Source: a virus
DNA length: 64,000 nucleotides
Reading direction: 5' to 3' (one strand)
IMG/VR virus record: IMGVR_UViG_3300030085_002431
Coordinates: 1-64,000 of that record
Within the stretch, counting starts at the first letter, position 1. Each line of letters opens with the position of its first letter. The notes under the pieces were generated by a model. It did not search any database, had not been told where the DNA came from, and worked only from the letters and a program-made list of their open reading frames with translations. The position numbers and the translations under genes are program-made. Below, one piece after another: positions 1-64,000 of this stretch.

Positions 1-1
1 G

Positions 2-169
2 AACCTAATTGAGGCACATATGCGTCCAAATCCTGATTTTAGGCATGGAAATGTCGTTGCAATCCCAAATTGGGGTGATATTAGTCAGTATAGAGAGTGT
101 GAACTCAAGAAAGGGTACAATTATGTCGATGATCCTGACTATAAACGGAAGGGATTCTGGATAGATTAA
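2..169 (+). CDS. C-terminal end of a LysM-like phage tail protein (5' truncated)
   Basis: The first 56 codons of the window form the end of an open frame entering from the left; only 55 residues and a TAA stop are visible. The stretch LIEAHMRPNPDFRHGNVVAIP has the layout of the end of a LysM or tail-protein-X domain (an 'I-x-A-N ... G-x-x-L-x-I-P' pattern). Phages use this domain in small baseplate or tail-completion proteins. The tail after it is charged and ends in FWID. The position just upstream of gp25 and gp6 fits a baseplate component. The exact T4 equivalent cannot be named: gp53 is possible by position, but no gp53-specific motif is visible in this fragment. Confidence 0.5.
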   Translation, partial: NLIEAHMRPNPDFRHGNVVAIPNWGDISQYRECELKKGYNYVDDPDYKRKGFWID

Positions 170-172
170 ATA
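165..172 (+). promoter_or_regulatory. Possible late promoter (ATTAAATA)
   Basis: ATTAAATA overlaps the stop codon of the truncated first gene and lies about 50 bases before the small gene at 225. It differs from the T4 late consensus TATAAATA in the first and third bases. It is supported only by resemblance to the better matches at other gene starts in this window. Confidence 0.3.
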
Positions 173-224
173 ATACGGAGATAGAACCTCCCAAAAAGTT
201 CTGTTTAACCGATTGGAGAAACAG

Positions 225-392
225 ATGGCTAAGTATCACGTAGACAGAGACCCTGAATACATGTATAAAATGTGGGGAACAACCTCTTTGATTACTGATT
301 ACTGGTGCAAACCTCACCCCACAACTGATAATGCAGAGGAATTTTCCGAAGCAGAAATTGATGCAATGGGGGATGAAAAAGAAAAGGGTTAA
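225..392 (+). CDS. Small conserved-looking hypothetical protein, 55 aa
   Basis: A short open frame of 55 residues, starting MAKYHVDRDPEYMYKMWG and ending in an acidic tail (EEFSEAEIDAMGDEKEKG). The start is supported by a Shine-Dalgarno-like GGAG about seven bases before the ATG, and it fills the otherwise empty gap between the LysM-like gene and gp25. It has no signal peptide, membrane segment or recognised domain. Its aromatic N-terminal half and acidic C-terminal half would fit a small soluble assembly or accessory protein, but that is a guess. I do not recognise the family. Confidence 0.6.
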   Translation: MAKYHVDRDPEYMYKMWGTTSLITDYWCKPHPTTDNAEEFSEAEIDAMGDEKEKG

Positions 393-411
393 AAAACTAT
401 TATAGATAGTA

Positions 412-417
412 TATAAT
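412..417 (+). promoter_or_regulatory. Possible -10 element (TATAAT) before gp25
   Basis: A perfect TATAAT lies 16 bases before the gp25 start codon. At the usual -35 distance there is only a poor match (TTAAAA). It could be a host-type or middle-type promoter for the baseplate operon, or chance in AT-rich DNA. Confidence 0.3.
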
Positions 418-432
418 ACTCTTGTTTTATAA

Positions 433-834
433 ATGGCAACACGGGTCTCTAGGGAATTTAGGGATATTAGTTTATCTTTTACTAAACACCCAGTAACAAA
501 TGATATTGTGGCACTTAAAAACGAAGATGCCATTAAGAGATCCGTTGTTAACTTAATACGGACACAACTTGGTGAAAGATTTTTTGAACCTATAATTGGA
601 ACTTCCTTAGAAGGTTCATTATTTGAACTATCTCATCCTGAAATTCGTATTTCATTAGAAGGTGAGATAAAAGTTTTACTTGAGAACTATGAACCACGTA
701 TTTCTACAAATAGTGTTCGAGTAGATCCATCACCAGATGACTATGAATTGAATGTAACTTTAACTTATGACATTGTTGGTCTGGCAATACCTAGACAAAA
801 CATCGAGTTTATTTTACAACCAGCTAGGATATAA
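433..834 (+). CDS. 25: Baseplate wedge protein, gp25-like
   Basis: A 133-residue protein of the gp25/lysozyme-like baseplate wedge family. This family forms part of the inner wedge ring next to the hub in contractile tails. Typical features are visible: an early 'hydrophobic-x-F-x-x-H-P-x-T-x-D' segment (LSFTKHPVTNDIV), the helix with KRSVVNLIRTQLGERFF, the conserved 'G-x-S-L-x-x-x-L-F-E' region after it, and a beta-rich end ('LTYDIVG' and 'EFILQ'). The length matches T4 gp25 (about 132 residues). No good ribosome binding site precedes the ATG. The stop overlaps the gp6 start by one base (TAATG), so the two are probably translationally coupled, as expected for the conserved T4 gene order 25-6. 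Confidence 0.9.
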   Translation: MATRVSREFRDISLSFTKHPVTNDIVALKNEDAIKRSVVNLIRTQLGERFFEPIIGTSLEGSLFELSHPEIRISLEGEIKVLLENYEPRISTNSVRVDPSPDDYELNVTLTYDIVGLAIPRQNIEFILQPARI

Positions 835-2723
835 TGTCGTTCAATCAATTCACAAACTTAGACTTTGACGATCTAAAGTCGCAAATTAAAGACTACCTTA
901 GGACAAACAGTAATTTTACTGATTTTGACTTTGAGGGGTCTAATTTTTCAGTATTGATTGATATTTTAGCATATAACTCTTATATTACTGCCTTCAACAC
1001 GAACATGGCAGTAAATGAGTCCTTTTTGGACAGTGCTACATTAAGAGAGAATGTGGTATCACTTGCTAGAAATATTGGATATGTTCCACGTTCAAAGAGA
1101 GCATCAAAGGCAAGAGTTAGTTTTACCGTTGACACTGCTGGATTCTTAGATGTTAGGTCAGTAACTCTAAAAGCAGGTGTAGTTGCACTTGGTGCAATGG
1201 TTTCTGGCAGTTATGTATTTTCAATTCCAGAAGATATCACGGTCCCTGTTGATGCTAATGGAATTGGAACGTTTGAAAATATTGATATTCTTGAGGGAAC
1301 ATACCTCACTAAAAACTTCACCATGGATGACTCTCAACCAACTCAGAGATTTATCATTCCAAACGATAATGTAGATTCCACAACAATTCGTACATTTGTT
1401 AGTGACTTGAGAAACGAAGAGTATACATTATACTCAAATATTTTAAACCTAGACGAAACATCAAAAATTTTCCTCATCCAAGAGGTTGAAGATGAGCAAT
1501 ATGAACTTGTTTTTGGTGATAATGTCTTTGGTAAAAAACCAACTACAGGAAGTTCTATATTTGTAAGTTATATTATAACTAATGGTAAAGATGGCAATGG
1601 TGTTGCCAACTTTACTTTCTCTGGAATCATAGAAGATAATAATCAGAATAGAATTACTACTGGTATTTCTAGAGTTTCAACAATTCAGTCATCTGAAAAT
1701 GGTGATGATATTGAAAAAATTGATAGTATTAAGTACCTTGCACCTAGGGTTTATTCCTCCCAGTACAGGGCAGTAACAGCAAATGACTATAAGGGTCTAA
1801 TACCCACGATTTTCCCCAATGTAGAGGCAGTGAGTGCCTATGGAGGAGATGAATTAGACCCACCAGAATATGGAAAAGTATTCATTTCAATCAAACCTAG
1901 ACAAGGTAAGTTCTTATCTAGAGTTACAAAAGAACAAATCAAAAAAGACTTGAAACAATATACAATCGCAGGAATTAAACCAGAGATTGTTGACTTGAAA
2001 TACTTGTTTGTTGAACTTAATACTAGTGTTTATTACAACAGAAGTTCTATAGCAGATGTTACTGCACTTAGGAATCAAGTAATTTCTACTTTAGATTCTT
2101 ATGGAAAGTCATTTGACCTTAATAACTTTGGTGGAAGATTTAAGTATAGTAAAGTAGTTGCATTGATTGATGATATTAATCCAGCAATTACATCAAACAT
2201 CACCACATTAAAAATTAGACGTGATTTAGCACCAGCTTTTAATTCTGCTGCTACTTATGAAATTTGTTTTGGTAATGCATTCCATGTTAAGAAGAAAAAT
2301 GATGCAGATAACCGTGGATATAACATAAAATCGACTGGATTTAGAATTAATGGAGTCGATGGAATAGTTTACATGAGTGATGTTCCAATCGATTCGGAAA
2401 AAGGTTCTATTTTCTTCTTTACTCTAGTCGATAATGTTCCATTTATTATTAAAAACAATGCAGGTGTTGTATATTACAGAAAAGGTGAAATCTTATTAGA
2501 TACCGTTACTATCATATCTACACAAAGTCCTAATGGAATTGAAATTGAGGCAATACCTGACTCAAATGATGTCATTGCGTTGAAAGATATATACTTAGAC
2601 CTAAGTATGGAGAAACTAGTCGTCAACATGGTTGAGGATAAGATTTCTTCTGGAGAAAATACTTCCGCAACAGAGTACATTGTAACTTCAAGCTACGCAA
2701 ACGGAACAGTATATACAAGATAA
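834..2723 (+). CDS. 6: Baseplate wedge protein, gp6-like
   Basis: A 629-residue homologue of T4 gp6 (660 residues), the protein that clamps baseplate wedges together into the inner ring. The N-terminus (FTNLDFDDLKSQIKDYLR, then DFDFEGSNFSVLIDILAYN and MAVNESFLDSATLRENVV) is the gp6/gpJ signature region. The centre carries the 'APRVYSSQYRAVTANDYKGL' segment typical of gp6/gpJ proteins, followed by SAYGGDELDPPEYGKVFISI. It begins inside the last codon of gp25 (TAATG) and ends two bases before the next gene, so genes 433-10509 probably form one transcription unit. Length and motifs are intact. Confidence 0.9.
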   Translation: MSFNQFTNLDFDDLKSQIKDYLRTNSNFTDFDFEGSNFSVLIDILAYNSYITAFNTNMAVNESFLDSATLRENVVSLARNIGYVPRSKRASKARVSFTVDTAGFLDVRSVTLKAGVVALGAMVSGSYVFSIPEDITVPVDANGIGTFENIDILEGTYLTKNFTMDDSQPTQRFIIPNDNVDSTTIRTFVSDLRNEEYTLYSNILNLDETSKIFLIQEVEDEQYELVFGDNVFGKKPTTGSSIFVSYIITNGKDGNGVANFTFSGIIEDNNQNRITTGISRVSTIQSSENGDDIEKIDSIKYLAPRVYSSQYRAVTANDYKGLIPTIFPNVEAVSAYGGDELDPPEYGKVFISIKPRQGKFLSRVTKEQIKKDLKQYTIAGIKPEIVDLKYLFVELNTSVYYNRSSIADVTALRNQVISTLDSYGKSFDLNNFGGRFKYSKVVALIDDINPAITSNITTLKIRRDLAPAFNSAATYEICFGNAFHVKKKNDADNRGYNIKSTGFRINGVDGIVYMSDVPIDSEKGSIFFFTLVDNVPFIIKNNAGVVYYRKGEILLDTVTIISTQSPNGIEIEAIPDSNDVIALKDIYLDLSMEKLVVNMVEDKISSGENTSATEYIVTSSYANGTVYTR

Positions 2724-2724
2724 A

Positions 2725-5700
2725 ATGTCAGATACTAGAGTAACGATTCAAAATATTATTCAGACTCAAATTCCTGAGTTTCTGAATGAAGAATCCCCAC
2801 TGTTTAAAGAGTTCTTAGATGCATACTATGTATCTCAAGAACATAAAACTGGTACAGTAGAACTTGCTAGTGATTTAAGTTCTTTAAAGGACCTTAAAAA
2901 ATACAATAATGAGTTATTTGCATCAGCTTTTGTACCAACACTTCTTGTAGCAGATGTAACTGCGTTTGACACTGATATAGCAGTTAGTCATACTATTGGT
3001 TTTCCTGATAGGGATGGTCTCATCAAAATTGATAATGAAATCATCTATTATAAGAATAAATCATCGCAAGGATTTAGTGGTTGCTCTAGAGCATTTAGTG
3101 CTATCACCTCAATTTTAGAAAATACTACTTCAAATTATACCGAGACTGAGATTGCTCCACACTCTGCAGGAGCTCGAGTTGCTAATCTTTCTTTAGTTTT
3201 TTACGGTGAGTTATTTAAAAAATTCAAATCACAATTTTTACCTGGATTTGAAGAAAGACAATTTATCCCACAGGTTGAAATAACAAATGTTCTGTCTAGA
3301 GCAGTTGATTTCTATACTTCAAAAGGAACAGATACATCTTTTAAACTTTTATTCAGAGCATTATATGGTGAACCAGTAGAAGTTATTAAACCTCAAGAAT
3401 ATCTTTTAAGACCATCAGACGATAGTTTCTTTGTAACAAAAAATATTCTTGTAGAAAAAATTTCTGGTTCAGATCCATTAAAGTTGAATGGGGAAACTGT
3501 CTTTCAAGAAACGGGTAATGTTGAGGAATCATCTGCAGCAATTTATCTTGTAGAGTATAGACCTGTTGATGGAAAAGACTTATATGAGATTTCTTTTGAT
3601 AGTTCTTCTTTCCTGTATAGTTTCAATACTACGAAGAAATCAAATGTTTCTAAGAAAGTAATATCTGGGTCTACAACAATTAATGTTGATTCTACAGTTG
3701 GATTTGCAAATAGTGGAACTTTAAAAGTTTCTAATGGTTCCGTATTATATGATGTAACTTATACTGAAAGAACAAATACACAATTTTTAGGTTGTTCTGG
3801 GATTGTAACTGATATTGAATTTGGAAGTGAGGTATTAGAATCAAATTTTGCTTATGCATATGATAAGGATGGGGAAAAAGTAGAGTTTCGTATAATTAAT
3901 GTTATTGGAAATATTGATTTTTCTAATACATCTAATTTATTGGAAGAGGATAAAATTACACTATCTTCTTTTGGTGCAGAATTATCTGAAAAATCTGAGT
4001 TTAATAGTTGGATTTACAATAATGTAACCAATCACCAAATCAAATCCATAGTCCTTGGAAATGACCCAAATGGTACTAGATATAGAATTGAATTTTTTGA
4101 TAATATTAATTTCTTTCTTGACCAGGAAGTCACCCTTAAGAATTTAAAAATAGCTTCAGATAGTGGATTATCTGCCACGGTAGAAAACTTGATTTCTGAT
4201 ACTATTATTGAAGTTCAATGCAATCAAAATTGTCTTGATAAAGATACTCTAACCACAGATTTGATGACTGGTAAGAGTGATCAAAATAAAACACCATCTG
4301 TTTCTGACATTCCAATTTCTATTCAGAATACCTATATTGATGATAAGTATGAAAACTTCTATGTCGCAGCATCTGGCCTTCCAAACTATCCCCTGTATGC
4401 AAAAGAACAAATCATCAATACTTCTACTCAAGTTAGTGTGGGTAATACTAATACCCTAGATACTGATGTTGTTCATAAGTTTTTCACAGGTGAGAAGATA
4501 TACTACAGCCCATCTACAAATTCTGGCATCGGCACTGGAATTTACTATGTCACTACAGTTGGTGATATCAAAGATAGTAAGAAAATAAAGTTATCTTTAA
4601 GTAAGAGTGATTTATTCTCAAAAAAATACATAACTTTTAAGAATATTTCTGGTGATTCTTTTGTAAAATTAGATTATGAGAATAAAGTAGTTGAGAATCA
4701 AAAACTCTTTAAGAAATTTAATTATATCAAAGGTGATTCTTCACTGAGGGAAGTTGCAGATAGAACAACTAACAATAGACAAATTGGATTACTTGCAAAT
4801 GGTATAGAACTTTATTCACCATCTCTTTTTGATGAAAATATTTACTATGGAAAGTTACAGTCAATTCTAGTAACTAATCCTGGAAAAAATTATGATGTAA
4901 TCAATCCACCAGAACTTGAAATTAAAGATGTCTCTGGTAGTGGTGCATCTGGTTATTTGAATATTAGTGGTGGACTAAGACAAGTTAAAATTATTACTCC
5001 AGGAATTGGATACCAAACAAAACCAAAAATTACTCTTATTGGTGGTAATGGTCGTGGTGCTGTTGTTGAACCAAACTTAGTTAAATCTCAAATTACTTCT
5101 GGTTTCCAGGGTGATGGAAATGGAGTTAATCCAACCACCGATATAATTACATTCATCAATAAGCATAACTTTGATAATGGTGAGCAAGTTTCATATATCA
5201 CTAATGGTAATTCAGAATTAAAACCATTTAAAGAAGATTCTGTATATTTTGTTGGAGTTGAAGATTCAAAATCAATTAAGTTGTATGATAAAGAGTCTGA
5301 TGCTCTTCAAAAAGTCAACCCAGTAAATATTGTTGGCATTAGTTCTGGATTCCATTCATTTAAAACTTTGGAATCCAAGAATACAATTACAAGACTGTAT
5401 GTAAATAGCACTGGTTCTGGATATTCAAATAAACTTATTAAGATTCCATCTCTGATTGCATATGATGGAACTAATAATGGTGTTAATACTTGGGATTACT
5501 ATATCTATGCAGCAGACCACCAATTTAATAATAGGGATATTGTAAGGTATCGTACTACTGGTTCGGAAATTGCTGGATTATCTACAACAAAAGAATATGT
5601 TGTAACTGTTCTTGATAACAATAAATTTAAATTATCCGATATAGGTGGTGAGGATGAAACATTCGATAAAAACTATCGACTAAAAAAATATATTGATTTA

Positions 5701-8700
5701 TCTAGTGTTGGAGTTGGAACGCATACATTTGCATATCCACCAATTAGATTGAAAGTAGAAACATTATCTGGTATTGGTGCTACAACTGTTATTGAACCAG
5801 AATTTGAACCAATTGTTCTTGGTTCTATTGATAGTGTGTTTGTTGAATCTCCTGGAGTTGGATATGGAGTTTCTGATGTTATTAACTTCCACAGAAGACC
5901 TGATATTCAAATTAAAGATATAAAATCGGAGGCACTATTAAGACCAATTGTAGTAAATGGTGCTATTGTTGATGTACAGTTTTTAACATTTGGTTCTGGA
6001 TACGAAAAAGGTATTGATTTAATAGTAACTGGAGAAGGAACCTTTGCTGACCTAAGACCTACTGTAGACGATAATGGAAGAATAGTTGCTGTAAACATAG
6101 CAAATGGTGGTATTGGATATAAACCAGAATCTACTGAAATTACCGTATCTAGAAGAGGAGTAGATGCAAAATTCTTAGGTGATGTATATGAATGGAAAAT
6201 TAATCAGGCAGAAAAGCATAAGGAACTTTTATCTGACAATAGGGATGAGGCAATTATTGTTCCAAGTAAAGTAAAGGAATTTGGTTTACATCCAGTAAAT
6301 TTCTATACTCCAAAACTTCTTAGAAGAACATTAAAAGACCATATTGATGATGCGAATAGAGAAGTAGCAGATAATAGTCACTCACCAATCGTTGGATGGG
6401 CATATGATGGAAATCCAATTTATGGTCCTTATGGTTTAGTTGGATCATCAATTCAGAAAATTAGGTCTAGTTATGGAAAACAAGCAGAACCAAATTCTGC
6501 ATTAAGACCATCTACATTCCCAGAAGGATTTTTCCTAAATGATTTTTACTTTGACCGAGCAATCGGTGATTTGGATGAATTTAATGGAAGATTCTGCGTA
6601 ACTCCAGAATATCCTGATGGCATTTATGCTTACTTTACAACAATTGATAATAGTGCAATTTCTAAACCAGAGTATCCATATGTTGTTGGTCAATTTTTCA
6701 GAGATTTTGTAATTCCTAGAAACTATGAACCTAATTTTAATCAAACTATTGACATTAGTAGATTAAATTTAATTAGAAATACTTCACCATATTACTTAAA
6801 TTCAAATACATCAACATATGATTTGATATTAAAGTCTGATGAAAAATATAAGCAAGAGTTCACTGTATCTAAAACTTTAAAGTCAGGAATTGACAATATT
6901 GGAGTATATGCTTCTGGAGAAGGTTATAAAGTTGGTGATAATGTTGTATTTAATAATGTAGGAACTGATGGTACAGGTGTTTCTGCAGCCGTTTCTAGAA
7001 TCAAAGGCAAGAGTATTAATACAATTAAAGTTGGTGTAACTACTCAAACTGATGTTCAACTGTTTTCTAAGGGAAATAATATAATTGGTATTACAAGAGA
7101 ACCTCATGGATATGTTACAGGTGAAGTTATTAATGTAAGTTCGATTTCAGATGCAAAATACTCCGAGTTAGAGGGTTCTAGAGAAATATTTGTACAACAA
7201 AAAACTTCTAATCTCATTGAAGACATTGATGTTGTATCTGCAACAGGTTTAACAACAGCAATCACAGTTGGGGATACATTTGGATTTAAAGTAAGTGATT
7301 ATATTCAAATTGGAGACACAGAGAGGGCACAAATTGTAAGGATTGATGAAACAAATTCTCAGTTTATTGTAAATAGACTCACAAATACTGGTATCCATAC
7401 TGTGGGTATATCCAGCATTAAGCTCTTGCCTACAGAGTTTAGATATGGAGTTGACAAAATATCATCTCAGATAACAGTCAATGAGCAGTATTATTTTGAT
7501 TCAAAGACACTTATTGGATTTGGAACAAATATTAATAATTACACCCTTTCAGATAATAGTAATTTATCTGTTCCTGCTGGTGGTATTTACATTCCAAATC
7601 ATAATATAAGGACAGGTCAAAAATTGAAGTACCACACTGGTTTTGGTGGAACTTCAATTTATGTTGGTCAAACTGTAAGTTCTACTTTGCCTTTAGCAGA
7701 TGGATCGGATGTTTATGCAGTAAATCTTGGTGTTAATTTTATTGGTCTATCTACTTCACCATCAGTAGTAACTCCTCTAGTTATTGTAGACCAAGCAACA
7801 GTAACTGGGTCTGCACATTCATTGTCAGTCAATTTTTCTGATGTTACTGCAGTAGTAGAGCAGTTTGGTCTTGATGTTGTTACAAATAAACCACATAATT
7901 TAAAAAATACAGAGAAAGTTAAATTCAACTTATTACCAAGATTGACAGATAACTTTGTGATTAGATATGACACAAAACTTAGAAAATTAACTTCTGAAAA
8001 AATTAGTTTTGATGCATCTCAAGTAGGTGTAAATGTTTCAACAAATGAAATTCACTTACCAGATAATACTTTAAACACTGGTGATAAAGTTGTTTATTAT
8101 GTTGGTTCTGGTACTACTATTGGTGGTTTAATTGATAATGAAACATATTTTGTAATCAAAGAAAAACCTGATTTTATTAGACTTTCCGAATTCTTAGTAA
8201 ATGCAAATGAAGGTGTTGGAATTGCCATAACTTCACAAGGAAGTGGAACTCAACATATTGCAAGAATCAATCCACCATTAACAGGAACACAGCAAAATAT
8301 TGTTAAGTTTGACTTATCTGATCCTAGTCTGACTGGAATGGATATGAGAGTATTTAAGGACAGCAGTCTTTCAATTGAGCTTGAATCTTACAGATATAGA
8401 AGAAATTCTATTGAAGCAGGTCTTCCTGATGCAGAACTACAGATAGATACTTCCGAAGAATTTATTGGAAATACACTATTCTATAACATTATACCACTCG
8501 CACCAAATGTTGTTGAGAAAAAACAATCATCAGTTGACACTGAAGTTGTTGGTAATAATAAGATAATCCTTAAACCAAGTATTTTTAATCAACAGTATTC
8601 TATTGTTTCTATTGGAACGACAACATTTAAGTTTAATTTAAAGTCCAAACCAGAATACTTTGACTACAGTGTTAATAGTGGAGTTAGTACAATTTTCTAT

Positions 8701-10509
8701 GATACTGACTCTACCACTACAGATGGTCCAATCTCCGAAGTTAAGATTAACTTTGATGGAAGAGGATATAGCAAACTTCCAAAAATTGAACGAATTGATA
8801 GTGAATATGGTACAGATGCTGTTCTTAAAGCATCATCAGAAACAATCGGTAAAATTGATTCTATTGATAGAGTTAAGGATGGTTTTGACTATCCAACTGA
8901 TCCAACTTTAAGACCTGTTCTTAGTGTTCCTTCAGTATGCCAGATAAAAGACATAGCAAGAGTTGATAGTATTGGCATTACTACTGGAGGTAAAGGATAC
9001 CATGTTGCACCAACACTAAAAGTCATTGGAAATGATGATATTGAACTTCTAGCTTTTATTCAAGGTGGTTCTGTTGTAGATGTTTCTGTAGTTGAAAATA
9101 CTCAAAATCTCAATGGACCTTTAAAGATAGTTGCTACAAGAAACTCTAATGGATATGATATTGATGACATCGTATATAATTCTGGCACAAATGAAGTTAC
9201 CTTAGAACTTGTAAATGCAGATAGTCAAATATATCCATTAAGTGGAGAGTTTCCATTCAAGGTTGGTGATAGTATTTTTGTTGAGAATACAAGAATTTCT
9301 GATGCTGATACAAAGAATGGTTACAATTCTGAGGATTATAACTATAGATTCTTTACTGTAACTGGAATTAATGAAACTAATTTTACAGTTACATACAGCA
9401 TGGATGGATTTGGAACAAATCTTGGCGAGTATAATACTGATATCAACTATGGTTACGTAATCAACAAAAATGATATTGCAACATTCAAAATGAATATTGC
9501 AGATGACCTTGGTTATTTTTCTAATGAGAACGTTATTGGATATAACTCACTTAACCAGCAAGTGTTTAGTGCTAAGGTTATGGAGAGTGGTTGGAATAAT
9601 GATGTAAACCAATTAAGACTTATTGATAGTGAAGGTGAATTGAGTGTTGGTGATAAGTTACTTGGAACAAGGTCAAGACTTTTTGGTACTATCGAAAATG
9701 TATCTCAATTTAATCTAATTTCATCTCTCCACACTACAAGAGAGAAAATTAATTACCTTAATGACAATGCAGGTTATCTAAATGACTATCAGCAAAGAAT
9801 TGCCGATAATAATTATTATCAAAAATTCTCGTACTCTCTAAAATCAAAACTTTCATATGATAATTGGAAAGAATCTGTAAGGTCTCTTGTTCATCCAGCA
9901 GGATTTAAGGAGTTCTCGGATTTAGATATCATTTCTAATACAGTATCCACCAATCAAAATATGAAGGTTGGTGTTGGTGATTCCTCTTTAAATATTTTAA
10001 TTAATGTAGATAATGTCAGTTCAATGTATGGAAGATTCAACTTCTCTATGGTAACTGAAGATGAACTTCTTCCAAATGGTACTATTGAAAGAATCTTCTT
10101 CCCAGATGGTGTTAATTTAAGACCATATATTCTTAATAAAACTAATAAAGTTCTTAAGATTGACGATATTAGTAGTAATTTCACAGGATTTACTACAACC
10201 ACAGGAGGACAAATTGTTGGTCTAACTACATTCTCTCTTAAAAACAAGGGATTCCCACTATTCTATAGAGAGTTTGACAGTACAGTAGAGAAAAATTTTA
10301 CATTATCTGATGATAGGTTTACTTTTGAGAACCATAACTTCCAGTCTGGACAGCAACTTGAATACAAGATTAGGGAATCTATTAAACCAGCATCTGGAGC
10401 AGCAACCACAGTAGTTGAAAATAATTTTTCATATCCTACAGTTTCTACTACACTTGATAGTCCAATTGATGGTTTTGATTCTATTGCTAGAACCTTCGAT
10501 GCAAATTAA
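2725..10509 (+). CDS. Giant virion structural protein with YHYH-like domain, 2,594 aa
   Basis: A 2,594-residue protein directly after gp6, where T4 has gp7, so it is probably a baseplate-associated or tail-periphery protein. Its N-terminus (IIQTQIPEFLNEESPLFKEF, residues about 10-30) is of a type seen in large cyanophage structural proteins. Much of the chain is beta-rich repeats built around 'G-x-G-Y-x-x-x-P-x-(I/V)-x-I' (PGIGYQTKPKITLIGG, SPGVGYG, FGSGYEKG, GGKGYHVAPTLKVIG). Residues about 1218-1335 resemble the YHYH domain: GWAYDGNPIYGPYG, then FNGRFCVTPEYPDG and IYAYFTT. The histidines that name the family are replaced (YAYF). There is no signal peptide or membrane helix. A gp7 role is suggested only by position. 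Confidence 0.75.
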   Translation: MSDTRVTIQNIIQTQIPEFLNEESPLFKEFLDAYYVSQEHKTGTVELASDLSSLKDLKKYNNELFASAFVPTLLVADVTAFDTDIAVSHTIGFPDRDGLIKIDNEIIYYKNKSSQGFSGCSRAFSAITSILENTTSNYTETEIAPHSAGARVANLSLVFYGELFKKFKSQFLPGFEERQFIPQVEITNVLSRAVDFYTSKGTDTSFKLLFRALYGEPVEVIKPQEYLLRPSDDSFFVTKNILVEKISGSDPLKLNGETVFQETGNVEESSAAIYLVEYRPVDGKDLYEISFDSSSFLYSFNTTKKSNVSKKVISGSTTINVDSTVGFANSGTLKVSNGSVLYDVTYTERTNTQFLGCSGIVTDIEFGSEVLESNFAYAYDKDGEKVEFRIINVIGNIDFSNTSNLLEEDKITLSSFGAELSEKSEFNSWIYNNVTNHQIKSIVLGNDPNGTRYRIEFFDNINFFLDQEVTLKNLKIASDSGLSATVENLISDTIIEVQCNQNCLDKDTLTTDLMTGKSDQNKTPSVSDIPISIQNTYIDDKYENFYVAASGLPNYPLYAKEQIINTSTQVSVGNTNTLDTDVVHKFFTGEKIYYSPSTNSGIGTGIYYVTTVGDIKDSKKIKLSLSKSDLFSKKYITFKNISGDSFVKLDYENKVVENQKLFKKFNYIKGDSSLREVADRTTNNRQIGLLANGIELYSPSLFDENIYYGKLQSILVTNPGKNYDVINPPELEIKDVSGSGASGYLNISGGLRQVKIITPGIGYQTKPKITLIGGNGRGAVVEPNLVKSQITSGFQGDGNGVNPTTDIITFINKHNFDNGEQVSYITNGNSELKPFKEDSVYFVGVEDSKSIKLYDKESDALQKVNPVNIVGISSGFHSFKTLESKNTITRLYVNSTGSGYSNKLIKIPSLIAYDGTNNGVNTWDYYIYAADHQFNNRDIVRYRTTGSEIAGLSTTKEYVVTVLDNNKFKLSDIGGEDETFDKNYRLKKYIDLSSVGVGTHTFAYPPIRLKVETLSGIGATTVIEPEFEPIVLGSIDSVFVESPGVGYGVSDVINFHRRPDIQIKDIKSEALLRPIVVNGAIVDVQFLTFGSGYEKGIDLIVTGEGTFADLRPTVDDNGRIVAVNIANGGIGYKPESTEITVSRRGVDAKFLGDVYEWKINQAEKHKELLSDNRDEAIIVPSKVKEFGLHPVNFYTPKLLRRTLKDHIDDANREVADNSHSPIVGWAYDGNPIYGPYGLVGSSIQKIRSSYGKQAEPNSALRPSTFPEGFFLNDFYFDRAIGDLDEFNGRFCVTPEYPDGIYAYFTTIDNSAISKPEYPYVVGQFFRDFVIPRNYEPNFNQTIDISRLNLIRNTSPYYLNSNTSTYDLILKSDEKYKQEFTVSKTLKSGIDNIGVYASGEGYKVGDNVVFNNVGTDGTGVSAAVSRIKGKSINTIKVGVTTQTDVQLFSKGNNIIGITREPHGYVTGEVINVSSISDAKYSELEGSREIFVQQKTSNLIEDIDVVSATGLTTAITVGDTFGFKVSDYIQIGDTERAQIVRIDETNSQFIVNRLTNTGIHTVGISSIKLLPTEFRYGVDKISSQITVNEQYYFDSKTLIGFGTNINNYTLSDNSNLSVPAGGIYIPNHNIRTGQKLKYHTGFGGTSIYVGQTVSSTLPLADGSDVYAVNLGVNFIGLSTSPSVVTPLVIVDQATVTGSAHSLSVNFSDVTAVVEQFGLDVVTNKPHNLKNTEKVKFNLLPRLTDNFVIRYDTKLRKLTSEKISFDASQVGVNVSTNEIHLPDNTLNTGDKVVYYVGSGTTIGGLIDNETYFVIKEKPDFIRLSEFLVNANEGVGIAITSQGSGTQHIARINPPLTGTQQNIVKFDLSDPSLTGMDMRVFKDSSLSIELESYRYRRNSIEAGLPDAELQIDTSEEFIGNTLFYNIIPLAPNVVEKKQSSVDTEVVGNNKIILKPSIFNQQYSIVSIGTTTFKFNLKSKPEYFDYSVNSGVSTIFYDTDSTTTDGPISEVKINFDGRGYSKLPKIERIDSEYGTDAVLKASSETIGKIDSIDRVKDGFDYPTDPTLRPVLSVPSVCQIKDIARVDSIGITTGGKGYHVAPTLKVIGNDDIELLAFIQGGSVVDVSVVENTQNLNGPLKIVATRNSNGYDIDDIVYNSGTNEVTLELVNADSQIYPLSGEFPFKVGDSIFVENTRISDADTKNGYNSEDYNYRFFTVTGINETNFTVTYSMDGFGTNLGEYNTDINYGYVINKNDIATFKMNIADDLGYFSNENVIGYNSLNQQVFSAKVMESGWNNDVNQLRLIDSEGELSVGDKLLGTRSRLFGTIENVSQFNLISSLHTTREKINYLNDNAGYLNDYQQRIADNNYYQKFSYSLKSKLSYDNWKESVRSLVHPAGFKEFSDLDIISNTVSTNQNMKVGVGDSSLNILINVDNVSSMYGRFNFSMVTEDELLPNGTIERIFFPDGVNLRPYILNKTNKVLKIDDISSNFTGFTTTTGGQIVGLTTFSLKNKGFPLFYREFDSTVEKNFTLSDDRFTFENHNFQSGQQLEYKIRESIKPASGAATTVVENNFSYPTVSTTLDSPIDGFDSIARTFDAN

Positions 10510-10511
10510 CA

Positions 10512-10519
10512 GATAAATA
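10512..10519 (+). promoter_or_regulatory. Late promoter motif (GATAAATA)
   Basis: GATAAATA, one base from the T4 late consensus TATAAATA, lies just after the stop of the 2,594-residue gene and 21 bases before the next ATG. The same motif class recurs at this distance before many genes of the window. Confidence 0.55.
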
Positions 10520-10540
10520 AAAGAAAAAGTATCTTGTGCA

Positions 10541-13465
10541 ATGGCAAAGTTAGGGATAAATACTGGTTCCACTCCAAATGATGGTACTGGTGACTCATTA
10601 TTAAGTGGTGCTATTAAAGTTAATTCCAATTTTGATGAAATTTACTCCGCATTAGGAGATGGTTCTACCATAACCAACTCTATTGACTTTGCGGTTATTG
10701 CTGGTTATTCTACAGCATCTGGTATTGCTACCTACGCATCAAATGCTGGTATTGCAACTCTTGCTAATTATGCTACAAGTGCTGGTATTGCTACCAATGC
10801 TTCTACTGCAACTTATGCAGTAAATGCTGGGTTTTCGACTGGAGCAGCAACTGCTGATGGATTAGCAGGTACACCAAACATTACAGTTGGTTTTGTAACT
10901 GCGTCGTACCTTTCTGGAGATGGTGGGAATATAACTGGTATCGTAACTAATCTTACTGCTGGGAATGGTATCTCACTATCAAACAATGGTGGTACAGTTA
11001 ATGTAACTAATAATAAATCGGATGATTATCCATCAAAATGGGTTCAGACTGGCTCTGGAATCCATACAATGGCTAATGTTGGAATTGGAACCACAACTCC
11101 ACTAGCAGATCTACATATTAACAGTTCTCAAGTAAAACTAACTGATAGTAGTTCTATAAATTTAGATGATAATAATGCAATTCATTTTGGTTCAAGTGGT
11201 TCTGGTGACTCTTCACTGTTCTGGGATGGTACAGATTTAATACTAGAGGCATCAACAGGCAAATTTACTGTTAAAGACTCGACTAATAAGATATTTGAAG
11301 CAGTTGGTGGAGAAGGACCAATATTATATTATGACGGAGTTGAAAAACTTCAAGTACAATCAAATACTGTTTCATTTACTTCTGATGTTAATGTTACTGG
11401 TGACATCTATACATCTGGTGTTTGTACTGCAGTTTCTTTTTCTGGACATGGTTCTAATTTAACTGGTATTGTTACATCAATTGTTGCTGGAACAAATGTA
11501 ACTGTAACAAACAATTTTGGAACTTATACCATCAATTCTAGTGGTGGTGCTGTTAGTACTCTTACTGGTCTTACTGATGTAACTCTTACATCTCCTTCTA
11601 ATGGTGATGTTCTAAAATATGATGGTAATGGTTGGATTAACGATACTACTGCTGGTACTTATGGTGATTCTAATGTAGATACACATCTGAATGTTAGTGG
11701 CGCACTTACGGGGCAAATATTAAGTTGGAACGGTTCTGATTATGCCTGGGTAACAGACCAGACTGGTGGAGGTAGTTCATATGCAAACTCTGATGTTGAC
11801 ACACATCTAAATGTTAGTGGTGCTACTTCAGGTCAAATTTTAAGTTGGAATGGTTCGGATTATGCTTGGGTAGCAGACCAGACTGGTGGGGGAGGTTCTT
11901 CAACTCCAGAAATTACATGGACTTTGACAGCAAATGGTTCATCACATTATCAATTTGCTGGTGATGGATTTCCAACTGCTCAAAATGACCCTACATTATA
12001 TCTTGTAAGAGGACAAACTTATAAGTTTGTTAATAATACTGGTGCTCATCCATTTAGAATCCAATCTACTACTGCGGCAACAGGTGGTGGTACACAATAT
12101 AACAGTGGTGTAACAAATCAAGATGCGGGTAATGGGGTTACCTTAACATTTGTCGTGCCAATGGATGCACCTGATACATTGTATTATCAGTGTACATCAC
12201 ACACGTCGATGTTTGGAACAATTAATATTCTGTCAACTAGTAGTGGTGGTGGTTCATATGCAAACTCTGATGTTGACACACATCTGAATGTCAGTGGTGC
12301 ATCCACTGGTGAAATCCTTAGTTGGAATGGTTCTGATTATGCCTGGGTAGCAGACCAGACTGGTGCTTCCTATGCTAATTCGGATGTAGACACGCATTTG
12401 AATGTCAGTGGTGCTACATCAGGTCAAATCCTCATCTGGAATGGTTCTGATTATGATTGGGTATCAGAGGCTGGTATTACGACTTCAAGGATAAATGCTA
12501 ATACTCTGAATGTTACTGGTGTTGTTACTGCCACATCTTTCAATGGTAATCTAGATGCTTCCGATCTTGCTTCTGGAACTATACCTGATGCTAGATTCCC
12601 AGCAACACTTCCAACAGCATCTGGTGCTAATTTAACCAATCTCCCTTCATCACAATTAACAGGTGCCCTTCCTGCTATTGATGGTTCAGCACTTACTAAT
12701 TTACCATCATCTGGAACTCCATCTTACACTGATGTTCAGGTTGTATATGAGTTAACCAGTAATTCTAGTAGTTCAAATGGGTGGAGGATTAATGGAAACG
12801 CATTTACTAATACTACTGATAATCCAGACATATACTTAGTAAGAGGACAAAAATATCGATTCATCAATAATTCGGGTGGTTCGCATCCATTCCGTATACA
12901 AGACTCTGCGACATCAGCATACAACGCAGGTGTAACGAACAATGGAGCAACATCAGGTAACATTGATTTTATCCCCCAAAATGGTGCTCCAACACTATTA
13001 TACTATAATTGCACCAATCATAGTGGTATGCTTGGTAAAATTTATATTATTGGAGAACCAGGAAGAACAGTAAAAAATGCAGAAACTGCATCCATTGCAC
13101 AGGGAGCTTATGATGATATAACAATCCCAACAACAGGTAAAACATTTGCTTTACTTAAGATTCTGATCGGTGACCCTGCATGGGTAATATTGTATACAGA
13201 TGCGGCAAGTAGAACAGCTGATGCTGCAGGGACTGTAAATGGTAGAGCAGAGGGAACAGATCCAGCACCTGGTTCAGGTGTATTGGCAGAAGTGAGTAGC
13301 ACATCTTCGGGTTCGACTACATTTAAAATGACACCAGGATTGATTGGTTGGAATGATGACAGCACACCTGCTGCACAGGTTTATGCAAGAGTTTACAATA
13401 AGAGAGCAACAGCAGGTTCTAACACGGTTCTTGTAGCACTTACAACTGTTAATATAGAGGCATAA
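10541..13465 (+). CDS. Tail fibre with two cupredoxin domains, 974 aa
   Basis: A fibre-type protein. Its N-terminus (GINTGSTPNDGTGDSLLSG ... NSNFDEIY, residues 4-36) resembles the attachment segment common to cyanophage fibres. It is followed by alanine/glycine/threonine-rich shaft repeats. Four copies of an 'SDVDTHLNVSGA...GQILSWNGSDYAWV' unit lie at about residues 375-450 and 570-645. Two cupredoxin-like domains (about 458-566 and 730-840) each keep the four usual type-1 copper ligands: H503 with C551-x2-H554-x2-M557, and H782 with C824-x2-H827-x2-M830. The last 130 residues form a separate beta-rich tip. The stop overlaps the next ATG (TAATG). Copper binding is inferred from the ligand pattern. 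Host-surface binding is the likely role. Confidence 0.8.
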   Translation: MAKLGINTGSTPNDGTGDSLLSGAIKVNSNFDEIYSALGDGSTITNSIDFAVIAGYSTASGIATYASNAGIATLANYATSAGIATNASTATYAVNAGFSTGAATADGLAGTPNITVGFVTASYLSGDGGNITGIVTNLTAGNGISLSNNGGTVNVTNNKSDDYPSKWVQTGSGIHTMANVGIGTTTPLADLHINSSQVKLTDSSSINLDDNNAIHFGSSGSGDSSLFWDGTDLILEASTGKFTVKDSTNKIFEAVGGEGPILYYDGVEKLQVQSNTVSFTSDVNVTGDIYTSGVCTAVSFSGHGSNLTGIVTSIVAGTNVTVTNNFGTYTINSSGGAVSTLTGLTDVTLTSPSNGDVLKYDGNGWINDTTAGTYGDSNVDTHLNVSGALTGQILSWNGSDYAWVTDQTGGGSSYANSDVDTHLNVSGATSGQILSWNGSDYAWVADQTGGGGSSTPEITWTLTANGSSHYQFAGDGFPTAQNDPTLYLVRGQTYKFVNNTGAHPFRIQSTTAATGGGTQYNSGVTNQDAGNGVTLTFVVPMDAPDTLYYQCTSHTSMFGTINILSTSSGGGSYANSDVDTHLNVSGASTGEILSWNGSDYAWVADQTGASYANSDVDTHLNVSGATSGQILIWNGSDYDWVSEAGITTSRINANTLNVTGVVTATSFNGNLDASDLASGTIPDARFPATLPTASGANLTNLPSSQLTGALPAIDGSALTNLPSSGTPSYTDVQVVYELTSNSSSSNGWRINGNAFTNTTDNPDIYLVRGQKYRFINNSGGSHPFRIQDSATSAYNAGVTNNGATSGNIDFIPQNGAPTLLYYNCTNHSGMLGKIYIIGEPGRTVKNAETASIAQGAYDDITIPTTGKTFALLKILIGDPAWVILYTDAASRTADAAGTVNGRAEGTDPAPGSGVLAEVSSTSSGSTTFKMTPGLIGWNDDSTPAAQVYARVYNKRATAGSNTVLVALTTVNIEA
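11658..12475 (+). repeat. Four coding repeats of the VDTHLNVSG unit
   Basis: Four near-identical in-frame units of about 110-120 bases, in two pairs separated by the first cupredoxin domain. Each encodes (S/N)VDTHLNVSGA then GQILSWNGSDYAWV. The high DNA identity makes them candidate sites for recombination that changes fibre length. Confidence 0.75.
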
Positions 13466-16257
13466 TGGCAATTTTATTAGTTAACGTAAAACTAAGAGAC
13501 GGAGTTGACCAAAACTCATTTGTCAGTGAATTTGACTCCGTGTCAGAAGTAACTGTAAAAAATTTATTACCAAATATTCCAAATCTTGTTGTTTTTAATG
13601 TTGAGGAATCATATTTAAGTACACTTAAATCACACCCTTCTGTTGATTTCGCAGAAGAAGAAGAAACGTCATTTCCTGCCGTCACGTATCCATCTCTACC
13701 ATCTGTATATACAATATCTAATAAAACAGTATCTAGTAATAGTTTTATTGGAATAAATGGTAGTAAAGATGGAACAGATTATATTTCGTATCAACACTAT
13801 CTTGATACCGATATAATGCAGGAATTGGGCAACCTTAAAGTAGGTAATGCAGATTCTTCAATATATACAAAAATTGGTCTCAAGAGTTGGACTCATACAC
13901 ATAATGCACCAATACTGTTTACCCAAGCATTAGATGATTCCACAGGTAATTATAATCAACCACAGTGGTTACAAGATTACTATGATGATATTGTAGCAAT
14001 TCCATCTAATGCTACAGCAACTCTCACAACAGTTGCTACTGGTGGACACAATGCATTTGTAAATTCAAATGCAGATGGTGCTACCCTTCAGGCAGCAATT
14101 AGAAATTTTGTAGGTTCAACTAATCCATCTGGAACTATTACAAACAGTCAGATTGGTATTGCTCCTTCAGCAGGTCAAACTTATACTGTAGATGGTACAT
14201 CATATCCAGTTATGGGTAAATTATATGTGCCTACTGGTCTAGCATCCAGTCAAATTGATGTTGTAGTTGTATTTCATGGAACTCAATCTGATGGTGCATC
14301 TGGGGACACCATTGCAACTGCAGCATTTAATATGCTTGACAGATTTGTAGATAATACTGTCACAGACCTCAATATAAGAGATAAGATTGTTTTTTCTGTT
14401 GCATATCCTCAGGATAATATCTCTAACGCAAGAAATTTAAGTGTATCTGGTACTGGTACAGAGACATCAACATTCTTAATGGGAGATAACCTTCCGTATG
14501 CTAGAGCAGCAGTTGGTTGGGTCAAAAACTCTTTGAATAGTTTTATGTCGTCAAACAGCATTAGTAAAACTATTGGAGATGTTTATCTATTTGGTCACTC
14601 TCAAGGTGGTAAACTTGTCAGTAAAATTAACACCTTAGATACTGGCATTGCTGGTGTAATTGCAAATGCACCTGGTCCTATTGAGTTTGAACTAACTTGC
14701 TCAGTAGCAGGAGGATACAGCTGCAATAAAATTGCTGCAATTCATGGCACTGCTACCGCTATTGGTAGGTCTACTTATGATGAAATCACTTCATACCCAA
14801 GTCAAACTTATTCCAGTAGATATACGGGCAAATACGTAGACATTGTTACATTAGAGGGTGGAGGTGGTTTCACTGGAACTACATATCAAGGATATCAAGA
14901 TACTCACCCTGATTTTGATGACCCAGATAATACAGGAACTACAAGATGTGTTCCAATGGATTGGAATGGTTGCTCAGAGACATACAACACTCAAGTGACT
15001 CCCAATAACATGTTTGCTGCTCATGCTATAGGAACTTTGAGTACTGCTGGTGGATTGAATTCTGGATTTGCTAAAAAAGCAAAGCTTTATGCAGCGTATA
15101 CACAAGAAGGTTTAGCAACGGCATGTAATGCTATTATTCATTTTCACAATAATAAGAGTGTAAATTCAACAACAGGACTTAAAGACCCTACAATTGTAAT
15201 CGGTGAGTTTCAATATTTGCGAGATACATTTCAGGGTATAAAAGTTGATGAAATTGCCTCTATTACAGATCCTACTGGAGGGACAACAAATAGACCAGTT
15301 AGTGGATGGGGTTCTGATTTTACTCCATTTACAAGCAGAAATATTTTTCCATATCAAGTACAAGACCCCGATGATAGTTCATGGCACTGGATGGTTACCT
15401 TCCCTGACCAATCTCAATCTAGTGTCGTAAAAACTGCAATCGATTCTCTTTATGATAATGGAATTATTTTCATAACTGCTGCAGGTAACAATGGAGGAAC
15501 ATACGTTAAAGAGAGTGATTCTAGATGGAGTGGAACATATTGTACGACAGACTCAACTTACAAAAGCTATGGTATAACTTATAATAATGGTGTAGCATCT
15601 CCTACTAATGTTTCTGGTGCTAGTAATTGGTTTCCATTTAGAGCTTATGGTCCTCATGGTTTAGATAAGGGAATAGATGTTGCTGCAGGGCAAAATAGTG
15701 AAACTCTTGGTATGATTGAAGGATATAGTAATAGAGGACCAGGTATTGATATTGTTGGAAGAGGAGCAAATACATTTTCTGCCAAGCCAACCAACACCGA
15801 TACTAATGGAAAACAATGGGGAGACTTTTCTGGAACAAGTTGTGCTGCACCAACAGTTGCTGGTAAAGCAGCATGTATGATGGAGGAGTATTATACTCTT
15901 CATGGTGCTTGGCCTAACTTTGCACAAGTTAAAAACATGTTGCAAACTGAGGCAAGAAATGGAAATAATCGTATTATTGATCCAGAATCTACAACTTGGT
16001 CAAATGTTCCAGCAGCATCAAGTAGTAGTATTGAAATCAAGAGTCAATCGGAATATCCGAATGCTGATGCACTTCTTCGTATTCAATCATCAGGAACTAG
16101 TGGAAATGGTGGTTTCCAATTCGCAGAACTTGCGGGTACTCCCAAGTTTTTTGCTTTCTTGGATACAAGAGGGTATTCGAGAGAACAAACCAATGGTAGG
16201 AGACCTACATCAGGTGTGATGTATCCCAGACCAAGGAACGTTAGTGATGTGGAATAA
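13465..16257 (+). CDS. Subtilase-like (S8) virion protein with inserted alpha/beta-hydrolase domain, 930 aa
   Basis: Residues 1-65 look like an I9-type subtilase propeptide. Residues about 230-435 form an alpha/beta-hydrolase (esterase-like) domain: VVVVFHG (H271-G272) and the nucleophile elbow GHSQGG (S379). At the acid site, where relatives have HGTAD, this protein has HGTAT (427-431). The S8 fold then continues to about 840: oxyanion Asn in TAAGNNGG (N675) and catalytic Ser in SGTSCAAPTVAG (S792). The expected Asp region reads VDIVTLEGG (E464), and the His region reads FAAHAIGTL, with H520 three residues later than the canonical site. Both active sites may therefore be altered. It overlaps the fibre stop by one base. 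It may be a virion peptidase/esterase or a non-catalytic adhesin. Confidence 0.75.
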   Translation: MAILLVNVKLRDGVDQNSFVSEFDSVSEVTVKNLLPNIPNLVVFNVEESYLSTLKSHPSVDFAEEEETSFPAVTYPSLPSVYTISNKTVSSNSFIGINGSKDGTDYISYQHYLDTDIMQELGNLKVGNADSSIYTKIGLKSWTHTHNAPILFTQALDDSTGNYNQPQWLQDYYDDIVAIPSNATATLTTVATGGHNAFVNSNADGATLQAAIRNFVGSTNPSGTITNSQIGIAPSAGQTYTVDGTSYPVMGKLYVPTGLASSQIDVVVVFHGTQSDGASGDTIATAAFNMLDRFVDNTVTDLNIRDKIVFSVAYPQDNISNARNLSVSGTGTETSTFLMGDNLPYARAAVGWVKNSLNSFMSSNSISKTIGDVYLFGHSQGGKLVSKINTLDTGIAGVIANAPGPIEFELTCSVAGGYSCNKIAAIHGTATAIGRSTYDEITSYPSQTYSSRYTGKYVDIVTLEGGGGFTGTTYQGYQDTHPDFDDPDNTGTTRCVPMDWNGCSETYNTQVTPNNMFAAHAIGTLSTAGGLNSGFAKKAKLYAAYTQEGLATACNAIIHFHNNKSVNSTTGLKDPTIVIGEFQYLRDTFQGIKVDEIASITDPTGGTTNRPVSGWGSDFTPFTSRNIFPYQVQDPDDSSWHWMVTFPDQSQSSVVKTAIDSLYDNGIIFITAAGNNGGTYVKESDSRWSGTYCTTDSTYKSYGITYNNGVASPTNVSGASNWFPFRAYGPHGLDKGIDVAAGQNSETLGMIEGYSNRGPGIDIVGRGANTFSAKPTNTDTNGKQWGDFSGTSCAAPTVAGKAACMMEEYYTLHGAWPNFAQVKNMLQTEARNGNNRIIDPESTTWSNVPAASSSSIEIKSQSEYPNADALLRIQSSGTSGNGGFQFAELAGTPKFFAFLDTRGYSREQTNGRRPTSGVMYPRPRNVSDVE

Positions 16258-16260
16258 ATA
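16253..16260 (+). promoter_or_regulatory. Late promoter motif (AATAAATA)
   Basis: AATAAATA overlaps the stop codon of the subtilase-like gene and lies 38 bases before the next ATG. One base differs from TATAAATA. Confidence 0.5.
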
Positions 16261-16298
16261 TTCCTTATGAGAGTACTAGTCAATAAAGAGCAAAATAA

Positions 16299-19200
16299 AT
16301 GAGAACAGTACCAGGTTCAGGAGCACAATTCACTCCAATCTTCAACTCTGACTATGGTGTAGAGTCCTTTACCATAGGGGCTGGTGGAACTGGTTATGAT
16401 TCAAATGACCCACCAAAAATAGAAGTTCAAGATACAAATCCACCTGTAACAGAAGGCGTCTTTTTCCCAATCATTAGAAGTGGAGAAATTGTAAGGATTG
16501 CTGTACTTGAAAGTGGATTTGGATATTCTCCATTGACAGTTAATGAAGGTACAAAGGTTGGTATTGCAACTACTTCTTTTGTAGAAAGTTCTTTACTAGT
16601 AAGAACTGGTGTTGGTTCAGAAGTTTCTGTTTCTGTAGCAGGTACAGAATCCCATATTATTATGGATGTCCAGGGAAGTGATGGCACTTCTATTTTAGAA
16701 AACGGTTATAATAAGACAATCACTCAAACTGGTTATGCTGGAACATCGGCTCCTGTTGTTCCAGATGGTAGTGGTAATCAGAATGCTTTCTATGGTTTTA
16801 CTCATCCATTTGAGGCATATAAGACTAGTGGTATAGGAACTGGGGCAAAATTCAACGTATTCATTGTGTATGCATCTCTAGGAGATGGTAGTGCTATTTC
16901 AACATCCATTGTCCTTCGTGAAGGTGGTAGAAACTATGCTGTGGGAGATACAGTTTCTATCGCTGGTACTTATATGGGAGGACAAACCCCATTAAATGAC
17001 CTTTCATTTACCGTAAATACTGTTGCAAATACAAGAATCCCAGCAGAAGCAAATGCAGTATATTCCAACTTAGAAGCAACAACAGAAGTTGGTTCTGGTA
17101 CTAGTGCAAGATTTGAAGTTGCAAGAGATGGTCTTGGTGATATTTCACGAATTGATGTTGAATATGGTGGTGTTGGGTATGCGTTAACCAGTTTACTTAA
17201 AATAGAAGGGACGCAAGTTGGTGGTTTATCTCCTGCAGATGATATATTTTTATCACCAAGAGAACTTGGTGCGGACACACTTCCATCTAAAGTCTATGTT
17301 CAGAAGTTAGATGATAACAATTTTACTGTTTCTGGATTATCCACATCAGCAAGATTAGATATCACTTCTGTTGGAACTGGAGTTCATTCATTTGAATATC
17401 CAGATTCTGATGAGAGCACTATAATTTCTATTGATAATATAGTTCAAAATTCTCTTTACAGAAGAGATTTAAATGTCGGTCTTGCACAAACAGTTGGATT
17501 TACCGACGATAAGATATATTTGACAGGTGTCTCATCTATTACAGTTGCTGATACTATTCAAATAGGAACAGAATACTTTAAAATCAATACCATGGGTATT
17601 GGTGCTACAAACGAGATTGGTGTTACTAGGGGATATCTGGGTACTAAAACGAATTACCACCCTGTTGGAACTGCTATAACTATCCATAGAGGGGATTATA
17701 ATGTCGTTAAAGACCAAATTCATTTCACAACTGCACCATATGGTCCGACTGGACCAGAAGGATTGAAAATTAATTCATCCTTTAGTGGTAGAGCATTTAG
17801 TAGAAGGTTTGATCCAGGAACACCTAATGATAAAAATGTTATATTCGATGATTTATCAACACAATTTGTTGGTTCTTCTTCTACGGAGTTTTTCTTAAGA
17901 TCCAATGAACAACCTGTGGTTGGAGTTTATACGAATACTAATACTGTTTTAGCAAGTGGTGTTGATGTAAATAACCATCCTTTAATTTTTATCAATAATA
18001 TCCCCCAAATTTCAGGAACAGACTTTACTGTTGATAGTGCTTCTGGGGAGAATAGACTTAGATTTTTAACGGGTTCACCTTCTGCTGGTAAGATAGTAAG
18101 AACTGGTATTACTAGTGGTATTGGATATGCTCCATTAATTGGTGCTGGTGCAACCGTATCTATTGCTGGTGGACAAGTTACAGGCATCACTCTTAGGGGT
18201 TTTGGTAGTGGATACAGACAACCACCATTAATTACATTAGATTCTTCTACAGGCACAGGTGCAGCATTTACATGTACTGTTGGTGCTGGTGGAACATTAA
18301 CTGGAATTAGTGTTTTATCTCCTGGCAGTGGATATCCTGAAAATCGTTATGCTAATATCTCAACATCAACTTACACTCCATCTACAGGTCTATTATCAAT
18401 TACCTCTCCAAATCATGGTGTAGAAACTGGAGATTCTGTAAAAATTGCAGACAACAGTATTATATTTACTTGCACCTCTGATGGAAATTCTTCACAAGTA
18501 ACATATCCACGTTCAACAGACCCTGCTTCTAATAAGTGGTTACCTGCAACTAAAGTTGATGATGATACGATTGAAGTTAATGTGGGTTCATCGAATTTTG
18601 TATACTTCACTCCTACTGGTGCAAATTACGATCCTGCAACAGGAGTGATGGAGTTGACTATTGGTAGTCATAGTTTAGCTGCTAATACAAAAATTAAACT
18701 AGCAAATAACTCACTCACATTTACATGTGATAAGGATGGTAATACAACTCAACATCAATATCCACGTTCAACTGACCCATATTATGATACTTCAATTGTT
18801 ATTGATTCAGTTACTGCAACCACAATTACGATTAACGTAGGTGCAGCAGCACCTTCAGATCAGTATGCTCATACGTTCGTATCTGCTCTTCCTTTTTCAG
18901 TTATATCTGGTGGCAATTATCCACATACATTTGTAAATGCATTACCAAATGCATTGGTTATAGAAGTTGAGACCGTAGATGTTAATATTGGAATCCCATC
19001 AAACTATTTCAAAGTCCCACTTGTTTATTCTGATGGTTCTACTGGAAACGGAGAGGGTGCAAGTGCAGATATAGTTGTTGGAAATAGTGGTGATATAATT
19101 TCATTCCAGATGTATGATCCTGGTGAATTTTATGCAGTTGGAGATATCCTAACCCCAGATACATCATCTAATGGTTTAGTTACTTCAACATCTGGGACAT

Positions 19201-21776
19201 TCACAGAGTTTTTAGTTGAAGTTGAAGAAATTTTGACTGACAAGTTTAGTGGTTTTTATCCAGGACAATTTATTCAATTTGATGATATTAGTAGATTCTT
19301 CAATGGTTCTAAGAGGAAGTTTACTTTAACTGTTACTCAAGCAGGAGAAACTGAGATTTTGAGTCTTAAAATAGACCCAACTAGTGATTTGGACCTTGCA
19401 CAGAACATGTTTGTTTATATTAATGATATTCTGCAAGCACCAAATGATGCATATGATTTTGATGGTTCAAGGATTGTATTTACTGAAGCACCTGTACCTA
19501 ATTCTAAATGTACAATATTGTACTATAGAGGTTCAGATTTAGATGTTGAGCAAGTAGACCCACCAAGAACCATTAAAGAAGGTGATTCAGTGCAAATTGC
19601 TGACAATGCTTTTGATGTTAAAGATAGACCACAATTCCCCCGTGTGGTGAAAAGAATTGTATCAGCAAATTCACTTGATACATTTACATATGATAGTATC
19701 GGAATTAACACGGACCCTGATGCAGAACGTCCTGTAAACTGGTATAAGCAGACTGAAGATAAGATTATAAATGGAGTTCTTTATTCCAAAGCTAGACCTG
19801 ATTTAAAATCTCGTGTAGAACCAACAGCAAAGTTAATTAAACCATTAACTGCTGGAGCACAAGAAATATACGTTGATAATGCATATCCATTATTTGTTGA
19901 TGTTGATCAGTTATCAGAAGATATCAATAATGTAAAGGTGGTTGATACTGGTGATGTTAGACCTGCAATTAGTTCTGCAACTGTTTCTGCAGCATCGACA
20001 GTATCTGGAATTTCTATTATTGATGGTGGACAGGGATTCTACAGAACTGCAAATCCAGTTGTTGCAATTTCATCAGCAATTATAAGTAAAAAAGACCCAA
20101 TTTATGGTTGGGTTGGAATTTCAACTAACTCTGGCATATCAACAACTAATACATTTAATGATATTGTTATTGGAGAACCAATAGTTGCAGTTGGTTCTAG
20201 TGGTGTTCTTGGAATTTCTACTAATGGATTTGAATGGGCAGAAGAATATATTGGATATGGAAATACAATCAATTTTAATTCCGTTGCAGTTGCAGCAACA
20301 TCAACATTCTTTGTTGCAGGTAATAATAAGAAACTAGTTGTAAATACTGGTATTAATACTGGATTTACTAGTGCTTGGACAGAACTTAGATTACTTAAGG
20401 AAACTCCTGTCATTGGTTTACCAGACCCTGTTATTTCATTCAGCACATATAATGGAAACTTCTTTAGTGTTGTTCACTCAGAATTCCACAATTCCACAGT
20501 TGTAGTTGGAGATTCTAATGGAATCTTTAGTGGTGTAGGTATTGGTACTACTTCATTCTTTGAAAGAACACCCCCAACTTTTGCCAATTACAGTGCTGTT
20601 GCAACAAATGGTCAAACATTTGTTGGGGTTGGTGACAATGCTACCATCATATACTCTACTGATGGTGGATTTATCTGGGCAGTCATCCCACCAATACCAT
20701 CAACAAGAGATTTTAACGATGTAATTTGGGCAGAAGATAAGTTCATTGCTGTAGGTGATAATGGAACTATTTTTACATCAACTTCTGGGTTCACAAATTG
20801 GAATAGAGTTATTCCAAATATAACTGACCACCTTATTAAAATTAAGTATGAATATGGTGTTTATGTTGCAATTAATCAGAGTGGTGAAATTTTATTCTCA
20901 CTAGACCTTGAATATTGGACTATTAGAGAAACAAATCAAACCGAAACAGTAAGTGATGTTGCATTTATTCCTGTTCCCGAACCTGCATACTCTAGACCCG
21001 CATCAGTGCAGGTTGTAAATGAAGACGGTAGATTTATTCTTGTTGGTGCTGCAGGGACAATTATGTATGCTGATCCTGTATACAACAGAGCAACAGCAGT
21101 TGCAACATTGACTAATGATGCTATTACAAGTGTAGATATTGTCAATCCAGGATTTGGATATTTAACACCACCACCTGTAATGATTGAGTCTGGATCACCT
21201 CTACAAGAAGAGATATTCTCAATCAAGGCAGAAGGTGATTTTGGTGAGATTGTTCATGTTGGAATAGGAAATACATTCATTGACTTCAAACTTAAGTCCG
21301 AAGAATATGATAATGCTACCTTGGGTATTGGATATTCATCATTAAACACTTTTGGAATTACAAATTCTCAAATTTCAGAAGGTGATTACTTTATAATTAC
21401 CAATAGTAATAGCACTATTGGTTCTGCATTGACAGGAATAACAACTAGTTCTGGTGGTTTAAATAACTATGCAGAATCTGTTGTTGGAACTGCATACACA
21501 ACATTGGATGGTGTGTATAGAGCAGAAAGAGTCAGTGCTCCTCATGCAGGAATTGTAACTGTAAGGTGTATGTTTGCTCTACAGAATGGTGGTGCAATTC
21601 AAGTTAACACAAGTAACAATACCGATGGAATACATGGAAAATATTCATGGGGTAAGATTTTTGGTTATCAAAACCGAGCAATATTCTCACCAAAACATTT
21701 CAATGTCAACACTATGAATGGTCTTACTGGTATTTCTACATCATCTGATGTATTCAGAACCAGAGGTCTAAAGTAA
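16299..21776 (+). CDS. Large virion structural protein with propeller-like segment, 1,825 aa
   Basis: A beta-rich structural protein that shares the 'GxGY..PPxI' repeats of the 2,594-residue protein (GGTGYDSNDPPKIEV, GFGSGYRQPPLITL, NPGFGYLTPPPVMI). At about residues 688-868 there is a duplicated module: each copy has a 'GD/K-(I/V)-A-(D/N)NS' strand and a PRSTDP motif. Residues about 1265-1600 hold blades of a BNR/propeller type: FVGVGDNATIIYSTDGG, FIAVGDNGTIFTSTSG, and FILVGAAGTIMYAD. This resembles sialidase-like or HCF136/YCF48-like propellers. It has no catalytic signature, signal peptide or membrane segment. It sits between fibre-type genes and gp8, so it is probably part of the baseplate periphery or a fibre. 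No T4 equivalent is recognised. Confidence 0.7.
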   Translation: MRTVPGSGAQFTPIFNSDYGVESFTIGAGGTGYDSNDPPKIEVQDTNPPVTEGVFFPIIRSGEIVRIAVLESGFGYSPLTVNEGTKVGIATTSFVESSLLVRTGVGSEVSVSVAGTESHIIMDVQGSDGTSILENGYNKTITQTGYAGTSAPVVPDGSGNQNAFYGFTHPFEAYKTSGIGTGAKFNVFIVYASLGDGSAISTSIVLREGGRNYAVGDTVSIAGTYMGGQTPLNDLSFTVNTVANTRIPAEANAVYSNLEATTEVGSGTSARFEVARDGLGDISRIDVEYGGVGYALTSLLKIEGTQVGGLSPADDIFLSPRELGADTLPSKVYVQKLDDNNFTVSGLSTSARLDITSVGTGVHSFEYPDSDESTIISIDNIVQNSLYRRDLNVGLAQTVGFTDDKIYLTGVSSITVADTIQIGTEYFKINTMGIGATNEIGVTRGYLGTKTNYHPVGTAITIHRGDYNVVKDQIHFTTAPYGPTGPEGLKINSSFSGRAFSRRFDPGTPNDKNVIFDDLSTQFVGSSSTEFFLRSNEQPVVGVYTNTNTVLASGVDVNNHPLIFINNIPQISGTDFTVDSASGENRLRFLTGSPSAGKIVRTGITSGIGYAPLIGAGATVSIAGGQVTGITLRGFGSGYRQPPLITLDSSTGTGAAFTCTVGAGGTLTGISVLSPGSGYPENRYANISTSTYTPSTGLLSITSPNHGVETGDSVKIADNSIIFTCTSDGNSSQVTYPRSTDPASNKWLPATKVDDDTIEVNVGSSNFVYFTPTGANYDPATGVMELTIGSHSLAANTKIKLANNSLTFTCDKDGNTTQHQYPRSTDPYYDTSIVIDSVTATTITINVGAAAPSDQYAHTFVSALPFSVISGGNYPHTFVNALPNALVIEVETVDVNIGIPSNYFKVPLVYSDGSTGNGEGASADIVVGNSGDIISFQMYDPGEFYAVGDILTPDTSSNGLVTSTSGTFTEFLVEVEEILTDKFSGFYPGQFIQFDDISRFFNGSKRKFTLTVTQAGETEILSLKIDPTSDLDLAQNMFVYINDILQAPNDAYDFDGSRIVFTEAPVPNSKCTILYYRGSDLDVEQVDPPRTIKEGDSVQIADNAFDVKDRPQFPRVVKRIVSANSLDTFTYDSIGINTDPDAERPVNWYKQTEDKIINGVLYSKARPDLKSRVEPTAKLIKPLTAGAQEIYVDNAYPLFVDVDQLSEDINNVKVVDTGDVRPAISSATVSAASTVSGISIIDGGQGFYRTANPVVAISSAIISKKDPIYGWVGISTNSGISTTNTFNDIVIGEPIVAVGSSGVLGISTNGFEWAEEYIGYGNTINFNSVAVAATSTFFVAGNNKKLVVNTGINTGFTSAWTELRLLKETPVIGLPDPVISFSTYNGNFFSVVHSEFHNSTVVVGDSNGIFSGVGIGTTSFFERTPPTFANYSAVATNGQTFVGVGDNATIIYSTDGGFIWAVIPPIPSTRDFNDVIWAEDKFIAVGDNGTIFTSTSGFTNWNRVIPNITDHLIKIKYEYGVYVAINQSGEILFSLDLEYWTIRETNQTETVSDVAFIPVPEPAYSRPASVQVVNEDGRFILVGAAGTIMYADPVYNRATAVATLTNDAITSVDIVNPGFGYLTPPPVMIESGSPLQEEIFSIKAEGDFGEIVHVGIGNTFIDFKLKSEEYDNATLGIGYSSLNTFGITNSQISEGDYFIITNSNSTIGSALTGITTSSGGLNNYAESVVGTAYTTLDGVYRAERVSAPHAGIVTVRCMFALQNGGAIQVNTSNNTDGIHGKYSWGKIFGYQNRAIFSPKHFNVNTMNGLTGISTSSDVFRTRGLK

Positions 21777-21791
21777 CTATAACATTTATCC

Positions 21792-21799
21792 ACTAAATA
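21792..21799 (+). promoter_or_regulatory. Late promoter motif (ACTAAATA)
   Basis: ACTAAATA lies 21 bases before the gp8 start, in the 44-base gap after the 1,825-residue gene. It is a relaxed match to TATAAATA, with the same spacing and the same downstream AAAGAAAAGTAT as the motif at 10512. Confidence 0.5.
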
Positions 21800-21820
21800 A
21801 AAGAAAAGTATCCAAGTAAA

Positions 21821-23386
21821 ATGCCTGCTATAATTACTGAGCAATTCAGAGTGATGAATGCCGAAACTTTTGTAAACAGTTTAGTTTCGGTGGGTAACAC
21901 TGCTAACATTTATTATACTTTTATTGGTCAACCAAATAGCTTGGATTCTCAAGCTGGTGGTTCTCCCAATTGGGGAACAGGACCTTCACCGTTAGACGGA
22001 TTTGAAGAGGAAAATGCTATAAAAGAAACTATTCTTGCAATGAAGAAGGTGACAAAGCAAGATGTTAGAAGAATGGTTCGTAAGGTAAGCTGGGTTTCTG
22101 GTTCTACCTATGAAATGTATCGTCATGACTACAACATCTATAGTCAGACTCCAGTAACAAATCAACCAAATCTTTATTCCTCAAATTTTTATGTCATTAA
22201 TGAGGATTTCCGAGTTTATGCTTGTTTGCAAAATGGTACTGACCCAGAGAATCCTAAGGGTAGACCATCTTTTGATCAACCAAGTTTTGTAGACTTAGAA
22301 CCAAGACCAGCAGGAACGAGTGGTGATGGTTATATTTGGAAGTACTTATTTACAGTAAAACCATCAGAGATTGTAAAATTTGACTCTATTGAATTTATTC
22401 CTGTTCCTGAAGATTGGGGAACGACAGGAGAATCCATCTCTACAAAAAATAATGCTGTAGATGGTAAGGTAGAAATTATTACTATTACCAGTAGAGGTAT
22501 TGGATATCAACCAATTTCAAAATCATTCACCAATATTCCTATTTTAGGTGATGGTGAGGGAGGAAAAGCAACCATTACTGTTGATTCTTTTGGTAAAGTT
22601 TCTGAAGTATTTGTTACTGATGGTGGTAAAGGATATACCAAAGGAATTATTGAATTCCAACCAGGTGCTCCTGGAATTCCATCTGAGCTATCAAACTCTG
22701 GTTCACTAGCAACGTTTGATGTAATTATTCCACCAAAAGGTGGTCATGGATATGATATTTACAGAGAACTTGGTGCATATAGGGTTCTAGTTTATTCTCG
22801 TTATCAAACAGATGAGTCAAATCCAGATATTATCTTAGGTAATGATTTTGCTAGAGTTGGAATTATAAAGAATCCAATGATTCTTGGTAGTGATACAGAG
22901 AAACTCACCACTGGTGAAGTAAGTGCTCTAAATTCTTTAAGATTGACAGGAGTTACCACACAAACAACTTACCCAGTAGATTCTATTATTACTCAAACTA
23001 CTGGTTTGGGTGTAACTGCTATTGGTTATGTTGCTTCTTGGGATGATGTTACTGGTGTATTGAAGTATTATCAACCAGTAGGATTAGCAACAGCTGGTGT
23101 AAATTATAAAATCAATAAGTTTACATCCACACCCTCTGGTGGTGGTTCTTTCAGTATAAATTGCCCTAAGATTGTAGGTCCAGCACTCAGCATAGATACT
23201 GACTTTACGGGTATTAGCACTGTAATAAATAATAGGACATATCAGTTGGGCAGCAACTTTGTGGCTGGAATTTCGTCAGCAGAGTATAACAAAAAATCTG
23301 GTGAAATAATCTATATCGATAATAGAAAAGCAATTCCAAGGTCCACAAGCCAAAAAGAAGATATTAAAATCGTACTGGAGTTCTAA
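21821..23386 (+). CDS. 8: Baseplate wedge protein, gp8-like
   Basis: A 521-residue protein related to T4 gp8 (334 residues), a wedge protein that binds gp7, gp6 and gp10. The recognisable stretch is the first 200 residues: ITEQFRVMNAETFVNSL at the start, the aromatic-rich VSWVSGSTYEMYRHDY region, VYACLQNG, and the signature SGDGYIWKYLFTVKPSE followed by EFIPVPEDW, which matches the 'GDGYVWEYLFEIPP' block of T4 gp8. The C-terminal part is longer than T4's and carries GxGY repeats (GRGIGYQP, GGKGYTKG) shared with the giant neighbours. It is followed after six bases by the DUF4815 gene. Confidence 0.8.
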   Translation: MPAIITEQFRVMNAETFVNSLVSVGNTANIYYTFIGQPNSLDSQAGGSPNWGTGPSPLDGFEEENAIKETILAMKKVTKQDVRRMVRKVSWVSGSTYEMYRHDYNIYSQTPVTNQPNLYSSNFYVINEDFRVYACLQNGTDPENPKGRPSFDQPSFVDLEPRPAGTSGDGYIWKYLFTVKPSEIVKFDSIEFIPVPEDWGTTGESISTKNNAVDGKVEIITITSRGIGYQPISKSFTNIPILGDGEGGKATITVDSFGKVSEVFVTDGGKGYTKGIIEFQPGAPGIPSELSNSGSLATFDVIIPPKGGHGYDIYRELGAYRVLVYSRYQTDESNPDIILGNDFARVGIIKNPMILGSDTEKLTTGEVSALNSLRLTGVTTQTTYPVDSIITQTTGLGVTAIGYVASWDDVTGVLKYYQPVGLATAGVNYKINKFTSTPSGGGSFSINCPKIVGPALSIDTDFTGISTVINNRTYQLGSNFVAGISSAEYNKKSGEIIYIDNRKAIPRSTSQKEDIKIVLEF

Positions 23387-23392
23387 AGTCAA

Positions 23393-26300
23393 ATGCCACA
23401 AAATACTAATTTAAATGTATCTCCATACTTTGATGATTTTGATGCAGACAAAAATTATCAAAGGGTATTATTCAAACCAGCAACTCCTTTACAGGCAAGA
23501 GAATTAACGACTTTACAGTCTATTCTACAAAATCAAATTGAGAAATTTGGACAGCACTTTTTCAAAGAGGGTTCTGTTGTAATACCTGGACAGGTTTCTT
23601 ATGACTCACAATATACTTCTGTTCAAATTGATGAGTCTCACTTAGGTGTTCCAATATCACTTTATATTGAAAACTTAGTTGGAAAAACGATTAGAGGAGA
23701 AAATAGTGGTGTTACTGCAAAAGTAGAAAATTTTATCACTAAAACACAATCAGATAGAGACAATTTTACATTATATCTCAAATATCAGAGTTCAAGTGAA
23801 AATGACTTCTCTACAAATACATTTGTAGATGGTGAAAATCTGGTAGCAGAAGAGGATATTTTTTATGGGATATCCGCAATTAGAGAAGGTTCCACTTTTG
23901 CTACTACAATTATCCAAAATTCTACTTCAGTAGGATCTGCTGCAAAAATTGCTGCTGGAGTATATTTTATTAGGGGATTTTTTGTAGAGGTAACTCCACA
24001 AACTGTAATTTTAGACCAATACGATAACACACCATCTTATAGAGTTGGATTGCTAATCAATGAAGAGTTAGCAGTTGCATCTAACTCTTATAATGATTTA
24101 TTTGATAATGCACAGGGTTTTTCTAACTTTTCAGCACCTGGTGCAGATAGACTAAAATTTGGCCTTACTCTAATCAAAAAAGAGATAGACGATTTTAATG
24201 ACGAAAACTTTGTTGAACTCATAAGAATTGAAGAAGGAGTTTTACAAGAGTTTGTAAAAGATAGTTTCTATAACTTAATCAGAGATGAATTAGCAAGAAG
24301 AACTTATGATGAATCTGGTGATTATTATGTAAGACCATTCTCTCTTACTGTAAAAAACTCATTAAATGATAGAATTGGAAATGATGGTGTTTTCAATGAA
24401 ACTCAATCTACGAAATCTGGAAATACTCCAAGTGATGATTTAGGTTCATTATTAGTTTCTCCTGGTAAAGCAGTTGTTCGTGGTTATTCACTTGAAACTA
24501 TTGATACCACTATTGTTGATTTTGACAAGCCAAGAACCACAGCAAAAGCAGAAAATCAGGCAATTCCATTTAGTGTAGGAAGACAAATCTTTGTCAACAA
24601 TGTTAACGGTTCTGCACCAGTTGGATTTGGAACTACTTCACAAGTAAGTCTTTTTGATACTAGAACTGATTCAGCAGGAACATCCTCTGGTCAAAAAATT
24701 GGTGTTGCAAGATTATATGATCTAAAACTTAGAAATGCAGAGTATCAAGATGCATCAACTCAATTTGAAGCATCTTTGTATGATGTTCAAACATACACAG
24801 TCTTATTGCTGAATACATCCACTAATTTGGACAAATCAACTTATGTTGAAGGAAAATCTAGTGGTGCTAGTGGGTTTGTTGTTGAAGATGTAGTTGCTTC
24901 TAATCAAGTAAAACTTTATCAAGTATCAGGTACATTTAAAAAAGAGGAATCATTATCGTTTAATGGAATTGCTGATGGTAGAATAATTACAAATATTCGT
25001 GATTATTCATTATCAGATGTTCATCAAATTGTTGGTGACAACTACACTGCTGGTCTTGGAACATTTACTGCAGACCCAGTTTTATCACAATCGACTACTC
25101 TTACAGAACCTGGTGCTCAATTCACCATTAGTGCAGATACTTTAGGTGTCAGTACAGTAACAAGTTCAAGTCCAAATCCATTTGTTGGAATCAAGACTGG
25201 TGATATTGTTTCATATACAAAGCAGGGATTTACCATTCCTACTTTCAATAAAGTTACACAAGTAACAGCAAGTGCATTGCGAATTGGAGCAGTTAGTGAT
25301 TTATCCAATATTAATGATGGTGCTCTTCCCTCAGCTGCGATAACTTCTAGTGATTTTAAAAAGGTTTCTCTTGAAGTTTTGAATACTTCAAATGCCTTCT
25401 TATATGCTAAGTTAAACAATAAAAATGTTGAGAGTTTAGATTTAAGCACTTCTTCTATAATTGTTAGAAAATCATATAAGATTACAGTATCAGCAAATGC
25501 ATATTCTGCTACTTTAGAATCTGATATTGATTTAACATTAGAACCATTTGATGAAGAAGATTACACCCTTGCATTTACTGGTGGAACTGTAGAGTCATTA
25601 AACAACCAAAAAGTTGCAGTTTCTGGAAGAACAATTTCTCTTGCTGGTTTAAGTGGCAATGGTGATGCTATTTTAACAGTAACATATAAGAAGGTAAACA
25701 CTACAGAAAAAGCAAAAATTTATAACAGATGTGAAAGTTTGGTTATTGCTGGTTCAAACCAAACTTCATCTGGTATTGGAAGAACTACACTAAATGATGG
25801 TCTTCAAATCAACAATTACTATGGTTTGAGAGTACAGGATAAAATTATCTCACTGAATATTCCAGATGTAGTTGATGTTCTTGGAATTTATGAATCGGGA
25901 ACTACAAGTGATCCAGTTCTCCCAAGAATTCACTTTAGTGCATTAAATTCAAGCATTGGAAATCTAATTAAAGGTGAGAAAATAATTGGTTCTAATACTG
26001 GAGCAGTTGCAGCATTTGTGTCTTCTGATGGTATAAACAGTGTTGAAATTGTTTATCTGAACGAGAATAGATTTGCACTAAATGAAGAAGTAACTTTCCA
26101 GGAAACTAATATTGTCGGAACAATTAATGCCGTTGATGTTGGTGATAAAAATATCAAAGATAACTTTATTTTAGATAATGGGCAAAGACCAGAAATTTAC
26201 GATTATTCTAGATTAATTAGAAAATCTCAAGTATCTTCACCAACTAAGAAGATTAGAGTAATTTATAACTGCTATAGTATTTCTTCTTCATCTGAAGGTG

Positions 26301-29300
26301 ATTTTGTATCTGTAGATTCTTATGGAAGAGACAGATACGGAAATGACATCTCAACAATCAATGGTGTTAGAAACTCCGACATGATTGATTTGAGACCAAG
26401 AGTAACGTCTTTTAATCCAGACGCAGCAGATAAATCCCCATTTGAATTTAATGCAAGATTGTTTGCATTAAATGCCAACTCTTCAAATTCTATCGTAGCA
26501 AAAGATAGAACAATTAATTTATCATATAACTACTATCTACCTAGAATTGATAAATTATTCCTCACTAAAGAGGGAACATTTAGTCTCAATTCAGGTATAC
26601 CATCACTATCACCAAAAGCACCTAACAAGTTAGATTCTGCTCTTGAAGTTGCAACGATATATTATCCAGCATATCTTTACAATGTTAAAGATGTAAGAGT
26701 ATCACTATCTACACATAAGAGATATACCATGAAGGATATCTCTAGAATTGAAGATAGATTATCTAATGTTGAATTCTACAGTTCTCTATCATTGTTAGAG
26801 ACAGATACGAAAAATCTTACTATTAGAGACCCTAAAACTGGCCTTGATAAATTTAAGTCAGGTTTCTTTGTTGATAACTTTAAGTCATATGATGGTGGTG
26901 ATTTGTCAAACCCAGTCTACAGGGCATCTGTAGATACTGCTTATGGTTATCTGAGACCACAACACTATACAACTGCTGTTGACTTGGTTGTTGGTTCTGA
27001 GGCAATTATTGGTATTGGCACTACGTCAAATCCAGATGTTGATTTGCGATTTGCAACAGACTTAGGAAATAGCAACGTCAAGAGAATTAATGATGTTGTT
27101 ATGCTTGACTATACCGATAAGGTGTTTATTGAAAATAAGTTTGCAACTAGAGTAGAAAATGTCAACCCATTCAACACACCAAGTTGGATTGGTAGTATTG
27201 AACTCAATCCATCTACAGATACTTGGGTAGAAACAAGAAGAACTCAAAGAACTGATGATGTTGAAGGTAATTTTGAAGCAACAATGACTCAATTGGGTGT
27301 TGATTCTAATACTGGACTATCACCAGTTAATTGGAATGCATGGGAAACAAATTGGGTCGGTGTTAGTAATGTTGAGGGTCCAGTTCTCACCCAAATTCAA
27401 AATGGTTCTAGAATTGTTGATACTAGCACTACTACTGACTGGTGGAGTAGAACAACAACTACTACCTGGGAAGATTCATTTACTCAATTTAGAAACGATA
27501 CTTTTACAACTACAACTGAACAATCCAGACAAGGAATTCAATTTGGTGTAAGTGAAAGATTTGATACTGTAAACCTTGGTGACAGACTAGTTTCTAGAGT
27601 ACTCATTACTTTGATGAGATCCAGAAATGTTGAAGCAGTTGCAAGAAGACTGAAACCAGTTACAAGATTCTTTGGATTCTTTGATAATACGGATGTAACT
27701 TCACTCATGGTTCCTAAACTTCTAGAAGTTAGGATGACCAGTGGCACATTTGAAGAAGGAGAGACTGTAACTGGTATTATTCCAGCATCAGGTGCAAATA
27801 GATCAATTACTTTCCGTCTTGCCCAACAAAATCATAAGTATGGTCCATATAATAATCCTACTGAAACATATAAAGAAAATCCATACAATACAAACAGCAC
27901 ATTATCAAATTCATACTCATCGACCTCTTCTGTCTTAAACGTTGACACTGCAAGTTTAGAAAACCAAGCAGACTCTAGATTCTTTGGTTCAGTTGCAAAG
28001 GGTATGCAACTTGTTGGTGCAAATAGTAATGCTGTTGCAGTAGTTTCTGACCTTAGACTTATTTCAGATTCTGCAGGAACTCTTATTTCTTCACTATTCA
28101 TTCCAGACCCAACTGTTCCATCAAATCCAACATTTGAGACTGGAACAAAGACTCTTGTTCTCACAACTAGTAGCACAAATAGTCAGATTGCTGGAATTTC
28201 TGACAGTATGGCAGAGGCAAACTTCACTTCGAGTGGAAATATTGATAATATTGAAAATACTACTCTTAGAATTAGAAATGCCGAAGTTGAGAGAAATATC
28301 AGAAATGATAATAGAACTCTAACAGAAACAGAGGATAGATTAGTTGCCAATACGATAACAACTAATAGATTAGAAACATCCAGAGTAAGAATTAGATGGT
28401 CCGATCCTCTTGCACAGACTTTCCAAGTTCTTGATAATAATGGAATATTCGTTACCAAGTGTGATGTTTACTTCCAATCCAAAGACCCTGGAAATGTTCC
28501 AGTTACATTGGAAATAAGAACATCAAAACTGGGACAACCTACACAAGAAATTCTACCATTTGCTGAAGTTAGCTTAGAATCATCTGAGGTTTCAATTTCT
28601 GATGATGCTTCCGTAGCAACAACATTTACTTTCCCCGCACCAGTATTCTTAGAAGGTGGTAATGATTATGCTATAGTCTTGCTTACAAACTCAAATGAAT
28701 ATAATGTCTGGATTTCCAGAATGACTGAGGTTGATATCTCGACAAGTAATAAACCAGAAGCAGAAAAAATTATTGTTTCCCAGCAACCATCTCTTGGTTC
28801 ACTATTTAAATCCCAAAATGGTGCTATATGGGAACCATCTCAACTTGAAGACCTTAAGTTTAATCTGTATAGAGCAGAATTTACTTCACAAACTGGAAGT
28901 TTCCGTTTCTATAATCCAAATCTGGGTGTTGGAAACAGACAAATTGCTTCATTAAGGGCAAATCCAATTGTTTCTTATGCAAAGGAAGTCTTAGTTGGCA
29001 TGTCTGGAACACTAACATCGACAGATGTTACTAATCTCATTCCAGGCACTTCAGTTTTCCAACAAAATTATCCAAACTTCTCAGGAAAACTTAAGAGTAT
29101 TGTTGGTACAGTTGGTATTGGTAGTGAACTATCAATTACCAATGCTGGAGTAGGATATACAGGAGATGCAACTTACACTAATGCACCATTGAAGACTATC
29201 AATGGTAATGGATTTGGTGGTAAAGTTAACCTTACTATTCAGGGTGGTGTTGCAGTAGCAGCAACAGTATCTATTGGTGGTACTGGTTATGCTATGGGAG

Positions 29301-30928
29301 ATACATTAACAGTCGAACCACAATTTACTGGAGATTTTGGTAAGAATCTTATCATTTCTATACCAAATGAAGTTGGTGTTATCACCGCATTCAATTCTCT
29401 AATTGTAACTCAGGTTCAAGATGAATTGAATACATCTGGAGTTAGCAATGAGATTGCGTATGTGAATCCATCTAATGGAATATCAACTATTAGTAATGGA
29501 TATGTAACTTATACTGATGTTCTTTCTGATGGTTTACACTTCAAGGTTAATCATAGTAACCATGGAATGTACAAAGATAACAATAAAGTTACTCTATATG
29601 GTATTGAATCGGATGTATCACCAGTAAAACTAACTGCTGATTATAATCAATCTTCCACTGCAAATATTCAAGTTTCAAATGTTGGTATTTTCACCTCATT
29701 TGAAAATCTCCCAGTAAGTACCGACAATCCAGGTTTTATTAAAGTTAATCAGGAAATTATCAAGTATACATCTACCGATACTAACCAAAATGAATTGGGT
29801 GGAATTACAAGAGGTGTTGATAGTAATGTTCGTGATGTATACCCTTCTAATCTGGTTGGTTTGCATCCAACTGGTACACCTGTTTACAAATATGAATTCA
29901 ATGGTGTTTCTTTGAGAAGAATCAATAGAACACATTCATTCTCGCAAGTTGACCTCACTAAATATCCAATTGAAATGGATAGTTATCACCTCAAACTTGT
30001 TACTAATGAAAATGGTAAGGACAGACTGTTTGGACCACCAAAATTACATTTCTTTGAAAACAAAACAGGTGGTACTTACGATGGAAACATTACAGCAACT
30101 GCAGCAAACACTTTAGGTGGTCCAAAGGCAACACAAAATGTTCAATTCAATAGTCTCAGACCAAATCTCCAAACCCTTCTTCCAGAATCTACTCAGGTTG
30201 ATGCAAAAGTTAGAACAACAAGTGGAACTAGTGTAGATGGTCAGGAAATTTCATTCCGTAGTAGTGGATTTGAACCAATTTCACTCAATTCAAATAATCT
30301 ATTCAAGTCACCAAGAATTATTGCTTCTAGAGTAAATGAAATTACTCATCTGCAACAGTCAAATGGTTACAAGTCATTTGAAATGGAAATGAATCTTTCC
30401 ACGACTGATACTAAGGTATCTCCAGTTATTGACCTTGATAGAGTCAATATTATGACAACTATGAATAGAATTGATAAACCAATTGATAATATGTTGATTG
30501 ACAACAGAGTCAATAGTTTGTTTGACGATCCACACTCTGCTGTTTATGTTTCTAGAATAATTAGACTGGATAGGGGTTCCACTGGTCTTAAGGTTTATTT
30601 CGATGCATATAGAGATGCAACTAATGACATTAGAGTCATGTATAGATTGCTAAGGTCTGATACTCCAGATAATCAGGAATTATATGAATTTATGCCTGGT
30701 TATAATAATATTGACAGCAATGGAAACATTATTGATCCTAAAGATAACACTGGTTTACCAGATAGGAAAGTTAATCCATCATCTTCAGAATCAGATTTAA
30801 GTTCTTATGAATTTACATCAAAAGAGGTTCCACTATTTGATGGATTCCAAATCAAAATTATTATGACTGGAACAAATCAAGCATATGTTCCAAGAATCAA
30901 GGACTTGAGAGTAATTGCAACTATCTAA
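23393..30928 (+). CDS. Giant DUF4815-type virion structural protein, 2,511 aa
   Basis: The N-terminus (NVSPYFDDFDADKNYQRVLF, then LQARELTTLQSILQNQIEKFG) is the hallmark of DUF4815 structural proteins, which T4-like cyanophages carry next to gp8. Further blocks typical of the family are RYTMKDISRIEDRLSNVEFY (about residue 1110) and the Trp/Thr-rich stretch around residue 1340 (DWWSRTTTTTWEDSF). Residues about 1660-1790 look like a jelly-roll fold (WSDPLAQTFQV, VFLEGGNDYAIVLL). GxGY repeats occur near residue 1920. T4-like relatives are usually near 1,000-1,500 residues as I recall them, so this copy appears extended. By position it may replace T4 gp10/gp9 (short-fibre attachment), which is inference. 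The stop overlaps the next start (TAATG). Confidence 0.75.
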   Translation: MPQNTNLNVSPYFDDFDADKNYQRVLFKPATPLQARELTTLQSILQNQIEKFGQHFFKEGSVVIPGQVSYDSQYTSVQIDESHLGVPISLYIENLVGKTIRGENSGVTAKVENFITKTQSDRDNFTLYLKYQSSSENDFSTNTFVDGENLVAEEDIFYGISAIREGSTFATTIIQNSTSVGSAAKIAAGVYFIRGFFVEVTPQTVILDQYDNTPSYRVGLLINEELAVASNSYNDLFDNAQGFSNFSAPGADRLKFGLTLIKKEIDDFNDENFVELIRIEEGVLQEFVKDSFYNLIRDELARRTYDESGDYYVRPFSLTVKNSLNDRIGNDGVFNETQSTKSGNTPSDDLGSLLVSPGKAVVRGYSLETIDTTIVDFDKPRTTAKAENQAIPFSVGRQIFVNNVNGSAPVGFGTTSQVSLFDTRTDSAGTSSGQKIGVARLYDLKLRNAEYQDASTQFEASLYDVQTYTVLLLNTSTNLDKSTYVEGKSSGASGFVVEDVVASNQVKLYQVSGTFKKEESLSFNGIADGRIITNIRDYSLSDVHQIVGDNYTAGLGTFTADPVLSQSTTLTEPGAQFTISADTLGVSTVTSSSPNPFVGIKTGDIVSYTKQGFTIPTFNKVTQVTASALRIGAVSDLSNINDGALPSAAITSSDFKKVSLEVLNTSNAFLYAKLNNKNVESLDLSTSSIIVRKSYKITVSANAYSATLESDIDLTLEPFDEEDYTLAFTGGTVESLNNQKVAVSGRTISLAGLSGNGDAILTVTYKKVNTTEKAKIYNRCESLVIAGSNQTSSGIGRTTLNDGLQINNYYGLRVQDKIISLNIPDVVDVLGIYESGTTSDPVLPRIHFSALNSSIGNLIKGEKIIGSNTGAVAAFVSSDGINSVEIVYLNENRFALNEEVTFQETNIVGTINAVDVGDKNIKDNFILDNGQRPEIYDYSRLIRKSQVSSPTKKIRVIYNCYSISSSSEGDFVSVDSYGRDRYGNDISTINGVRNSDMIDLRPRVTSFNPDAADKSPFEFNARLFALNANSSNSIVAKDRTINLSYNYYLPRIDKLFLTKEGTFSLNSGIPSLSPKAPNKLDSALEVATIYYPAYLYNVKDVRVSLSTHKRYTMKDISRIEDRLSNVEFYSSLSLLETDTKNLTIRDPKTGLDKFKSGFFVDNFKSYDGGDLSNPVYRASVDTAYGYLRPQHYTTAVDLVVGSEAIIGIGTTSNPDVDLRFATDLGNSNVKRINDVVMLDYTDKVFIENKFATRVENVNPFNTPSWIGSIELNPSTDTWVETRRTQRTDDVEGNFEATMTQLGVDSNTGLSPVNWNAWETNWVGVSNVEGPVLTQIQNGSRIVDTSTTTDWWSRTTTTTWEDSFTQFRNDTFTTTTEQSRQGIQFGVSERFDTVNLGDRLVSRVLITLMRSRNVEAVARRLKPVTRFFGFFDNTDVTSLMVPKLLEVRMTSGTFEEGETVTGIIPASGANRSITFRLAQQNHKYGPYNNPTETYKENPYNTNSTLSNSYSSTSSVLNVDTASLENQADSRFFGSVAKGMQLVGANSNAVAVVSDLRLISDSAGTLISSLFIPDPTVPSNPTFETGTKTLVLTTSSTNSQIAGISDSMAEANFTSSGNIDNIENTTLRIRNAEVERNIRNDNRTLTETEDRLVANTITTNRLETSRVRIRWSDPLAQTFQVLDNNGIFVTKCDVYFQSKDPGNVPVTLEIRTSKLGQPTQEILPFAEVSLESSEVSISDDASVATTFTFPAPVFLEGGNDYAIVLLTNSNEYNVWISRMTEVDISTSNKPEAEKIIVSQQPSLGSLFKSQNGAIWEPSQLEDLKFNLYRAEFTSQTGSFRFYNPNLGVGNRQIASLRANPIVSYAKEVLVGMSGTLTSTDVTNLIPGTSVFQQNYPNFSGKLKSIVGTVGIGSELSITNAGVGYTGDATYTNAPLKTINGNGFGGKVNLTIQGGVAVAATVSIGGTGYAMGDTLTVEPQFTGDFGKNLIISIPNEVGVITAFNSLIVTQVQDELNTSGVSNEIAYVNPSNGISTISNGYVTYTDVLSDGLHFKVNHSNHGMYKDNNKVTLYGIESDVSPVKLTADYNQSSTANIQVSNVGIFTSFENLPVSTDNPGFIKVNQEIIKYTSTDTNQNELGGITRGVDSNVRDVYPSNLVGLHPTGTPVYKYEFNGVSLRRINRTHSFSQVDLTKYPIEMDSYHLKLVTNENGKDRLFGPPKLHFFENKTGGTYDGNITATAANTLGGPKATQNVQFNSLRPNLQTLLPESTQVDAKVRTTSGTSVDGQEISFRSSGFEPISLNSNNLFKSPRIIASRVNEITHLQQSNGYKSFEMEMNLSTTDTKVSPVIDLDRVNIMTTMNRIDKPIDNMLIDNRVNSLFDDPHSAVYVSRIIRLDRGSTGLKVYFDAYRDATNDIRVMYRLLRSDTPDNQELYEFMPGYNNIDSNGNIIDPKDNTGLPDRKVNPSSSESDLSSYEFTSKEVPLFDGFQIKIIMTGTNQAYVPRIKDLRVIATI

Positions 30929-31131
30929 TGAAACCAATTAAAGATAATCATGGTCTTTTCCGAGATGAAAAGACCAATGCTGTCATCAATAGCAATTCTA
31001 CAGAATATGATGCATACATTGCAGAAAAAAATAGAATACTCTCTGAAAAAAGAGACATTGACAATATGAAGAAGGACATCGATGAGATTAAAGATGCTCT
31101 TCACATCATCCTTAACAAGCTAAATACATAA
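30928..31131 (+). CDS. Small coiled-coil protein, 67 aa
   Basis: A 67-residue, highly charged protein starting MKPIKDNHGLFRDEKTNAV. Residues about 27-65 (EYDAYIAEKNRILSEKRDID and on through KKDIDEIKDALHIILNKLN) form a heptad-like amphipathic helix, so it is probably a coiled coil. It starts within the stop of the DUF4815 gene (TAATG), so translation is likely coupled and the products may work together, for example as a small chaperone or trimerisation helper. No family is recognised. Confidence 0.65.
   Translation: MKPIKDNHGLFRDEKTNAVINSNSTEYDAYIAEKNRILSEKRDIDNMKKDIDEIKDALHIILNKLNT
31119..31126 (+). promoter_or_regulatory. Late promoter motif (GCTAAATA)
   Basis: GCTAAATA overlaps the end of the coiled-coil gene and lies 20 bases before the next ATG. 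The same octamer precedes the gene at 46057. Confidence 0.4.
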
Positions 31132-31146
31132 AAAGTACTTTTTGCT

Positions 31147-31482
31147 ATGGCAGCAAAGATAATTAACCTAGTTGTAGAGCAAAATGCTGATTTTCAGGCA
31201 ACTGTTACCATTTCAAATGATAATGGTACTAAATTGAACCTGACTAACTACACTGCGGCATGTTCGATTAAGAAAAGTCCATTATCCAGTGCTCCTACTG
31301 GAGCCATGACTGTATCATTTGTCGATAGAGTCAATGGAAAAATTATGCTGTCCATGGACTCCCTTACAACCGCAGCACTTCCTGGAGGTAGGCATGTTTA
31401 TGATGTAATCATCACATCTCCAACTAATTTTGTCACAAGAGTTATTCAAGGAAGTCTTCTTGTTAGCCCAGGAGTTACCTGA
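31147..31482 (+). CDS. BppU/Ig-like small structural protein, 111 aa
   Basis: A 111-residue all-beta protein. The pattern 'hydrophobic strand - NADFQATVTISNDNGTKLNL - TNYTAACSIKKSP - GKIMLSMDSLTTAALPGGRHVYDVII' resembles N-terminal BppU-like/Ig-like domains of phage baseplate or fibre-attachment proteins: a 'G/D-x-T-x-x-x-x-x-x-D-x-x-G-x-x-x-x-L-T-x-x' type domain ending in 'G...VYDV'. There is no signal peptide or membrane segment. Its stop overlaps the next start (TGATG), which implies a paired product. A role as a virion connector or decoration protein is inferred. Confidence 0.6.
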   Translation: MAAKIINLVVEQNADFQATVTISNDNGTKLNLTNYTAACSIKKSPLSSAPTGAMTVSFVDRVNGKIMLSMDSLTTAALPGGRHVYDVIITSPTNFVTRVIQGSLLVSPGVT

Positions 31483-32192
31483 TGACTAATAACTATGAAG
31501 TTACAGTAACATCACCAGACTTAACAGTAAACGTTGATGATAGTGGTGCATTTAGTGCATCTATTAATTATGAAGCACCAACAAAAAGTATTCAGCATAC
31601 CAATTTAATCCTTGATAATTTTTCTGCTGGATTTGATGGTACTACAACAATATTTCCCCTGACTGTCAATGGTGTTCCTTATTCACCATCTAATGAACAA
31701 CAATTGATAATTCAGATTAATGGTGTTGTTCAAAGACCAACTATTGACTATACAATTTCTGGTTCAACCATAACATTTGTTGTTCCTCCAAGTGGTGGAC
31801 AAACATTTTCTGGTATTGCACTTCAAACAATTGCAGATTTAACCAGAACAGTTGTTTTCCATATTGATAATGGTTCACAGGACATTACAACTGGAAATAA
31901 GGGTGTTCTAACACTCGATGTTGCAGGAACAATTGAAGAGTGGAGAGTATTATCTGACCAAACAGGTGTTATTGCAGTTGATATTGAAAAATCAACCTTT
32001 GATAATTACCCAAATAACTTTTCATCTATTGTAGGTAGTGAATATCCTGTTCTTATAAATGAAAATAAACGCAAAGATGAAGAGTTAACAACTTGGACAA
32101 AAAACCTTGCATTAGGTGATGTTCTCAAATTTGTAGTTCTATCATGCACTGGGATACAAAAGTGTTCCGTGTTTTTGAAGTTGAGACTATAG
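31482..32192 (+). CDS. Tail-fibre-like structural protein, 236 aa
   Basis: A beta-rich 236-residue protein. Residues 40-120 form a strand-rich domain (FSAGFDGTTTIFPLTVNG, LIIQINGVVQRPTIDYTI) seen in many phage structural proteins. Residues about 150-232 match a common but poorly named fibre domain with the layout 'G-x-I-x-V-D-I-x-K-x-x-x-x-x-Y-P ... L-x-x-W-x-x-x-(I/L)-x-x-G-D-V-L-x-F' (IAVDIEKSTFDNYP, TTWTKNLALGDVLKFVV). It is coupled to the preceding BppU-like gene by a one-base overlap. It ends 70 bases before the isolated 460-residue gene. A virion role is likely; the precise function is unknown. Confidence 0.6.
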   Translation: MTNNYEVTVTSPDLTVNVDDSGAFSASINYEAPTKSIQHTNLILDNFSAGFDGTTTIFPLTVNGVPYSPSNEQQLIIQINGVVQRPTIDYTISGSTITFVVPPSGGQTFSGIALQTIADLTRTVVFHIDNGSQDITTGNKGVLTLDVAGTIEEWRVLSDQTGVIAVDIEKSTFDNYPNNFSSIVGSEYPVLINENKRKDEELTTWTKNLALGDVLKFVVLSCTGIQKCSVFLKLRL

Positions 32193-32209
32193 CACCACTT
32201 ATTAAACAT

Positions 32210-32217
32210 TATAAATA
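32210..32217 (+). promoter_or_regulatory. Late promoter (TATAAATA, perfect)
   Basis: A perfect T4 late promoter octamer lies 45 bases before the start of the 460-residue protein. The gene also has a good GGAG ribosome binding site and a strong terminator downstream, so this promoter probably drives an abundant monocistronic late transcript. Confidence 0.75.
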
Positions 32218-32262
32218 AATCTAGAAAGCATTCCAATAAACGTAAGATAGGAGACTTTATCA

Positions 32263-33645
32263 ATGGCACTTTTAGTACCAGATTGTGGCGAACTTCAATC
32301 CCTAAGGTATCTCGTTAACAGTGATCACAGAATCCCTAGGAATCTGATTCTAAAACTATATTCTAGTTCAACGACACCTGCGGAAGGTGATGTTCCTTCA
32401 CAGACAACTTATTATGAACCATACGATGCATCGGGTTCACTTGGATATGGTGTTTCACCATCCAATGGATATCCTGGTGTAATTAACAACAGATGGGACC
32501 AGGATTATTCCAGACAGTTCGGTATTCTCCTCAATGGTAATCTTTGGAATGTAAGAACGATTACTACTGCAATCGCAACTCCTACTGGTTCTGGTACAGT
32601 TAACGAGTATACAATCACTGTTGATAGCACAACCAACATTGCTGTTGGTCACTATGTAAGTGGTGGTGGTGTTGGTTCCAACGCAACCGTTGCTGCAATC
32701 GATGGTAACACAATCGTCCTAACTGTTCCTAATACATCTACGTTTACCAACCAAGCACTAGAGTTCGGTGTTGGTACAACCACTGCATCCTATCCTGAGC
32801 AAACTTTCACCTTCTCCTCTGCTGCTAATAACCAGTTCGGTTACTACCTAGTAAGAGCAAACAACCTTCCTAAGGAAATCCACGGTGTTGAGAATGCTAC
32901 TTCCATTGCTGAAGCAGTTGCTATCGGTAAGACTCTGACCACTGGTACTATTGGTCAGTCATATGTAACTCTCTTCGATAAGAAGTACGAGCCAACCATT
33001 ACTGGTACAGCAGGAAACTACGAACTGGCAGTTAACGTCAATACTGGCATCACAACTAACCAGAGAGTTGTTGGAACAGGTATTCCAGCAGGAACCAGAG
33101 TTACAGGTGTAACTGGAACTACTATCTACCTAAACAAGGCACTATCAGGTGCTGCTTCTGGTGTCGGTACATTCTACGAAAACGTCGGTGAAGACATCTG
33201 CGTAGGTATGGCAGTTACCCACAGCAATGTACAGGGTGAAGTTAATGCGATTCCTGCAGGAACTAAAGTTACTGGTTTCGATGAAATTGAGAGAATTGTA
33301 TATCTCAACAAAGAACTAGTCAACAACGTACAGACTGCTACGGGTGACCAAGTAAACTTCGGATTCTCCCAAGTTACTGCTACTTCTCACGGTCTTGCTG
33401 AAGGTGATGTAATTTACATCGCATCTGGTGCAGGTAACACCACAACAGAATCTTCAACATACACTGTATTCAAGTCACTAGACGCAAATACGTTCTCAAC
33501 TGTTCCAGCATTGGCAGTTGGTGCAGGTGGAAGTTCTACACTCTACAGCAGCATCATGTTTGCTGAAAGATTTACAAACGGTCCATACAATATCCAAAAC
33601 AACGGTGACCAAATTAAGGTTACCCTGAACATCAGCCTCGACTGA
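32263..33645 (+). CDS. Abundant virion structural protein, 460 aa
   Basis: A 460-residue beta-rich protein. The first 105 residues (CGELQSLRYLVNSDHRIPRN, then LILKLYSSSTTPAEGD) and the last 40 (FAERFTNGPYNIQNNGDQIK) look like one split domain. Between them sit two strand-rich modules with 'VGHYVSGGGVGSNATVAAID' and 'NQRVVGTGIPAGTRVTGVTG', which share a 'G-x-G-x-x-x-x-T-x-V-x-x-I' pattern. Codons end in C (AAC, TAC, ATC, TTC) more often than in neighbouring genes, a sign of strong expression. With its own perfect late promoter, GGAG ribosome binding site (about 11 bases before ATG) and downstream terminator, it is probably a high-copy virion component. No T4 homologue is recognised. Confidence 0.7.
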   Translation: MALLVPDCGELQSLRYLVNSDHRIPRNLILKLYSSSTTPAEGDVPSQTTYYEPYDASGSLGYGVSPSNGYPGVINNRWDQDYSRQFGILLNGNLWNVRTITTAIATPTGSGTVNEYTITVDSTTNIAVGHYVSGGGVGSNATVAAIDGNTIVLTVPNTSTFTNQALEFGVGTTTASYPEQTFTFSSAANNQFGYYLVRANNLPKEIHGVENATSIAEAVAIGKTLTTGTIGQSYVTLFDKKYEPTITGTAGNYELAVNVNTGITTNQRVVGTGIPAGTRVTGVTGTTIYLNKALSGAASGVGTFYENVGEDICVGMAVTHSNVQGEVNAIPAGTKVTGFDEIERIVYLNKELVNNVQTATGDQVNFGFSQVTATSHGLAEGDVIYIASGAGNTTTESSTYTVFKSLDANTFSTVPALAVGAGGSSTLYSSIMFAERFTNGPYNIQNNGDQIKVTLNISLD

Positions 33646-33675
33646 TACATTTTACTTGATTTCATACTATATCAT

Positions 33676-33707
33676 GGAGGGGTTGCGGAATCGTGGCCCC
33701 TCCTTTT
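33676..33707 (+). terminator. Rho-independent terminator after the 460-aa gene
   Basis: GGAGGGG (33676-33682) pairs with CCCCTCC (33697-33703) across a 14-base loop and is followed at once by TTTT. It lies in the 89-base gap between the 460-residue gene and the next fibre gene. It is the only strong GC hairpin with a T run that I found in an intergenic gap of the window. Confidence 0.85.
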
Positions 33708-33734
33708 CCTTGTTTTCAATAAAGAGAATGCGAG

Positions 33735-36011
33735 ATGCCAGCACTTAATGTAGGAATAAATTCAACATTTGAGCAGCAGAGAGTTGTCATTAATACTCTT
33801 GCTGTTGATGTAAACTCAATTTTAACTGGTAATGCAGGTTTATCAACCTACGCACCAGTTTCTGGAGTTTCTAGTGATACGGTACGCTTTAATGGGCAAT
33901 TACCTAGTTATTATTTAAATTATGCAAATTTAGGTAATAAACCAACAAGTTTATCCCAGTTTACCAATGATATAGGTTTTGTTACTAGTGGATATTTTGC
34001 CAGTTTAAGTGTTTTATCAATTGGCGGTACAATTACAGCACAGAATGTTGTTAGTTCATTAACTGGAACTGCATCTACTGCACTAAAAATTCCTATTGCA
34101 GAGTCTGGGGATAATGACGCAAACTATGATATTCCATTTATAAATGGTACGTATACATCAAATGGTGACCACGATTTACAGGTAGATAGTGGAGCCCTAA
34201 GATTTAATCCTGGAACAAATACATTATCAGCAAACGCAATCGTAGCAAATGTAATTTCTGGGCAACTAACAGGAAATGCGACGGGACTTAGTGGAAACCC
34301 ATCAATAACTGTTCAGAACGTAACTGCAGCTGGAAATGTTAATGGTACATTTATTGGAGATTTAACAGGTAATGTTACTGGCAACCTAACAGGTAATGTT
34401 ACTGGAAGTCTTACAGGCACTGCTTCTAGTGCAACAATAGCTCAATCAATTTATGAGCATTCTGATGTTATCACTAGTGGTATTGTTAGTGCAACATCAT
34501 ATTTTGGAGATGGTTCCAACTTAACTGGTATTGTTGCTTCTGGTACTGGACTAAGAGTTGAAGAAGAGGGTGCATATGTTGGTGCTGCAACCACTGTAAA
34601 TTTTGTTGGTTCTGCGGTAACAGCATCTCTTGTTGGGTCAATAATTGAAGTTGCAATTACCGATACCGACACTGTTCATTGGACAGAATCTACTAACAAT
34701 CAGTTATATCGTCTAAGTGAAGTTGCTATCGGAACTACACAAACCTTAAATGGTAGTCAAGCAACTATTGGTAATGTAGGAGCATCTGGAACAACACTAT
34801 TTGTACAAGGAAATACACAAACAACTGAGACATTTATTGGAAGAGATATAGAACTTGGTCCATATGGTGTTTCTCCAAATATATCTCTCGGTGGTAATGC
34901 AGGAAACGCATCATTTAGTGGTGATGTTTCAGGAAGAGATTTTACTGCATCTAGAAATTTAGTATCCACCTCAGGTCTACGTGTAGGAGTATCTGGTACA
35001 TCCATATATTCTATTGGTGGACAGACTGGATTCAATCTAATTTCACCATCGTATTTGGTTGATATCAATGGTGACCTTGGTGTTAGAGGTCCATCTTATT
35101 TTACAGACCACATACATCTTTCTGATAATAACCAAATCAGAATTGGTGATAATACCGATTTGAGGATTTATCATGATACCACCAATACGCACATTGCTGA
35201 ACAAGGCCAGGGAAGTCTGATTGTCCGTGGTTCAACTGTCGATATTAAAAACGACGCAGATACACAAAATATTGCTAAGTTTAGTAGTGGTGCTGGAGTT
35301 AAATTATATTATTCAAATTCAGAGAAATTTGAAACTCTTGGTACTGGTTCAACCACATATGGTGAACACTTTGCAACAAAGTTTATTGGAGACGGTTCTG
35401 GATTAACCAACATTACAGCATCTGCTACAGGTGGTGTAACCATCCAAAATAGTGGTTCTAATGTTGGAACTGCGGTAACACTTAACTTTACTGGAAGTAG
35501 TGTTAGTTCTTCTGTATCCAATGGAATTGCAAATATTACCGTATCTGGAGGTGGGGGAAGTGGAGTTGGGTACTTTGATAACAATCAAACACTCCCAGGT
35601 ATTCATACAACTGCAGCAAACGTAGGACTAGGAACAACAAATCCAAGAACTCCTTTACAGGTTGGAAAATCCTATGGTGTATGGAGTGAGTGTGGTTCAT
35701 TTGCTTCTAGTGCAGGAGTTGCTAAAACAACCATTGGTGGTTGGTCACTTTCTGATACAGACTTTAAAACTGCAGAATTTACCCTATACTTCAATTTTGA
35801 AGATGGTAGAATCCAAAGTCAAAAAGCATTAGCAATGAATGATGGTGTAAATGCGTACATCTCCCAATATGCAATTATGAATACTGGTTCAAACTTAATG
35901 ATTATTGATGCATCTATATCAAATAATGAATTCATACTTTCATTAACACCAGAAGCTGGAGTTACTGGTCTTATGACATACATAGTTACTAGGGAGACTA
36001 CGAAGTTATGA
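33735..36011 (+). CDS. Tail fibre protein, 758 aa
   Basis: A long fibre protein rich in Gly, Ser, Thr and Asn. The N-terminus (LNVGINSTFEQQRVVINTL, then SYYLNYANLGNKPTSLSQF and FTNDIGFVTS) is a fibre attachment/shaft type. A threonine/glycine repeat near residues 209-229 reads LTGNVTGNLTGNVTGSLTG. Motifs such as SYFGDGSNLTGI and KFIGDGSGLTNI recur in the other fibres of this window, suggesting domain exchange among them. The last 120 residues form a distinct tip (GWSLSDTDFKTAEFTLYF ... ISNNEFILSLTPEAG ... LMTYIVTRET). The ATGA overlap with the next gene (a subtilase) indicates coupled translation. Confidence 0.75.
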   Translation: MPALNVGINSTFEQQRVVINTLAVDVNSILTGNAGLSTYAPVSGVSSDTVRFNGQLPSYYLNYANLGNKPTSLSQFTNDIGFVTSGYFASLSVLSIGGTITAQNVVSSLTGTASTALKIPIAESGDNDANYDIPFINGTYTSNGDHDLQVDSGALRFNPGTNTLSANAIVANVISGQLTGNATGLSGNPSITVQNVTAAGNVNGTFIGDLTGNVTGNLTGNVTGSLTGTASSATIAQSIYEHSDVITSGIVSATSYFGDGSNLTGIVASGTGLRVEEEGAYVGAATTVNFVGSAVTASLVGSIIEVAITDTDTVHWTESTNNQLYRLSEVAIGTTQTLNGSQATIGNVGASGTTLFVQGNTQTTETFIGRDIELGPYGVSPNISLGGNAGNASFSGDVSGRDFTASRNLVSTSGLRVGVSGTSIYSIGGQTGFNLISPSYLVDINGDLGVRGPSYFTDHIHLSDNNQIRIGDNTDLRIYHDTTNTHIAEQGQGSLIVRGSTVDIKNDADTQNIAKFSSGAGVKLYYSNSEKFETLGTGSTTYGEHFATKFIGDGSGLTNITASATGGVTIQNSGSNVGTAVTLNFTGSSVSSSVSNGIANITVSGGGGSGVGYFDNNQTLPGIHTTAANVGLGTTNPRTPLQVGKSYGVWSECGSFASSAGVAKTTIGGWSLSDTDFKTAEFTLYFNFEDGRIQSQKALAMNDGVNAYISQYAIMNTGSNLMIIDASISNNEFILSLTPEAGVTGLMTYIVTRETTKL
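34361..34420 (+). repeat. Short coding repeat TTAACAGGTAATGTTACTGG
   Basis: A 20-30 base unit is repeated in tandem inside the fibre gene and encodes LTGNVTG twice plus degenerate copies. It is a shaft repeat and a possible slippage or recombination site. Confidence 0.6.
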
Positions 36012-38539
36012 ATAACGAGGAGTTAACACACGAGCAGAAGAAGCAGAAAATTATTGATGCTTATGAAGCAGCTAGGGCAAATGGTGAGCAGGAACCAGAT
36101 GCAAGTCCTACTACTAAAAAGGAATTTATTGTTGGTTGCTATACCGCAGAGGATTGGGTAGAAATTCATGCTCTTTTGACCTCAGAGGATACATCCGAAG
36201 ACAATGTTCCTTCAGAGAGTATTCCATGCTGCAATGAGATATTGCATAGCCCTAAAAGAGGAATATATTCATTAACAGACCCAGAAGCAGAGGCATTGAG
36301 GGATCATCCAAAAGTAGAGTATGTAAATGTTAACGCAGCAAAATATCCTGGAACATTCGCAGTCAATCCACTTGAAGTTACTGAATTAAATCTTACAGAT
36401 GGAAGATTTTATCGTTATGACAATACCGTAAAGCACCAGAAAGCAATTTCTACTAGTGGCATCAGACCAACTAACCCTGGTGTAGACCTTTTAAATAGAG
36501 GAAGTTGGCAGTTACACAGACATACACAGGCTGTAGACCCATGGTTGAGTGCTTCAAGTACAAGTTCAATTATTGAAACTAGGCATCAACAACTTGGTGA
36601 CGGTAGTGATGTTGATATTATTGTGTGTGACCAAGATATGTGGTTTGGTCATATTGAATTTCAAAATAATTTAGAAACAGGTCCAACAAGATATAGAGGA
36701 GGAAATGTACTTCCAGGAAATGGAACGTGTGATATTCTCGATTTAATCCTTGATGCTCCGTATTACCTAGACCCTGATTTTTTTGATGCAGATCCAGCAC
36801 AGAGATTGATGACTCGTTGGGATGGGACAATAGTTCCAACAGAGACAGCAGCACATAATTGGTGGGAAAATAATAGTACTACATATCGTTCTTCAAAGTT
36901 TGTAAGTCAAAGCCAGGGTGGAAGTGCTAGTGGAGTTTTTGACTTTGGTCAAATAATGATTGAATCTGGTTACACCAGAGCAAATAGTAATGGTAGTAAT
37001 ACTTCATATCATACTGGATCTGGATACCATGGTACTCCATGTGCTTCTCAGTCATATGGTAGGCAATATGGATGGGCATTTAATGCTAATAAGTGGTTTT
37101 TGAATCTTTATGGTTCAAATTCCCATAGTTTTGAGGTTGGTTTCGATTTACAGAAAGTTTTCCATAATTGCAAACCAATTAATCCTACGTATGGAACAAA
37201 AGATCCAACAATTTCTAGTAATAGTTGGAGTAATAGATTCACACCAGCATCTAGTGGATATTATTGGCATAGACCTGCAACAATTGATGGTACTACTAAT
37301 GGAGTTTCATATTCCAGTAAACCAGCATTTATGAATAATTATAATTCTAATACTAGAGCAGCACCTTATGCTCCAAACTCCGTTCTTACTGCTGGAGAAG
37401 AGATGATTGATGCTGGAGTAATTTTTGTATGTGCTGCAGGTAACAGACATCAATTGAATGTTCCTAGTGACGATGTAGATTTCAACAACTATGATGGATC
37501 ATCATCCAATGTTTCATTAGAAAATTCCAAATCAACTTCTTATTATGGTAATGGAATGTATGGGTTAGAGTATTATAGAACTCATAATAGAATTGGATTC
37601 CCAGGACAAATTGGAGTTCAAACTTCCACAACACCATGGACTTACAGAACAATTAATGTTGGTGCTCTAGATGATTTACATAGTAATAACAAAGAAAGAT
37701 TAGTATATTATACCAATCGAGGTCCAGGAGTAGATGTATATGCTACGTCTGACTATTCTCTTGCTGCTAGTGATGACAATTATCCAGGAACAATAACAAA
37801 TCGTTATGATAAGTATTACACCATCGATGGCACTCAATCTGTAGAATCTAGAGATTGTTTGTTTAATGGTACAAGTTCTGCATGTCCAATCTTTGTTGGT
37901 CTTTTAGCAACTAAAGTTCAGTATAATAGAAGTTGGACTTATGCTGATTGTAAAACTTGGATTAATTCAATTACTCCACAGTCAACCAGTGATTTTAATT
38001 ACATAGCACGTCCAGACACACCAACTCATTCCAACTGGTCAGTACAGAATTCTGCTTGGGAACCTTCCAATACACTAATTGTGGCATGGGATAAACCAAC
38101 AGGAAACGAACCTGGGGTTACTTTTGAGCAAGACTTCCTGAATACACCAACACCAAATCTCCCCTCAGTTATTGAAGGAACTACCCTTAGTGTCAGTATT
38201 ACCACTGATGCTTCAGATGGAACTTATTATTACTCATGTGAAAAGGATGATTTTGGGTCAAATATTGAAGGAAATGATTTCCAAAGTCTATCATTGACTG
38301 GAAGTTTCACCATTTCATCTGGAACTGGAACAGTAAATATTCCCATCAAATCTGGAATTCTTAGCAATAACCAAACAGAATCTTTTAGATTCCGAATTCG
38401 CACAGGTTCTACTACTGGACCAGTTGTTGCGACATCTCAAGATTTCCAAATTACAGATGCACCAGAACCAAATCCATTTGTATTTGCAACAGGTGAAGGT
38501 TTGAGTTTCAGCGGAAGCATCAGTATTCGTTTTGAGTAA
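36008..38539 (+). CDS. Subtilisin-like serine protease (S8) in the virion module, 843 aa
   Basis: A subtilase with a complete triad by motif. Asp is D208 in DVDIIVCDQD. His is H341 in HGTPCASQSYG, a kexin-like HGTxCA form of the S8 His motif. The oxyanion Asn is N479 in VCAAGNR. Ser is S623 in NGTSSACP. Residues 1-140 are an acidic leader and propeptide-like domain. About 130 residues separate Asp and His, more than in bacterial subtilisins. Residues about 700-843 are a beta-sandwich tail (SVIEGTTLSVSITTD, ESFRFRIRTG). It begins within the stop of the fibre gene (ATGA). It has no signal peptide and is probably virion-bound: it may process fibres or degrade host surface proteins. Which of these applies cannot be read from sequence. 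Confidence 0.85.
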   Translation: MNNEELTHEQKKQKIIDAYEAARANGEQEPDASPTTKKEFIVGCYTAEDWVEIHALLTSEDTSEDNVPSESIPCCNEILHSPKRGIYSLTDPEAEALRDHPKVEYVNVNAAKYPGTFAVNPLEVTELNLTDGRFYRYDNTVKHQKAISTSGIRPTNPGVDLLNRGSWQLHRHTQAVDPWLSASSTSSIIETRHQQLGDGSDVDIIVCDQDMWFGHIEFQNNLETGPTRYRGGNVLPGNGTCDILDLILDAPYYLDPDFFDADPAQRLMTRWDGTIVPTETAAHNWWENNSTTYRSSKFVSQSQGGSASGVFDFGQIMIESGYTRANSNGSNTSYHTGSGYHGTPCASQSYGRQYGWAFNANKWFLNLYGSNSHSFEVGFDLQKVFHNCKPINPTYGTKDPTISSNSWSNRFTPASSGYYWHRPATIDGTTNGVSYSSKPAFMNNYNSNTRAAPYAPNSVLTAGEEMIDAGVIFVCAAGNRHQLNVPSDDVDFNNYDGSSSNVSLENSKSTSYYGNGMYGLEYYRTHNRIGFPGQIGVQTSTTPWTYRTINVGALDDLHSNNKERLVYYTNRGPGVDVYATSDYSLAASDDNYPGTITNRYDKYYTIDGTQSVESRDCLFNGTSSACPIFVGLLATKVQYNRSWTYADCKTWINSITPQSTSDFNYIARPDTPTHSNWSVQNSAWEPSNTLIVAWDKPTGNEPGVTFEQDFLNTPTPNLPSVIEGTTLSVSITTDASDGTYYYSCEKDDFGSNIEGNDFQSLSLTGSFTISSGTGTVNIPIKSGILSNNQTESFRFRIRTGSTTGPVVATSQDFQITDAPEPNPFVFATGEGLSFSGSISIRFE

Positions 38540-38546
38540 ATAAATA
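38539..38546 (+). promoter_or_regulatory. Late promoter motif (AATAAATA)
   Basis: AATAAATA overlaps the end of the subtilase stop codon and lies 17 bases before the next ATG. A second overlapping frame of the motif (AGTAAATA) starts at 38535. Confidence 0.5.
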
Positions 38547-38563
38547 GTTAAAAAGTATCTCTG

Positions 38564-39913
38564 ATGGCTAATAAAGGATTCGGTATAAGAGAACTAACAC
38601 TTATTGAAGGTGCTGGAACTCCGAAATTATCAGTACCTCAAAATTTAGATATTGATGCAGTAGTTGTAGGTATCAGCACTGGACTGGTTGTTGGTGGTGC
38701 TGTGACTATTGCTGGACCTCTTGGAGTAGCAACTATAACATCAACGGGTCGAATCACTGCAACAGAAATTAATGCAGAGTATTATTTTACCGAGTCTGCT
38801 GATAATAATTCCGATTATAATATCCCATTCATGGGAGATGCTACTGGTGGTAATAGTTATTCAGCTCTTCAGGTTGACAATAGTGTATTACAATTCAATC
38901 CTGGCACTAATATACTTAAAACCAATAACCTAGAGGCTTTTGGGTATATTGATGCTGGTAATGGATACATAGGTGATGGTTCACAATTAACAGGAATTGT
39001 TACTTCTGTTGTTGCTGGTAGTGACGTTACAGTTTCACAAACAGGTGGAACAGTAACTATTAATTCAACATCTGGTGTTGGATCGGATGCAAGTGTTAAT
39101 ACAACAGGAATTATTACTGCAGCATCTTTTGATTCAACTGGATTTGGTGCTGCAACGATTCGTGTAGCAGTTGGAAATACACTAAACATTGAAGCTCCAA
39201 TTGTTGCTGTTTCTACTGATATGACAGTAGGTGGTTTAGCAACTATACCTAATTTAAGTGTACCAACACTTGCTGATTTGCCAGTAATTGGACCTGGATT
39301 AGGACAAACAACAAGACTTAATGCAAATCAGGTAGCAATTTCAACTAACTGTAGTATTGGTAATGACCTTACCATTGGAGGAAATATAGGTCTAACTGGA
39401 AATATCAATTCAAATGGTGGAACACTGAATATAAATGCCAATGATTTCCGTGTATTTAATAGTGCAGGAACTGTCAAGAAATTTGATGTCACTAATAGTA
39501 GTGGAATTGTTGCAGACGCAGATTTTGATATCAATGGTCAACTAACAGCCAATTCATATAGAACAGCAACTACGGTAGGTGATGGTCAAGATTTGAGTTA
39601 TGGAATAGTTTATAGCATTGCTGCAAATTCTGGTCAATATCGTATATCTGGTCCAGGTGTTGTAAATACTGTTGATGACCCAACATTATACTTACATAGA
39701 GGATTTACATATGTCTTCGTAAACACAGCTGGTGGTAGTCACCCATTCCGCATCCAGTATACAGGAACAAGCACTGGATATGGCAGTACCTATCTAAGTG
39801 GCAACCAAAGTGGCACACAGGTCTTTACAGTGCCCTTTGATGCTCCATCTACTCTTGAATATGAATGTGTATACCATAGCACCATGAAGGGTAGTCTAAT
39901 TATTCCTACTTGA
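38564..39913 (+). CDS. Tail fibre protein with C-terminal cupredoxin domain, 449 aa
   Basis: A fibre protein whose N-terminus (GFGIRELTLIEGAGTPKLSV) differs from the other fibres, followed by shaft motifs they share (GDGSQLTGIVTS, VVAGSDVTVSQTGGTVTI). Residues about 345-449 are a cupredoxin-like domain of the same type as the two in the 974-residue fibre. It has 'DPTLYLHRGFTYVFVN', H393 in GGSHPFRIQ, and C435-x2-H438-x2-M441 near the very end, so all four type-1 copper ligands are present. The stop TGA lies inside the -35 element of the promoter at 39910, which ends the operon and starts a new unit. It is probably a receptor-binding or decoration fibre. Confidence 0.8.
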   Translation: MANKGFGIRELTLIEGAGTPKLSVPQNLDIDAVVVGISTGLVVGGAVTIAGPLGVATITSTGRITATEINAEYYFTESADNNSDYNIPFMGDATGGNSYSALQVDNSVLQFNPGTNILKTNNLEAFGYIDAGNGYIGDGSQLTGIVTSVVAGSDVTVSQTGGTVTINSTSGVGSDASVNTTGIITAASFDSTGFGAATIRVAVGNTLNIEAPIVAVSTDMTVGGLATIPNLSVPTLADLPVIGPGLGQTTRLNANQVAISTNCSIGNDLTIGGNIGLTGNINSNGGTLNINANDFRVFNSAGTVKKFDVTNSSGIVADADFDINGQLTANSYRTATTVGDGQDLSYGIVYSIAANSGQYRISGPGVVNTVDDPTLYLHRGFTYVFVNTAGGSHPFRIQYTGTSTGYGSTYLSGNQSGTQVFTVPFDAPSTLEYECVYHSTMKGSLIIPT

Positions 39914-39939
39914 CAAGACTATTTGAATACGTTTATAAT
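39910..39939 (+). promoter_or_regulatory. Consensus sigma70-type promoter (TTGACA, 18 bp, TATAAT)
   Basis: TTGACA (39910-39915) and TATAAT (39934-39939) are both perfect consensus hexamers, separated by 18 bases. The -35 box overlaps the stop codon of the cupredoxin fibre. Such a promoter would be read by host RNA polymerase without phage late factors, which is unusual in a late structural region. Transcription would start near 39946 and pass through the structured leader into the 1,965-residue gene. Confidence 0.65.
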
Positions 39940-39945
39940 GAGTCT

Positions 39946-40124
39946 GTGGACGGTCAAAGGTGACTTATATCCTTAAAGACCAGATTCTAACTAACCTAAA
40001 TAGTCAAATATGGAAGGTTTCTAGTGACTTATAAGGAAATAAAAGTTGCTGAGATTGGACAGAGTGTTGCGAGTATGCTCTGTTTAGAAACCTTTGTACG
40101 CATTAGAGAGAGGATGCGTTAAGT
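39946..40124 (+). ncRNA. Structured leader RNA or small RNA candidate
   Basis: This gap of about 180 bases has no open frame but several inverted repeats. GGTC-a-AAGG pairs with CCTT-aaa-GACC (39952-39981). A 10-base perfect pair, AAGGTTTCTA with TAGAAACCTT (40014-40023 and 40085-40094), encloses ACAGAG/CTCTGT (40059-40064 and 40078-40083). ACGCAT/ATGCGT (40098-40103 and 40114-40119) holds the ribosome binding site GAGAGAGG in its loop, just before the ATG at 40125. TGACTTATA is repeated directly at 39961 and 40025. A CCTAAATA late-type motif lies at 39995. It could be a translational control leader or a separate RNA. No known RNA family is recognised. Confidence 0.45.
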
Positions 40125-43100
40125 ATGGCTCTCTTTCAATACAACCAAAACAGCATAGTTCCGTTTAGTAGTATTGATTATGGATTTATTAGTGAAACAC
40201 ATACAACATCGGAAGACGAAGGAGATTTAGCAGTAGTTGCTCAGACTACTATTGCTCCAGATGATATTGTCTCCACATATAGTGGTAGTCTTAACATCGT
40301 AACTATTGCCAATACTGGCACTGGTGTTGGAGAGTATGGTGGATTTAATGTAGGAAGACATATTAAATTTACTGGAACAGGTACAAGGTCATTTAGTTTT
40401 GCATTTGATACGAGTAATCGTGAAGAGATAACATTCTCAGTTATTCGTGGTAATGATTCAAATGGTGGTGAACTTACTGATAGTGGTGAAGACCTTTTAT
40501 TTGAATATTCAACTAATGGTGGAAGCACTTGGACTGGAACTCAGACTTTAGTTGCATATAATGATACTACATTTGATACTTTAAATGATGTTACTGTAAC
40601 ACTACCTACAGCAGCAAGAGTATCTAATGCACAGTTTAGAATTAGACAAGCAAGTAATAGTGGTTCTAATTATGACCAATGGGGTGTAACTGCGGTTACT
40701 ATTGGTGGTGAGATACTTACTACTGAAGATTATGGATTCTTAACACCTAATAGTGGTCCTGCGAATCCATACGGTAGACTTAAGATTGTTACAGAGTTTG
40801 CAAACGAAAGACTTGCAAGAACAAGTGTCGGTGGATTTGGATTCCTCCTTCATGGAGATACAAGAATTTTCGTCTTGCCGATTCACGTCGGTTCTGGTTA
40901 TCTCCGACCTGTTGGTCGTGTTGTGGACAGAAGGACAGCCAGACAACTTGGATCTGGCTCCTTCTCAGCCTTCATTGGTTCTGCAGAGGTAAGAAGCAAT
41001 GCAGAGGAAAGTAGAGGTCTATTCAGAATTAGTGGCTCTGCCACAGATAAGCATTTAGAAAATTACGTTGGTGTTGGTAAGCTCAAATTCGCACCAACTA
41101 ATCGTCAACAACCAGGATTCCCAGATTCTTCTGCTGAAGTTAAATTCTCACCAGCAACGAGACCTGCACAGGGACTATTCCCAATCAGGGGTGAGGCTAA
41201 TGTTAATGTTCAGTATCATCAGACGGTTGAAGGTATATTACCTATCGTCAGTGGATCTGCACAAGCAGATAGAGTTGCATATGATTATAACGAATCTTCT
41301 GTAGTCAATGTAGAGACCATTGATTATGGTTTAGTTACTGATGTAACTGCTGACCAGAAGATTAGTGATTATGCTAACGTACAAATTAGTACATTAGCAA
41401 ATGAAGTAGTTGCCAACTTTGGTGAGCATCCAAATTCAGAGAATTACGGCAGTATTTCTCTTGATCCAGAGCAGTCTATTAACACTGTTGGATATAATCA
41501 TATTGATTATGGTTCTATTGCCGATGATGAAAATAGATTCCCATTCGGTAAGTTCCAGTTTGAAGATGAGGGTGACCCAAGATTTGAGTCTGCCAGAATT
41601 GGTATTAGAGTTAGACCTGTTACACCTGGTCCAACATTTAGACTTGCTGGTGAAGCAGGTGTCTTTACTCTACCAATTCACTTTGGTGAAGGATTTACCA
41701 GACTTGGTGGTACTGCAACCACAAGAATTAGAGCAGTCTACTATGGTTCTGGTACATTCTCCAAGTTTGGTGGATCTGCAGAATCTACAGGTGTTGCAGA
41801 AAGAAGAACTGTTCTCTTCAATGTTAAGGGTGATGCACACGCAGTTGTTCGTTTCGTATATATTGGTTCTGGTACACTATTCTCAATTGTCAGCAAGTCT
41901 GAGTCTACAGCAATTGTAGAAAAATCTTCTGCACTATTCAAGTTTACTGGTGCTGGTGTCGAGAAGAATACCGAAGCATATTCAGGAAAAGGTTCTCTCT
42001 TTGGATTTGTATCCAGTTCCGAATCGAAAGTTGTTCAGAGCACTTCCTCTGGACTGTTCAAGTTTACTGGTTCTGGTGTCGAGAAGAATACAGAGAACTA
42101 CGTTGGTCAAGGTTCACTATTCGCAGTTGTCAGCAAAACAGAATCCACAGTTGTTCAGAGCACTGCACAGGCACTGTTCAGATTTACTGGTGCAATTACA
42201 AACGAGCATGTCAGATACCATCAGTTTGGTACTGGTTCACTCTTTGGTCTTTCAAGTACTTCTTATGCAGAGAAGGTTGCATACGATTACAACGAAGATT
42301 CGATTGTCAATGTAGAGCATGAAAATTATGGATTTATTACTGATGCGACTGCTGACCAGAAGATTAGTGATTATGCTAATGAGCAGATTAGCACCTATGC
42401 AAATGAGGTAGTCTTTAACTTTGGTCAGCATCCAAATTCTGAAGACTTTGGTCACATCTCTATTGACCCAGAGCAATCTATTCATACTCATGGTTATAAC
42501 CATGTTGATTATGGATTCATTAATACCACTAATAGATTCCCATTTGGTGGATTTACCTTCGACGATGGCAGTGTTACCTCTGCAACTTCCAAGTTCCAGG
42601 TCAGACTACCTGTTCAAGGTCCTGTATTCCAGGTTAAAGGTGCTGCTGATGTTTATGTACTTCCAGTACATATTGGTGGTGGAGTTACCAGACTTGGTGG
42701 AAATGCCAGAATCAGAATCAGAGCAGTCTACTATGGATCTGGTACTGCATTCTCCTTCGTCAGTGGTGCGGAAGTTACTTGTTCTGTTCCACCAACAGAG
42801 GCACCACTTCTCGACTTCAATGGTACTGCAAGAGAGAGATTTGGAAAGGGCAATTACGATGGCACTGGCACATTCTCTGCATTTACTGGTGCTGCAGAAT
42901 CTACTGTTATCAACAGTGCAGCATCGGGTCTCTTCAAGTTTGTCGGTACTGCTACAGAGAAGAATACCGAAAATTATGTTGGAAATGGTTCTCTCTTTGG
43001 ATTTGTTACAAAGACAGAATCTACTGTTATCAACAGTGCAGCATCTGGACTCTTCAAATTCCTTGGTGGAGCAGTCGAGAAGAACACCGAAAATTATGTT

Positions 43101-46022
43101 GGTTCTGGTACTCTATTTGGATTCGACAGTTCTACAGAAGCAACAGAAGTCACCAGCAAAGCAGACGGTCTCTTCAAGATTTCTGGAGCAGCAACAGACA
43201 TACAAGTTGTATTCAGTCATCGTGGTTCTGGTTCACTCTTCGGAATTGTTGGTCATGCCGAGGCAGTCACATTTGATTATAACTGTCATTCCTCAATTGT
43301 TAATATTGGGGCAGATAATTATGGATTCATCACTGAATCTATATCTGACCAGACAATTTCCGATTATGCTAATGAGCAGATTAGCACCTATGCAAATGAG
43401 GTAGTTTCTGACTTTGGTATTGATCAAAGAACTGAGTCCTTTGGTCATATCTCTATTGACCCTGAACAGTCTATCAATACTCATGGTTATAACCATGAAA
43501 ATTATGGACTTATTACTGAACCAGAAGGTGGTAATAAGTTCCCATGTGTCCACATCCATATTGGTGGAGAAAGACTTACAGAATCCAGAGCACGAGGTTA
43601 TGCTGGTTCTGGTACATTCTCTGCATTCATTGGTGCTGCAGAAGTTGTTGCTCAAACCGACGATACCTTTGGACTATTCAAAGTTCATGGTTCTGCTGGT
43701 GTTGTTGCTTCCCTATCCCATGTTGGTTCTGGTGAAATCAATATTGGTGACTCTGGAATTGATAAGTTTGTTAAGGTCCAGTTCTCCCCACCAACCACTG
43801 GTGTTCTATTCAAGTTCTCTGGTGGACTGGATGTCAGTGGTGTCAAGGAGAGACCATCCGACCTCAAGGCAACATTTGTGGAAGTTGGACATGCAAAACT
43901 CCGCATTGCTGGAGATGCATTTACTACCTTCCATCTTGGACATATTGGAAGTGGTCAATTCGATATCAATGGCAATGCTATCGAGAAGCATACCGAAGCA
44001 TACCTTGGTTCTGGTTCTCTCTTCGCATTCACTGGTGGAGCAGAAAGTCTCACTGTCGATCTTCCAGAATTTGCAACTCTATTCAGATTTGCAGGCAACG
44101 GTATCGAGAAGAATACCGAAAATTATGTTGGTCGTGGTGCTCTGTTTGGATTCGTTTCCAAGACAGAATCTACAACTTCTGCGGAACAACCAAAAGTACT
44201 CTTCAATATCGAAGGTGCTTCTGTCAACAAAATCCTATTCCACTATCCTGGTTCTGGTACATTCTCCAAGTTTGGTGGTGCGGCAGAAGCAAGAGCAGTT
44301 GTCAAGAAAGCAGGTGGTCTGTTCACATTCAGTGGCAACGCACCAGAATCTATCACTCCTGCACCAGAAATTGGTTCTGGTTCTCTATTCACATTTGTTG
44401 GAAAGACAGAAGCATTTGCTGCAAGCGACGACTTTGCACCACCACTATTCAAGATTGGTGGAGATGCAATCATTGGATTCTCTCTTGGTATTATTGGTCG
44501 TGGTGGACTCGATGTTCTTCAGAAAGTCACCAAACTCGACGTTGAAGGCAAAAACAGATTTGTCGGTGCTCAAGAAAGAAGAGCAGTCAACAATCCTGCT
44601 TCTGTACTATTCAGCATCGACGGAAACGTCAAAATCTTCTTTGTCTTCCAAGAAGTTGGTGGTGGATTCACCAGAATTGGTGGAGAAGCATTCACCGAAG
44701 TTACACCTAGACATACTGGTCGTGGTAAGACTTCTCTACATGGTGATGTCACCATGTCTGCTTCCCTATCTCATATTGGATCGGGAACAATCTTCGGATT
44801 TATTGGTGGAGCAGAATCTCGTGCAATAGACCTACCACCACAAAAGGGACTACTCAGATTTGCTGGTACTTCATCAGAAGCATTCCAACGTGGACCAGAA
44901 ATTGGTACTGCTTCTCTACAAATCAAGTCTTCCGACGTATTTGTCAGATTCAAACTCAGTCATATTTCAGATGGTTCCAGAATCCATGTCGATGGAGATG
45001 GAGCAGAAGCAAGAGTCAGACTCTACGAAGGTTCTGGTACACTCTTCGGATTCAGTGGTGCAACAGAATCTCGCACAATCGATCTTCCTCCACAGATTCC
45101 AACACTCTTCGAGTTCAGTGGAAACTCTGGAGAAAGAGAAACCAATGCACATCAAGGTACTGGTTCACTCTTCGGATTCGATTCTGCGACAGAAGTCAGA
45201 ACTGTTTCACCAGAACTTTCTGGTCTCTTCAAGGTTCAGGGTACTGGTGCGGAAGCAAAAACCAAGGTATTTACTGGTTCTGGTACATTCGACCTCAACA
45301 CCAAGACCGATGGTCTCGATGTTTCTGGCAAGCAAGTTTATATCAGTGCTCCAGAAAGAACAACTGTCAATCCACCAGAAGAGACTCAAGTATTCTCCTT
45401 CAATGGTGCCGCAGTTGCAAAAGAACTCAGGTCTCACGCAGGAAAGGGTTCACTCTTCGGATTTACAGGAGCAGCAGAATCCAGAGCAGTTGCACCAGAT
45501 TCTACGGGACTCTTCAAAGTTCAGGGTTCTGGAGAAGAATCCAGAAGTAGAATTTACTCTGGAACAGGAAGAGTATTTGGATTTACTGGTGGAGCAGAAG
45601 CAACTGCTGTTACAGAAAACGTACCAGGTTCTCTCTTCAAATTTACTGGTACTGTTACTGTTATATTTGAAAGAGCACCATTTATTGGTTCTGGTACACT
45701 CTTTGGATTCAGTGGGGCAACAGAAACTACAGCAGTTGCACCACCAGTTGCAACACTCTTCGAGTTCAATGGAAGTGGTGCGGAATCCAGAACAAGAACA
45801 TACCAAGGTTCTGGTACACTTGTCGCATTCAAGTCCGCAACTATTTCCAGACGTGTACCATACAATGCTACACAAGGACTTTTCAAACTTGCTGGAGCAC
45901 TCAAAGAATCTTTTGTTCCTTCTGGATACGTTGGTACGACTGGGGTTCAGTTCATCGGAGCATCTGCAGATAGACGAATTGAATTTGAATCACCGAAACC
46001 AACTCAGATATACATCGTTTAA
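40125..46022 (+). CDS. Giant repetitive adhesin-like protein, 1,965 aa
   Basis: Residues about 45-195 look like a jelly-roll of reelin/carbohydrate-binding type (DLLFEYSTNGGSTWTGTQTL, ARVSNAQFRIRQASNSGS). The remainder is built from two nested repeats. The short unit of about 40 residues has the pattern 'GSGSLFGF-x5-ES-x8-GLFKF-x-G-x-x-x-EKNTENYVG' and recurs dozens of times. A long unit of about 330 residues recurs three times, each beginning with YDYN and 'NYGFIT-DQKISDYANEQIS-YANEVV' (about residues 385, 720 and 1051). No catalytic motif, signal or membrane helix is seen. It is probably a long, elastic, virion surface fibre or adhesin. The start follows GAGAGAGG by 11 bases, within the hairpin described for the leader. 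C-ending codons increase towards the 3' half. Confidence 0.75.
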   Translation: MALFQYNQNSIVPFSSIDYGFISETHTTSEDEGDLAVVAQTTIAPDDIVSTYSGSLNIVTIANTGTGVGEYGGFNVGRHIKFTGTGTRSFSFAFDTSNREEITFSVIRGNDSNGGELTDSGEDLLFEYSTNGGSTWTGTQTLVAYNDTTFDTLNDVTVTLPTAARVSNAQFRIRQASNSGSNYDQWGVTAVTIGGEILTTEDYGFLTPNSGPANPYGRLKIVTEFANERLARTSVGGFGFLLHGDTRIFVLPIHVGSGYLRPVGRVVDRRTARQLGSGSFSAFIGSAEVRSNAEESRGLFRISGSATDKHLENYVGVGKLKFAPTNRQQPGFPDSSAEVKFSPATRPAQGLFPIRGEANVNVQYHQTVEGILPIVSGSAQADRVAYDYNESSVVNVETIDYGLVTDVTADQKISDYANVQISTLANEVVANFGEHPNSENYGSISLDPEQSINTVGYNHIDYGSIADDENRFPFGKFQFEDEGDPRFESARIGIRVRPVTPGPTFRLAGEAGVFTLPIHFGEGFTRLGGTATTRIRAVYYGSGTFSKFGGSAESTGVAERRTVLFNVKGDAHAVVRFVYIGSGTLFSIVSKSESTAIVEKSSALFKFTGAGVEKNTEAYSGKGSLFGFVSSSESKVVQSTSSGLFKFTGSGVEKNTENYVGQGSLFAVVSKTESTVVQSTAQALFRFTGAITNEHVRYHQFGTGSLFGLSSTSYAEKVAYDYNEDSIVNVEHENYGFITDATADQKISDYANEQISTYANEVVFNFGQHPNSEDFGHISIDPEQSIHTHGYNHVDYGFINTTNRFPFGGFTFDDGSVTSATSKFQVRLPVQGPVFQVKGAADVYVLPVHIGGGVTRLGGNARIRIRAVYYGSGTAFSFVSGAEVTCSVPPTEAPLLDFNGTARERFGKGNYDGTGTFSAFTGAAESTVINSAASGLFKFVGTATEKNTENYVGNGSLFGFVTKTESTVINSAASGLFKFLGGAVEKNTENYVGSGTLFGFDSSTEATEVTSKADGLFKISGAATDIQVVFSHRGSGSLFGIVGHAEAVTFDYNCHSSIVNIGADNYGFITESISDQTISDYANEQISTYANEVVSDFGIDQRTESFGHISIDPEQSINTHGYNHENYGLITEPEGGNKFPCVHIHIGGERLTESRARGYAGSGTFSAFIGAAEVVAQTDDTFGLFKVHGSAGVVASLSHVGSGEINIGDSGIDKFVKVQFSPPTTGVLFKFSGGLDVSGVKERPSDLKATFVEVGHAKLRIAGDAFTTFHLGHIGSGQFDINGNAIEKHTEAYLGSGSLFAFTGGAESLTVDLPEFATLFRFAGNGIEKNTENYVGRGALFGFVSKTESTTSAEQPKVLFNIEGASVNKILFHYPGSGTFSKFGGAAEARAVVKKAGGLFTFSGNAPESITPAPEIGSGSLFTFVGKTEAFAASDDFAPPLFKIGGDAIIGFSLGIIGRGGLDVLQKVTKLDVEGKNRFVGAQERRAVNNPASVLFSIDGNVKIFFVFQEVGGGFTRIGGEAFTEVTPRHTGRGKTSLHGDVTMSASLSHIGSGTIFGFIGGAESRAIDLPPQKGLLRFAGTSSEAFQRGPEIGTASLQIKSSDVFVRFKLSHISDGSRIHVDGDGAEARVRLYEGSGTLFGFSGATESRTIDLPPQIPTLFEFSGNSGERETNAHQGTGSLFGFDSATEVRTVSPELSGLFKVQGTGAEAKTKVFTGSGTFDLNTKTDGLDVSGKQVYISAPERTTVNPPEETQVFSFNGAAVAKELRSHAGKGSLFGFTGAAESRAVAPDSTGLFKVQGSGEESRSRIYSGTGRVFGFTGGAEATAVTENVPGSLFKFTGTVTVIFERAPFIGSGTLFGFSGATETTAVAPPVATLFEFNGSGAESRTRTYQGSGTLVAFKSATISRRVPYNATQGLFKLAGALKESFVPSGYVGTTGVQFIGASADRRIEFESPKPTQIYIV
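41278..43510 (+). repeat. Three approximately 1-kb direct repeats inside the repetitive adhesin gene
   Basis: Three units start near 41278, 42271 and 43264, about 993 bases apart. Between the second and third, a 44-base stretch is identical (42369-42412 and 43362-43405). Smaller near-identical blocks encoding EKNTENYVG recur at about 42080, 42957, 43077 and 44107. The DNA-level identity points to recent duplication or ongoing recombination. Confidence 0.75.
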
Positions 46023-46026
46023 GGCT

Positions 46027-46034
46027 GCTAAATA
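46027..46034 (+). promoter_or_regulatory. Late promoter motif (GCTAAATA)
   Basis: GCTAAATA lies 22 bases before the ATG at 46057, in the 34-base gap after the repetitive adhesin gene. It is identical to the motif at 31119. Confidence 0.45.
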
Positions 46035-46056
46035 GTTTTATAGAATTCCCATATTA

Positions 46057-46506
46057 ATGGCAAATACTAAACGTGTTCAGATCCGTAAGGGTTCTGAGCC
46101 CGAACATCAGGCTTTTACTGGTGCTCTGGCAGAAATCACTTACGATACTACTAAAAAGTCCATCAGAATGCATGATGGAACAACTTTGGGTGGTTTTGAC
46201 GTACAAAAATCTAGGTACGATTTTTTAAATGGAGCAACCACTCTCGTCACCAATGTTAAGTACTTTGCCGACACCGTAAACGGAGCATACTCCGTTACCT
46301 TGCCTACCTTTAAGGCAATTGGTGACACTATTATTATAGTTGATGCCGAGGCATATTGGGATATAAATAATCTCACGGTGCTAACTCAAAATAATGAAAC
46401 ATTTAAGGATTATACAGGACTAATTGAATCCCCTTTGGTGTGTGACGTTGCTGGTGCGGCAATAGAACTTATTTGGGAAGGCAGTTACTGGAGATTAATC
46501 GCATGA
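46057..46506 (+). CDS. Small fibre/tropism-determinant-like protein, 149 aa
   Basis: The first 55 residues (TKRVQIRKGSEPEHQAFTGA, then LAEITYDTTKKSIRMHDGTT and GG) match the N-terminal attachment domain found in major-tropism-determinant-like and many phage fibre proteins: 'RxGT/S-x-x-E-x-x-x-F-x-G-x-x-G/A-E-I-x-x-D-x-x-x-x-x-x-(V/R)-(H/G)-DG'. The remaining 90 residues are a short beta domain with 'GDTIIIVDAEAYWDINNLTV' and end in IELIWEGSYWRLIA, a common tail-fibre ending. Its stop overlaps the next start (ATGA). It probably forms a short fibre or an adaptor for the following proteins. Confidence 0.7.
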   Translation: MANTKRVQIRKGSEPEHQAFTGALAEITYDTTKKSIRMHDGTTLGGFDVQKSRYDFLNGATTLVTNVKYFADTVNGAYSVTLPTFKAIGDTIIIVDAEAYWDINNLTVLTQNNETFKDYTGLIESPLVCDVAGAAIELIWEGSYWRLIA

Positions 46507-46886
46507 CAATGTTTCTAAGCGGGAGTATGCTCTCTGGATCTGGTGGTGGAGGCGGTGGAGGAAAATTATTTTCACAGCAAAATGATTTTTACATCCATGC
46601 TCTACGCAGAGACTCAGATGGAATGCTTCGTTACACAAAAATAAAAACCACCGATTCAGAAGTTGGTGATTTCCATAGATTAGATGGAACCCCTTATCCT
46701 GACTTCCTTGACGGAGCAGATTACGTAGAAGAGACGACTGAAGAGAAAACGTATACAAATCACCCACAGGATAAATACCAACAGTATAGGTTTGACTTTA
46801 GACGCATCACTTATTTTATTGATGACGATGGATATCTTGTTGCAAGATTTGGAAGTTATGATTACAACACCGAAGGACCTAAGTAA
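46503..46886 (+). CDS. Small structural protein with N-terminal polyglycine tract, 127 aa
   Basis: The ATG at 46503 was chosen because it forms an ATGA overlap with the stop of the 149-residue gene. An in-frame upstream ATG at 46473 would lie inside that gene. The protein starts MTMFLSGSML, followed by seven consecutive glycines and KLF. The rest is charged and aromatic (FYIHALRRDSDGMLRYTKI, YQQYRFDFRRITYFIDDDGY), with no recognised fold. The polyglycine N-terminus resembles that of the small gene at 50816. A flexible glycine linker near the N-terminus would suit a virion decoration or adaptor protein, but the function is unknown. Confidence 0.6.
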   Translation: MTMFLSGSMLSGSGGGGGGGKLFSQQNDFYIHALRRDSDGMLRYTKIKTTDSEVGDFHRLDGTPYPDFLDGADYVEETTEEKTYTNHPQDKYQQYRFDFRRITYFIDDDGYLVARFGSYDYNTEGPK

Positions 46887-46901
46887 GGAATTTAGCAAAA
46901 A

Positions 46902-49900
46902 ATGGCAGACTTTAGACTTGGAAGACTAAAATTCAACTGGAGAGGTGACTGGGTAGCAGGAACCGCTTACGTCATCGATGACATCGTAAAGTTTGGTGCA
47001 AATACTTACGTCTGTACCACCAATCATACTTCCGTCACTGATGAAACTACCTGGTATACCACTGACCTAACAAAGTGGTCACTCCACACTGAAGGTATAA
47101 GAGATCGTGGCACTTGGTCAAGTGGTGTTTTTTACAAAATCAATGACCTTGTTACCTATGGAAATACTTCCTATCGTGTAACAACCGCATTTACCTCAAC
47201 AGCACCATTCTCAACAACTTATCTTGTTGAGTATCTCAGAGGATTTGAGTATGAAGATTCTTGGAATAGTTCAACTGAGTATCAGCAAGGTGATGTTGTA
47301 AACTATGGTGGTTATTCATACATTGCTACCAGCATTAATACAAATAAACCACCATCAGATTATCTCTCAGCAGATTGGGATGTAATTACAACAGGTTTTG
47401 ACGTAGTTGGTGCTTATAGTACTACTACAAACTACAAACCAGGTGATGTTGTTCAACGTGGTGGTTATGCTTACGTTGCAATCACAACTTCAATAAATGT
47501 AGAACCAACTCAAACTGGAAGTTGGGACCTTATTGTTAAGGGTATTGATTGGAAAGGTGCTTTCAGCACATCTACCACTTATCAATTGGGTGACGCAGTA
47601 AGTAGAAATAGTAATTCTTATATTAGTGTTGCATCAACTAACACTGGTAATGACCCAGCAACTGATGCTACTGGTGAATACTGGAATCCTCTAACTCAGG
47701 GTTCTGAAACCAATGTCATGACCACTGGTGGTGACATCATTTATCAGTCTGGTGCTGGTCCTACAAGATTACCAGTTGGTGCTGGTGGTTCAGTTCTTAC
47801 TGTTTCTAGTGCTGGATATCCACAATGGGAATCAAATAATGTAACTGATCCTGTTTATTATGTTGCAGAAGAGGGTAGTGATACCAATACTGGTGAAAAT
47901 ATTTCAAATGCATTTGCATCACTAGGTAAAGCACTATCGGTTGCAACTGGAAATGCAACAATTTATGTAAAAGCAGGTGATTACAACGAGACACTACCAC
48001 TAGTAGTGCCTTCTTCTGTAACTGTTGTTGGTGATAACATCAGAACAACAAAAATTAAAGCAGCTAGTGGAAGTGGAAACCACTGGGATATTGGATTAAA
48101 TATCGCAATTACTGATATTACTTTTGGTTCAGTTATTACCTTCTCAAATGGTGCTAGAGGAACATATATTGATTCCGATGCCCATGATAAAAATATTGAG
48201 ATTATCCGTAATATCAATTATCCAGCACCTTCACCATCAACAACAATAACCCACGTTGATAACGTACCATATAATACTAACGTTGTTACTGTAACAACAG
48301 CAGCAAATAGAACAAATGCACAATCCAAGATGTTCTTGGTTAGTGATAAGACAATGCTTAAAGACCTCCAGATGGAAGGTCTAACTGGATATCAAGTAGC
48401 AGGTACTGCATATTCGGCATCTGGTTCTATTAGTGGAACTACTCTAACTTCATCAAATCTAATTTCGGATTTGATTGGAACAACAGTTACTGGTTCTGGT
48501 GTTTCTGCAGCAACTAAAATTGTTAATGTTCTCAATTCAACCACTGCAGAAGTAAGTGTTTCCCAGACCGTTGGTTCTACTACACTTACATTTACTGCAC
48601 CTCCTCAGGACATTAATAATGCAACAGTTAGGGGTATCTTTGTTTCATTGAACCCTTCTACACCAATCACTAAGTCTCCTTACATCTCACAGTGTTCGGC
48701 ATTCTCAACTGCTGGCATGGGTGCGAAAGTTGATGGAAGAGTCCATAGAGCATTCCCACCAGGTAGTTCAACTCCTTCTAATAAGTCAATTGTTTTTGAC
48801 TCATTCACCAACATTCACGATGAGGGTGTTTCTTTCTGGGTTACTAACAATGGTGCTGCAGAATTCGTTTCTTGCTTCAGTTACTATGCTCATATTTCTT
48901 ATGCAGCAACTCGTGGTGGAAGAATCCGTTCACTCGCAGGTAACTCTTCTTGGGGAACTTATGGACTTGTAAGTTCTGGTTACAACGCAGATGAAGCTCC
49001 AGTAAATGGAGTTGTTGAAGGTCTTCAACTTAAGTTTGCTGCTTCTACAGTTACTGGTACAGGATTTGTTGAAGGTGGTAGAATTATTGGTAGTACTTCA
49101 GGTGCTCAAGGACATATTAATTCCTCACAATCTGAAAAACTAATCTATTCATTGATTTCTGCTGGACCTCTTGGTGTTGGTACTGGATTTGCAATGGGTG
49201 AAACCATTACTGCATCTAACGGAACAACAGCAACACTTCTTTCTAATACTGATGCTAACACTGGTATTAATGGATTTACATTCCCAATGTCTGGATTGCC
49301 ATCTACTTTAGAAGAAGGTGGTAGTGTTGAATTCATTACTGGTTCTGGTAATGGTGGTATTAATAATCAAACAGTTACTGGTGCTGACCAATTCACTTAT
49401 GTTGTTTCAAATGTAAGTTACAACGCACCAGATGGTAGAGGGGATTTAGCAGTTACTAGAGGAGCATTGGGTTCTGTTGCTGCTGGTCACACTGGTGGTA
49501 CAACATTCATCACTTCATATCCAGAAACTGGTACTACAGAAACACTATTGACTGCTGCTGCACCAAGTGATACAACAATTTTCGTTTCTAGTTCTTCTGG
49601 ATTCGTACAAAATGGATTTGCAAAAGTTGGTGATGAACTAATGCAAGTCACTAATATTCTTTCTAGTACTTCACTTGAAGTTACTAGAGCTGCACAAGGT
49701 TCTGGTTCTGCTGGTTCTTATAATTCAGGTGCTCCTGTTGTTTCTATTGGTCAATCTGTAGCAGTTTCTTCTGAGTTGTTTAAGGATACTGTAAGTGGTG
49801 ATACAACTCTTCGTGTAAAACCAACTACTGGATTTACAACATCAATGTACATCAAGATTGATTCTGAGTTTATTGATGTTAACTCAGTAACTGCAGATAG

Positions 49901-50432
49901 TCTTGGTCAATCTATCGTTGTTCTTGCTGAAGAAAAAGCAGCAAAGGCATATGATGGACAAGCAGTTAAGATTAGATTCCTGTATTCACAGGGAAGATTC
50001 ACAGGTCACGACTTCTTACAAGTTGGTACTGGTGGAACTTCAACAACAAATTGGCCTGGTATTCCTACACAGGATCCAGTACAAACACAGGAAGTTGTTG
50101 AAGATTTCCCAGGTCGTGTTTTCTACGTATCTGCTGACTCTAACGGTAACTTCCGTGTTGGTAAGTACTTTAAGGTTAATCAGGCAACTGGTTCTGCAAC
50201 CTTGAATGCTTCCGCATTCGACCTATCTGGTCTGACCTCCTTGAGACTTGGTTCAATTGGTGCTCAGTTGGGTGCTCAAATTAATGAGTTCTCAACAGAT
50301 ACTACACTTTCTCAGAACAGTAATGAGAAGGTTCCTACTCAGGCAGCAGTTAAGGCATACATCGACAATGCTGACGCATCTACCAAGAAGACCGCACAGA
50401 GTGAGGGTTACTTCTTCGGTAATAGCCTCTGA
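46902..50432 (+). CDS. Tail fibre with carbohydrate-binding-like repeats and beta-helix, 1,176 aa
   Basis: Residues about 14-260 contain five repeats of 'W/Y-x-x-x-x-x-Y-x-x-G/D-D-x-V-x-x-x-x-x-x-Y' (WVAGTAYVIDDIVKFGANTY, SSTEYQQGDVVNYGGYSYIA, TTNYKPGDVVQRGGYAYVAI). This is the layout of small CBM5/12-like chitin- or sugar-binding modules. From about residue 320 a pectate-lyase-like right-handed beta-helix begins (YYVAEEGSDTNTGENISNAF, ATIYVKAGDYNETLPLVVPS), running to about residue 760. It is followed by GxGY-free beta domains and a helical C-terminal tip (VPTQAAVKAYIDNADASTKK). No lyase catalytic residues can be assigned. It is probably a host-glycan-binding fibre. Confidence 0.75.
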   Translation: MADFRLGRLKFNWRGDWVAGTAYVIDDIVKFGANTYVCTTNHTSVTDETTWYTTDLTKWSLHTEGIRDRGTWSSGVFYKINDLVTYGNTSYRVTTAFTSTAPFSTTYLVEYLRGFEYEDSWNSSTEYQQGDVVNYGGYSYIATSINTNKPPSDYLSADWDVITTGFDVVGAYSTTTNYKPGDVVQRGGYAYVAITTSINVEPTQTGSWDLIVKGIDWKGAFSTSTTYQLGDAVSRNSNSYISVASTNTGNDPATDATGEYWNPLTQGSETNVMTTGGDIIYQSGAGPTRLPVGAGGSVLTVSSAGYPQWESNNVTDPVYYVAEEGSDTNTGENISNAFASLGKALSVATGNATIYVKAGDYNETLPLVVPSSVTVVGDNIRTTKIKAASGSGNHWDIGLNIAITDITFGSVITFSNGARGTYIDSDAHDKNIEIIRNINYPAPSPSTTITHVDNVPYNTNVVTVTTAANRTNAQSKMFLVSDKTMLKDLQMEGLTGYQVAGTAYSASGSISGTTLTSSNLISDLIGTTVTGSGVSAATKIVNVLNSTTAEVSVSQTVGSTTLTFTAPPQDINNATVRGIFVSLNPSTPITKSPYISQCSAFSTAGMGAKVDGRVHRAFPPGSSTPSNKSIVFDSFTNIHDEGVSFWVTNNGAAEFVSCFSYYAHISYAATRGGRIRSLAGNSSWGTYGLVSSGYNADEAPVNGVVEGLQLKFAASTVTGTGFVEGGRIIGSTSGAQGHINSSQSEKLIYSLISAGPLGVGTGFAMGETITASNGTTATLLSNTDANTGINGFTFPMSGLPSTLEEGGSVEFITGSGNGGINNQTVTGADQFTYVVSNVSYNAPDGRGDLAVTRGALGSVAAGHTGGTTFITSYPETGTTETLLTAAAPSDTTIFVSSSSGFVQNGFAKVGDELMQVTNILSSTSLEVTRAAQGSGSAGSYNSGAPVVSIGQSVAVSSELFKDTVSGDTTLRVKPTTGFTTSMYIKIDSEFIDVNSVTADSLGQSIVVLAEEKAAKAYDGQAVKIRFLYSQGRFTGHDFLQVGTGGTSTTNWPGIPTQDPVQTQEVVEDFPGRVFYVSADSNGNFRVGKYFKVNQATGSATLNASAFDLSGLTSLRLGSIGAQLGAQINEFSTDTTLSQNSNEKVPTQAAVKAYIDNADASTKKTAQSEGYFFGNSL

Positions 50433-50457
50433 ACTAAATAATATTATCAAATAAATA
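50433..50457 (+). promoter_or_regulatory. Pair of late promoter motifs (ACTAAATA and AATAAATA)
   Basis: ACTAAATA (50433-50440) and AATAAATA (50450-50457) lie in the 50-base gap before the gene at 50483. The second is 25 bases from the ATG, the more typical distance here. Confidence 0.5.
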
Positions 50458-50482
50458 CTAGTATAGGAAAGAGTATTGTAAA

Positions 50483-50803
50483 ATGGCTTCTGGAATTTTA
50501 GGACAATCCGCCCCTTCGGCAACTACTTTGACAACTGTTTATACAGTACCAAGTAGCACTCATTCTGTTGCGAACATTAACGTTCTTAATCGTAGTGCAT
50601 CAGCACCTGTAGATGTGAGAATTGCTTTATCTGCAACTGGAACACCTACATCAGCAGAGTACATCGAATATGATGTTTCTATTCCTGCTAAGGGTGTTAT
50701 GGAAAGAACTGCAATTTCATTGCAAGCAGGAAAGAACATTGTCGTTTATTGCTCTACTGGAGACACTTCTATCAGTGTCTACGGATTAGAGCAATCTGCT
50801 TGA
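50483..50803 (+). CDS. Small conserved structural protein, 106 aa
   Basis: A 106-residue beta protein (ASGILGQSAPSATTLTTVYT, VANINVLNRSASAPVDVRIA, PTSAEYIEYDVSIPAKGVME). The same domain appears twice, in diverged form, at the start of the truncated fibre at 62717 (SAYDDVEYLEYDRYI and SSEDYIEYDVEIGPN). The conserved core is '(V)NRSxxPVxVRIALS-x-x-x-x-EYIEYD-x-x-(I)'. It is probably a small virion protein or fibre-attachment module that also occurs fused to larger fibres. GGAAAG about 12 bases upstream could be its ribosome binding site. The strong ribosome binding site of the next gene follows immediately. Confidence 0.7.
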   Translation: MASGILGQSAPSATTLTTVYTVPSSTHSVANINVLNRSASAPVDVRIALSATGTPTSAEYIEYDVSIPAKGVMERTAISLQAGKNIVVYCSTGDTSISVYGLEQSA

Positions 50804-50815
50804 TAGGAGGGACCA

Positions 50816-51085
50816 ATGGGAAGATTCGTAGGTTTATCCATCAATAAAGGTGGAGGCGGTGGTGGTAGGCCACTTAATGAGGAGTTTACAAGAGCAACGG
50901 GTATCACTACCGACTCTAGTAACAATGTTACAGCAGTTACATTAGGTGATGTTTCCTATACTAATGTTGGTTATAGCACTGTTGGACTAATCACAGGATT
51001 CACTGAAAATGTCGGTGGTGTCACTAAGGTTTATCAACTGACTTATAATAGTGATAACTATGTTACAAATATTACGGAGGTATAA
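50816..51085 (+). CDS. Small protein with N-terminal glycine tract, 89 aa
   Basis: An 89-residue protein starting MGRFVGLSIN, then KGGGGGGR. The rest is a beta-type domain with FTRATGITTDSSNNVTAVTL and KVYQLTYNSDNYVTNITEV, a 'T-x-x-x-Y-x-x-(D)-x-x-(V)-x-x-I' ending common in phage fibre tips. It has a strong ribosome binding site (GGAGGG, six bases before ATG) and sits between the 106-residue gene and the first cysteine-rich protein, with gaps of 12 and 3 bases. It is probably part of the same adhesin assembly. The function is unknown. Confidence 0.6.
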   Translation: MGRFVGLSINKGGGGGGRPLNEEFTRATGITTDSSNNVTAVTLGDVSYTNVGYSTVGLITGFTENVGGVTKVYQLTYNSDNYVTNITEV

Positions 51086-51088
51086 TTC

Positions 51089-52147
51089 GTGGCAGACGTA
51101 TTACTCTATAACTCATTAAACGATTCAAATAATGAGTATGCTAAAAGGTTGGATGACATTGATACCAACATGGCAGCAGAACAAGCTCGTGTTACTGCGG
51201 CTCAAACAAAATTAGATGTTGCTAATGCACAACTTGCTTCTGGTGGTGTAACTGGTAACTTCAGTCTTTGGTGTCTAATTCCAGAAGAGCCAGCAGATGG
51301 TTCTACATGGACTAGTGGAACAAGTTGTGGTTCTCTTAAGGTTTGTGATCAAACTGGATACTACCGTTGTGGTGCATCCTGTTCCTGGACAGTTCCAGCT
51401 GGTGCATCTTGTGCCAGATTCCAACTTTGGGGTGCTGGTGCTCCATCAGGAAGTAGTTGCTGTTGCGGTTTCTCTCCAATTGGTGGCAATGGTGCATATG
51501 CTTCTGTCATTATGTCAGTTACACCTGGAGACACATACACTCTATGTGCTGGTTGTGCATATTGTTGCTATGCAACAAGAAGTACATCAAATCAGGATGG
51601 ATGTCCTTCATACGTTCAGGGAAATGGACTTACTAACTTCTGTGCAGAAGGTGGTGAAGGAAATATCCAATGTGAAATGAAGACAAGGATGCAGGAAGGT
51701 AACCTCAATTCAGATTACTGTATGTACTTAGGTGCATGTATCTGTAATGGTGGTTCCGATACTTGCTATACGGGTGGACATACTTGCCAGATTGGTTGTA
51801 ACGATAACCAATGGTCTAATAAGTATGGATTCTTCCGTTCATGCAAAACATATTATGGAACATCAACTAGTGGAACTGTTTTTGGTATTAATGGTATGTT
51901 TAGTGCTATTTCTGCTGGTCACCGTGCATGTGTATATTATTGGTCAGCACCAGTTTATGGTTACCCAACTAACTCATGCTGCACAGGAGTATGGACTAGT
52001 GGTTGTGGTGGATGCGAACGTTCCGCACAGAGAGGATATCGTCAGATTCCAGGAGCAGGTGGATGGGGTAGCATGACAGACGGTGGTTGTAATACCGTTT
52101 GTGGTGATGCTGGAAGAATGGGCATGGTCTGTGTCACTTGGAAGTGA
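51089..52147 (+). CDS. Cysteine-rich adhesin-like protein A, 352 aa
   Basis: The start is GTG, preceded by GGAGG eight bases upstream; no in-frame ATG fits as well. Residues 1-50 are a charged helix, probably coiled coil. The rest is a glycine/cysteine-rich domain with about 31 cysteines. The segment CSWTVPAGASCARFQLWGAG aligns with Gly_rich_2-like fibre domains ('WTVPAGVTxVxVxLWGAGGG'), but with many Gly positions replaced by Cys, including a CCC and two CC pairs (SSCCCG, CAGCAYCC). The end, 'CGDAGRMGMVCVTWK', is shared with its paralogue at 52898. Disulfide cross-linking or metal binding is possible. It is probably a tip adhesin. Confidence 0.75.
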   Translation: MADVLLYNSLNDSNNEYAKRLDDIDTNMAAEQARVTAAQTKLDVANAQLASGGVTGNFSLWCLIPEEPADGSTWTSGTSCGSLKVCDQTGYYRCGASCSWTVPAGASCARFQLWGAGAPSGSSCCCGFSPIGGNGAYASVIMSVTPGDTYTLCAGCAYCCYATRSTSNQDGCPSYVQGNGLTNFCAEGGEGNIQCEMKTRMQEGNLNSDYCMYLGACICNGGSDTCYTGGHTCQIGCNDNQWSNKYGFFRSCKTYYGTSTSGTVFGINGMFSAISAGHRACVYYWSAPVYGYPTNSCCTGVWTSGCGGCERSAQRGYRQIPGAGGWGSMTDGGCNTVCGDAGRMGMVCVTWK

Positions 52148-52163
52148 TTTAATAGATATAGTT

Positions 52164-52171
52164 TATAAATA
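52164..52171 (+). promoter_or_regulatory. Late promoter (TATAAATA, perfect)
   Basis: A perfect T4 late octamer lies 43 bases before the ATG at 52215, in the 67-base gap after the first cysteine-rich gene. Confidence 0.7.
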
Positions 52172-52214
52172 ATCATACACAGAAGAATTTAGTTCAACAC
52201 AGGGGAAACTAACA

Positions 52215-52898
52215 ATGATAACGGAAAGTTTAACATATGCTGTTCCAGATGTTGCTTTTGTAGCAGGCATTTCTGGCAGTGTTACTCAAGACTTCCCATA
52301 TAATGGCCCAGAAAGCTTTTATGTGGAAATTGATGATGAGGGAGAAATCGTAAATATCGATGTTCCCTCAACACATAAAAATGCAATAGAGGTTACCTGG
52401 GCAGATAACCCAGAAATCTGTGCATTAGTTGGTCATTATTTTGTTGAAGATTGGAATGTAACACCTACTTTCGTCTCTGCTGATCTTGATGATGGATTTA
52501 CTCTTCCATCTGGTACTCCAACTACTTATCAAAAGAGAACTAATTATGAACTTGGTGACCTCTTCGAGGCCAAATATGATAGAGCAGCAGGAACCTGGTC
52601 AATGGAACAGATTGTCAAGCTAAAGGGTAGTCCTCTAATTGAAGAAGCAAAGAGAAGAAAGAGATATGTCAAGCAATATACTGACATGTTTGACTTTGCT
52701 GGTGATACTGGAACAGCAATTACTGCATTCCAAACAGCAATAGATAACTATCTTGCTGCTGCAGTATCAGTCCCTGTGTGGAACTATCTTCCTGAGCATT
52801 TTGCTCCTTACTTTGCTGATATCCCTAAAGTTCCTGCTCTTGCAGCAGCAGCATTTAAAGAACTTCCTGCAGATGAATCATTGGAGGCACTTAGCTGA
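52215..52898 (+). CDS. Protein of unknown function between the cysteine-rich paralogues, 227 aa
   Basis: A 227-residue acidic protein. Its N-terminal half is beta-type (VEIDDEGEIVNIDVPSTHKN, ICALVGHYFVEDWNVTPTFV). The centre has a basic helix (SPLIEEAKRRKRYVKQYTDM) and the end is alanine-rich helical (VPALAAAAFKELPADESLE). It has only one cysteine, in sharp contrast to the genes on both sides. It has its own late promoter and overlaps the start of the second cysteine-rich gene by one base (TGATG), so the two are probably made together. It could be a chaperone or partner of the adhesins. No family is recognised. Confidence 0.6.
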   Translation: MITESLTYAVPDVAFVAGISGSVTQDFPYNGPESFYVEIDDEGEIVNIDVPSTHKNAIEVTWADNPEICALVGHYFVEDWNVTPTFVSADLDDGFTLPSGTPTTYQKRTNYELGDLFEAKYDRAAGTWSMEQIVKLKGSPLIEEAKRRKRYVKQYTDMFDFAGDTGTAITAFQTAIDNYLAAAVSVPVWNYLPEHFAPYFADIPKVPALAAAAFKELPADESLEALS

Positions 52899-53941
52899 TG
52901 GACGTATTAGCATATAGCGCATTTAATAGAAGGGCAGAACTTGATGCCCAAGTAACAGCTAAAGAGGTTCAACTAGAAGCTCTTAGGCAGTGTGTCAGAG
53001 ACATTGATGCCCAAGTAACATCTAGAGAGGCAGCAGCAAGCTGGTTATCGAGTGGTGAGTATTCAATGCTCTGCTGTCCTCATAAATTTTCAGATTATGA
53101 AACTTTAATTGAAAATTACGAACTTTCTACTGAAAATAATGGATTTAAAGTTTGTAATACACAATCTCAATTTAACTGTGGTAATAGCTGTACTTGGACA
53201 GTTCCAGCTGGTGTAACTTGTGCCAGATTCCAACTTTGGGGTGCTGGTGGTGGTTCTGGATCTGGATGCTGCTGTGGTGGTTCACCATTTGGTTCATCTG
53301 CAGCATATGCAACAGTTTCTTTACCAGTCGTAGAAGGTTGTCAATATACAATTTGTTCTGGTTGTTCATATTGTTGCTTCCCCACTACTGGAACTTGTGG
53401 AAGACTTCCTGGTTGCCCATCCTACGTTCAGGGACACGGATTAACTAATTTCTGTGCAGATGGTGGTCAAGGAAGAATTGGAACCATGTTTGCAATGTAT
53501 GGTCACCGTTGCAGGTGCAGAATGCAGAACATTCAGTGTAATGATTCTGGTGGTTGTATCTGCAGTTTCGGTGCAGATTATTGCTTCGATAATTCCTGTG
53601 CATCTTGCGGTAAGATTGGATGCTTTATCCCTGGTGCTATGTACTTTGGTGCAGCACACTGTGGATCAGTTGTTAGGGGTGTCCGTGGCATGTGGCCTGA
53701 GATTTGCTACGATACAAACCACTACGGTTACGAAATGAGACCACCAATGTACGGTCTTCACTGCTGCCTCTGGTGTTTCCCTTATAGTAGTGGTTATTGC
53801 TGTGGTTGCGAGTGCTCAGCATCCCGTGGATGCCACCGATATCCAGGAATGGGTGGTTGGGCATCTCACACAATGAGTGGTGCTACTGGTATCTGTGGTG
53901 ATATGGGTAGAATGGGTATGGTTTGCATTACCTATTGCTGA
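52898..53941 (+). CDS. Cysteine-rich adhesin-like protein B, 347 aa
   Basis: A paralogue of the protein at 51089, and even richer in cysteine: about 40 of 347 residues. Residues 1-50 are helical with a duplicated 'LDAQVT/IDAQVT' motif. The core has CTWTVPAGVTCARFQLWGAG, then GSGCCCGGSPFG, CSGCSYCCFP and GCPSYVQGHGLTNFCADGGQ, each aligned with protein A. CRCRM, LHCCLWCF and GYCCGCECS add more clusters. The end, ICGDMGRMGMVCITYC, matches protein A except for the final Cys. It starts within the stop of the 227-residue gene. There is no signal peptide. Glycine-rich domains of this kind form phage fibre tips, so host recognition is the likely job. Confidence 0.75.
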   Translation: MDVLAYSAFNRRAELDAQVTAKEVQLEALRQCVRDIDAQVTSREAAASWLSSGEYSMLCCPHKFSDYETLIENYELSTENNGFKVCNTQSQFNCGNSCTWTVPAGVTCARFQLWGAGGGSGSGCCCGGSPFGSSAAYATVSLPVVEGCQYTICSGCSYCCFPTTGTCGRLPGCPSYVQGHGLTNFCADGGQGRIGTMFAMYGHRCRCRMQNIQCNDSGGCICSFGADYCFDNSCASCGKIGCFIPGAMYFGAAHCGSVVRGVRGMWPEICYDTNHYGYEMRPPMYGLHCCLWCFPYSSGYCCGCECSASRGCHRYPGMGGWASHTMSGATGICGDMGRMGMVCITYC

Positions 53942-53962
53942 TAATCACCTTTGACTTTCTGG

Positions 53963-53970
53963 TATAAATA
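53963..53970 (+). promoter_or_regulatory. Late promoter (TATAAATA, perfect)
   Basis: A perfect T4 late octamer lies 42 bases before the GT9 gene at 54013, in the gap after cysteine-rich protein B. It could drive the whole glycan cassette to 61911, whose genes follow with gaps of 12 bases or less. Confidence 0.7.
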
Positions 53971-54012
53971 GGAGTATCAGAAATTTATATTACTTGATTG
54001 GAGTATTTGTTC

Positions 54013-55107
54013 ATGGAGAAAGCATTTTTCATCAATGGTGGAGCAGGGAGAGTTCTCTGCTCCATTCCTGCGCTTGAGCATTATGCGGAAACACATGATG
54101 ACTTTGTAATTGTTGCAGAGTCATGGGGAGAGTTTTATGCAATGAGTCCAAAGCTCAGAGAAAAAGCATTTCCAATTCATCATAAGGGACTATTTAAGGA
54201 CCACCTTAGGGATAAAGAAATCATATCACCAGAACCATATCGTTTGAATGCTTATTTCAATCAAAAAGCAAATTTGATTCAAGCATTTGATATTCTCATA
54301 AATGGTGAAACTGAAGTTCCACCTACAAAAAAATTATCATTAGATATTAATAAAAAAGACCAAATTGTTGGTCATAATATGATTCAGGAAGTCAAAGAGA
54401 CCTTAAAGAAAGATAAAGTAATTGTATTTCAACCTTTTGGAAGCACTGTAGAGGTGCAAGGTAATTTTATAATTGACAGTAGTGGAAGAAGTTTTGAACT
54501 TTCTAATGTAGTTGAAATAATTAAAGAACTACAAAAAGATTATGGTATAATTATTATGTCTCAAGTTCCTATTCCAGGATGGGAACAAATGGGAGTTGCA
54601 TACCCTAAAGATGTAAGTCTTCTTCAGTGGGCAGGAATTATTAATGCTGCTGATTATTTTCTTGGATGTGACAGTGTTGGTCAACACTTGGCACATGCTG
54701 TAGGGAAACCAGCAACAGTTGTTATTGGGTCAACATTTCCAGAAAACATAACATATCCTGATAATAAGGATTTCAATGTTATCGATTTGGGGTTAAACAA
54801 AAGGTTATATAGTCCAATTAGAATGGTCTTTGATGATACTTCAGACAGAGTAAATGAATCCCTAATGGTAATGAATGAATCTGTTCTTAAAAAAATTAAA
54901 AAAGCAATTAAGGATAAGATTGGAGTAAGTAAAAAAACGGTGATTCCGCAACTTTCTCCTAATACTGATAATACACCATTACCCGTCCTTCCTGGAAAAA
55001 AAGCATCAGTAAAATCATCAACGAACGGATTTTCCCTTCCAGGAAAGCAAATAAATAAAAAGAAACCAATTGATGAAATTCTGGAATTAAACGAAATTAA
55101 AAATTGA
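54013..55107 (+). CDS. Glycosyltransferase family 9 (heptosyltransferase-like), 364 aa
   Basis: The N-terminal domain starts with INGGAGRVLCSIPALEHYAE, the GT9 'G-G-x-G-x-x-(L)-x-x-x-PAL' motif. The C-terminal donor-binding half has VIVFQPFGS, then DVSLLQWAGIINAADYFLGC, DSVGQHLAHAVGKPATVVIG and STFPENI, matching the 'D-(S/T)-x-x-x-H-x-A-A-x-x-x-P-x-x-x-(L/I)-(F/Y)-G-x-T' signature of ADP-heptose:LPS heptosyltransferases. The last 60 residues are a Pro/Lys/Ser-rich tail with LPGKK and LPGKQ. The ATG at 54013 was preferred over a TTG at 53998 because GGAG lies nine bases before it. It probably transfers a heptose-like sugar. The acceptor (virion protein or host glycan) is unknown. Confidence 0.75.
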   Translation: MEKAFFINGGAGRVLCSIPALEHYAETHDDFVIVAESWGEFYAMSPKLREKAFPIHHKGLFKDHLRDKEIISPEPYRLNAYFNQKANLIQAFDILINGETEVPPTKKLSLDINKKDQIVGHNMIQEVKETLKKDKVIVFQPFGSTVEVQGNFIIDSSGRSFELSNVVEIIKELQKDYGIIIMSQVPIPGWEQMGVAYPKDVSLLQWAGIINAADYFLGCDSVGQHLAHAVGKPATVVIGSTFPENITYPDNKDFNVIDLGLNKRLYSPIRMVFDDTSDRVNESLMVMNESVLKKIKKAIKDKIGVSKKTVIPQLSPNTDNTPLPVLPGKKASVKSSTNGFSLPGKQINKKKPIDEILELNEIKN

Positions 55108-55118
55108 GGTGAATTTTA

Positions 55119-56822
55119 ATGAGTACTATTGTTGCGTGTAATCGTGGGCATAACTCCGCCACGACGTTAGTTATTGATGGGGAAGTAAAGTTTTATATCG
55201 AAGAAGAACGTCTAACCAGAAGGAAGTATGATGGTGCTCCTTTGGCAGGACTATTGAAGGTATTTGATTATGTTGATGAAGTAGACCATCTTATTGTTTG
55301 TCATACGCATAGAGACGGTCCAAAACTGGACTGGACTAGGGAAGATGTATATGTTGGATTCATCCGAAAGATGATGAAAAACAAACCTTTCCAAGTTCAT
55401 TATGTTGATGAAATTCACCATGAGTTACATGCTGCTTGTGCATTTATTAACTCTGGATTTGAAACTGCTGCATGTTTAAGTGTTGATGGTGCTGGTAGTT
55501 TCCTTAAGAGTGATGCTTTTTCAGAGACAGGATATGAATTTGAAACAATTTTCAGAGCATCATATCCATTACAATTTGAGCAAGTTTATCAACATATCGG
55601 AACTCACTCTCGTGTTGGAATGTTACGTTTGGAGGATACTGAAAATAATTCAACTACAGTAGTAACTGAATATCCAGGTATCACAAAAGCATACGAAGCA
55701 ATCACTGATTACTGCGGTTTTACTTCTATTGAAGCAGGTAAAACCATGGGTCTTTCCCCTTATGGAAGAGAGAATCCTGATATTCCACCTTTTATTACTC
55801 ATGATGGGTGGGTAGATAGGTCAGTATTTACACCAACTTTCCCTAATGGTTCAGTGGTCAATAAAGAAAGATTTGATGCTATTAGAGAGGATTCCAATAT
55901 TCATGAAAAGGGTTCATATACTCAGTTCCAAAAAGATATGGCATATAAAATTCAGAGAGAATCTGAAAAGTATATGTTTAATTTAATCAGAAAAGCACAT
56001 GAGTTGACTGGTGAAACAAACTTTTGTATTGCTGGTGGATTTGGTCTAAATTGTGTTGCAAACTATAAGTATTGGAAAGAATTTCCCGATTTTAACATTT
56101 ATTGTGAACCAATTTCTCATGATGGGGGAACTCCTCTTGGTGCAGCAAAAATGTTGCATCTTAGAGAGATTGATTCATATGAACCACCTGCACCTACTAC
56201 TTCTATATACTATGGTCCACAATACGATCCAGCAACTTATGAGAGTGATTTAGTTGGTCTTGATGTTAAAGATACTTCATATGATGATGTTGCAAAATTA
56301 ATTCGTGAAGGTAATATCGTAACCATTTTTCAAGGCAGGTCTGAGGGTGGTCCTAGAGCACTTGGGAATCGTTCTATCCTATTTGACCCAACTATTCCTG
56401 ATGGAAAAGACATTGTTAATCGTGTGAAAAGGAGAGAATTCTTTAGACCATTTGCTTGCTCTATTAAGAAAGAAGCAGCTTGTGATTGGTTTGACCTTGC
56501 TGGTCGTGAGGAAACACCACATATGATGTATGCTGTAGATGCCCTCCCTGGTGTTGCAGAGAAAGTTCCTTCCGTCATCCATGTGGATGGAACATGTAGA
56601 ATTCAAACTGTTACTCCAGAACAGAATGAGCACTACTATAATCTCATTGATGCTTTTGAAAAATTAAGTGAAGTTCCTATTCTCTTCAATACTTCTTTCA
56701 ATCTTGGTGGTGACCCTCTAGTAGAAACAATTGAAGATGCAGTAAACACATTAAACAAGAGTGATATTGAGTATCTTTATCTCCCAGAAATTCAAAAACT
56801 TGTATACATTCCCAACATTTGA
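55119..56822 (+). CDS. NodU/TobZ-family carbamoyltransferase, copy 1, 567 aa
   Basis: This family carbamoylates sugar hydroxyls from carbamoyl phosphate through a carbamoyl-adenylate. Key motifs are present: GHNSATTLV near residue 10 (usually GHDA), EEERLTRRKY (28-37), the metal-site block HHELHAACAF (100-109), SVDGAG (D123), KTMGLSPYG, IAGGFGLNCVAN, PISHDGGTPLGAA (D335), GGPRALGNRSI (410-420) and REFFRPFACS. The end has NTSFNLGGDPLVETIEDAV. It has full family length. It is the first of three tandem copies, following the GT9 gene by 11 bases, with a GAGGTG ribosome binding site. It probably acts on the sugar made by the cassette. Confidence 0.9.
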   Translation: MSTIVACNRGHNSATTLVIDGEVKFYIEEERLTRRKYDGAPLAGLLKVFDYVDEVDHLIVCHTHRDGPKLDWTREDVYVGFIRKMMKNKPFQVHYVDEIHHELHAACAFINSGFETAACLSVDGAGSFLKSDAFSETGYEFETIFRASYPLQFEQVYQHIGTHSRVGMLRLEDTENNSTTVVTEYPGITKAYEAITDYCGFTSIEAGKTMGLSPYGRENPDIPPFITHDGWVDRSVFTPTFPNGSVVNKERFDAIREDSNIHEKGSYTQFQKDMAYKIQRESEKYMFNLIRKAHELTGETNFCIAGGFGLNCVANYKYWKEFPDFNIYCEPISHDGGTPLGAAKMLHLREIDSYEPPAPTTSIYYGPQYDPATYESDLVGLDVKDTSYDDVAKLIREGNIVTIFQGRSEGGPRALGNRSILFDPTIPDGKDIVNRVKRREFFRPFACSIKKEAACDWFDLAGREETPHMMYAVDALPGVAEKVPSVIHVDGTCRIQTVTPEQNEHYYNLIDAFEKLSEVPILFNTSFNLGGDPLVETIEDAVNTLNKSDIEYLYLPEIQKLVYIPNI

Positions 56823-56834
56823 TTTTAAAAAATT

Positions 56835-58499
56835 ATGGATAACGAAAAATTCTATCAATTGACATATAATACTAGTGGAACTGCTTCTGCAGTTTTAACT
56901 AAAAATGATACTGTAGACAAGGTTTATATTGAAGAGAGATTTACAAACATGAAGGATAATATTCCTTTAATTTGTCTCAAAGATATTGCTCATGGAAAAT
57001 GCATTTCTCATATGGGAATAACATCAAACGATGATTATTCTGGAAACGAGTGGGCAGTACTAACTAAATTCTTCTCAATTTATAGTGGAAGTACTAGTAA
57101 AGAAAACAGCCAAATTGTAACTCATCAGGAATCTCATTATCTACAATCTCTATCTGCATCACTAAATTCTGGTTTTACAGAACCCCATGTTTTTTGCTTT
57201 ACTAAACCAGGAGCACAGTCTGAGTATGGTAAACCCCATGAAAGTATCTTTTTGATGAATCCAAAAAGAGGAGTTTGTCAACTTGCATTTCGACAAGTTT
57301 TAGGTCCAAATGTTCGAGTTAAGAGAGAAGAAGGCGTTCCAGAAGCATATTACAACAGAAAAACATTTTCTATTTGCAATGCATTTGAATCTATTAAAGA
57401 ATTTACAAATTGTTCAACACTTAAGGAGATGTATGCTGTTGGGCAGTTAGGAACTGATGATAAGATGATTCCTAGCATTCTATCCAAGTGTGGTGCTCAG
57501 ACTTCTCAATTTAAATTAGATGGGAAAAAGCAAATATTCAATGAATATGAATATATTAAGGAAGTAAGTGATGGTAAAAAGAAAAGAGATATTTCTTTAA
57601 ATCTAGTATATCGAATTCAAAAGGATTATGAACGTTATTTGATTGATGCTGTTAATGAATATTTCAGCAGCCAGACTAGAGATGTAGCATCAACGTCAAG
57701 GGAATTAATCATTACTGGAACACTTAACGATAATGTAAGAGCAAATTACTTATTGCTAAAATCTTTAGATGATGATTTTACTCTATATGTTGATCCGATT
57801 TCTAATGAAGTTAGTAATAGTATGGGACTCGCATATGAACTTATAGGTTCTTGTGAGATGGCACCTAAAGGAGTTGATAATTTTTATCTTGGTAGAGAAC
57901 TAGATCCAACTGATTACAATCTACTTGAGCAAGAAGATGAAAAAACTGTAACACCAAAAGAAGTTGCTGAGTTAATTGCAGACGGAAATGTTGTTGCTAT
58001 TGCTCAGGGACGTTCTGAAATAACAGACCATGCTCTTGGAAATCGTTCTATTGTTGCAGACCCAAGAACTATTGAATCTAAACAAATCTTAAGTAGGTCT
58101 AAGTATCAACCAGATCATATTCCATGTATTACATCCGTCCTGGAAGAAAGTGCTAGTGATTGGTTTGACATGGATAAATTGAAGAGTAGTCCAGAAGCAA
58201 TGTATGCAGTTGATGCTCTGGATGTTACTAAAGAACAAGCACAGGGTGCAGTCTATACCGATGGATCAACTAGAGTACAAACTGTTAATGAAGGATATAA
58301 TCAGAATTACTACAATTTAATTAAAGAATTTGGTGATTTGACTGGTGTTCCAATGCTTCTTAATACGTCTCTTAATATGCATACATATCCAATGTGTGAT
58401 AATATGGAAAATATTATGTCATTTATGAGATGCTCTGGAGTAAACTATTTGTATCTTCCAGAAACTGGAAAACTATTGTTTGTGCCTACTGATTCTTAA
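56835..58499 (+). CDS. Degenerate NodU-family carbamoyltransferase, copy 2, 554 aa
   Basis: It aligns along its whole length with the copies on both sides, including QGRSE, HALGNRSIVADPR, YAVDALD, TRVQTVNEGYNQNYYNLIKE and the LNTS ending. Active-site motifs are eroded. The N-terminal H(D/N)AS motif is gone (TSGTASAVL). HxxxH of the metal site remains (H97, H101), but the VDGAG Asp is lost (CFTKPGAQ, 121-128), as is the second Asp (PISNEVSNSMG, 321-331). GGPRALGNRS has become ITDHALGNRS (396-405), losing the Arg, and FFRPFA has become YQPDHIP. The frame is intact, so it is not a simple pseudogene. It is perhaps a regulatory or structural subunit for copies 1 and 3. Confidence 0.8.
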   Translation: MDNEKFYQLTYNTSGTASAVLTKNDTVDKVYIEERFTNMKDNIPLICLKDIAHGKCISHMGITSNDDYSGNEWAVLTKFFSIYSGSTSKENSQIVTHQESHYLQSLSASLNSGFTEPHVFCFTKPGAQSEYGKPHESIFLMNPKRGVCQLAFRQVLGPNVRVKREEGVPEAYYNRKTFSICNAFESIKEFTNCSTLKEMYAVGQLGTDDKMIPSILSKCGAQTSQFKLDGKKQIFNEYEYIKEVSDGKKKRDISLNLVYRIQKDYERYLIDAVNEYFSSQTRDVASTSRELIITGTLNDNVRANYLLLKSLDDDFTLYVDPISNEVSNSMGLAYELIGSCEMAPKGVDNFYLGRELDPTDYNLLEQEDEKTVTPKEVAELIADGNVVAIAQGRSEITDHALGNRSIVADPRTIESKQILSRSKYQPDHIPCITSVLEESASDWFDMDKLKSSPEAMYAVDALDVTKEQAQGAVYTDGSTRVQTVNEGYNQNYYNLIKEFGDLTGVPMLLNTSLNMHTYPMCDNMENIMSFMRCSGVNYLYLPETGKLLFVPTDS

Positions 58500-58501
58500 T
58501 A

Positions 58502-60124
58502 ATGTATATCTTATCCATACATGAATCTCATGATGCAAGTATGGCTCTTATTAAAGATGGGGAGGTTTTAATTAACCTCTCCCATGAAAGATTAAGTCAT
58601 ATAAAGCATGATAGGAGAATTAATTTATTTGCTTCAAAAATAAAACAGTATACAAATTATGTTGATAAGGTTGTTGTAAGTTGTCTTCATAATTCTATAA
58701 AAGAAGTTGATTTTCCACTTTATGCAAACTATTGTGGAATTGATTTTGGTGAGATAGTTGACTATTCTCCGTTTCATCACATATCACATTCATATTTGGC
58801 ATTCAAACATTCAAATTTTGAGAATGCTATTAGTGTTGTTCTTGATGGTGCAGGTTCTGAAAAACCAGAAGTACAGTATCATGGTGTTGCACTCAAAGAA
58901 TGCGAGTCCGCCTATCAAATAAATCCACATATGACTGCTTGCATTTATAAATCATATGTTGGTCAAAGATCTGAAAATTTTGAATTTCCATATGAAGTTG
59001 GTGGAATTGACAGAAGAATTGGTATTGGAATGGCATATAGTGGAATCACAGAGGCTCTTGGATATGGAGAAAATGAAGATGGTAAGACTATGGGATTATC
59101 TGCATATGCATCAGAAGAGCAAATAAATTCTATTCCAAAATTGGTAGAGTTAAGTCATGGTGCTGATGGAAATAAATTTAAGTTATTTCGTGGTGGTGTT
59201 TTAGGATATTGTTCAGCACTTATTGATATACCAAAAGAATTACATGTTGAATATGCTGGAAGAATTCAAAGGGACTTTGAGGAGTATGTTATTCAGTTAG
59301 TTCATGGTATTGTTCAAAAAACAGGGTGTAGGAATATTGTTTTATCTGGTGGTTGTTTCCTTAATTGTGTAGCAAATTTTAAACTAAGAAAATCACTACC
59401 CCCCGAATTTAATATATTTGTCGAACCAATGTCTGGTGATGATGGTATTGCACTAGCTAATGCTTTCATGGTTGATGATATGATCAACCCAAAGAATAGA
59501 AAACTGAATACATTATATCTTGGTAGTCAGTTGGAATATGAGTATACTTTAAGTGATGGAGAGTCTGAAGTAGTAACTACACCAAAAGAAGTAGCACAAT
59601 TAATTTCTGAAGGAAATTGTATTGCTATTGCTCAGGGACGTTCTGAGAGTGGTCCTAGAGCATTGGGTAATCGATCTATATTGTTTGACCCAAGAGATAA
59701 AGATGGTAAGGATAAGGTAAATAAAATTAAAAAGAGAGAATACTTCAGACCCTTTGCTGCTACAGTTCTTCATGAGAATAGTCAACAGTGGTTTGACATG
59801 GATAGTCTTGATGAAAGTCCATACATGACTTATGCTGTAGATGTACTACCAGACAAATCTAAGACAATACCTGCTGTAACACATGTCAATAATACATGTA
59901 GAATACAAACTCTTAAACAGGAACAAAATAAAAACTATTACGAATTAATAAATGAGTTTTATAAGTTGACAGATGTTCCTATGGTATTAAACACTTCATT
60001 CAATCTTGCTGGTGATACTATGGTTGAAACAATAGAGGATGCTTTAAAAACACTAAGACTTAGTGAATTGGAGTATCTTTACTTACCAGAAACTAAAAAA
60101 CTTATTCATGTCCCCAACAAATGA
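58502..60124 (+). CDS. NodU/TobZ-family carbamoyltransferase, copy 3, 540 aa
   Basis: The motif set is intact: IHESHDASMALIKDG (H10, D11), HERLSHIKHD, the metal-site block HHISHSYLAF (92-101), VLDGAGS (D115), KTMGLSAYA, LSGGCFLNCVANF, EPMSGDDGIALANA (D313/D314), SGPRALGNRSILFDPR (383-398), and REYFRPFAA. Of the three it keeps the most canonical N-terminus (HDAS). It follows copy 2 by two bases and overlaps the next gene by four (ATGA), so it belongs to one operon with the heptose genes. The active enzyme probably places a carbamoyl group on a sugar hydroxyl. Which sugar is not shown by sequence. Confidence 0.9.
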   Translation: MYILSIHESHDASMALIKDGEVLINLSHERLSHIKHDRRINLFASKIKQYTNYVDKVVVSCLHNSIKEVDFPLYANYCGIDFGEIVDYSPFHHISHSYLAFKHSNFENAISVVLDGAGSEKPEVQYHGVALKECESAYQINPHMTACIYKSYVGQRSENFEFPYEVGGIDRRIGIGMAYSGITEALGYGENEDGKTMGLSAYASEEQINSIPKLVELSHGADGNKFKLFRGGVLGYCSALIDIPKELHVEYAGRIQRDFEEYVIQLVHGIVQKTGCRNIVLSGGCFLNCVANFKLRKSLPPEFNIFVEPMSGDDGIALANAFMVDDMINPKNRKLNTLYLGSQLEYEYTLSDGESEVVTTPKEVAQLISEGNCIAIAQGRSESGPRALGNRSILFDPRDKDGKDKVNKIKKREYFRPFAATVLHENSQQWFDMDSLDESPYMTYAVDVLPDKSKTIPAVTHVNNTCRIQTLKQEQNKNYYELINEFYKLTDVPMVLNTSFNLAGDTMVETIEDALKTLRLSELEYLYLPETKKLIHVPNK

Positions 60125-60519
60125 AAATATCTTTTGTCAATGGTTGTTTTGATGTATTACATCCAGGACACGTTGAACTTTTAAATTATGCTAGTTCTTT
60201 TGGTGATTACTTAATTGTTGCTATTGACTCAGATAGAAAAGTGGCAGAGATGAAAGGTCCAGACAGACCGATATTCTCTCAATCTGATAGGGCATATATG
60301 CTAAAAGAAATAAGATGTGTTGATGTAGTACATATTTTTGATACTAGACAAGAACTAGAGTCTTTGCTAGATTCATTGAGACCTGATACAATGGTCGTAG
60401 GTTCAGACTGGAAAGGAAAAGAAGTAGTAGGTTCACAGTATGCCAAATCAGTCAAATTCTTCGACAGAATCGGAGACTACTCAACAACAAAAACAATTCA
60501 AGGTTCTTCTTATCGGTGA
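60121..60519 (+). CDS. rfaE2: RfaE2-type nucleotidyltransferase (heptose-1-phosphate adenylyltransferase-like), 132 aa
   Basis: A small cytidylyltransferase-fold protein with the GCFDVLHPGH motif (H14-x2-H17), VAIDSDRKV, and the RfaE2-like middle: KGPDRPIFSQSDRAYML, then CVDVVHIFD. LRPDTMVVGSDW and VVGSQYAK follow, and it ends in YSTTKTIQ. In HldE-type proteins this domain converts heptose-1-phosphate plus ATP to ADP-heptose. TagD-type glycerol-3-phosphate cytidylyltransferases have the same fold and length. RfaE2 is preferred because of 'RPI-x4-DRA', the VVGS block and the neighbouring kinase and HldD genes. It overlaps copy 3 by four bases and the kinase by 80 bases in another frame. Confidence 0.75.
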   Translation: MKISFVNGCFDVLHPGHVELLNYASSFGDYLIVAIDSDRKVAEMKGPDRPIFSQSDRAYMLKEIRCVDVVHIFDTRQELESLLDSLRPDTMVVGSDWKGKEVVGSQYAKSVKFFDRIGDYSTTKTIQGSSYR

Positions 60520-61237
60520 TAGTTGCGAAGACGAGTACATTTATGGTACTTGTAAACGTATAAGTCCAGAAGCACCAGTTCCTATTATGGACTATTCCAG
60601 ACTGGAAACAAAATCTGGAATGGCAGGTAACGTATGTTTGAACTTACAGTCATTTGAAATGGACATAACGTTCTTAACTAACTCTGAGAAATTGGTTAAG
60701 ACACGATTTATTGATGAAAAGTCAAATCAGCAAATTCTTAGAGTTGATAATGAAGAGACTGTAAAACCGTTATTACTTCCAATTAGCACCGAAGGTTTTG
60801 ATGCAGTTGTAATTTCAGATTATAACAAAGGATATCTAAGTTATTCTAAAATTGAAGAAATAGTTTCTGGTTCCACATGCCCAGTGTTTATTGACAGTAA
60901 AAAAAGATTTTTACCTAACAAAGAAAATTGTTTTGTAAAAATAAATGACTTAGAGTATAGTCAATTGGATGAAAAGTGTCATATTGATAACTTAATTGTC
61001 ACTAAGGGTGCTGAGGGATGTTATTATAGAAATACTTTGTATCCAGCACAGAAAGTAAATGTTTATGATGTTGTCGGTGCAGGAGATACCTTTTTGGCAG
61101 CACTAGTTTTTAGTTATCTTGCTAGAGGTGATATGAGTGAATCAATTCGTTTTGCAAATAAAGCAGCAGCAGTTGTTGTTGGTCAACCAGGTACATATGT
61201 TTTACAGGAGGAAGATATAAATGAGATATGTAGTTGA
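60440..61237 (+). CDS. rfaE1: RfaE1/HldE-type PfkB sugar kinase, 265 aa
   Basis: It matches the kinase domain of HldE, which phosphorylates heptose-7-phosphate at C1. The N-terminal block KVLLIGDSCEDEYIYGTCKR, then ISPEAPVPI, corresponds to 'VLVVGDVMLD-x-Y-x-x-G-x-x-x-R-I-SPEAPVPV'. SDYNKGYLS and the PfkB signature DVVGAGDTFLAAL (catalytic D216) follow. It is shorter than the usual domain of about 310 residues. The only reasonable start (60440) lies 80 bases inside the RfaE2 gene, so residues 1-26 are encoded in an overlapping frame. In bacterial HldE the kinase is N-terminal and fused; here the order is reversed and the domains are separate. The HAD gene starts within its 3' end. Confidence 0.8.
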   Translation: MPNQSNSSTESETTQQQKQFKVLLIGDSCEDEYIYGTCKRISPEAPVPIMDYSRLETKSGMAGNVCLNLQSFEMDITFLTNSEKLVKTRFIDEKSNQQILRVDNEETVKPLLLPISTEGFDAVVISDYNKGYLSYSKIEEIVSGSTCPVFIDSKKRFLPNKENCFVKINDLEYSQLDEKCHIDNLIVTKGAEGCYYRNTLYPAQKVNVYDVVGAGDTFLAALVFSYLARGDMSESIRFANKAAAVVVGQPGTYVLQEEDINEICS

Positions 61238-61550
61238 TATTGATGCAACCATTTGTACCCCAGGTACATGTGAAGCATGTAGATATGAAGGTTCCACACC
61301 AATTCAAGATAGGATTGATAAAATAAATAAGTTGTATGATGATGGGCATATCATCAAATACTTTACTGCCCGAGGCATGGGAAGGTATAATGATGATGCG
61401 GAAAAGGCACGGGAAAAATTTTACGGACTAACCAAAATGCAATTAGATATTTGGGGATGTAAGTATCATGAACTTATTCTCGGAAAACCATCAGCAGACT
61501 ATTACATAGATGACAAAGCTGTAAATTCAGATGACTTCTTCAAGACCTAG
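61221..61550 (+). CDS. EcbF/BcbF-type HAD phosphatase, 109 aa
   Basis: A small HAD-fold protein. Motif I is VVDIDATIC (D6-x-D8-x-T10). Motif II lies in KYFTARGMGR. Motifs III/IV are in LGKPSADYYIDDKAVN. The sequence between, DRIDKINKLYDDGHIIKYFT and then QLDIWGCKYHEL, is characteristic of the capsule-biosynthesis phosphatases EcbF/BcbF. An AGGAGG nine bases before the ATG, inside the kinase gene, makes this start firm. In a heptose pathway a HAD enzyme (GmhB) removes the C7 phosphate of heptose bisphosphate. This protein could fill that step, but it is not a close match to GmhB. It overlaps the cupin gene by 20 bases. Confidence 0.7.
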   Translation: MRYVVDIDATICTPGTCEACRYEGSTPIQDRIDKINKLYDDGHIIKYFTARGMGRYNDDAEKAREKFYGLTKMQLDIWGCKYHELILGKPSADYYIDDKAVNSDDFFKT

Positions 61551-61911
61551 AGCAGGACAGGACATCAAATTCGTACCTAAGGGGTGGGGATTTGAAAAAT
61601 GGATTGTAAACTGTGAGCAATACTGCGGAAAACTTTTGTATATTGCTAAGGGAAAAAAGTGTTCATGGCACTACCACAATAAAAAAGATGAAGTTTTTTA
61701 TGTTCAAAGTGGTAAGATTAAAATTAAGTATGGTTGGTCAGACAATCAAGAATTAGGTTCCATAGCAATTTTGGAACGTGGTGATAAGTTTCACGTTCCA
61801 ATTGGTATGAGACATCAGATGTATGGTATGGAAGACACCGAACTGTTTGAGTTCAGTACAGAGCACTTTGACTCTGATAGTATTCGTGTCATCCCAGGAG
61901 ATACTCTTTGA
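61531..61911 (+). CDS. Cupin-domain sugar-pathway protein, 126 aa
   Basis: A single cupin domain with the metal-binding set H47-x-H49-x4-E54 (CSWHYHNKKDEVFYV) and H95 (VPIGMRHQMYG). The block WGFEKWIVNCEQYCGKLLYI and the KGKKCSWHYH motif resemble cupins linked to mannose-6-phosphate isomerase or nucleotide-sugar clusters, including phage ones. It may isomerise or epimerise a sugar phosphate or bind a sugar nucleotide; no specific reaction can be named. Its start lies within the HAD gene. Its 3' end overlaps the end of hldD on the other strand by 23 bases, and no terminator lies between. Confidence 0.75.
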   Translation: MTSSRPRAGQDIKFVPKGWGFEKWIVNCEQYCGKLLYIAKGKKCSWHYHNKKDEVFYVQSGKIKIKYGWSDNQELGSIAILERGDKFHVPIGMRHQMYGMEDTELFEFSTEHFDSDSIRVIPGDTL

Positions 61912-62680
61912 CAGTTTTAAACTTACGGTTGCCCCATTCTTTTTGGGCACAAGTATAAATTTGATATTTACCTTTTAAATGGTCGGGGAATGGAATGTAT
62001 TCTATATCTCCACCATATTTTTTTATGCAGCATTCCGCTACGTGCTGGAAACTTACTGGGGCACTAGTTCCAAGGTCATAGATTCCTGAACCTTTTTTAT
62101 TATCCAGGACAACTTTAACAATGTCATCAACACAAATAAAGTCCCTTAGGAAGTCTTGAGAACCTTCAAATAATTTTAGTTTTCCAGTCTCTTCTATTTC
62201 TTTAGCAAATTTACTTACTGGACTTGCTTGGTTTCCTTTATCATTCTCACCATCACCATAGACATTGAAGTAACGGAATCCTTGAATTAATGGAAATCTA
62301 TCCATATTATCTTGAACCCAATAATCTGTTGTTACTTTGGATAATGCGTAGTAATTGAGTGGGTTGATAATTCCTTGTTCATTACCATAAACAGAAGCAG
62401 ATGAAGCATACTTAACTGGAATTTCATGTTTTGCTGCTTGCTCAAACAACCACTCACTAAATTCAATATTGAATGTAAATATTTGCTTTAAGTTTGTATT
62501 TGTAGTAGAGGACATGGCACCTTGGTGGATAATGCATTCTACTTCTTTCCACCTATAGAAATTTTTTCTCCAATGCCAACTATTGTTCTTCTCTACTTCT
62601 ATTACTTCTTTACCTTTTTTCTTTAGGGCGGCAAGAAATTTCTTTCCAATGAATCCCTTAGAACCAGTTAATATAATCAT
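61889..62680 (-). CDS. hldD: ADP-L-glycero-D-manno-heptose 6-epimerase-like (HldD), 263 aa
   Basis: An extended short-chain dehydrogenase with the Rossmann motif LTGSKGFIG (G6, G9, G12) and the catalytic pair Y111-x3-K115 (NYYALSK). HldD-specific blocks are IIHQGAMSSTT, KYASSASVYGNEQG, GFRYFNVYG, LFEGSQDFLRDFICVDDI, IYDLGTSAPVSFQHVAE and IEYIPFPDHLKGKYQIYTCA. It is about 45 residues shorter than E. coli HldD (310). It would convert ADP-D-glycero- to ADP-L-glycero-manno-heptose, the last step of the nucleotide sugar pathway. It is the only clear reverse-strand gene in the window and runs tail to tail with the cupin. Its start overlaps the late promoter of the downstream fibre. Confidence 0.85.
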   Translation of the reverse strand: MIILTGSKGFIGKKFLAALKKKGKEVIEVEKNNSWHWRKNFYRWKEVECIIHQGAMSSTTNTNLKQIFTFNIEFSEWLFEQAAKHEIPVKYASSASVYGNEQGIINPLNYYALSKVTTDYWVQDNMDRFPLIQGFRYFNVYGDGENDKGNQASPVSKFAKEIEETGKLKLFEGSQDFLRDFICVDDIVKVVLDNKKGSGIYDLGTSAPVSFQHVAECCIKKYGGDIEYIPFPDHLKGKYQIYTCAQKEWGNRKFKTVKEYLLG

Positions 62681-62687
62681 ATAAATA
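62680..62687 (+). promoter_or_regulatory. Late promoter (TATAAATA, perfect)
   Basis: A perfect T4 late octamer lies 29 bases before the fibre start at 62717. Its first base coincides with the first base of the reverse-strand hldD start codon, so the two divergent genes share a 36-base control region. Confidence 0.7.
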
Positions 62688-62716
62688 CTAAAAATAGCTG
62701 TATATTGGGGTATAAA

Positions 62717-64000
62717 ATGGCCTTTGGCTTACTACAATCAATTATACCAGAAGTTGATAAGAACACAACCTTATATGGTGCTCCAAGTCAGACATTGGCG
62801 CAAGGAAAGATTTCAATTTCTAGTAAAAATTATAATCCAGTACGAGTACGTGTTTGCTTATCAACCACATCTGCGTATGATGATGTTGAGTATTTAGAAT
62901 ATGATAGGTATATCAATTATGGTGAAACCTATGAGACTGGAATTATTAGTGTTGGAAACGGCCAACGAATTGTAGTACGAGCTGACCATACAAAAGTAAA
63001 TTTTGTATTTACTGGAGAAGAATTTAATGAAGGTTCTGGAATACTCAATGGAAATTATTCTGGATTATTGGGTAATGTAATATCTACTAATTCTGATGAT
63101 AAGTTACTATACTCTGTTCCTACTGGATTAAAGGCCAATACAGCAACATTAAACATCGTTAATTTAAAATCATTCCCAGCAAAAGCAAGGATTGGTTTAT
63201 TAAAATCCGTAGATGCAATTACAGATTTTAGTTCTGAGGATTATATTGAATATGATGTAGAAATTGGACCAAATGATACTTATGTAAGGTCTGACTTAAA
63301 ATTAGATGAATCACAAAAAATTGTTGTATCATCATCTAATGATTCTAGGCTACAGTTTTTAGTTCATGGAAGACTTAGATCTACTCTTTCAGGAGGACAA
63401 GATGACTTTGATGTAGATGGAAGATTATATGTTGCTGGTCCTGCAGGTATTGGAACTGTCCCAAGAGCAAAACTGGATGTAATTGGTGGTGCTCTTATTT
63501 CTGGTCAGGCAAAAGTTGGTCTAGGAATGACCATCGGTAATGAACTATTTGTTGGTCAAAACTTATCAGTTGGTGGGACAATTACTGGAACATTTGACCC
63601 AACAGATATAAGCAATGCAATTTTCACACAAGGTTCATTACCTGCTGTTGATGGTTCTGCACTGACTGGAGTTACCGCACAGGGTACTGGTGTTGTAATT
63701 CAAGATGACACAGTGCCTCAAGGTACTGCCACTACTTTAAACTTTAATGGTGGTATTGCAGCAGTAACTAATGGTAGTACTGCTACTGTTAGTTTGGCAA
63801 ATCAAGTTAATGTTCTTCAAACATTGACTGTTAATAGTAATAAATTTATTGTGGAAGGTGCAACTGGAAATACTACAGTTGCTGGAAATGTCAATGTTCA
63901 ATCAAATCTCACAGTTTCTGGTCATATTGATGTACTAAATAGTCATATCGTGAATGTTGGGTATCCAACATCAGATCATCATGCGGTGTCAAGGTCATAT
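62717..64000 (+). CDS. Tail fibre protein, N-terminal 428 aa (3' truncated by window end)
   Basis: Open from ATG at 62717 to the last base of the window with no stop. Residues about 1-103 (MAFGLLQSIIPEVDKNTTLY, SAYDDVEYLEYDRYINYGET) and about 118-215 (SSEDYIEYDVEIGPNDTY, QKIVVSSSND) are two diverged copies of the 106-residue protein at 50483. A fibre shaft follows (LYVAGPAGIGTVPRAKLDVI, GNELFVGQNLSVGG, LPAVDGSALTGVTAQGTGVV) with motifs shared with the other fibres. The last visible residues (PTSDHHAVSRSY) look like the start of a repeated 'A(T/S)xxYVD' type segment. A perfect late promoter precedes it. It is a virion fibre, probably a receptor-binding one. Confidence 0.75.
   Translation, partial: MAFGLLQSIIPEVDKNTTLYGAPSQTLAQGKISISSKNYNPVRVRVCLSTTSAYDDVEYLEYDRYINYGETYETGIISVGNGQRIVVRADHTKVNFVFTGEEFNEGSGILNGNYSGLLGNVISTNSDDKLLYSVPTGLKANTATLNIVNLKSFPAKARIGLLKSVDAITDFSSEDYIEYDVEIGPNDTYVRSDLKLDESQKIVVSSSNDSRLQFLVHGRLRSTLSGGQDDFDVDGRLYVAGPAGIGTVPRAKLDVIGGALISGQAKVGLGMTIGNELFVGQNLSVGGTITGTFDPTDISNAIFTQGSLPAVDGSALTGVTAQGTGVVIQDDTVPQGTATTLNFNGGIAAVTNGSTATVSLANQVNVLQTLTVNSNKFIVEGATGNTTVAGNVNVQSNLTVSGHIDVLNSHIVNVGYPTSDHHAVSRSY

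Follow-up and report, generated by a model that had tools for sequence, protein, structure and literature searches.

Two genes at 51089–53941 of the window, by which we mean the whole 64,000-nucleotide stretch of viral DNA analysed (positions 1–64,000 of IMG/VR record IMGVR_UViG_3300030085_002431), encode cysteine-rich proteins, here called A and B, that are very probably fibre-tip adhesins. They represent a known fibre-tip fold in a variant form that is rich in cysteine, and not a polyglycine tip. We give a probability of about 0.6 to the whole explanation in which A and B form paired distal tips that are assembled by a chaperone and contain a cysteine scaffold braced by disulfides. A content of about 10% cysteine is surprising, given that these proteins are assembled while the cytoplasm is reducing, and poses the question of whether these residues serve as disulfides, as metal ligands or as reactive thiols. 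What is new is the occurrence of ancient paralogue sets in a fixed order, the location of cysteines in a conserved scaffold and the apparent replacement of polyglycine by cysteine.

The source record (250,613 bases) contains matches to psbA/psbD-type genes, which encode the D1/D2 photosystem proteins, and since it carries such genes we take the virus to be a cyanophage, of the T4-like kind. The gene order around 51089–53941 is the same as in Prochlorococcus phage P-SSM2. We note that the Photo_RC (psbD-like) match at 163609–164465 of the record, outside the window, is divided between two open reading frames separated by about 36 bases. The D2 gene may be split or contain an insert here, or the break may be a frameshift from sequencing.

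An earlier note on this DNA described the region as two paralogous genes. Both are present, but they are separated by a third gene that the note did not mention, so that the region consists of three plus-strand genes in the order A, a gene with a single cysteine, and B. The features referred to below are as follows.

46902–50432, plus strand: large tail fibre, 1176 residues (PHROG_9851 tail fiber, 1376.9 bits)
50483–50803, plus strand: tail-fibre-related protein, 106 residues (PHROG_11338 tail fiber, E 7.6e-10)
50816–51085, plus strand: small glycine-rich open reading frame, 89 residues, directly upstream of A
51089–52147, plus strand: protein A, 352 residues, 31 Cys, GTG start after GGAGG; probable cysteine-rich fibre-tip adhesin, first paralogue
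52164–52171, plus strand: TATAAATA, T4-type late promoter sequence about 44 bases 5' of the chaperone gene; weak
52215–52898, plus strand: middle gene, 227 residues, 1 Cys; putative diverged tail-fibre assembly chaperone
52898–53941, plus strand: protein B, 347 residues, 40 Cys, ATG start; probable cysteine-rich fibre-tip adhesin, second paralogue
53189–53776, plus strand: conserved cysteine scaffold of B (residues 98–293)

The 1176-residue tail fibre closes the fibre module ahead of the tip genes. It contains four matches to the carbohydrate-binding family CBM_5_12. The small protein encoded before it (46057–46506) matches Mtd_N, the N-terminal domain of the major tropism determinant (E 7.4e-11), and a 1965-residue repetitive tail protein at 40125–46022 has a Reelin_subrepeat-B match near its N-terminus (E 8.5e-15). 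The 106-residue gene is found at this place in many loci of the cysteine-rich family. The 89-residue open reading frame is a possible connector; it has no family match in Pfam or PHROG, and P-SSM2 (PSSM2_303) and other loci have a gene of similar size at this position. The sequence NATAAATA has been given as the cyanophage late promoter (PMC2984593). The late promoter motif occurs five times in the window, compared with 5.9 expected, which is chance level, and the copy 5' of the chaperone gene is suggestive by its position alone.

Fold and fibre-tip assignment

An AlphaFold2 model was calculated for B alone from an alignment of 68 sequences, and the fold of A is assigned by homology. The model (pLDDT 85.9, pTM 0.84) consists of three N-terminal helices (residues 3–34, 42–59 and 65–72) followed by β-structure. 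Its best match among solved structures is the tail fibre gp24 of cyanophage Pam3 (Foldseek E 2.9e-6, probability 1.00), with Z scores of 13.4 and 13.0 against PDB entries 7ypx and 7yfw, respectively, compared with 2–3 for unrelated chains. The next matches are the tail tip of Bxb1 (Z 12.4) and the glycine-rich domains of ALK/LTK (Z ~8). Searches of solved structures by sequence, using both the single protein and a profile, returned nothing meaningful. Against Pfam Gly_rich_2 (PF21722) B scores 18.7 bits, which is below the cut-off of 24.3 bits, while the related protein S-SSM7_114 lies above it with 24.9 bits. These relatives in fold are characterised, and those that we checked are either poor in cysteine or not reported to contain such an excess.

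The product of the middle gene is predicted (AlphaFold2, pLDDT 85.7) to contain an N-terminal β-sandwich followed by C-terminal helices, an arrangement that Pam3 gp25 also has. Its N-terminal 84 columns, and these only, align with the chaperones of S-SSM7-type phages (hhalign probability 97.3, E 1.8e-11). The S-SSM7-type counterparts score above the cut-off of Pfam Phage_tail_APC (PF16778), with 38.4 bits for S-SSM7_118 and 42.6 bits for the protein of Sf-FS3, whereas the product itself matches no Pfam family, PF16778 included. A PF16778 search of the whole record gave no match, as was also the case for the control genomes. The structural resemblance of the model to the Pam3 gp25 chain (7ypx_a) is weak (Z 4.3 over 125 residues, rank 36), and a Foldseek search with the model gave no significant match. 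Recognisable copies of the gene are also present in S-CAM1 and S-CAM3. We call the product a putative diverged fibre chaperone, the assignment of its C-terminal part being tentative.

The earlier note read A and B as glycine-rich adhesins from a 'WTVPAG...LWGAGGG' core, and the fold shared with Pam3, the weak Gly_rich_2 score, the location of the genes as the last of the tail-fibre operon and the neighbouring chaperone all agree with this reading. In particular, the adhesin reading is well supported by the presence of a putative chaperone gene between A and B. The tip genes close the fibre module in the window and in P-SSM2, S-SSM7, Sf-FS3, S-CAM1 and S-CAM3, and large fibre-sized genes lie upstream of them in the loci that were inspected. 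From these observations we infer the virion location of A and B, their trimeric state and their role in receptor binding. Cyanomyoviruses are without the T4 fibre genes g34, g35 and g37, and their analogues were still being sought at the time of a 2010 review (PMC2984593). In the cultured phages P-SSM2, S-SSM7, S-CAM1 and S-CAM3, genes of the A/B type are strong candidates to encode the tips that bind the host.

Distribution and paralogue sets

By tblastn, A and B are 45% and 40% identical, respectively, to proteins of P-SSM2/P-SSM5, and matches were also obtained to the single-cell marine virus records AG-345-F15 and AG-345-E02. Relatives, always with 6–12% Cys, are present on more than 100 IMG/VR contigs, in addition to those in P-SSM2, S-SSM7, Sf-FS3, S-CAM1 and S-CAM3. 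Complete members among 278 unique relatives contain 6.1–12.3% Cys (median 10.2%). Dozens of IMG/VR loci carry the pair, and about 80 carry instead a shorter version in triplet form, which is known from S-SSM7, S-SSM6a and Sf-FS3. A third and more distant set, in S-CAM1 and S-CAM3, consists of three cysteine-rich genes (278–329 residues, 24–36 Cys) and a chaperone gene. The pair and the S-SSM7-type triplet are catalogued as PHROG_35878 and PHROG_4205, respectively, both of unknown function, and A and B match the PHROG_35878 profile over nearly their full length (E 4.9e-90 and 2.1e-84). At the level of sequence no characterised family of known function was matched, as the families found have no assigned function. 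A literature search on cysteine-rich cyanophage fibres, partial in its coverage, returned nothing on these proteins, and the cysteine-rich fibre-tip variant is apparently undescribed before.

Two database entries deserve mention. The annotation S-SSM7_117 (9386–9715) overlaps largely with the cysteine-rich gene SSSM7_116 on the same strand and looks like a spurious call. Among reference genomes, one relative lies on a contig of a Red Sea 'Actinomycetota' metagenome-assembled genome (PBPX01000055.1); this contig is probably of viral origin and wrongly binned.

The genes occur in a fixed order, either A–chaperone–B or three copies and a chaperone. In a tree of 149 proteins the first and second genes of the pair fall mainly into separate position-specific clades, with A in the clade longA, and the first, second and third genes of the triplet behave likewise. 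The least number of label changes on this tree is 12, compared with a mean of 89 for shuffled labels. On this evidence A and B are ancient paralogues that are always retained together, in accord with their description as paralogous in the earlier note. A–A and B–B identities are correlated (rho 0.81), in part through the phylogeny that the phages have in common. The constancy of gene order and copy number suggests that the copies cooperate, and from their joint retention as old paralogues A and B probably act as a pair, either as two tips or as one mixed tip. A single hetero-oligomeric tip (A with B, or three different subunits in the triplet phages) that is assembled in reduced form inside the cell by one common chaperone, becomes locked by disulfides only after lysis and thus matures in oxic water is an unlikely form of this arrangement. 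If true, such an adhesin would mature by redox chemistry and rely on cystine where others rely on a polyglycine lattice.

Conservation and role of the cysteines

The cysteine counts given in the earlier note, 31 of 352 residues in A (8.8%) and 40 of 347 in B (11.5%), are exact. The remaining 29 genes in the window together contain 108 Cys in 19,485 residues (0.55%), and the binomial tail for the excess is ~1e-26 in A and ~1e-38 in B. The other tail and fibre genes of the window have 0–1.4% Cys; compared with these, the genes of the sugar/heptose cluster at 60440–61911 are also raised, at 2.4–3.7%. The note also described clusters at conserved positions, and indeed the CCC at 124–126, the CxxCxxCC at 153/156/159/160 and further pairs are shared. 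In an alignment of 74 long relatives cysteine reaches at least 90% in 11 columns (residues 94, 98, 125, 126, 153, 156, 159, 160, 186, 222 and 229 of B), and among 159 non-redundant relatives from both subfamilies seven columns are at least 96% Cys (98, 153, 160, 186, 222, 229 and 293).

The best-kept residues in every band of identity are cysteine and glycine. In pairs at 25–60% identity 54–88% of cysteines are retained, which is equal to or above the value for glycine and far above the average, and in close pairs nearly all cysteines are kept at dN/dS values of 0.30–0.67. Judged from these alignments, the cysteines are under selection. An artefact of composition was considered and rejected in view of the residue-level conservation and dN/dS. 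Within B the variable segments 188–219 and 230–292 (26–29% identity) are sparse in cysteine (5–9%), while the conserved segments are mostly dense (8–24%). This distribution indicates that the cysteines are part of a frame that carries variable loops. Many cysteines shift position between lineages.

On the reading that we favour, A and B would be the distal host-binding tips of the tail fibre of a T4-like cyanophage. Each would comprise an N-terminal helical stalk, a TNF-like β-domain and a tip of extended loops, presumably as a trimer, and the gene between them would encode the protein that folds and assembles them, as does gp25 in Pam3. The loops of ordinary tips pack as a polyglycine lattice; here conserved scaffold cysteines would replace part of the glycine and fix the variable receptor-facing loops, most likely through disulfides formed after lysis, once the virion has been released from the reducing interior of its host. 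The tips contain 10.4–10.7% Cys and 17–19% Gly, and glycine makes up 14.8% of A and 13.8% of B overall. Cysteine thus appears to take the place of much of the polyglycine that ordinary tips contain, which we read as cross-links sharing the job of the lattice. Provided that A and B are fibre-tip adhesins, their cysteines probably serve mainly as structural disulfides. There is a precedent for a virion with many disulfides in phage Milano (PMC10811340).

The assembly of the proteins in a reducing cytoplasm is a point against disulfides. The source record encodes a glutaredoxin; no thioredoxin was found in it. A search of the whole record for a sulfhydryl oxidase gave no match, and neither did the control genomes. 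The total number of cysteines is even in 27 of 56 relatives, which gives no support for complete intrachain pairing. No coupling was seen in the gains and losses of variable cysteines on the tree, with same-direction changes at 0.275 per pair compared with 0.288 expected, a result affected by alignment noise in the variable loops. Correlations between cysteine pairs were rejected as evidence of pairing, as the values are strong but confounded by ancestry.

Cytoplasmic assembly would favour thiolates over disulfides, and the same fibre tips could use their cysteines to bind zinc, copper, iron or a cluster, either in folding the tip or in presenting metal to the host. The spacings in CxxCxxCC (B 153/156/159/160) and CCC (124–126) resemble those of metal sites, and iron in phage fibres has been proposed previously (the Ferrojan horse). 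However, these motifs as such are not the universal part of the cysteine set, as C125, C156 and C159 are at least 95% conserved in long relatives but 0–6% in the short subfamily. Neither A nor B matches a metal-binding Pfam family or contains an HxH motif, and histidines are few (two in A and eight in B). We regard this role as unlikely. Still less probable is that the cysteines are reactive and form covalent bonds or exchange disulfides with the host surface, resulting in irreversible attachment or a redox trigger. Tail disulfides can gate infection in Milano (PMC10811340) and many cysteine positions vary by lineage, as exposed thiols could, but the conserved cysteines lie in scaffold segments outside the variable loops. 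Slightly weaker again is the suggestion that A and B are not virion proteins but surface or host-modifying proteins grouped with the sugar genes (carbamoyltransferase, heptose) that lie directly downstream in the window, P-SSM2, S-SSM7, S-CAM1 and S-CAM3: their presence in the virion is a prediction and we found no virion proteomics of P-SSM2 or S-SSM7 in the literature, but the fibre fold, the chaperone partner and the large fibre-sized genes upstream all argue against it.

Comparison with known systems

Comparison of the predicted tips with Pam3 gp24/gp25 (7ypx, 7yfw) indicates the same overall plan in a myocyanophage. Pam3 gp24 has a helical N-terminus, a TNF-like domain and a looped tip, and its likeness to ALK has been noted; receptor binding was placed at the distal loops, and the neighbouring gp25 is needed for the folding of gp24 (PMC9608196). 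The helical N-terminus, the TNF-like domain and the loop-built tip are predicted here as well, next to a putative two-domain chaperone. In contrast, the sequence identity is only ~14–16%. The gp24 tip contains 39% Gly with GGGGxGG motifs (PMC9608196), whereas tips of the long subfamily have ~17% Gly and ~10% Cys, and Pam3 has one fibre gene where there are two ordered paralogues here and three in relatives. Glycine-rich adhesins of the S16 gp38 type have a comparable fibre-tip architecture (PMC9608196). Syn9 gp38 also matches the fibre-tip fold structurally, but the whole protein contains 0.8% Cys and 22% Gly. The glycine-rich domain of ALK/LTK has a similar TNF-like and glycine-rich fold; it belongs to an animal receptor and no common function is implied.

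Milano offers a precedent for many disulfides in an assembled tail (PMC10811340). There the whole particle is enriched in cysteine (2.1% in structural proteins; PMC10811340), while here it is concentrated in two proteins at 9–12%; a particle-wide rise is absent, as the other tail genes of the window have 0–1.4% Cys.

Related systems also occur in other marine cyanophages. S-SSM7, S-SSM6a and Sf-FS3 (PHROG_4205), together with S-CAM1 and S-CAM3, share cysteine-rich tips of the WTVP/WGAGG type, the same chaperone family and a downstream carbamoyltransferase. They differ in having three tandem copies with partly different cysteine positions, and the stalk is shorter in the S-SSM7 type. The purpose of the cysteines can be tested in phages that are already in culture. 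The direct homologues of the genes described here are PSSM2_304, PSSM2_305 and PSSM2_306 of P-SSM2 (PHROG_35878), which are found in the same order, with 36 Cys in each of 304 and 306. They are annotated as 'hypothetical protein'; 304 and 306 are 45% and 40% identical to A and B, respectively, and differ from them by divergence alone.

Follow-up and report, generated by a model that had tools for sequence, protein, structure and literature searches.

The question raised by this locus is why a virus of ocean cyanobacteria should carry, adjoining its tail-fiber genes, a set of genes resembling those for bacterial heptose synthesis and transfer. The window analyzed here is a stretch of 64,000 nucleotides, and its nine-gene cassette (positions 54,013 to 62,680; Table 1) was described in an initial annotation as contiguous and mostly overlapping. 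All nine reading frames are present, open throughout, and nearly contiguous, and the family assignments made then agree with profile searches. Eight of the genes form a plus-strand operon with successive gaps of 11, 12, 2, −4, −80, −17, and −20 nt, and the HldD and cupin genes overlap tail to tail. The answer that we consider probable is that the cassette specifies a nearly self-contained viral pathway from sedoheptulose-7-phosphate (S7P) to ADP-heptose, the (carbamoylated) heptose being placed on tail adhesins.

Table 1. Cassette genes, flanking genes, and promoter-like sites in the window
Feature	Position	Strand	Assignment
GTx (P0001)	54013..55107	+	GT9-like heptosyltransferase, family phrog_8954; predicted heptose transfer
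Cb1 (P0002)	55119..56822	+	NodU-type O-carbamoyltransferase, intact; PF16861 3.7e-57, PF02543 1.7e-23; conserved columns kept
Cb2 (P0003)	56835..58499	+	NodU-type fold without catalytic motifs; PF16861 only; probable pseudoenzyme
Cb3 (P0004)	58502..60124	+	NodU-type O-carbamoyltransferase, intact; PF16861 2.6e-60 and PF02543
NT (P0005)	60121..60519	+	Heptose-1-phosphate nucleotidyltransferase, HldC-type; TIGR02199 7.8e-35
KIN (P0006)	60440..61237	+	Heptose-7-phosphate kinase, short HldA-type; TIGR02198 8.9e-46
HAD (P0007)	61221..61550	+	Small EcbF/BcbF-like phosphatase, GmhB role; TIGR01689 4.7e-9
CUP (P0008)	61531..61911	+	Cupin (Cupin_2), proposed S7P isomerase in GmhA's place
HLD (P0009)	61889..62680	-	HldD, ADP-heptose 6-epimerase; TIGR02197 1.6e-62
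adhA	51089..52147	+	Putative tail adhesin, Gly/Cys-rich; phrog_35878 4.9e-90; candidate acceptor
adhM	52215..52898	+	Small conserved protein between adhA and adhB; same-position homologues in relatives
adhB	52898..53941	+	Gly/Cys-rich putative tail adhesin, adhA paralogue; phrog_35878 2.1e-84; candidate acceptor
TATAAATA	53963..53970	+	T4-type late-promoter-like site, 50 nt 5' of GTx
TATAAATA	62680..62687	+	38 nt 5' of downstream fiber gene (start 62718)

That an ADP-heptose pathway is encoded is well supported by comparison of families and active sites. The initial annotation had counted against it an HldD without its substrate pocket, or a kinase and nucleotidyltransferase grouping with TagD or other non-heptose enzymes. 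P0009 scores 211.5 bits with TIGR02197, the next unrelated family being galE at 39 bits; it is a shorter protein, and the TIGR02197 cut-off of 274.6 is not reached. It matches the HldD structure 1eq2 (2.6e-41), and the catalytic Ser116, Tyr140, Lys144, and Lys178 of HldD (Escherichia coli numbering) are kept as Ser94, Tyr111, Lys115, and Lys148, residues retained in 99-102 of 102 relatives. P0006, which is about 50 residues shorter than the TIGR02198 model and below its curated cut-off, nevertheless scores 156 bits with it as against 52 bits with ribokinase and matches the HldA structure 4e84 (4.6e-17); the GAGD motif is present and its Asp216 is invariant (97/97). P0005 scores 119.8 bits with its heptose family and 63.5 bits with glycerol-3-P cytidylyltransferase, which rules out its identification as TagD. 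In P0007 the HAD motifs are intact, with Asp6, Asp8, Thr49, Lys89, and Asp98 invariant in 79/79 sequences, and its relatives in the PDB are 9iqw and 1xpj; the family search gave no GmhB-type match, finding EcbF/BcbF instead (the GmhB of archaeal operons has ∼180 residues). The database label of phosphoheptose isomerase is ruled out for this protein, which is a HAD.

The apparent gap in the pathway is its first step. The initial annotation noted that GmhA is missing from the window and concluded that the isomerase must come from the host or from elsewhere in the genome. The absence extends to the whole 250,613-base record searched with the PF13580 and TIGR00441 models, but the conclusion drawn from it does not stand, as the cassette cupin is the likely isomerase. 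PF13580 also finds no match in 50 phage records, although it should be noted that this model is not fully sensitive, the divergent SIS protein of SynMITS9220M01 lying below its cut-off (E 3.3e-4) while being detected by TIGR00441. P0008 has neither a SIS fold nor a SIS_2 domain; it has a cupin fold with an HxH..E..H metal site together with Lys, Lys, Glu, and Asp sugar contacts. The cupin profile matches the D-lyxose isomerases 2y0o (4.6e-7) and 7nzo (1e-5), with oxalate decarboxylases alongside, and when the AF2 model of P0008 (pLDDT 92.9) is compared with the PDB, D-lyxose isomerases rank first (6.8e-10 and 8.2e-10), with KdgF, CapF, and oxalate decarboxylases scoring almost equally. Cysteine dioxygenase folds, to which the database label of P0008 refers, rank under the lyxose isomerases, and that label is rejected. 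In 7nzo the sugar and metal are contacted by Lys62, His75, His77, Lys86, Glu88, His143, Glu156, and Asp163 (PMC8378251). The counterparts of the first seven in P0008, Lys34, His47, His49, Lys52, Glu54, His95, and Glu107, are all invariant (94/94); Asp163 aligns with Asp114, the invariant residue being Asp116.

The distribution of the cupin, examined by comparison, points to an exchange of this protein for GmhA. Related archaea have either CUP-HldD-HldA-(GmhB-HldC) or GmhA-HldD-HldA-(GmhB-HldC) operons, with the cupin in the exact slot of GmhA. Among 47 genomes, 15 have only the cupin, 26 only GmhA, one both, and five neither (Fisher p = 2.8e-7, a value that overstates independence because many of the archaeal genomes are incomplete and share ancestry). 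Gene fusions join the cupin to HldD (CUP-HldD), to the kinase (KIN-CUP, three cases), and to GmhB and the nucleotidyltransferase (GmhB-CUP-NT). In phages, the cupin gene adjoins 122 of 131 loci with kinase and nucleotidyltransferase, and in Bellamy and SynMITS9220M01 it lies between, and overlaps, genes for HddA (GDP-heptose kinase) and an HddC-like protein; this pairing with GDP-heptose enzymes places the predicted cupin step ahead of the ADP/GDP branch point. Related cupins also occur without heptose genes nearby (L164-L172). One of these, the "Prochlorococcus" locus L167, resembles phage DNA, having RecA-like and structural-type genes and no heptose genes, and is therefore uninformative regarding the host chromosome. 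Because of its lyxose-isomerase-like structure, the retention of contact residues, the replacement of gmhA in archaea, and the fusions, P0008 is likely to be an S7P isomerase substituting for GmhA, a predicted role well supported by comparison. No report of a cupin S7P isomerase was found in the literature searched, subscription papers being outside that search.

Assignment of P0001 depends more on structure. PF01075 (GT9) matches 29 of 31 members of its family (best 1.8e-7), the match of P0001 alone being weak (E 0.0019; 18.0 bits versus a cut-off of 22). The family profile retrieves only noise from PDB sequences and structure comparison is needed: with the AF2 model (pLDDT 85.9), the best Foldseek matches are WaaF (1psw, 6.6e-10), WaaC (2.4e-9), and TibC (6.8e-8). 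The relatives were gathered through kinase and HldD scans, a related-locus search with P0001 alone having given none. P0001 is accordingly predicted to be a distant heptosyltransferase of GT9/TibC fold, in line with its earlier description as a GT9-type transferase.

The surroundings of GTx suggest where the heptose might go. Dozens of metagenomic contigs carry the same cassette, as do isolates including P-SSM2, S-SSM7, S-CAM1, S-CAM3, and Sf-FS3, and its arrangement is therefore not due to chance. Homologues of adhA lie 5' of GTx in relatives, where adhM also has its counterparts, and adhB has a weak Gly_rich_2 match (PF21722). Adhesin or fiber families flank 50 of 56 GTx loci, and none of 48 LPS-type loci has GTx, a carbamoyltransferase, or an adhesin. 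GTx homologues in unrelated Vibrio and Aeromonas phages are located between tail genes, and the kinase and HldD searches named no Vibrio or Aeromonas phage. This linkage of GTx to tail genes, including those of phages without heptose-synthesis genes, favors the virion tail over host LPS and supports virion decoration, which had earlier been considered the more interesting option. The window contains five TATAAATA sites versus 5.9 expected, a count at chance level, so that only their placement is informative: four of the five are in the intergenic 2.3% of the window, 38-53 nt 5' of a start. The site ahead of GTx suggests that the cassette is a late operon.

The cassette was thought to contain three carbamoyltransferases; three NodU-type genes are indeed present, but not three apparently active enzymes. 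P0002 and P0004 have both Carbam_trans domains and the conserved motifs, and P0004 has the NovN-type 9s2t, GdmN, and TobZ as PDB relatives. Of 96 near-invariant columns, P0003 deviates at 40 and none of 58 relatives at more than five; P0003 has lost His93, His96, Asp115, Asp313, Gly-Pro-Arg384-386, Arg412, and Arg416. It is probably a catalytically dead pseudoenzyme.

In the proposed mechanism, P0008 would substitute for GmhA and isomerize S7P, an intermediate that the host forms in its Calvin and pentose-phosphate cycles, yielding D-glycero-D-manno-heptose-7-phosphate. P0006 would then phosphorylate C1, P0007 would stand in for GmhB and remove the phosphate at C7, P0005 would add the nucleotide, and P0009 would convert ADP-D,D-heptose to ADP-L,D-heptose. 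For these five steps, family membership and active-site conservation are shown by comparison, and the substrates are predicted. P0001 would move the heptose, most likely onto the Gly/Cys-rich tail adhesins whose genes immediately precede its own, acceptors to which the gene neighborhood points. P0002 and P0004 would carbamoylate the sugar, presumably at this last stage, and P0003 may have a structural role.

A different destination must be weighed, as the same pathway could alter the LPS or capsule of the host during infection, for instance to block superinfection, the position near tail-fiber genes being incidental. LPS is the main target of GT9 enzymes, other cyanophages (S-SM2, S-T4, P-TIM68, Sf-CH8) have all or most of the five core genes within LPS-like clusters that include several glycosyltransferases, and published authors refer to such cyanophage genes as LPS genes (PMC3037559, PMC9602691). 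However, the tail-type cassette lacks a flippase and a polymerase, its only glycosyltransferase, GTx, is restricted to a tail context and preceded by the late-promoter-like site, and heptose and KDO are reported to be absent from cyanobacterial LPS cores (PMC4390846); we therefore consider modification of the host surface rather unlikely, though it is the strongest competitor of adhesin decoration.

Somewhat less probable is that the cupin does other work, such as tailoring, sugar epimerization, or regulation, with heptose-7-phosphate coming from a host GmhA. Cupins are functionally diverse, as the near-equal fold matches illustrate, freshwater contigs (L060-L064, L066, L069) with kinase, nucleotidyltransferase, and HldD do without a recognized cupin or GmhA, and ∼29 of 151 host-family genomes encode a GmhA-sized SIS protein, so that the host could sometimes provide the isomerase step. 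Most host-family genomes lack one, however, and the occupation of the GmhA slot in archaea, nearly exclusive with GmhA, the fusions to each other pathway enzyme, the pairing with ADP- and GDP-heptose enzymes alike, and the agreement of active-site residues with ketol isomerases argue for the isomerase role. ADP-heptose can also serve as a soluble alarm signal, and the glycan acceptor here is presumed; the products might then be free metabolites, acting as a sink or signal, or the sugar might modify nucleic acid. This is improbable given the constant partnership of the tail-type cassette with a GT9-fold transferase and the late-type, tail-linked character of genes that lie outside any DNA-modification cluster. 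Least credible of all is non-functional cargo filling a large headful genome, a possibility raised in PMC3037559 with which the degeneration of P0003 would agree, since the other catalytic residues are kept across distant phages in HldD, the cupin, and the kinase (in the proportions given above) and the gene order and overlaps are conserved.

Synthesis of ADP-heptose for the tail adhesins would give a function, with the missing first step filled, to genes reported in 2010 as possible "stuffer DNA," and would correct the phage database labels of the HAD and cupin proteins. It predicts a second, unrelated class of enzyme for entry into heptose synthesis in viruses and archaea lacking GmhA. More tentatively, in a combined reading that is somewhat less likely than not, this cupin could constitute a new class of S7P isomerase, analogous to GmhA, in cyanophages, DPANN archaea, and some CPR bacteria, which in cyanophages completes an ADP-heptose pathway whose carbamoylated product is carried on virion tail adhesins. 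If the adhesins do carry heptose, cyanophages use S7P of the Calvin cycle to dress their own host-recognition apparatus, and phage carbon metabolism is tied to host recognition.

Sullivan et al. described "LPS gene" clusters in P-SSM2, S-SM2, and S-SSM7, and their T4-GC 304, 305, 307, and 308 are the same genes as those of the cassette; the co-occurrence was noted and left unexplained ("functional or stuffer DNA") (PMC3037559). The cupin, GC307, bears the label of cysteine dioxygenase or nucleotidyltransferase, and the HAD, GC306, that of phosphoheptose isomerase. P0008 shares metal and sugar contacts, in the same order, with the D-lyxose/D-mannose isomerases (Bacillus subtilis YdaE, 2y0o; Thermofilum TsLI, 7nzo), but is smaller (126 versus about 170-180 residues; ∼20% identity) and, unlike them, occurs with heptose genes, its predicted substrate being S7P; it is put forward as working like GmhA, being neither GmhA nor a lyxose isomerase. 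P0002 and P0004 resemble NodU, TobZ, NovN, and GdmN in domains and motifs, whereas the motifs are gone from P0003; a candidate acceptor sugar for the two intact enzymes is the heptose. TibC/BAHT adhesin heptosyltransferases have a cysteine-bound iron finger. P0001 is like TibC in its GT-B fold, heptose donor, and adjoining adhesin, an acceptor presumed here from gene linkage, but its family alignment has no conserved cysteine cluster, only Cys219 being near-invariant; its role as an adhesin heptosyltransferase is therefore putative, and membership of the TibC/BAHT group is ruled out. With the bacterial ADP-L-glycero-D-manno-heptose pathway (GmhA, HldE or HldA plus HldC, GmhB, HldD; WaaC/WaaF), the cassette has in common a homologous kinase, nucleotidyltransferase, and epimerase with active sites kept and a transferase of the same fold as the GT9 enzymes WaaC/WaaF. 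In contrast to that pathway, the cassette has a cupin for GmhA, a small EcbF/BcbF-like HAD for GmhB, and a shortened kinase, and it is viral, adjoins tail genes, and includes carbamoyltransferases.

The window holds nine open genes, almost contiguous, where the initial annotation had placed a carbamoyl-heptose glycan cassette, and the presence of the cassette is confirmed by these genes and by the same gene order in isolate phages. The source record (250,613 bases) is a virus by classification. A late-promoter-like site, TATAAATA, lies 50 nt ahead of the gene of the transferase GTx; there are five such sites in the window, four of them intergenic and 38-53 nt ahead of a start. The stretch 46902-50432 encodes a large protein of fibre type in which CBM_5_12 carbohydrate-binding modules are repeated.

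Genes of the cassette and its flanks in the window
Gene	Assignment	Position	Remark
P0001	GTx	within 54013-62680	first of nine
P0002-P0004	three carbamoyltransferase-like genes	within 54013-62680	
P0005	nucleotidyltransferase	within 54013-62680	
P0006	PfkB kinase	within 54013-62680	
P0007	small HAD phosphatase	within 54013-62680	
P0008	cupin	within 54013-62680	
P0009	HldD-like epimerase	within 54013-62680	strand opposite to P0001-P0008
	two Gly/Cys-rich putative adhesins (phrog_35878)	51089-53941	flank on one side
	further fibre-type gene	starts 62718	flank on other side

P0009 is assigned as HldD by family (TIGR02197, 1.6e-62), by its PDB match (1eq2, 2.6e-41) and by its catalytic residues, the equivalents of Ser116, Tyr140, Lys144 and Lys178 being retained in 99-102 of 102 relatives. 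P0006 is HldA-like (TIGR02198, 8.9e-46; HldA 4e84, 4.6e-17) with an invariant GAGD motif and is about 50 residues short. P0005 scores 119.8 bits against the heptose family versus 63.5 bits for glycerol-3-phosphate cytidylyltransferase, an assignment that was rejected. P0007 has every HAD motif and resembles EcbF/BcbF rather than GmhB, the usual phosphatase. These family matches and conserved catalytic residues support the proposed heptose pathway, whose presence in the cassette we consider very likely. The labels in phage databases (PHROG 1238 / 7851) of the HAD family as "phosphoheptose isomerase" and of the cupin as "cysteine dioxygenase" look wrong.

Of the three NodU-type carbamoyltransferases originally proposed, P0002 and P0004 are intact, but P0003 deviates at 40 of the 96 columns that are nearly invariant. 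Metal ligands are among the positions affected, as are the motifs GPRALGNR and RPFA, and P0003 is a probable pseudoenzyme; no other of 58 relatives deviates at more than 5. Carbamoyl-heptose as the product is a tentative assignment, with somewhat less than an even chance of being right.

P-SSM2, S-SSM7, S-CAM1, S-CAM3 and Sf-FS3 have the genes in the same order, HldD again lying on the strand opposite to the others, and dozens of IMG/VR contigs also have this cassette. A second arrangement has HldD on the same strand and lacks GTx, carbamoyltransferase and adhesin; it occurs within LPS-like clusters in S-SM2, in P-TIM68 and in many contigs. A comparable cluster, in which no HldD was recognized, is present in S-T4 and Sf-CH8. 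The cassette itself is not new, because the co-occurrence of T4-GC 304, 305, 307 and 308 has been noted, with the question of whether these genes are functional or "stuffer DNA" (Sullivan et al. 2010, PMC3037559). Genes for 2OG-Fe(II) oxygenases (prolyl-hydroxylase-like) lie inside or beside the cassettes of P-SSM2 (L004 18795-19292, 22435-23025), S-SSM7 (L005 13390-13857, 19766-20380) and Sf-FS3 (L009, several), and hydroxylation of acceptor residues or sugar is conceivable. The S-SSM7 cassette also contains a tryptophan halogenase (L005 15511-16998), and in S-SM2 transketolase-like and aldolase genes adjoin the heptose genes (L006 9422-10630).

P0001 is a marginal GT9 by its own sequence, but PF01075 matches 29 of the 31 members of its family, and the structures nearest to the P0001 model (pLDDT 85.9) are WaaF, a Veillonella GT9, WaaC and TibC. 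Adhesin or fibre families are close by in 50 of 56 GTx loci; GTx, carbamoyltransferase and adhesin each occur in none of 48 LPS-type loci. In Vibrio D505 and Aeromonas HJ05, GTx homologues are flanked by tail-fibre genes and by tail or sheath genes. No Vibrio or Aeromonas phage was named by the searches with the kinase and HldD, and these phages would obtain ADP-heptose from the host. Cyanobacterial LPS reportedly lacks heptose (PMC4390846), and a GmhA-like protein occurs in only about 29 of the 151 host-family genomes. Together, the linkage of GTx to adhesins, its tail-sited homologues, the reported lack of heptose in LPS and the scarcity of host GmhA favor the virion tail as acceptor. Gene neighborhood is suggestive rather than conclusive, and a virion adhesin is slightly better than an even prospect.

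GmhA, the usual sedoheptulose-7-phosphate (S7P) isomerase, is absent from the 250,613-base record in searches with PF13580 and TIGR00441, and PF13580 had no match in any of 50 phage records with kinase or HldD, a set that includes nine complete genomes of isolates. The absence originally noted thus stands, but the supposed pathway gap, left to the host or the rest of the genome, is probably filled by the cupin P0008. This cupin is present in 122 of 131 phage loci with kinase and nucleotidyltransferase, and 31 of 35 annotated phage records with it were also returned by the kinase search. Freshwater phage contigs L060-L064, L066 and L069 have kinase, nucleotidyltransferase and HldD, with no cupin or GmhA recognized. 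At 217083-217718 the record from which the window comes encodes a transaldolase (PF00923, 6.1e-55), an enzyme using S7P, which may compete for the S7P that supplies the cassette or adjust its level.

When cellular genomes were scanned with the cupin family, a compact operon, CUP-HldD-HldA-GmhB-HldC (CUP, cupin), was found in DPANN archaea and one CPR bacterium, usually with overlapping genes and often with a GT9 gene upstream. Related archaea carry GmhA-HldD-HldA-(GmhB-HldC), the sole difference being the first gene (loci L256-L258, L261 and L263 versus L264-L266). Of the 47 genomes of that archaeal phylum in which a strong match to an HldC-type domain was present, 15 have the cupin only, 26 GmhA only, 1 both and 5 neither (Fisher p = 2.8e-7, or 3.3e-6 after dropping three genomes found via the cupin itself), values that are only indicative because the genomes are related and incomplete. 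In-frame fusions also join the cupin to HldD (L176) and to the kinase (L243-L245), and in L242 it lies between GmhB and HldC within one fusion. In phages Bellamy and SynMITS9220M01 its gene overlaps genes of the GDP-heptose branch, namely those for HddA (7e-83 and 3e-85) and for a guanylyltransferase resembling HddC; S7P isomerization would be the step common to the ADP and GDP branches that lacks another assignment. A second SynMITS9220M01 cluster (L270 10923-14002) has an HddA-like kinase, a HAD-nucleotidyltransferase fusion, an epimerase and a divergent GmhA-like SIS protein (TIGR00441, 47 bits) and no cupin, so that there is apparently one isomerase per cluster. Archaeal genomes G055 and G056 (L206, L203) carry, in addition to the cupin operon, a separate heptose cluster in which a SIS_2 protein neighbors a transaldolase and a GHMP (HddA-like) kinase. 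The apparent replacement of GmhA by the cupin, a comparative result, is the strongest new one.

The P0008 profile matches D-lyxose ketol-isomerases (2y0o, 4.6e-7; 7nzo, 1e-5) along with other cupins, and the top PDB matches of its AlphaFold model (pLDDT 92.9) are D-lyxose isomerases. The sugar- and metal-contact residues of 7nzo have been defined (PMC8378251). Their counterparts in the cupin, Lys34, His47, His49, Lys52, Glu54, His95 and Glu107, are invariant in all 94 phage cupins, and Asp114/Asp116 is a further counterpart. P0008 is a good candidate for the S7P isomerase, a role that we regard as likely. D-Lyxose isomerases interconvert ketoses and lyxo/manno aldoses, the same chemistry as the conversion of S7P to manno-heptose-7-phosphate.
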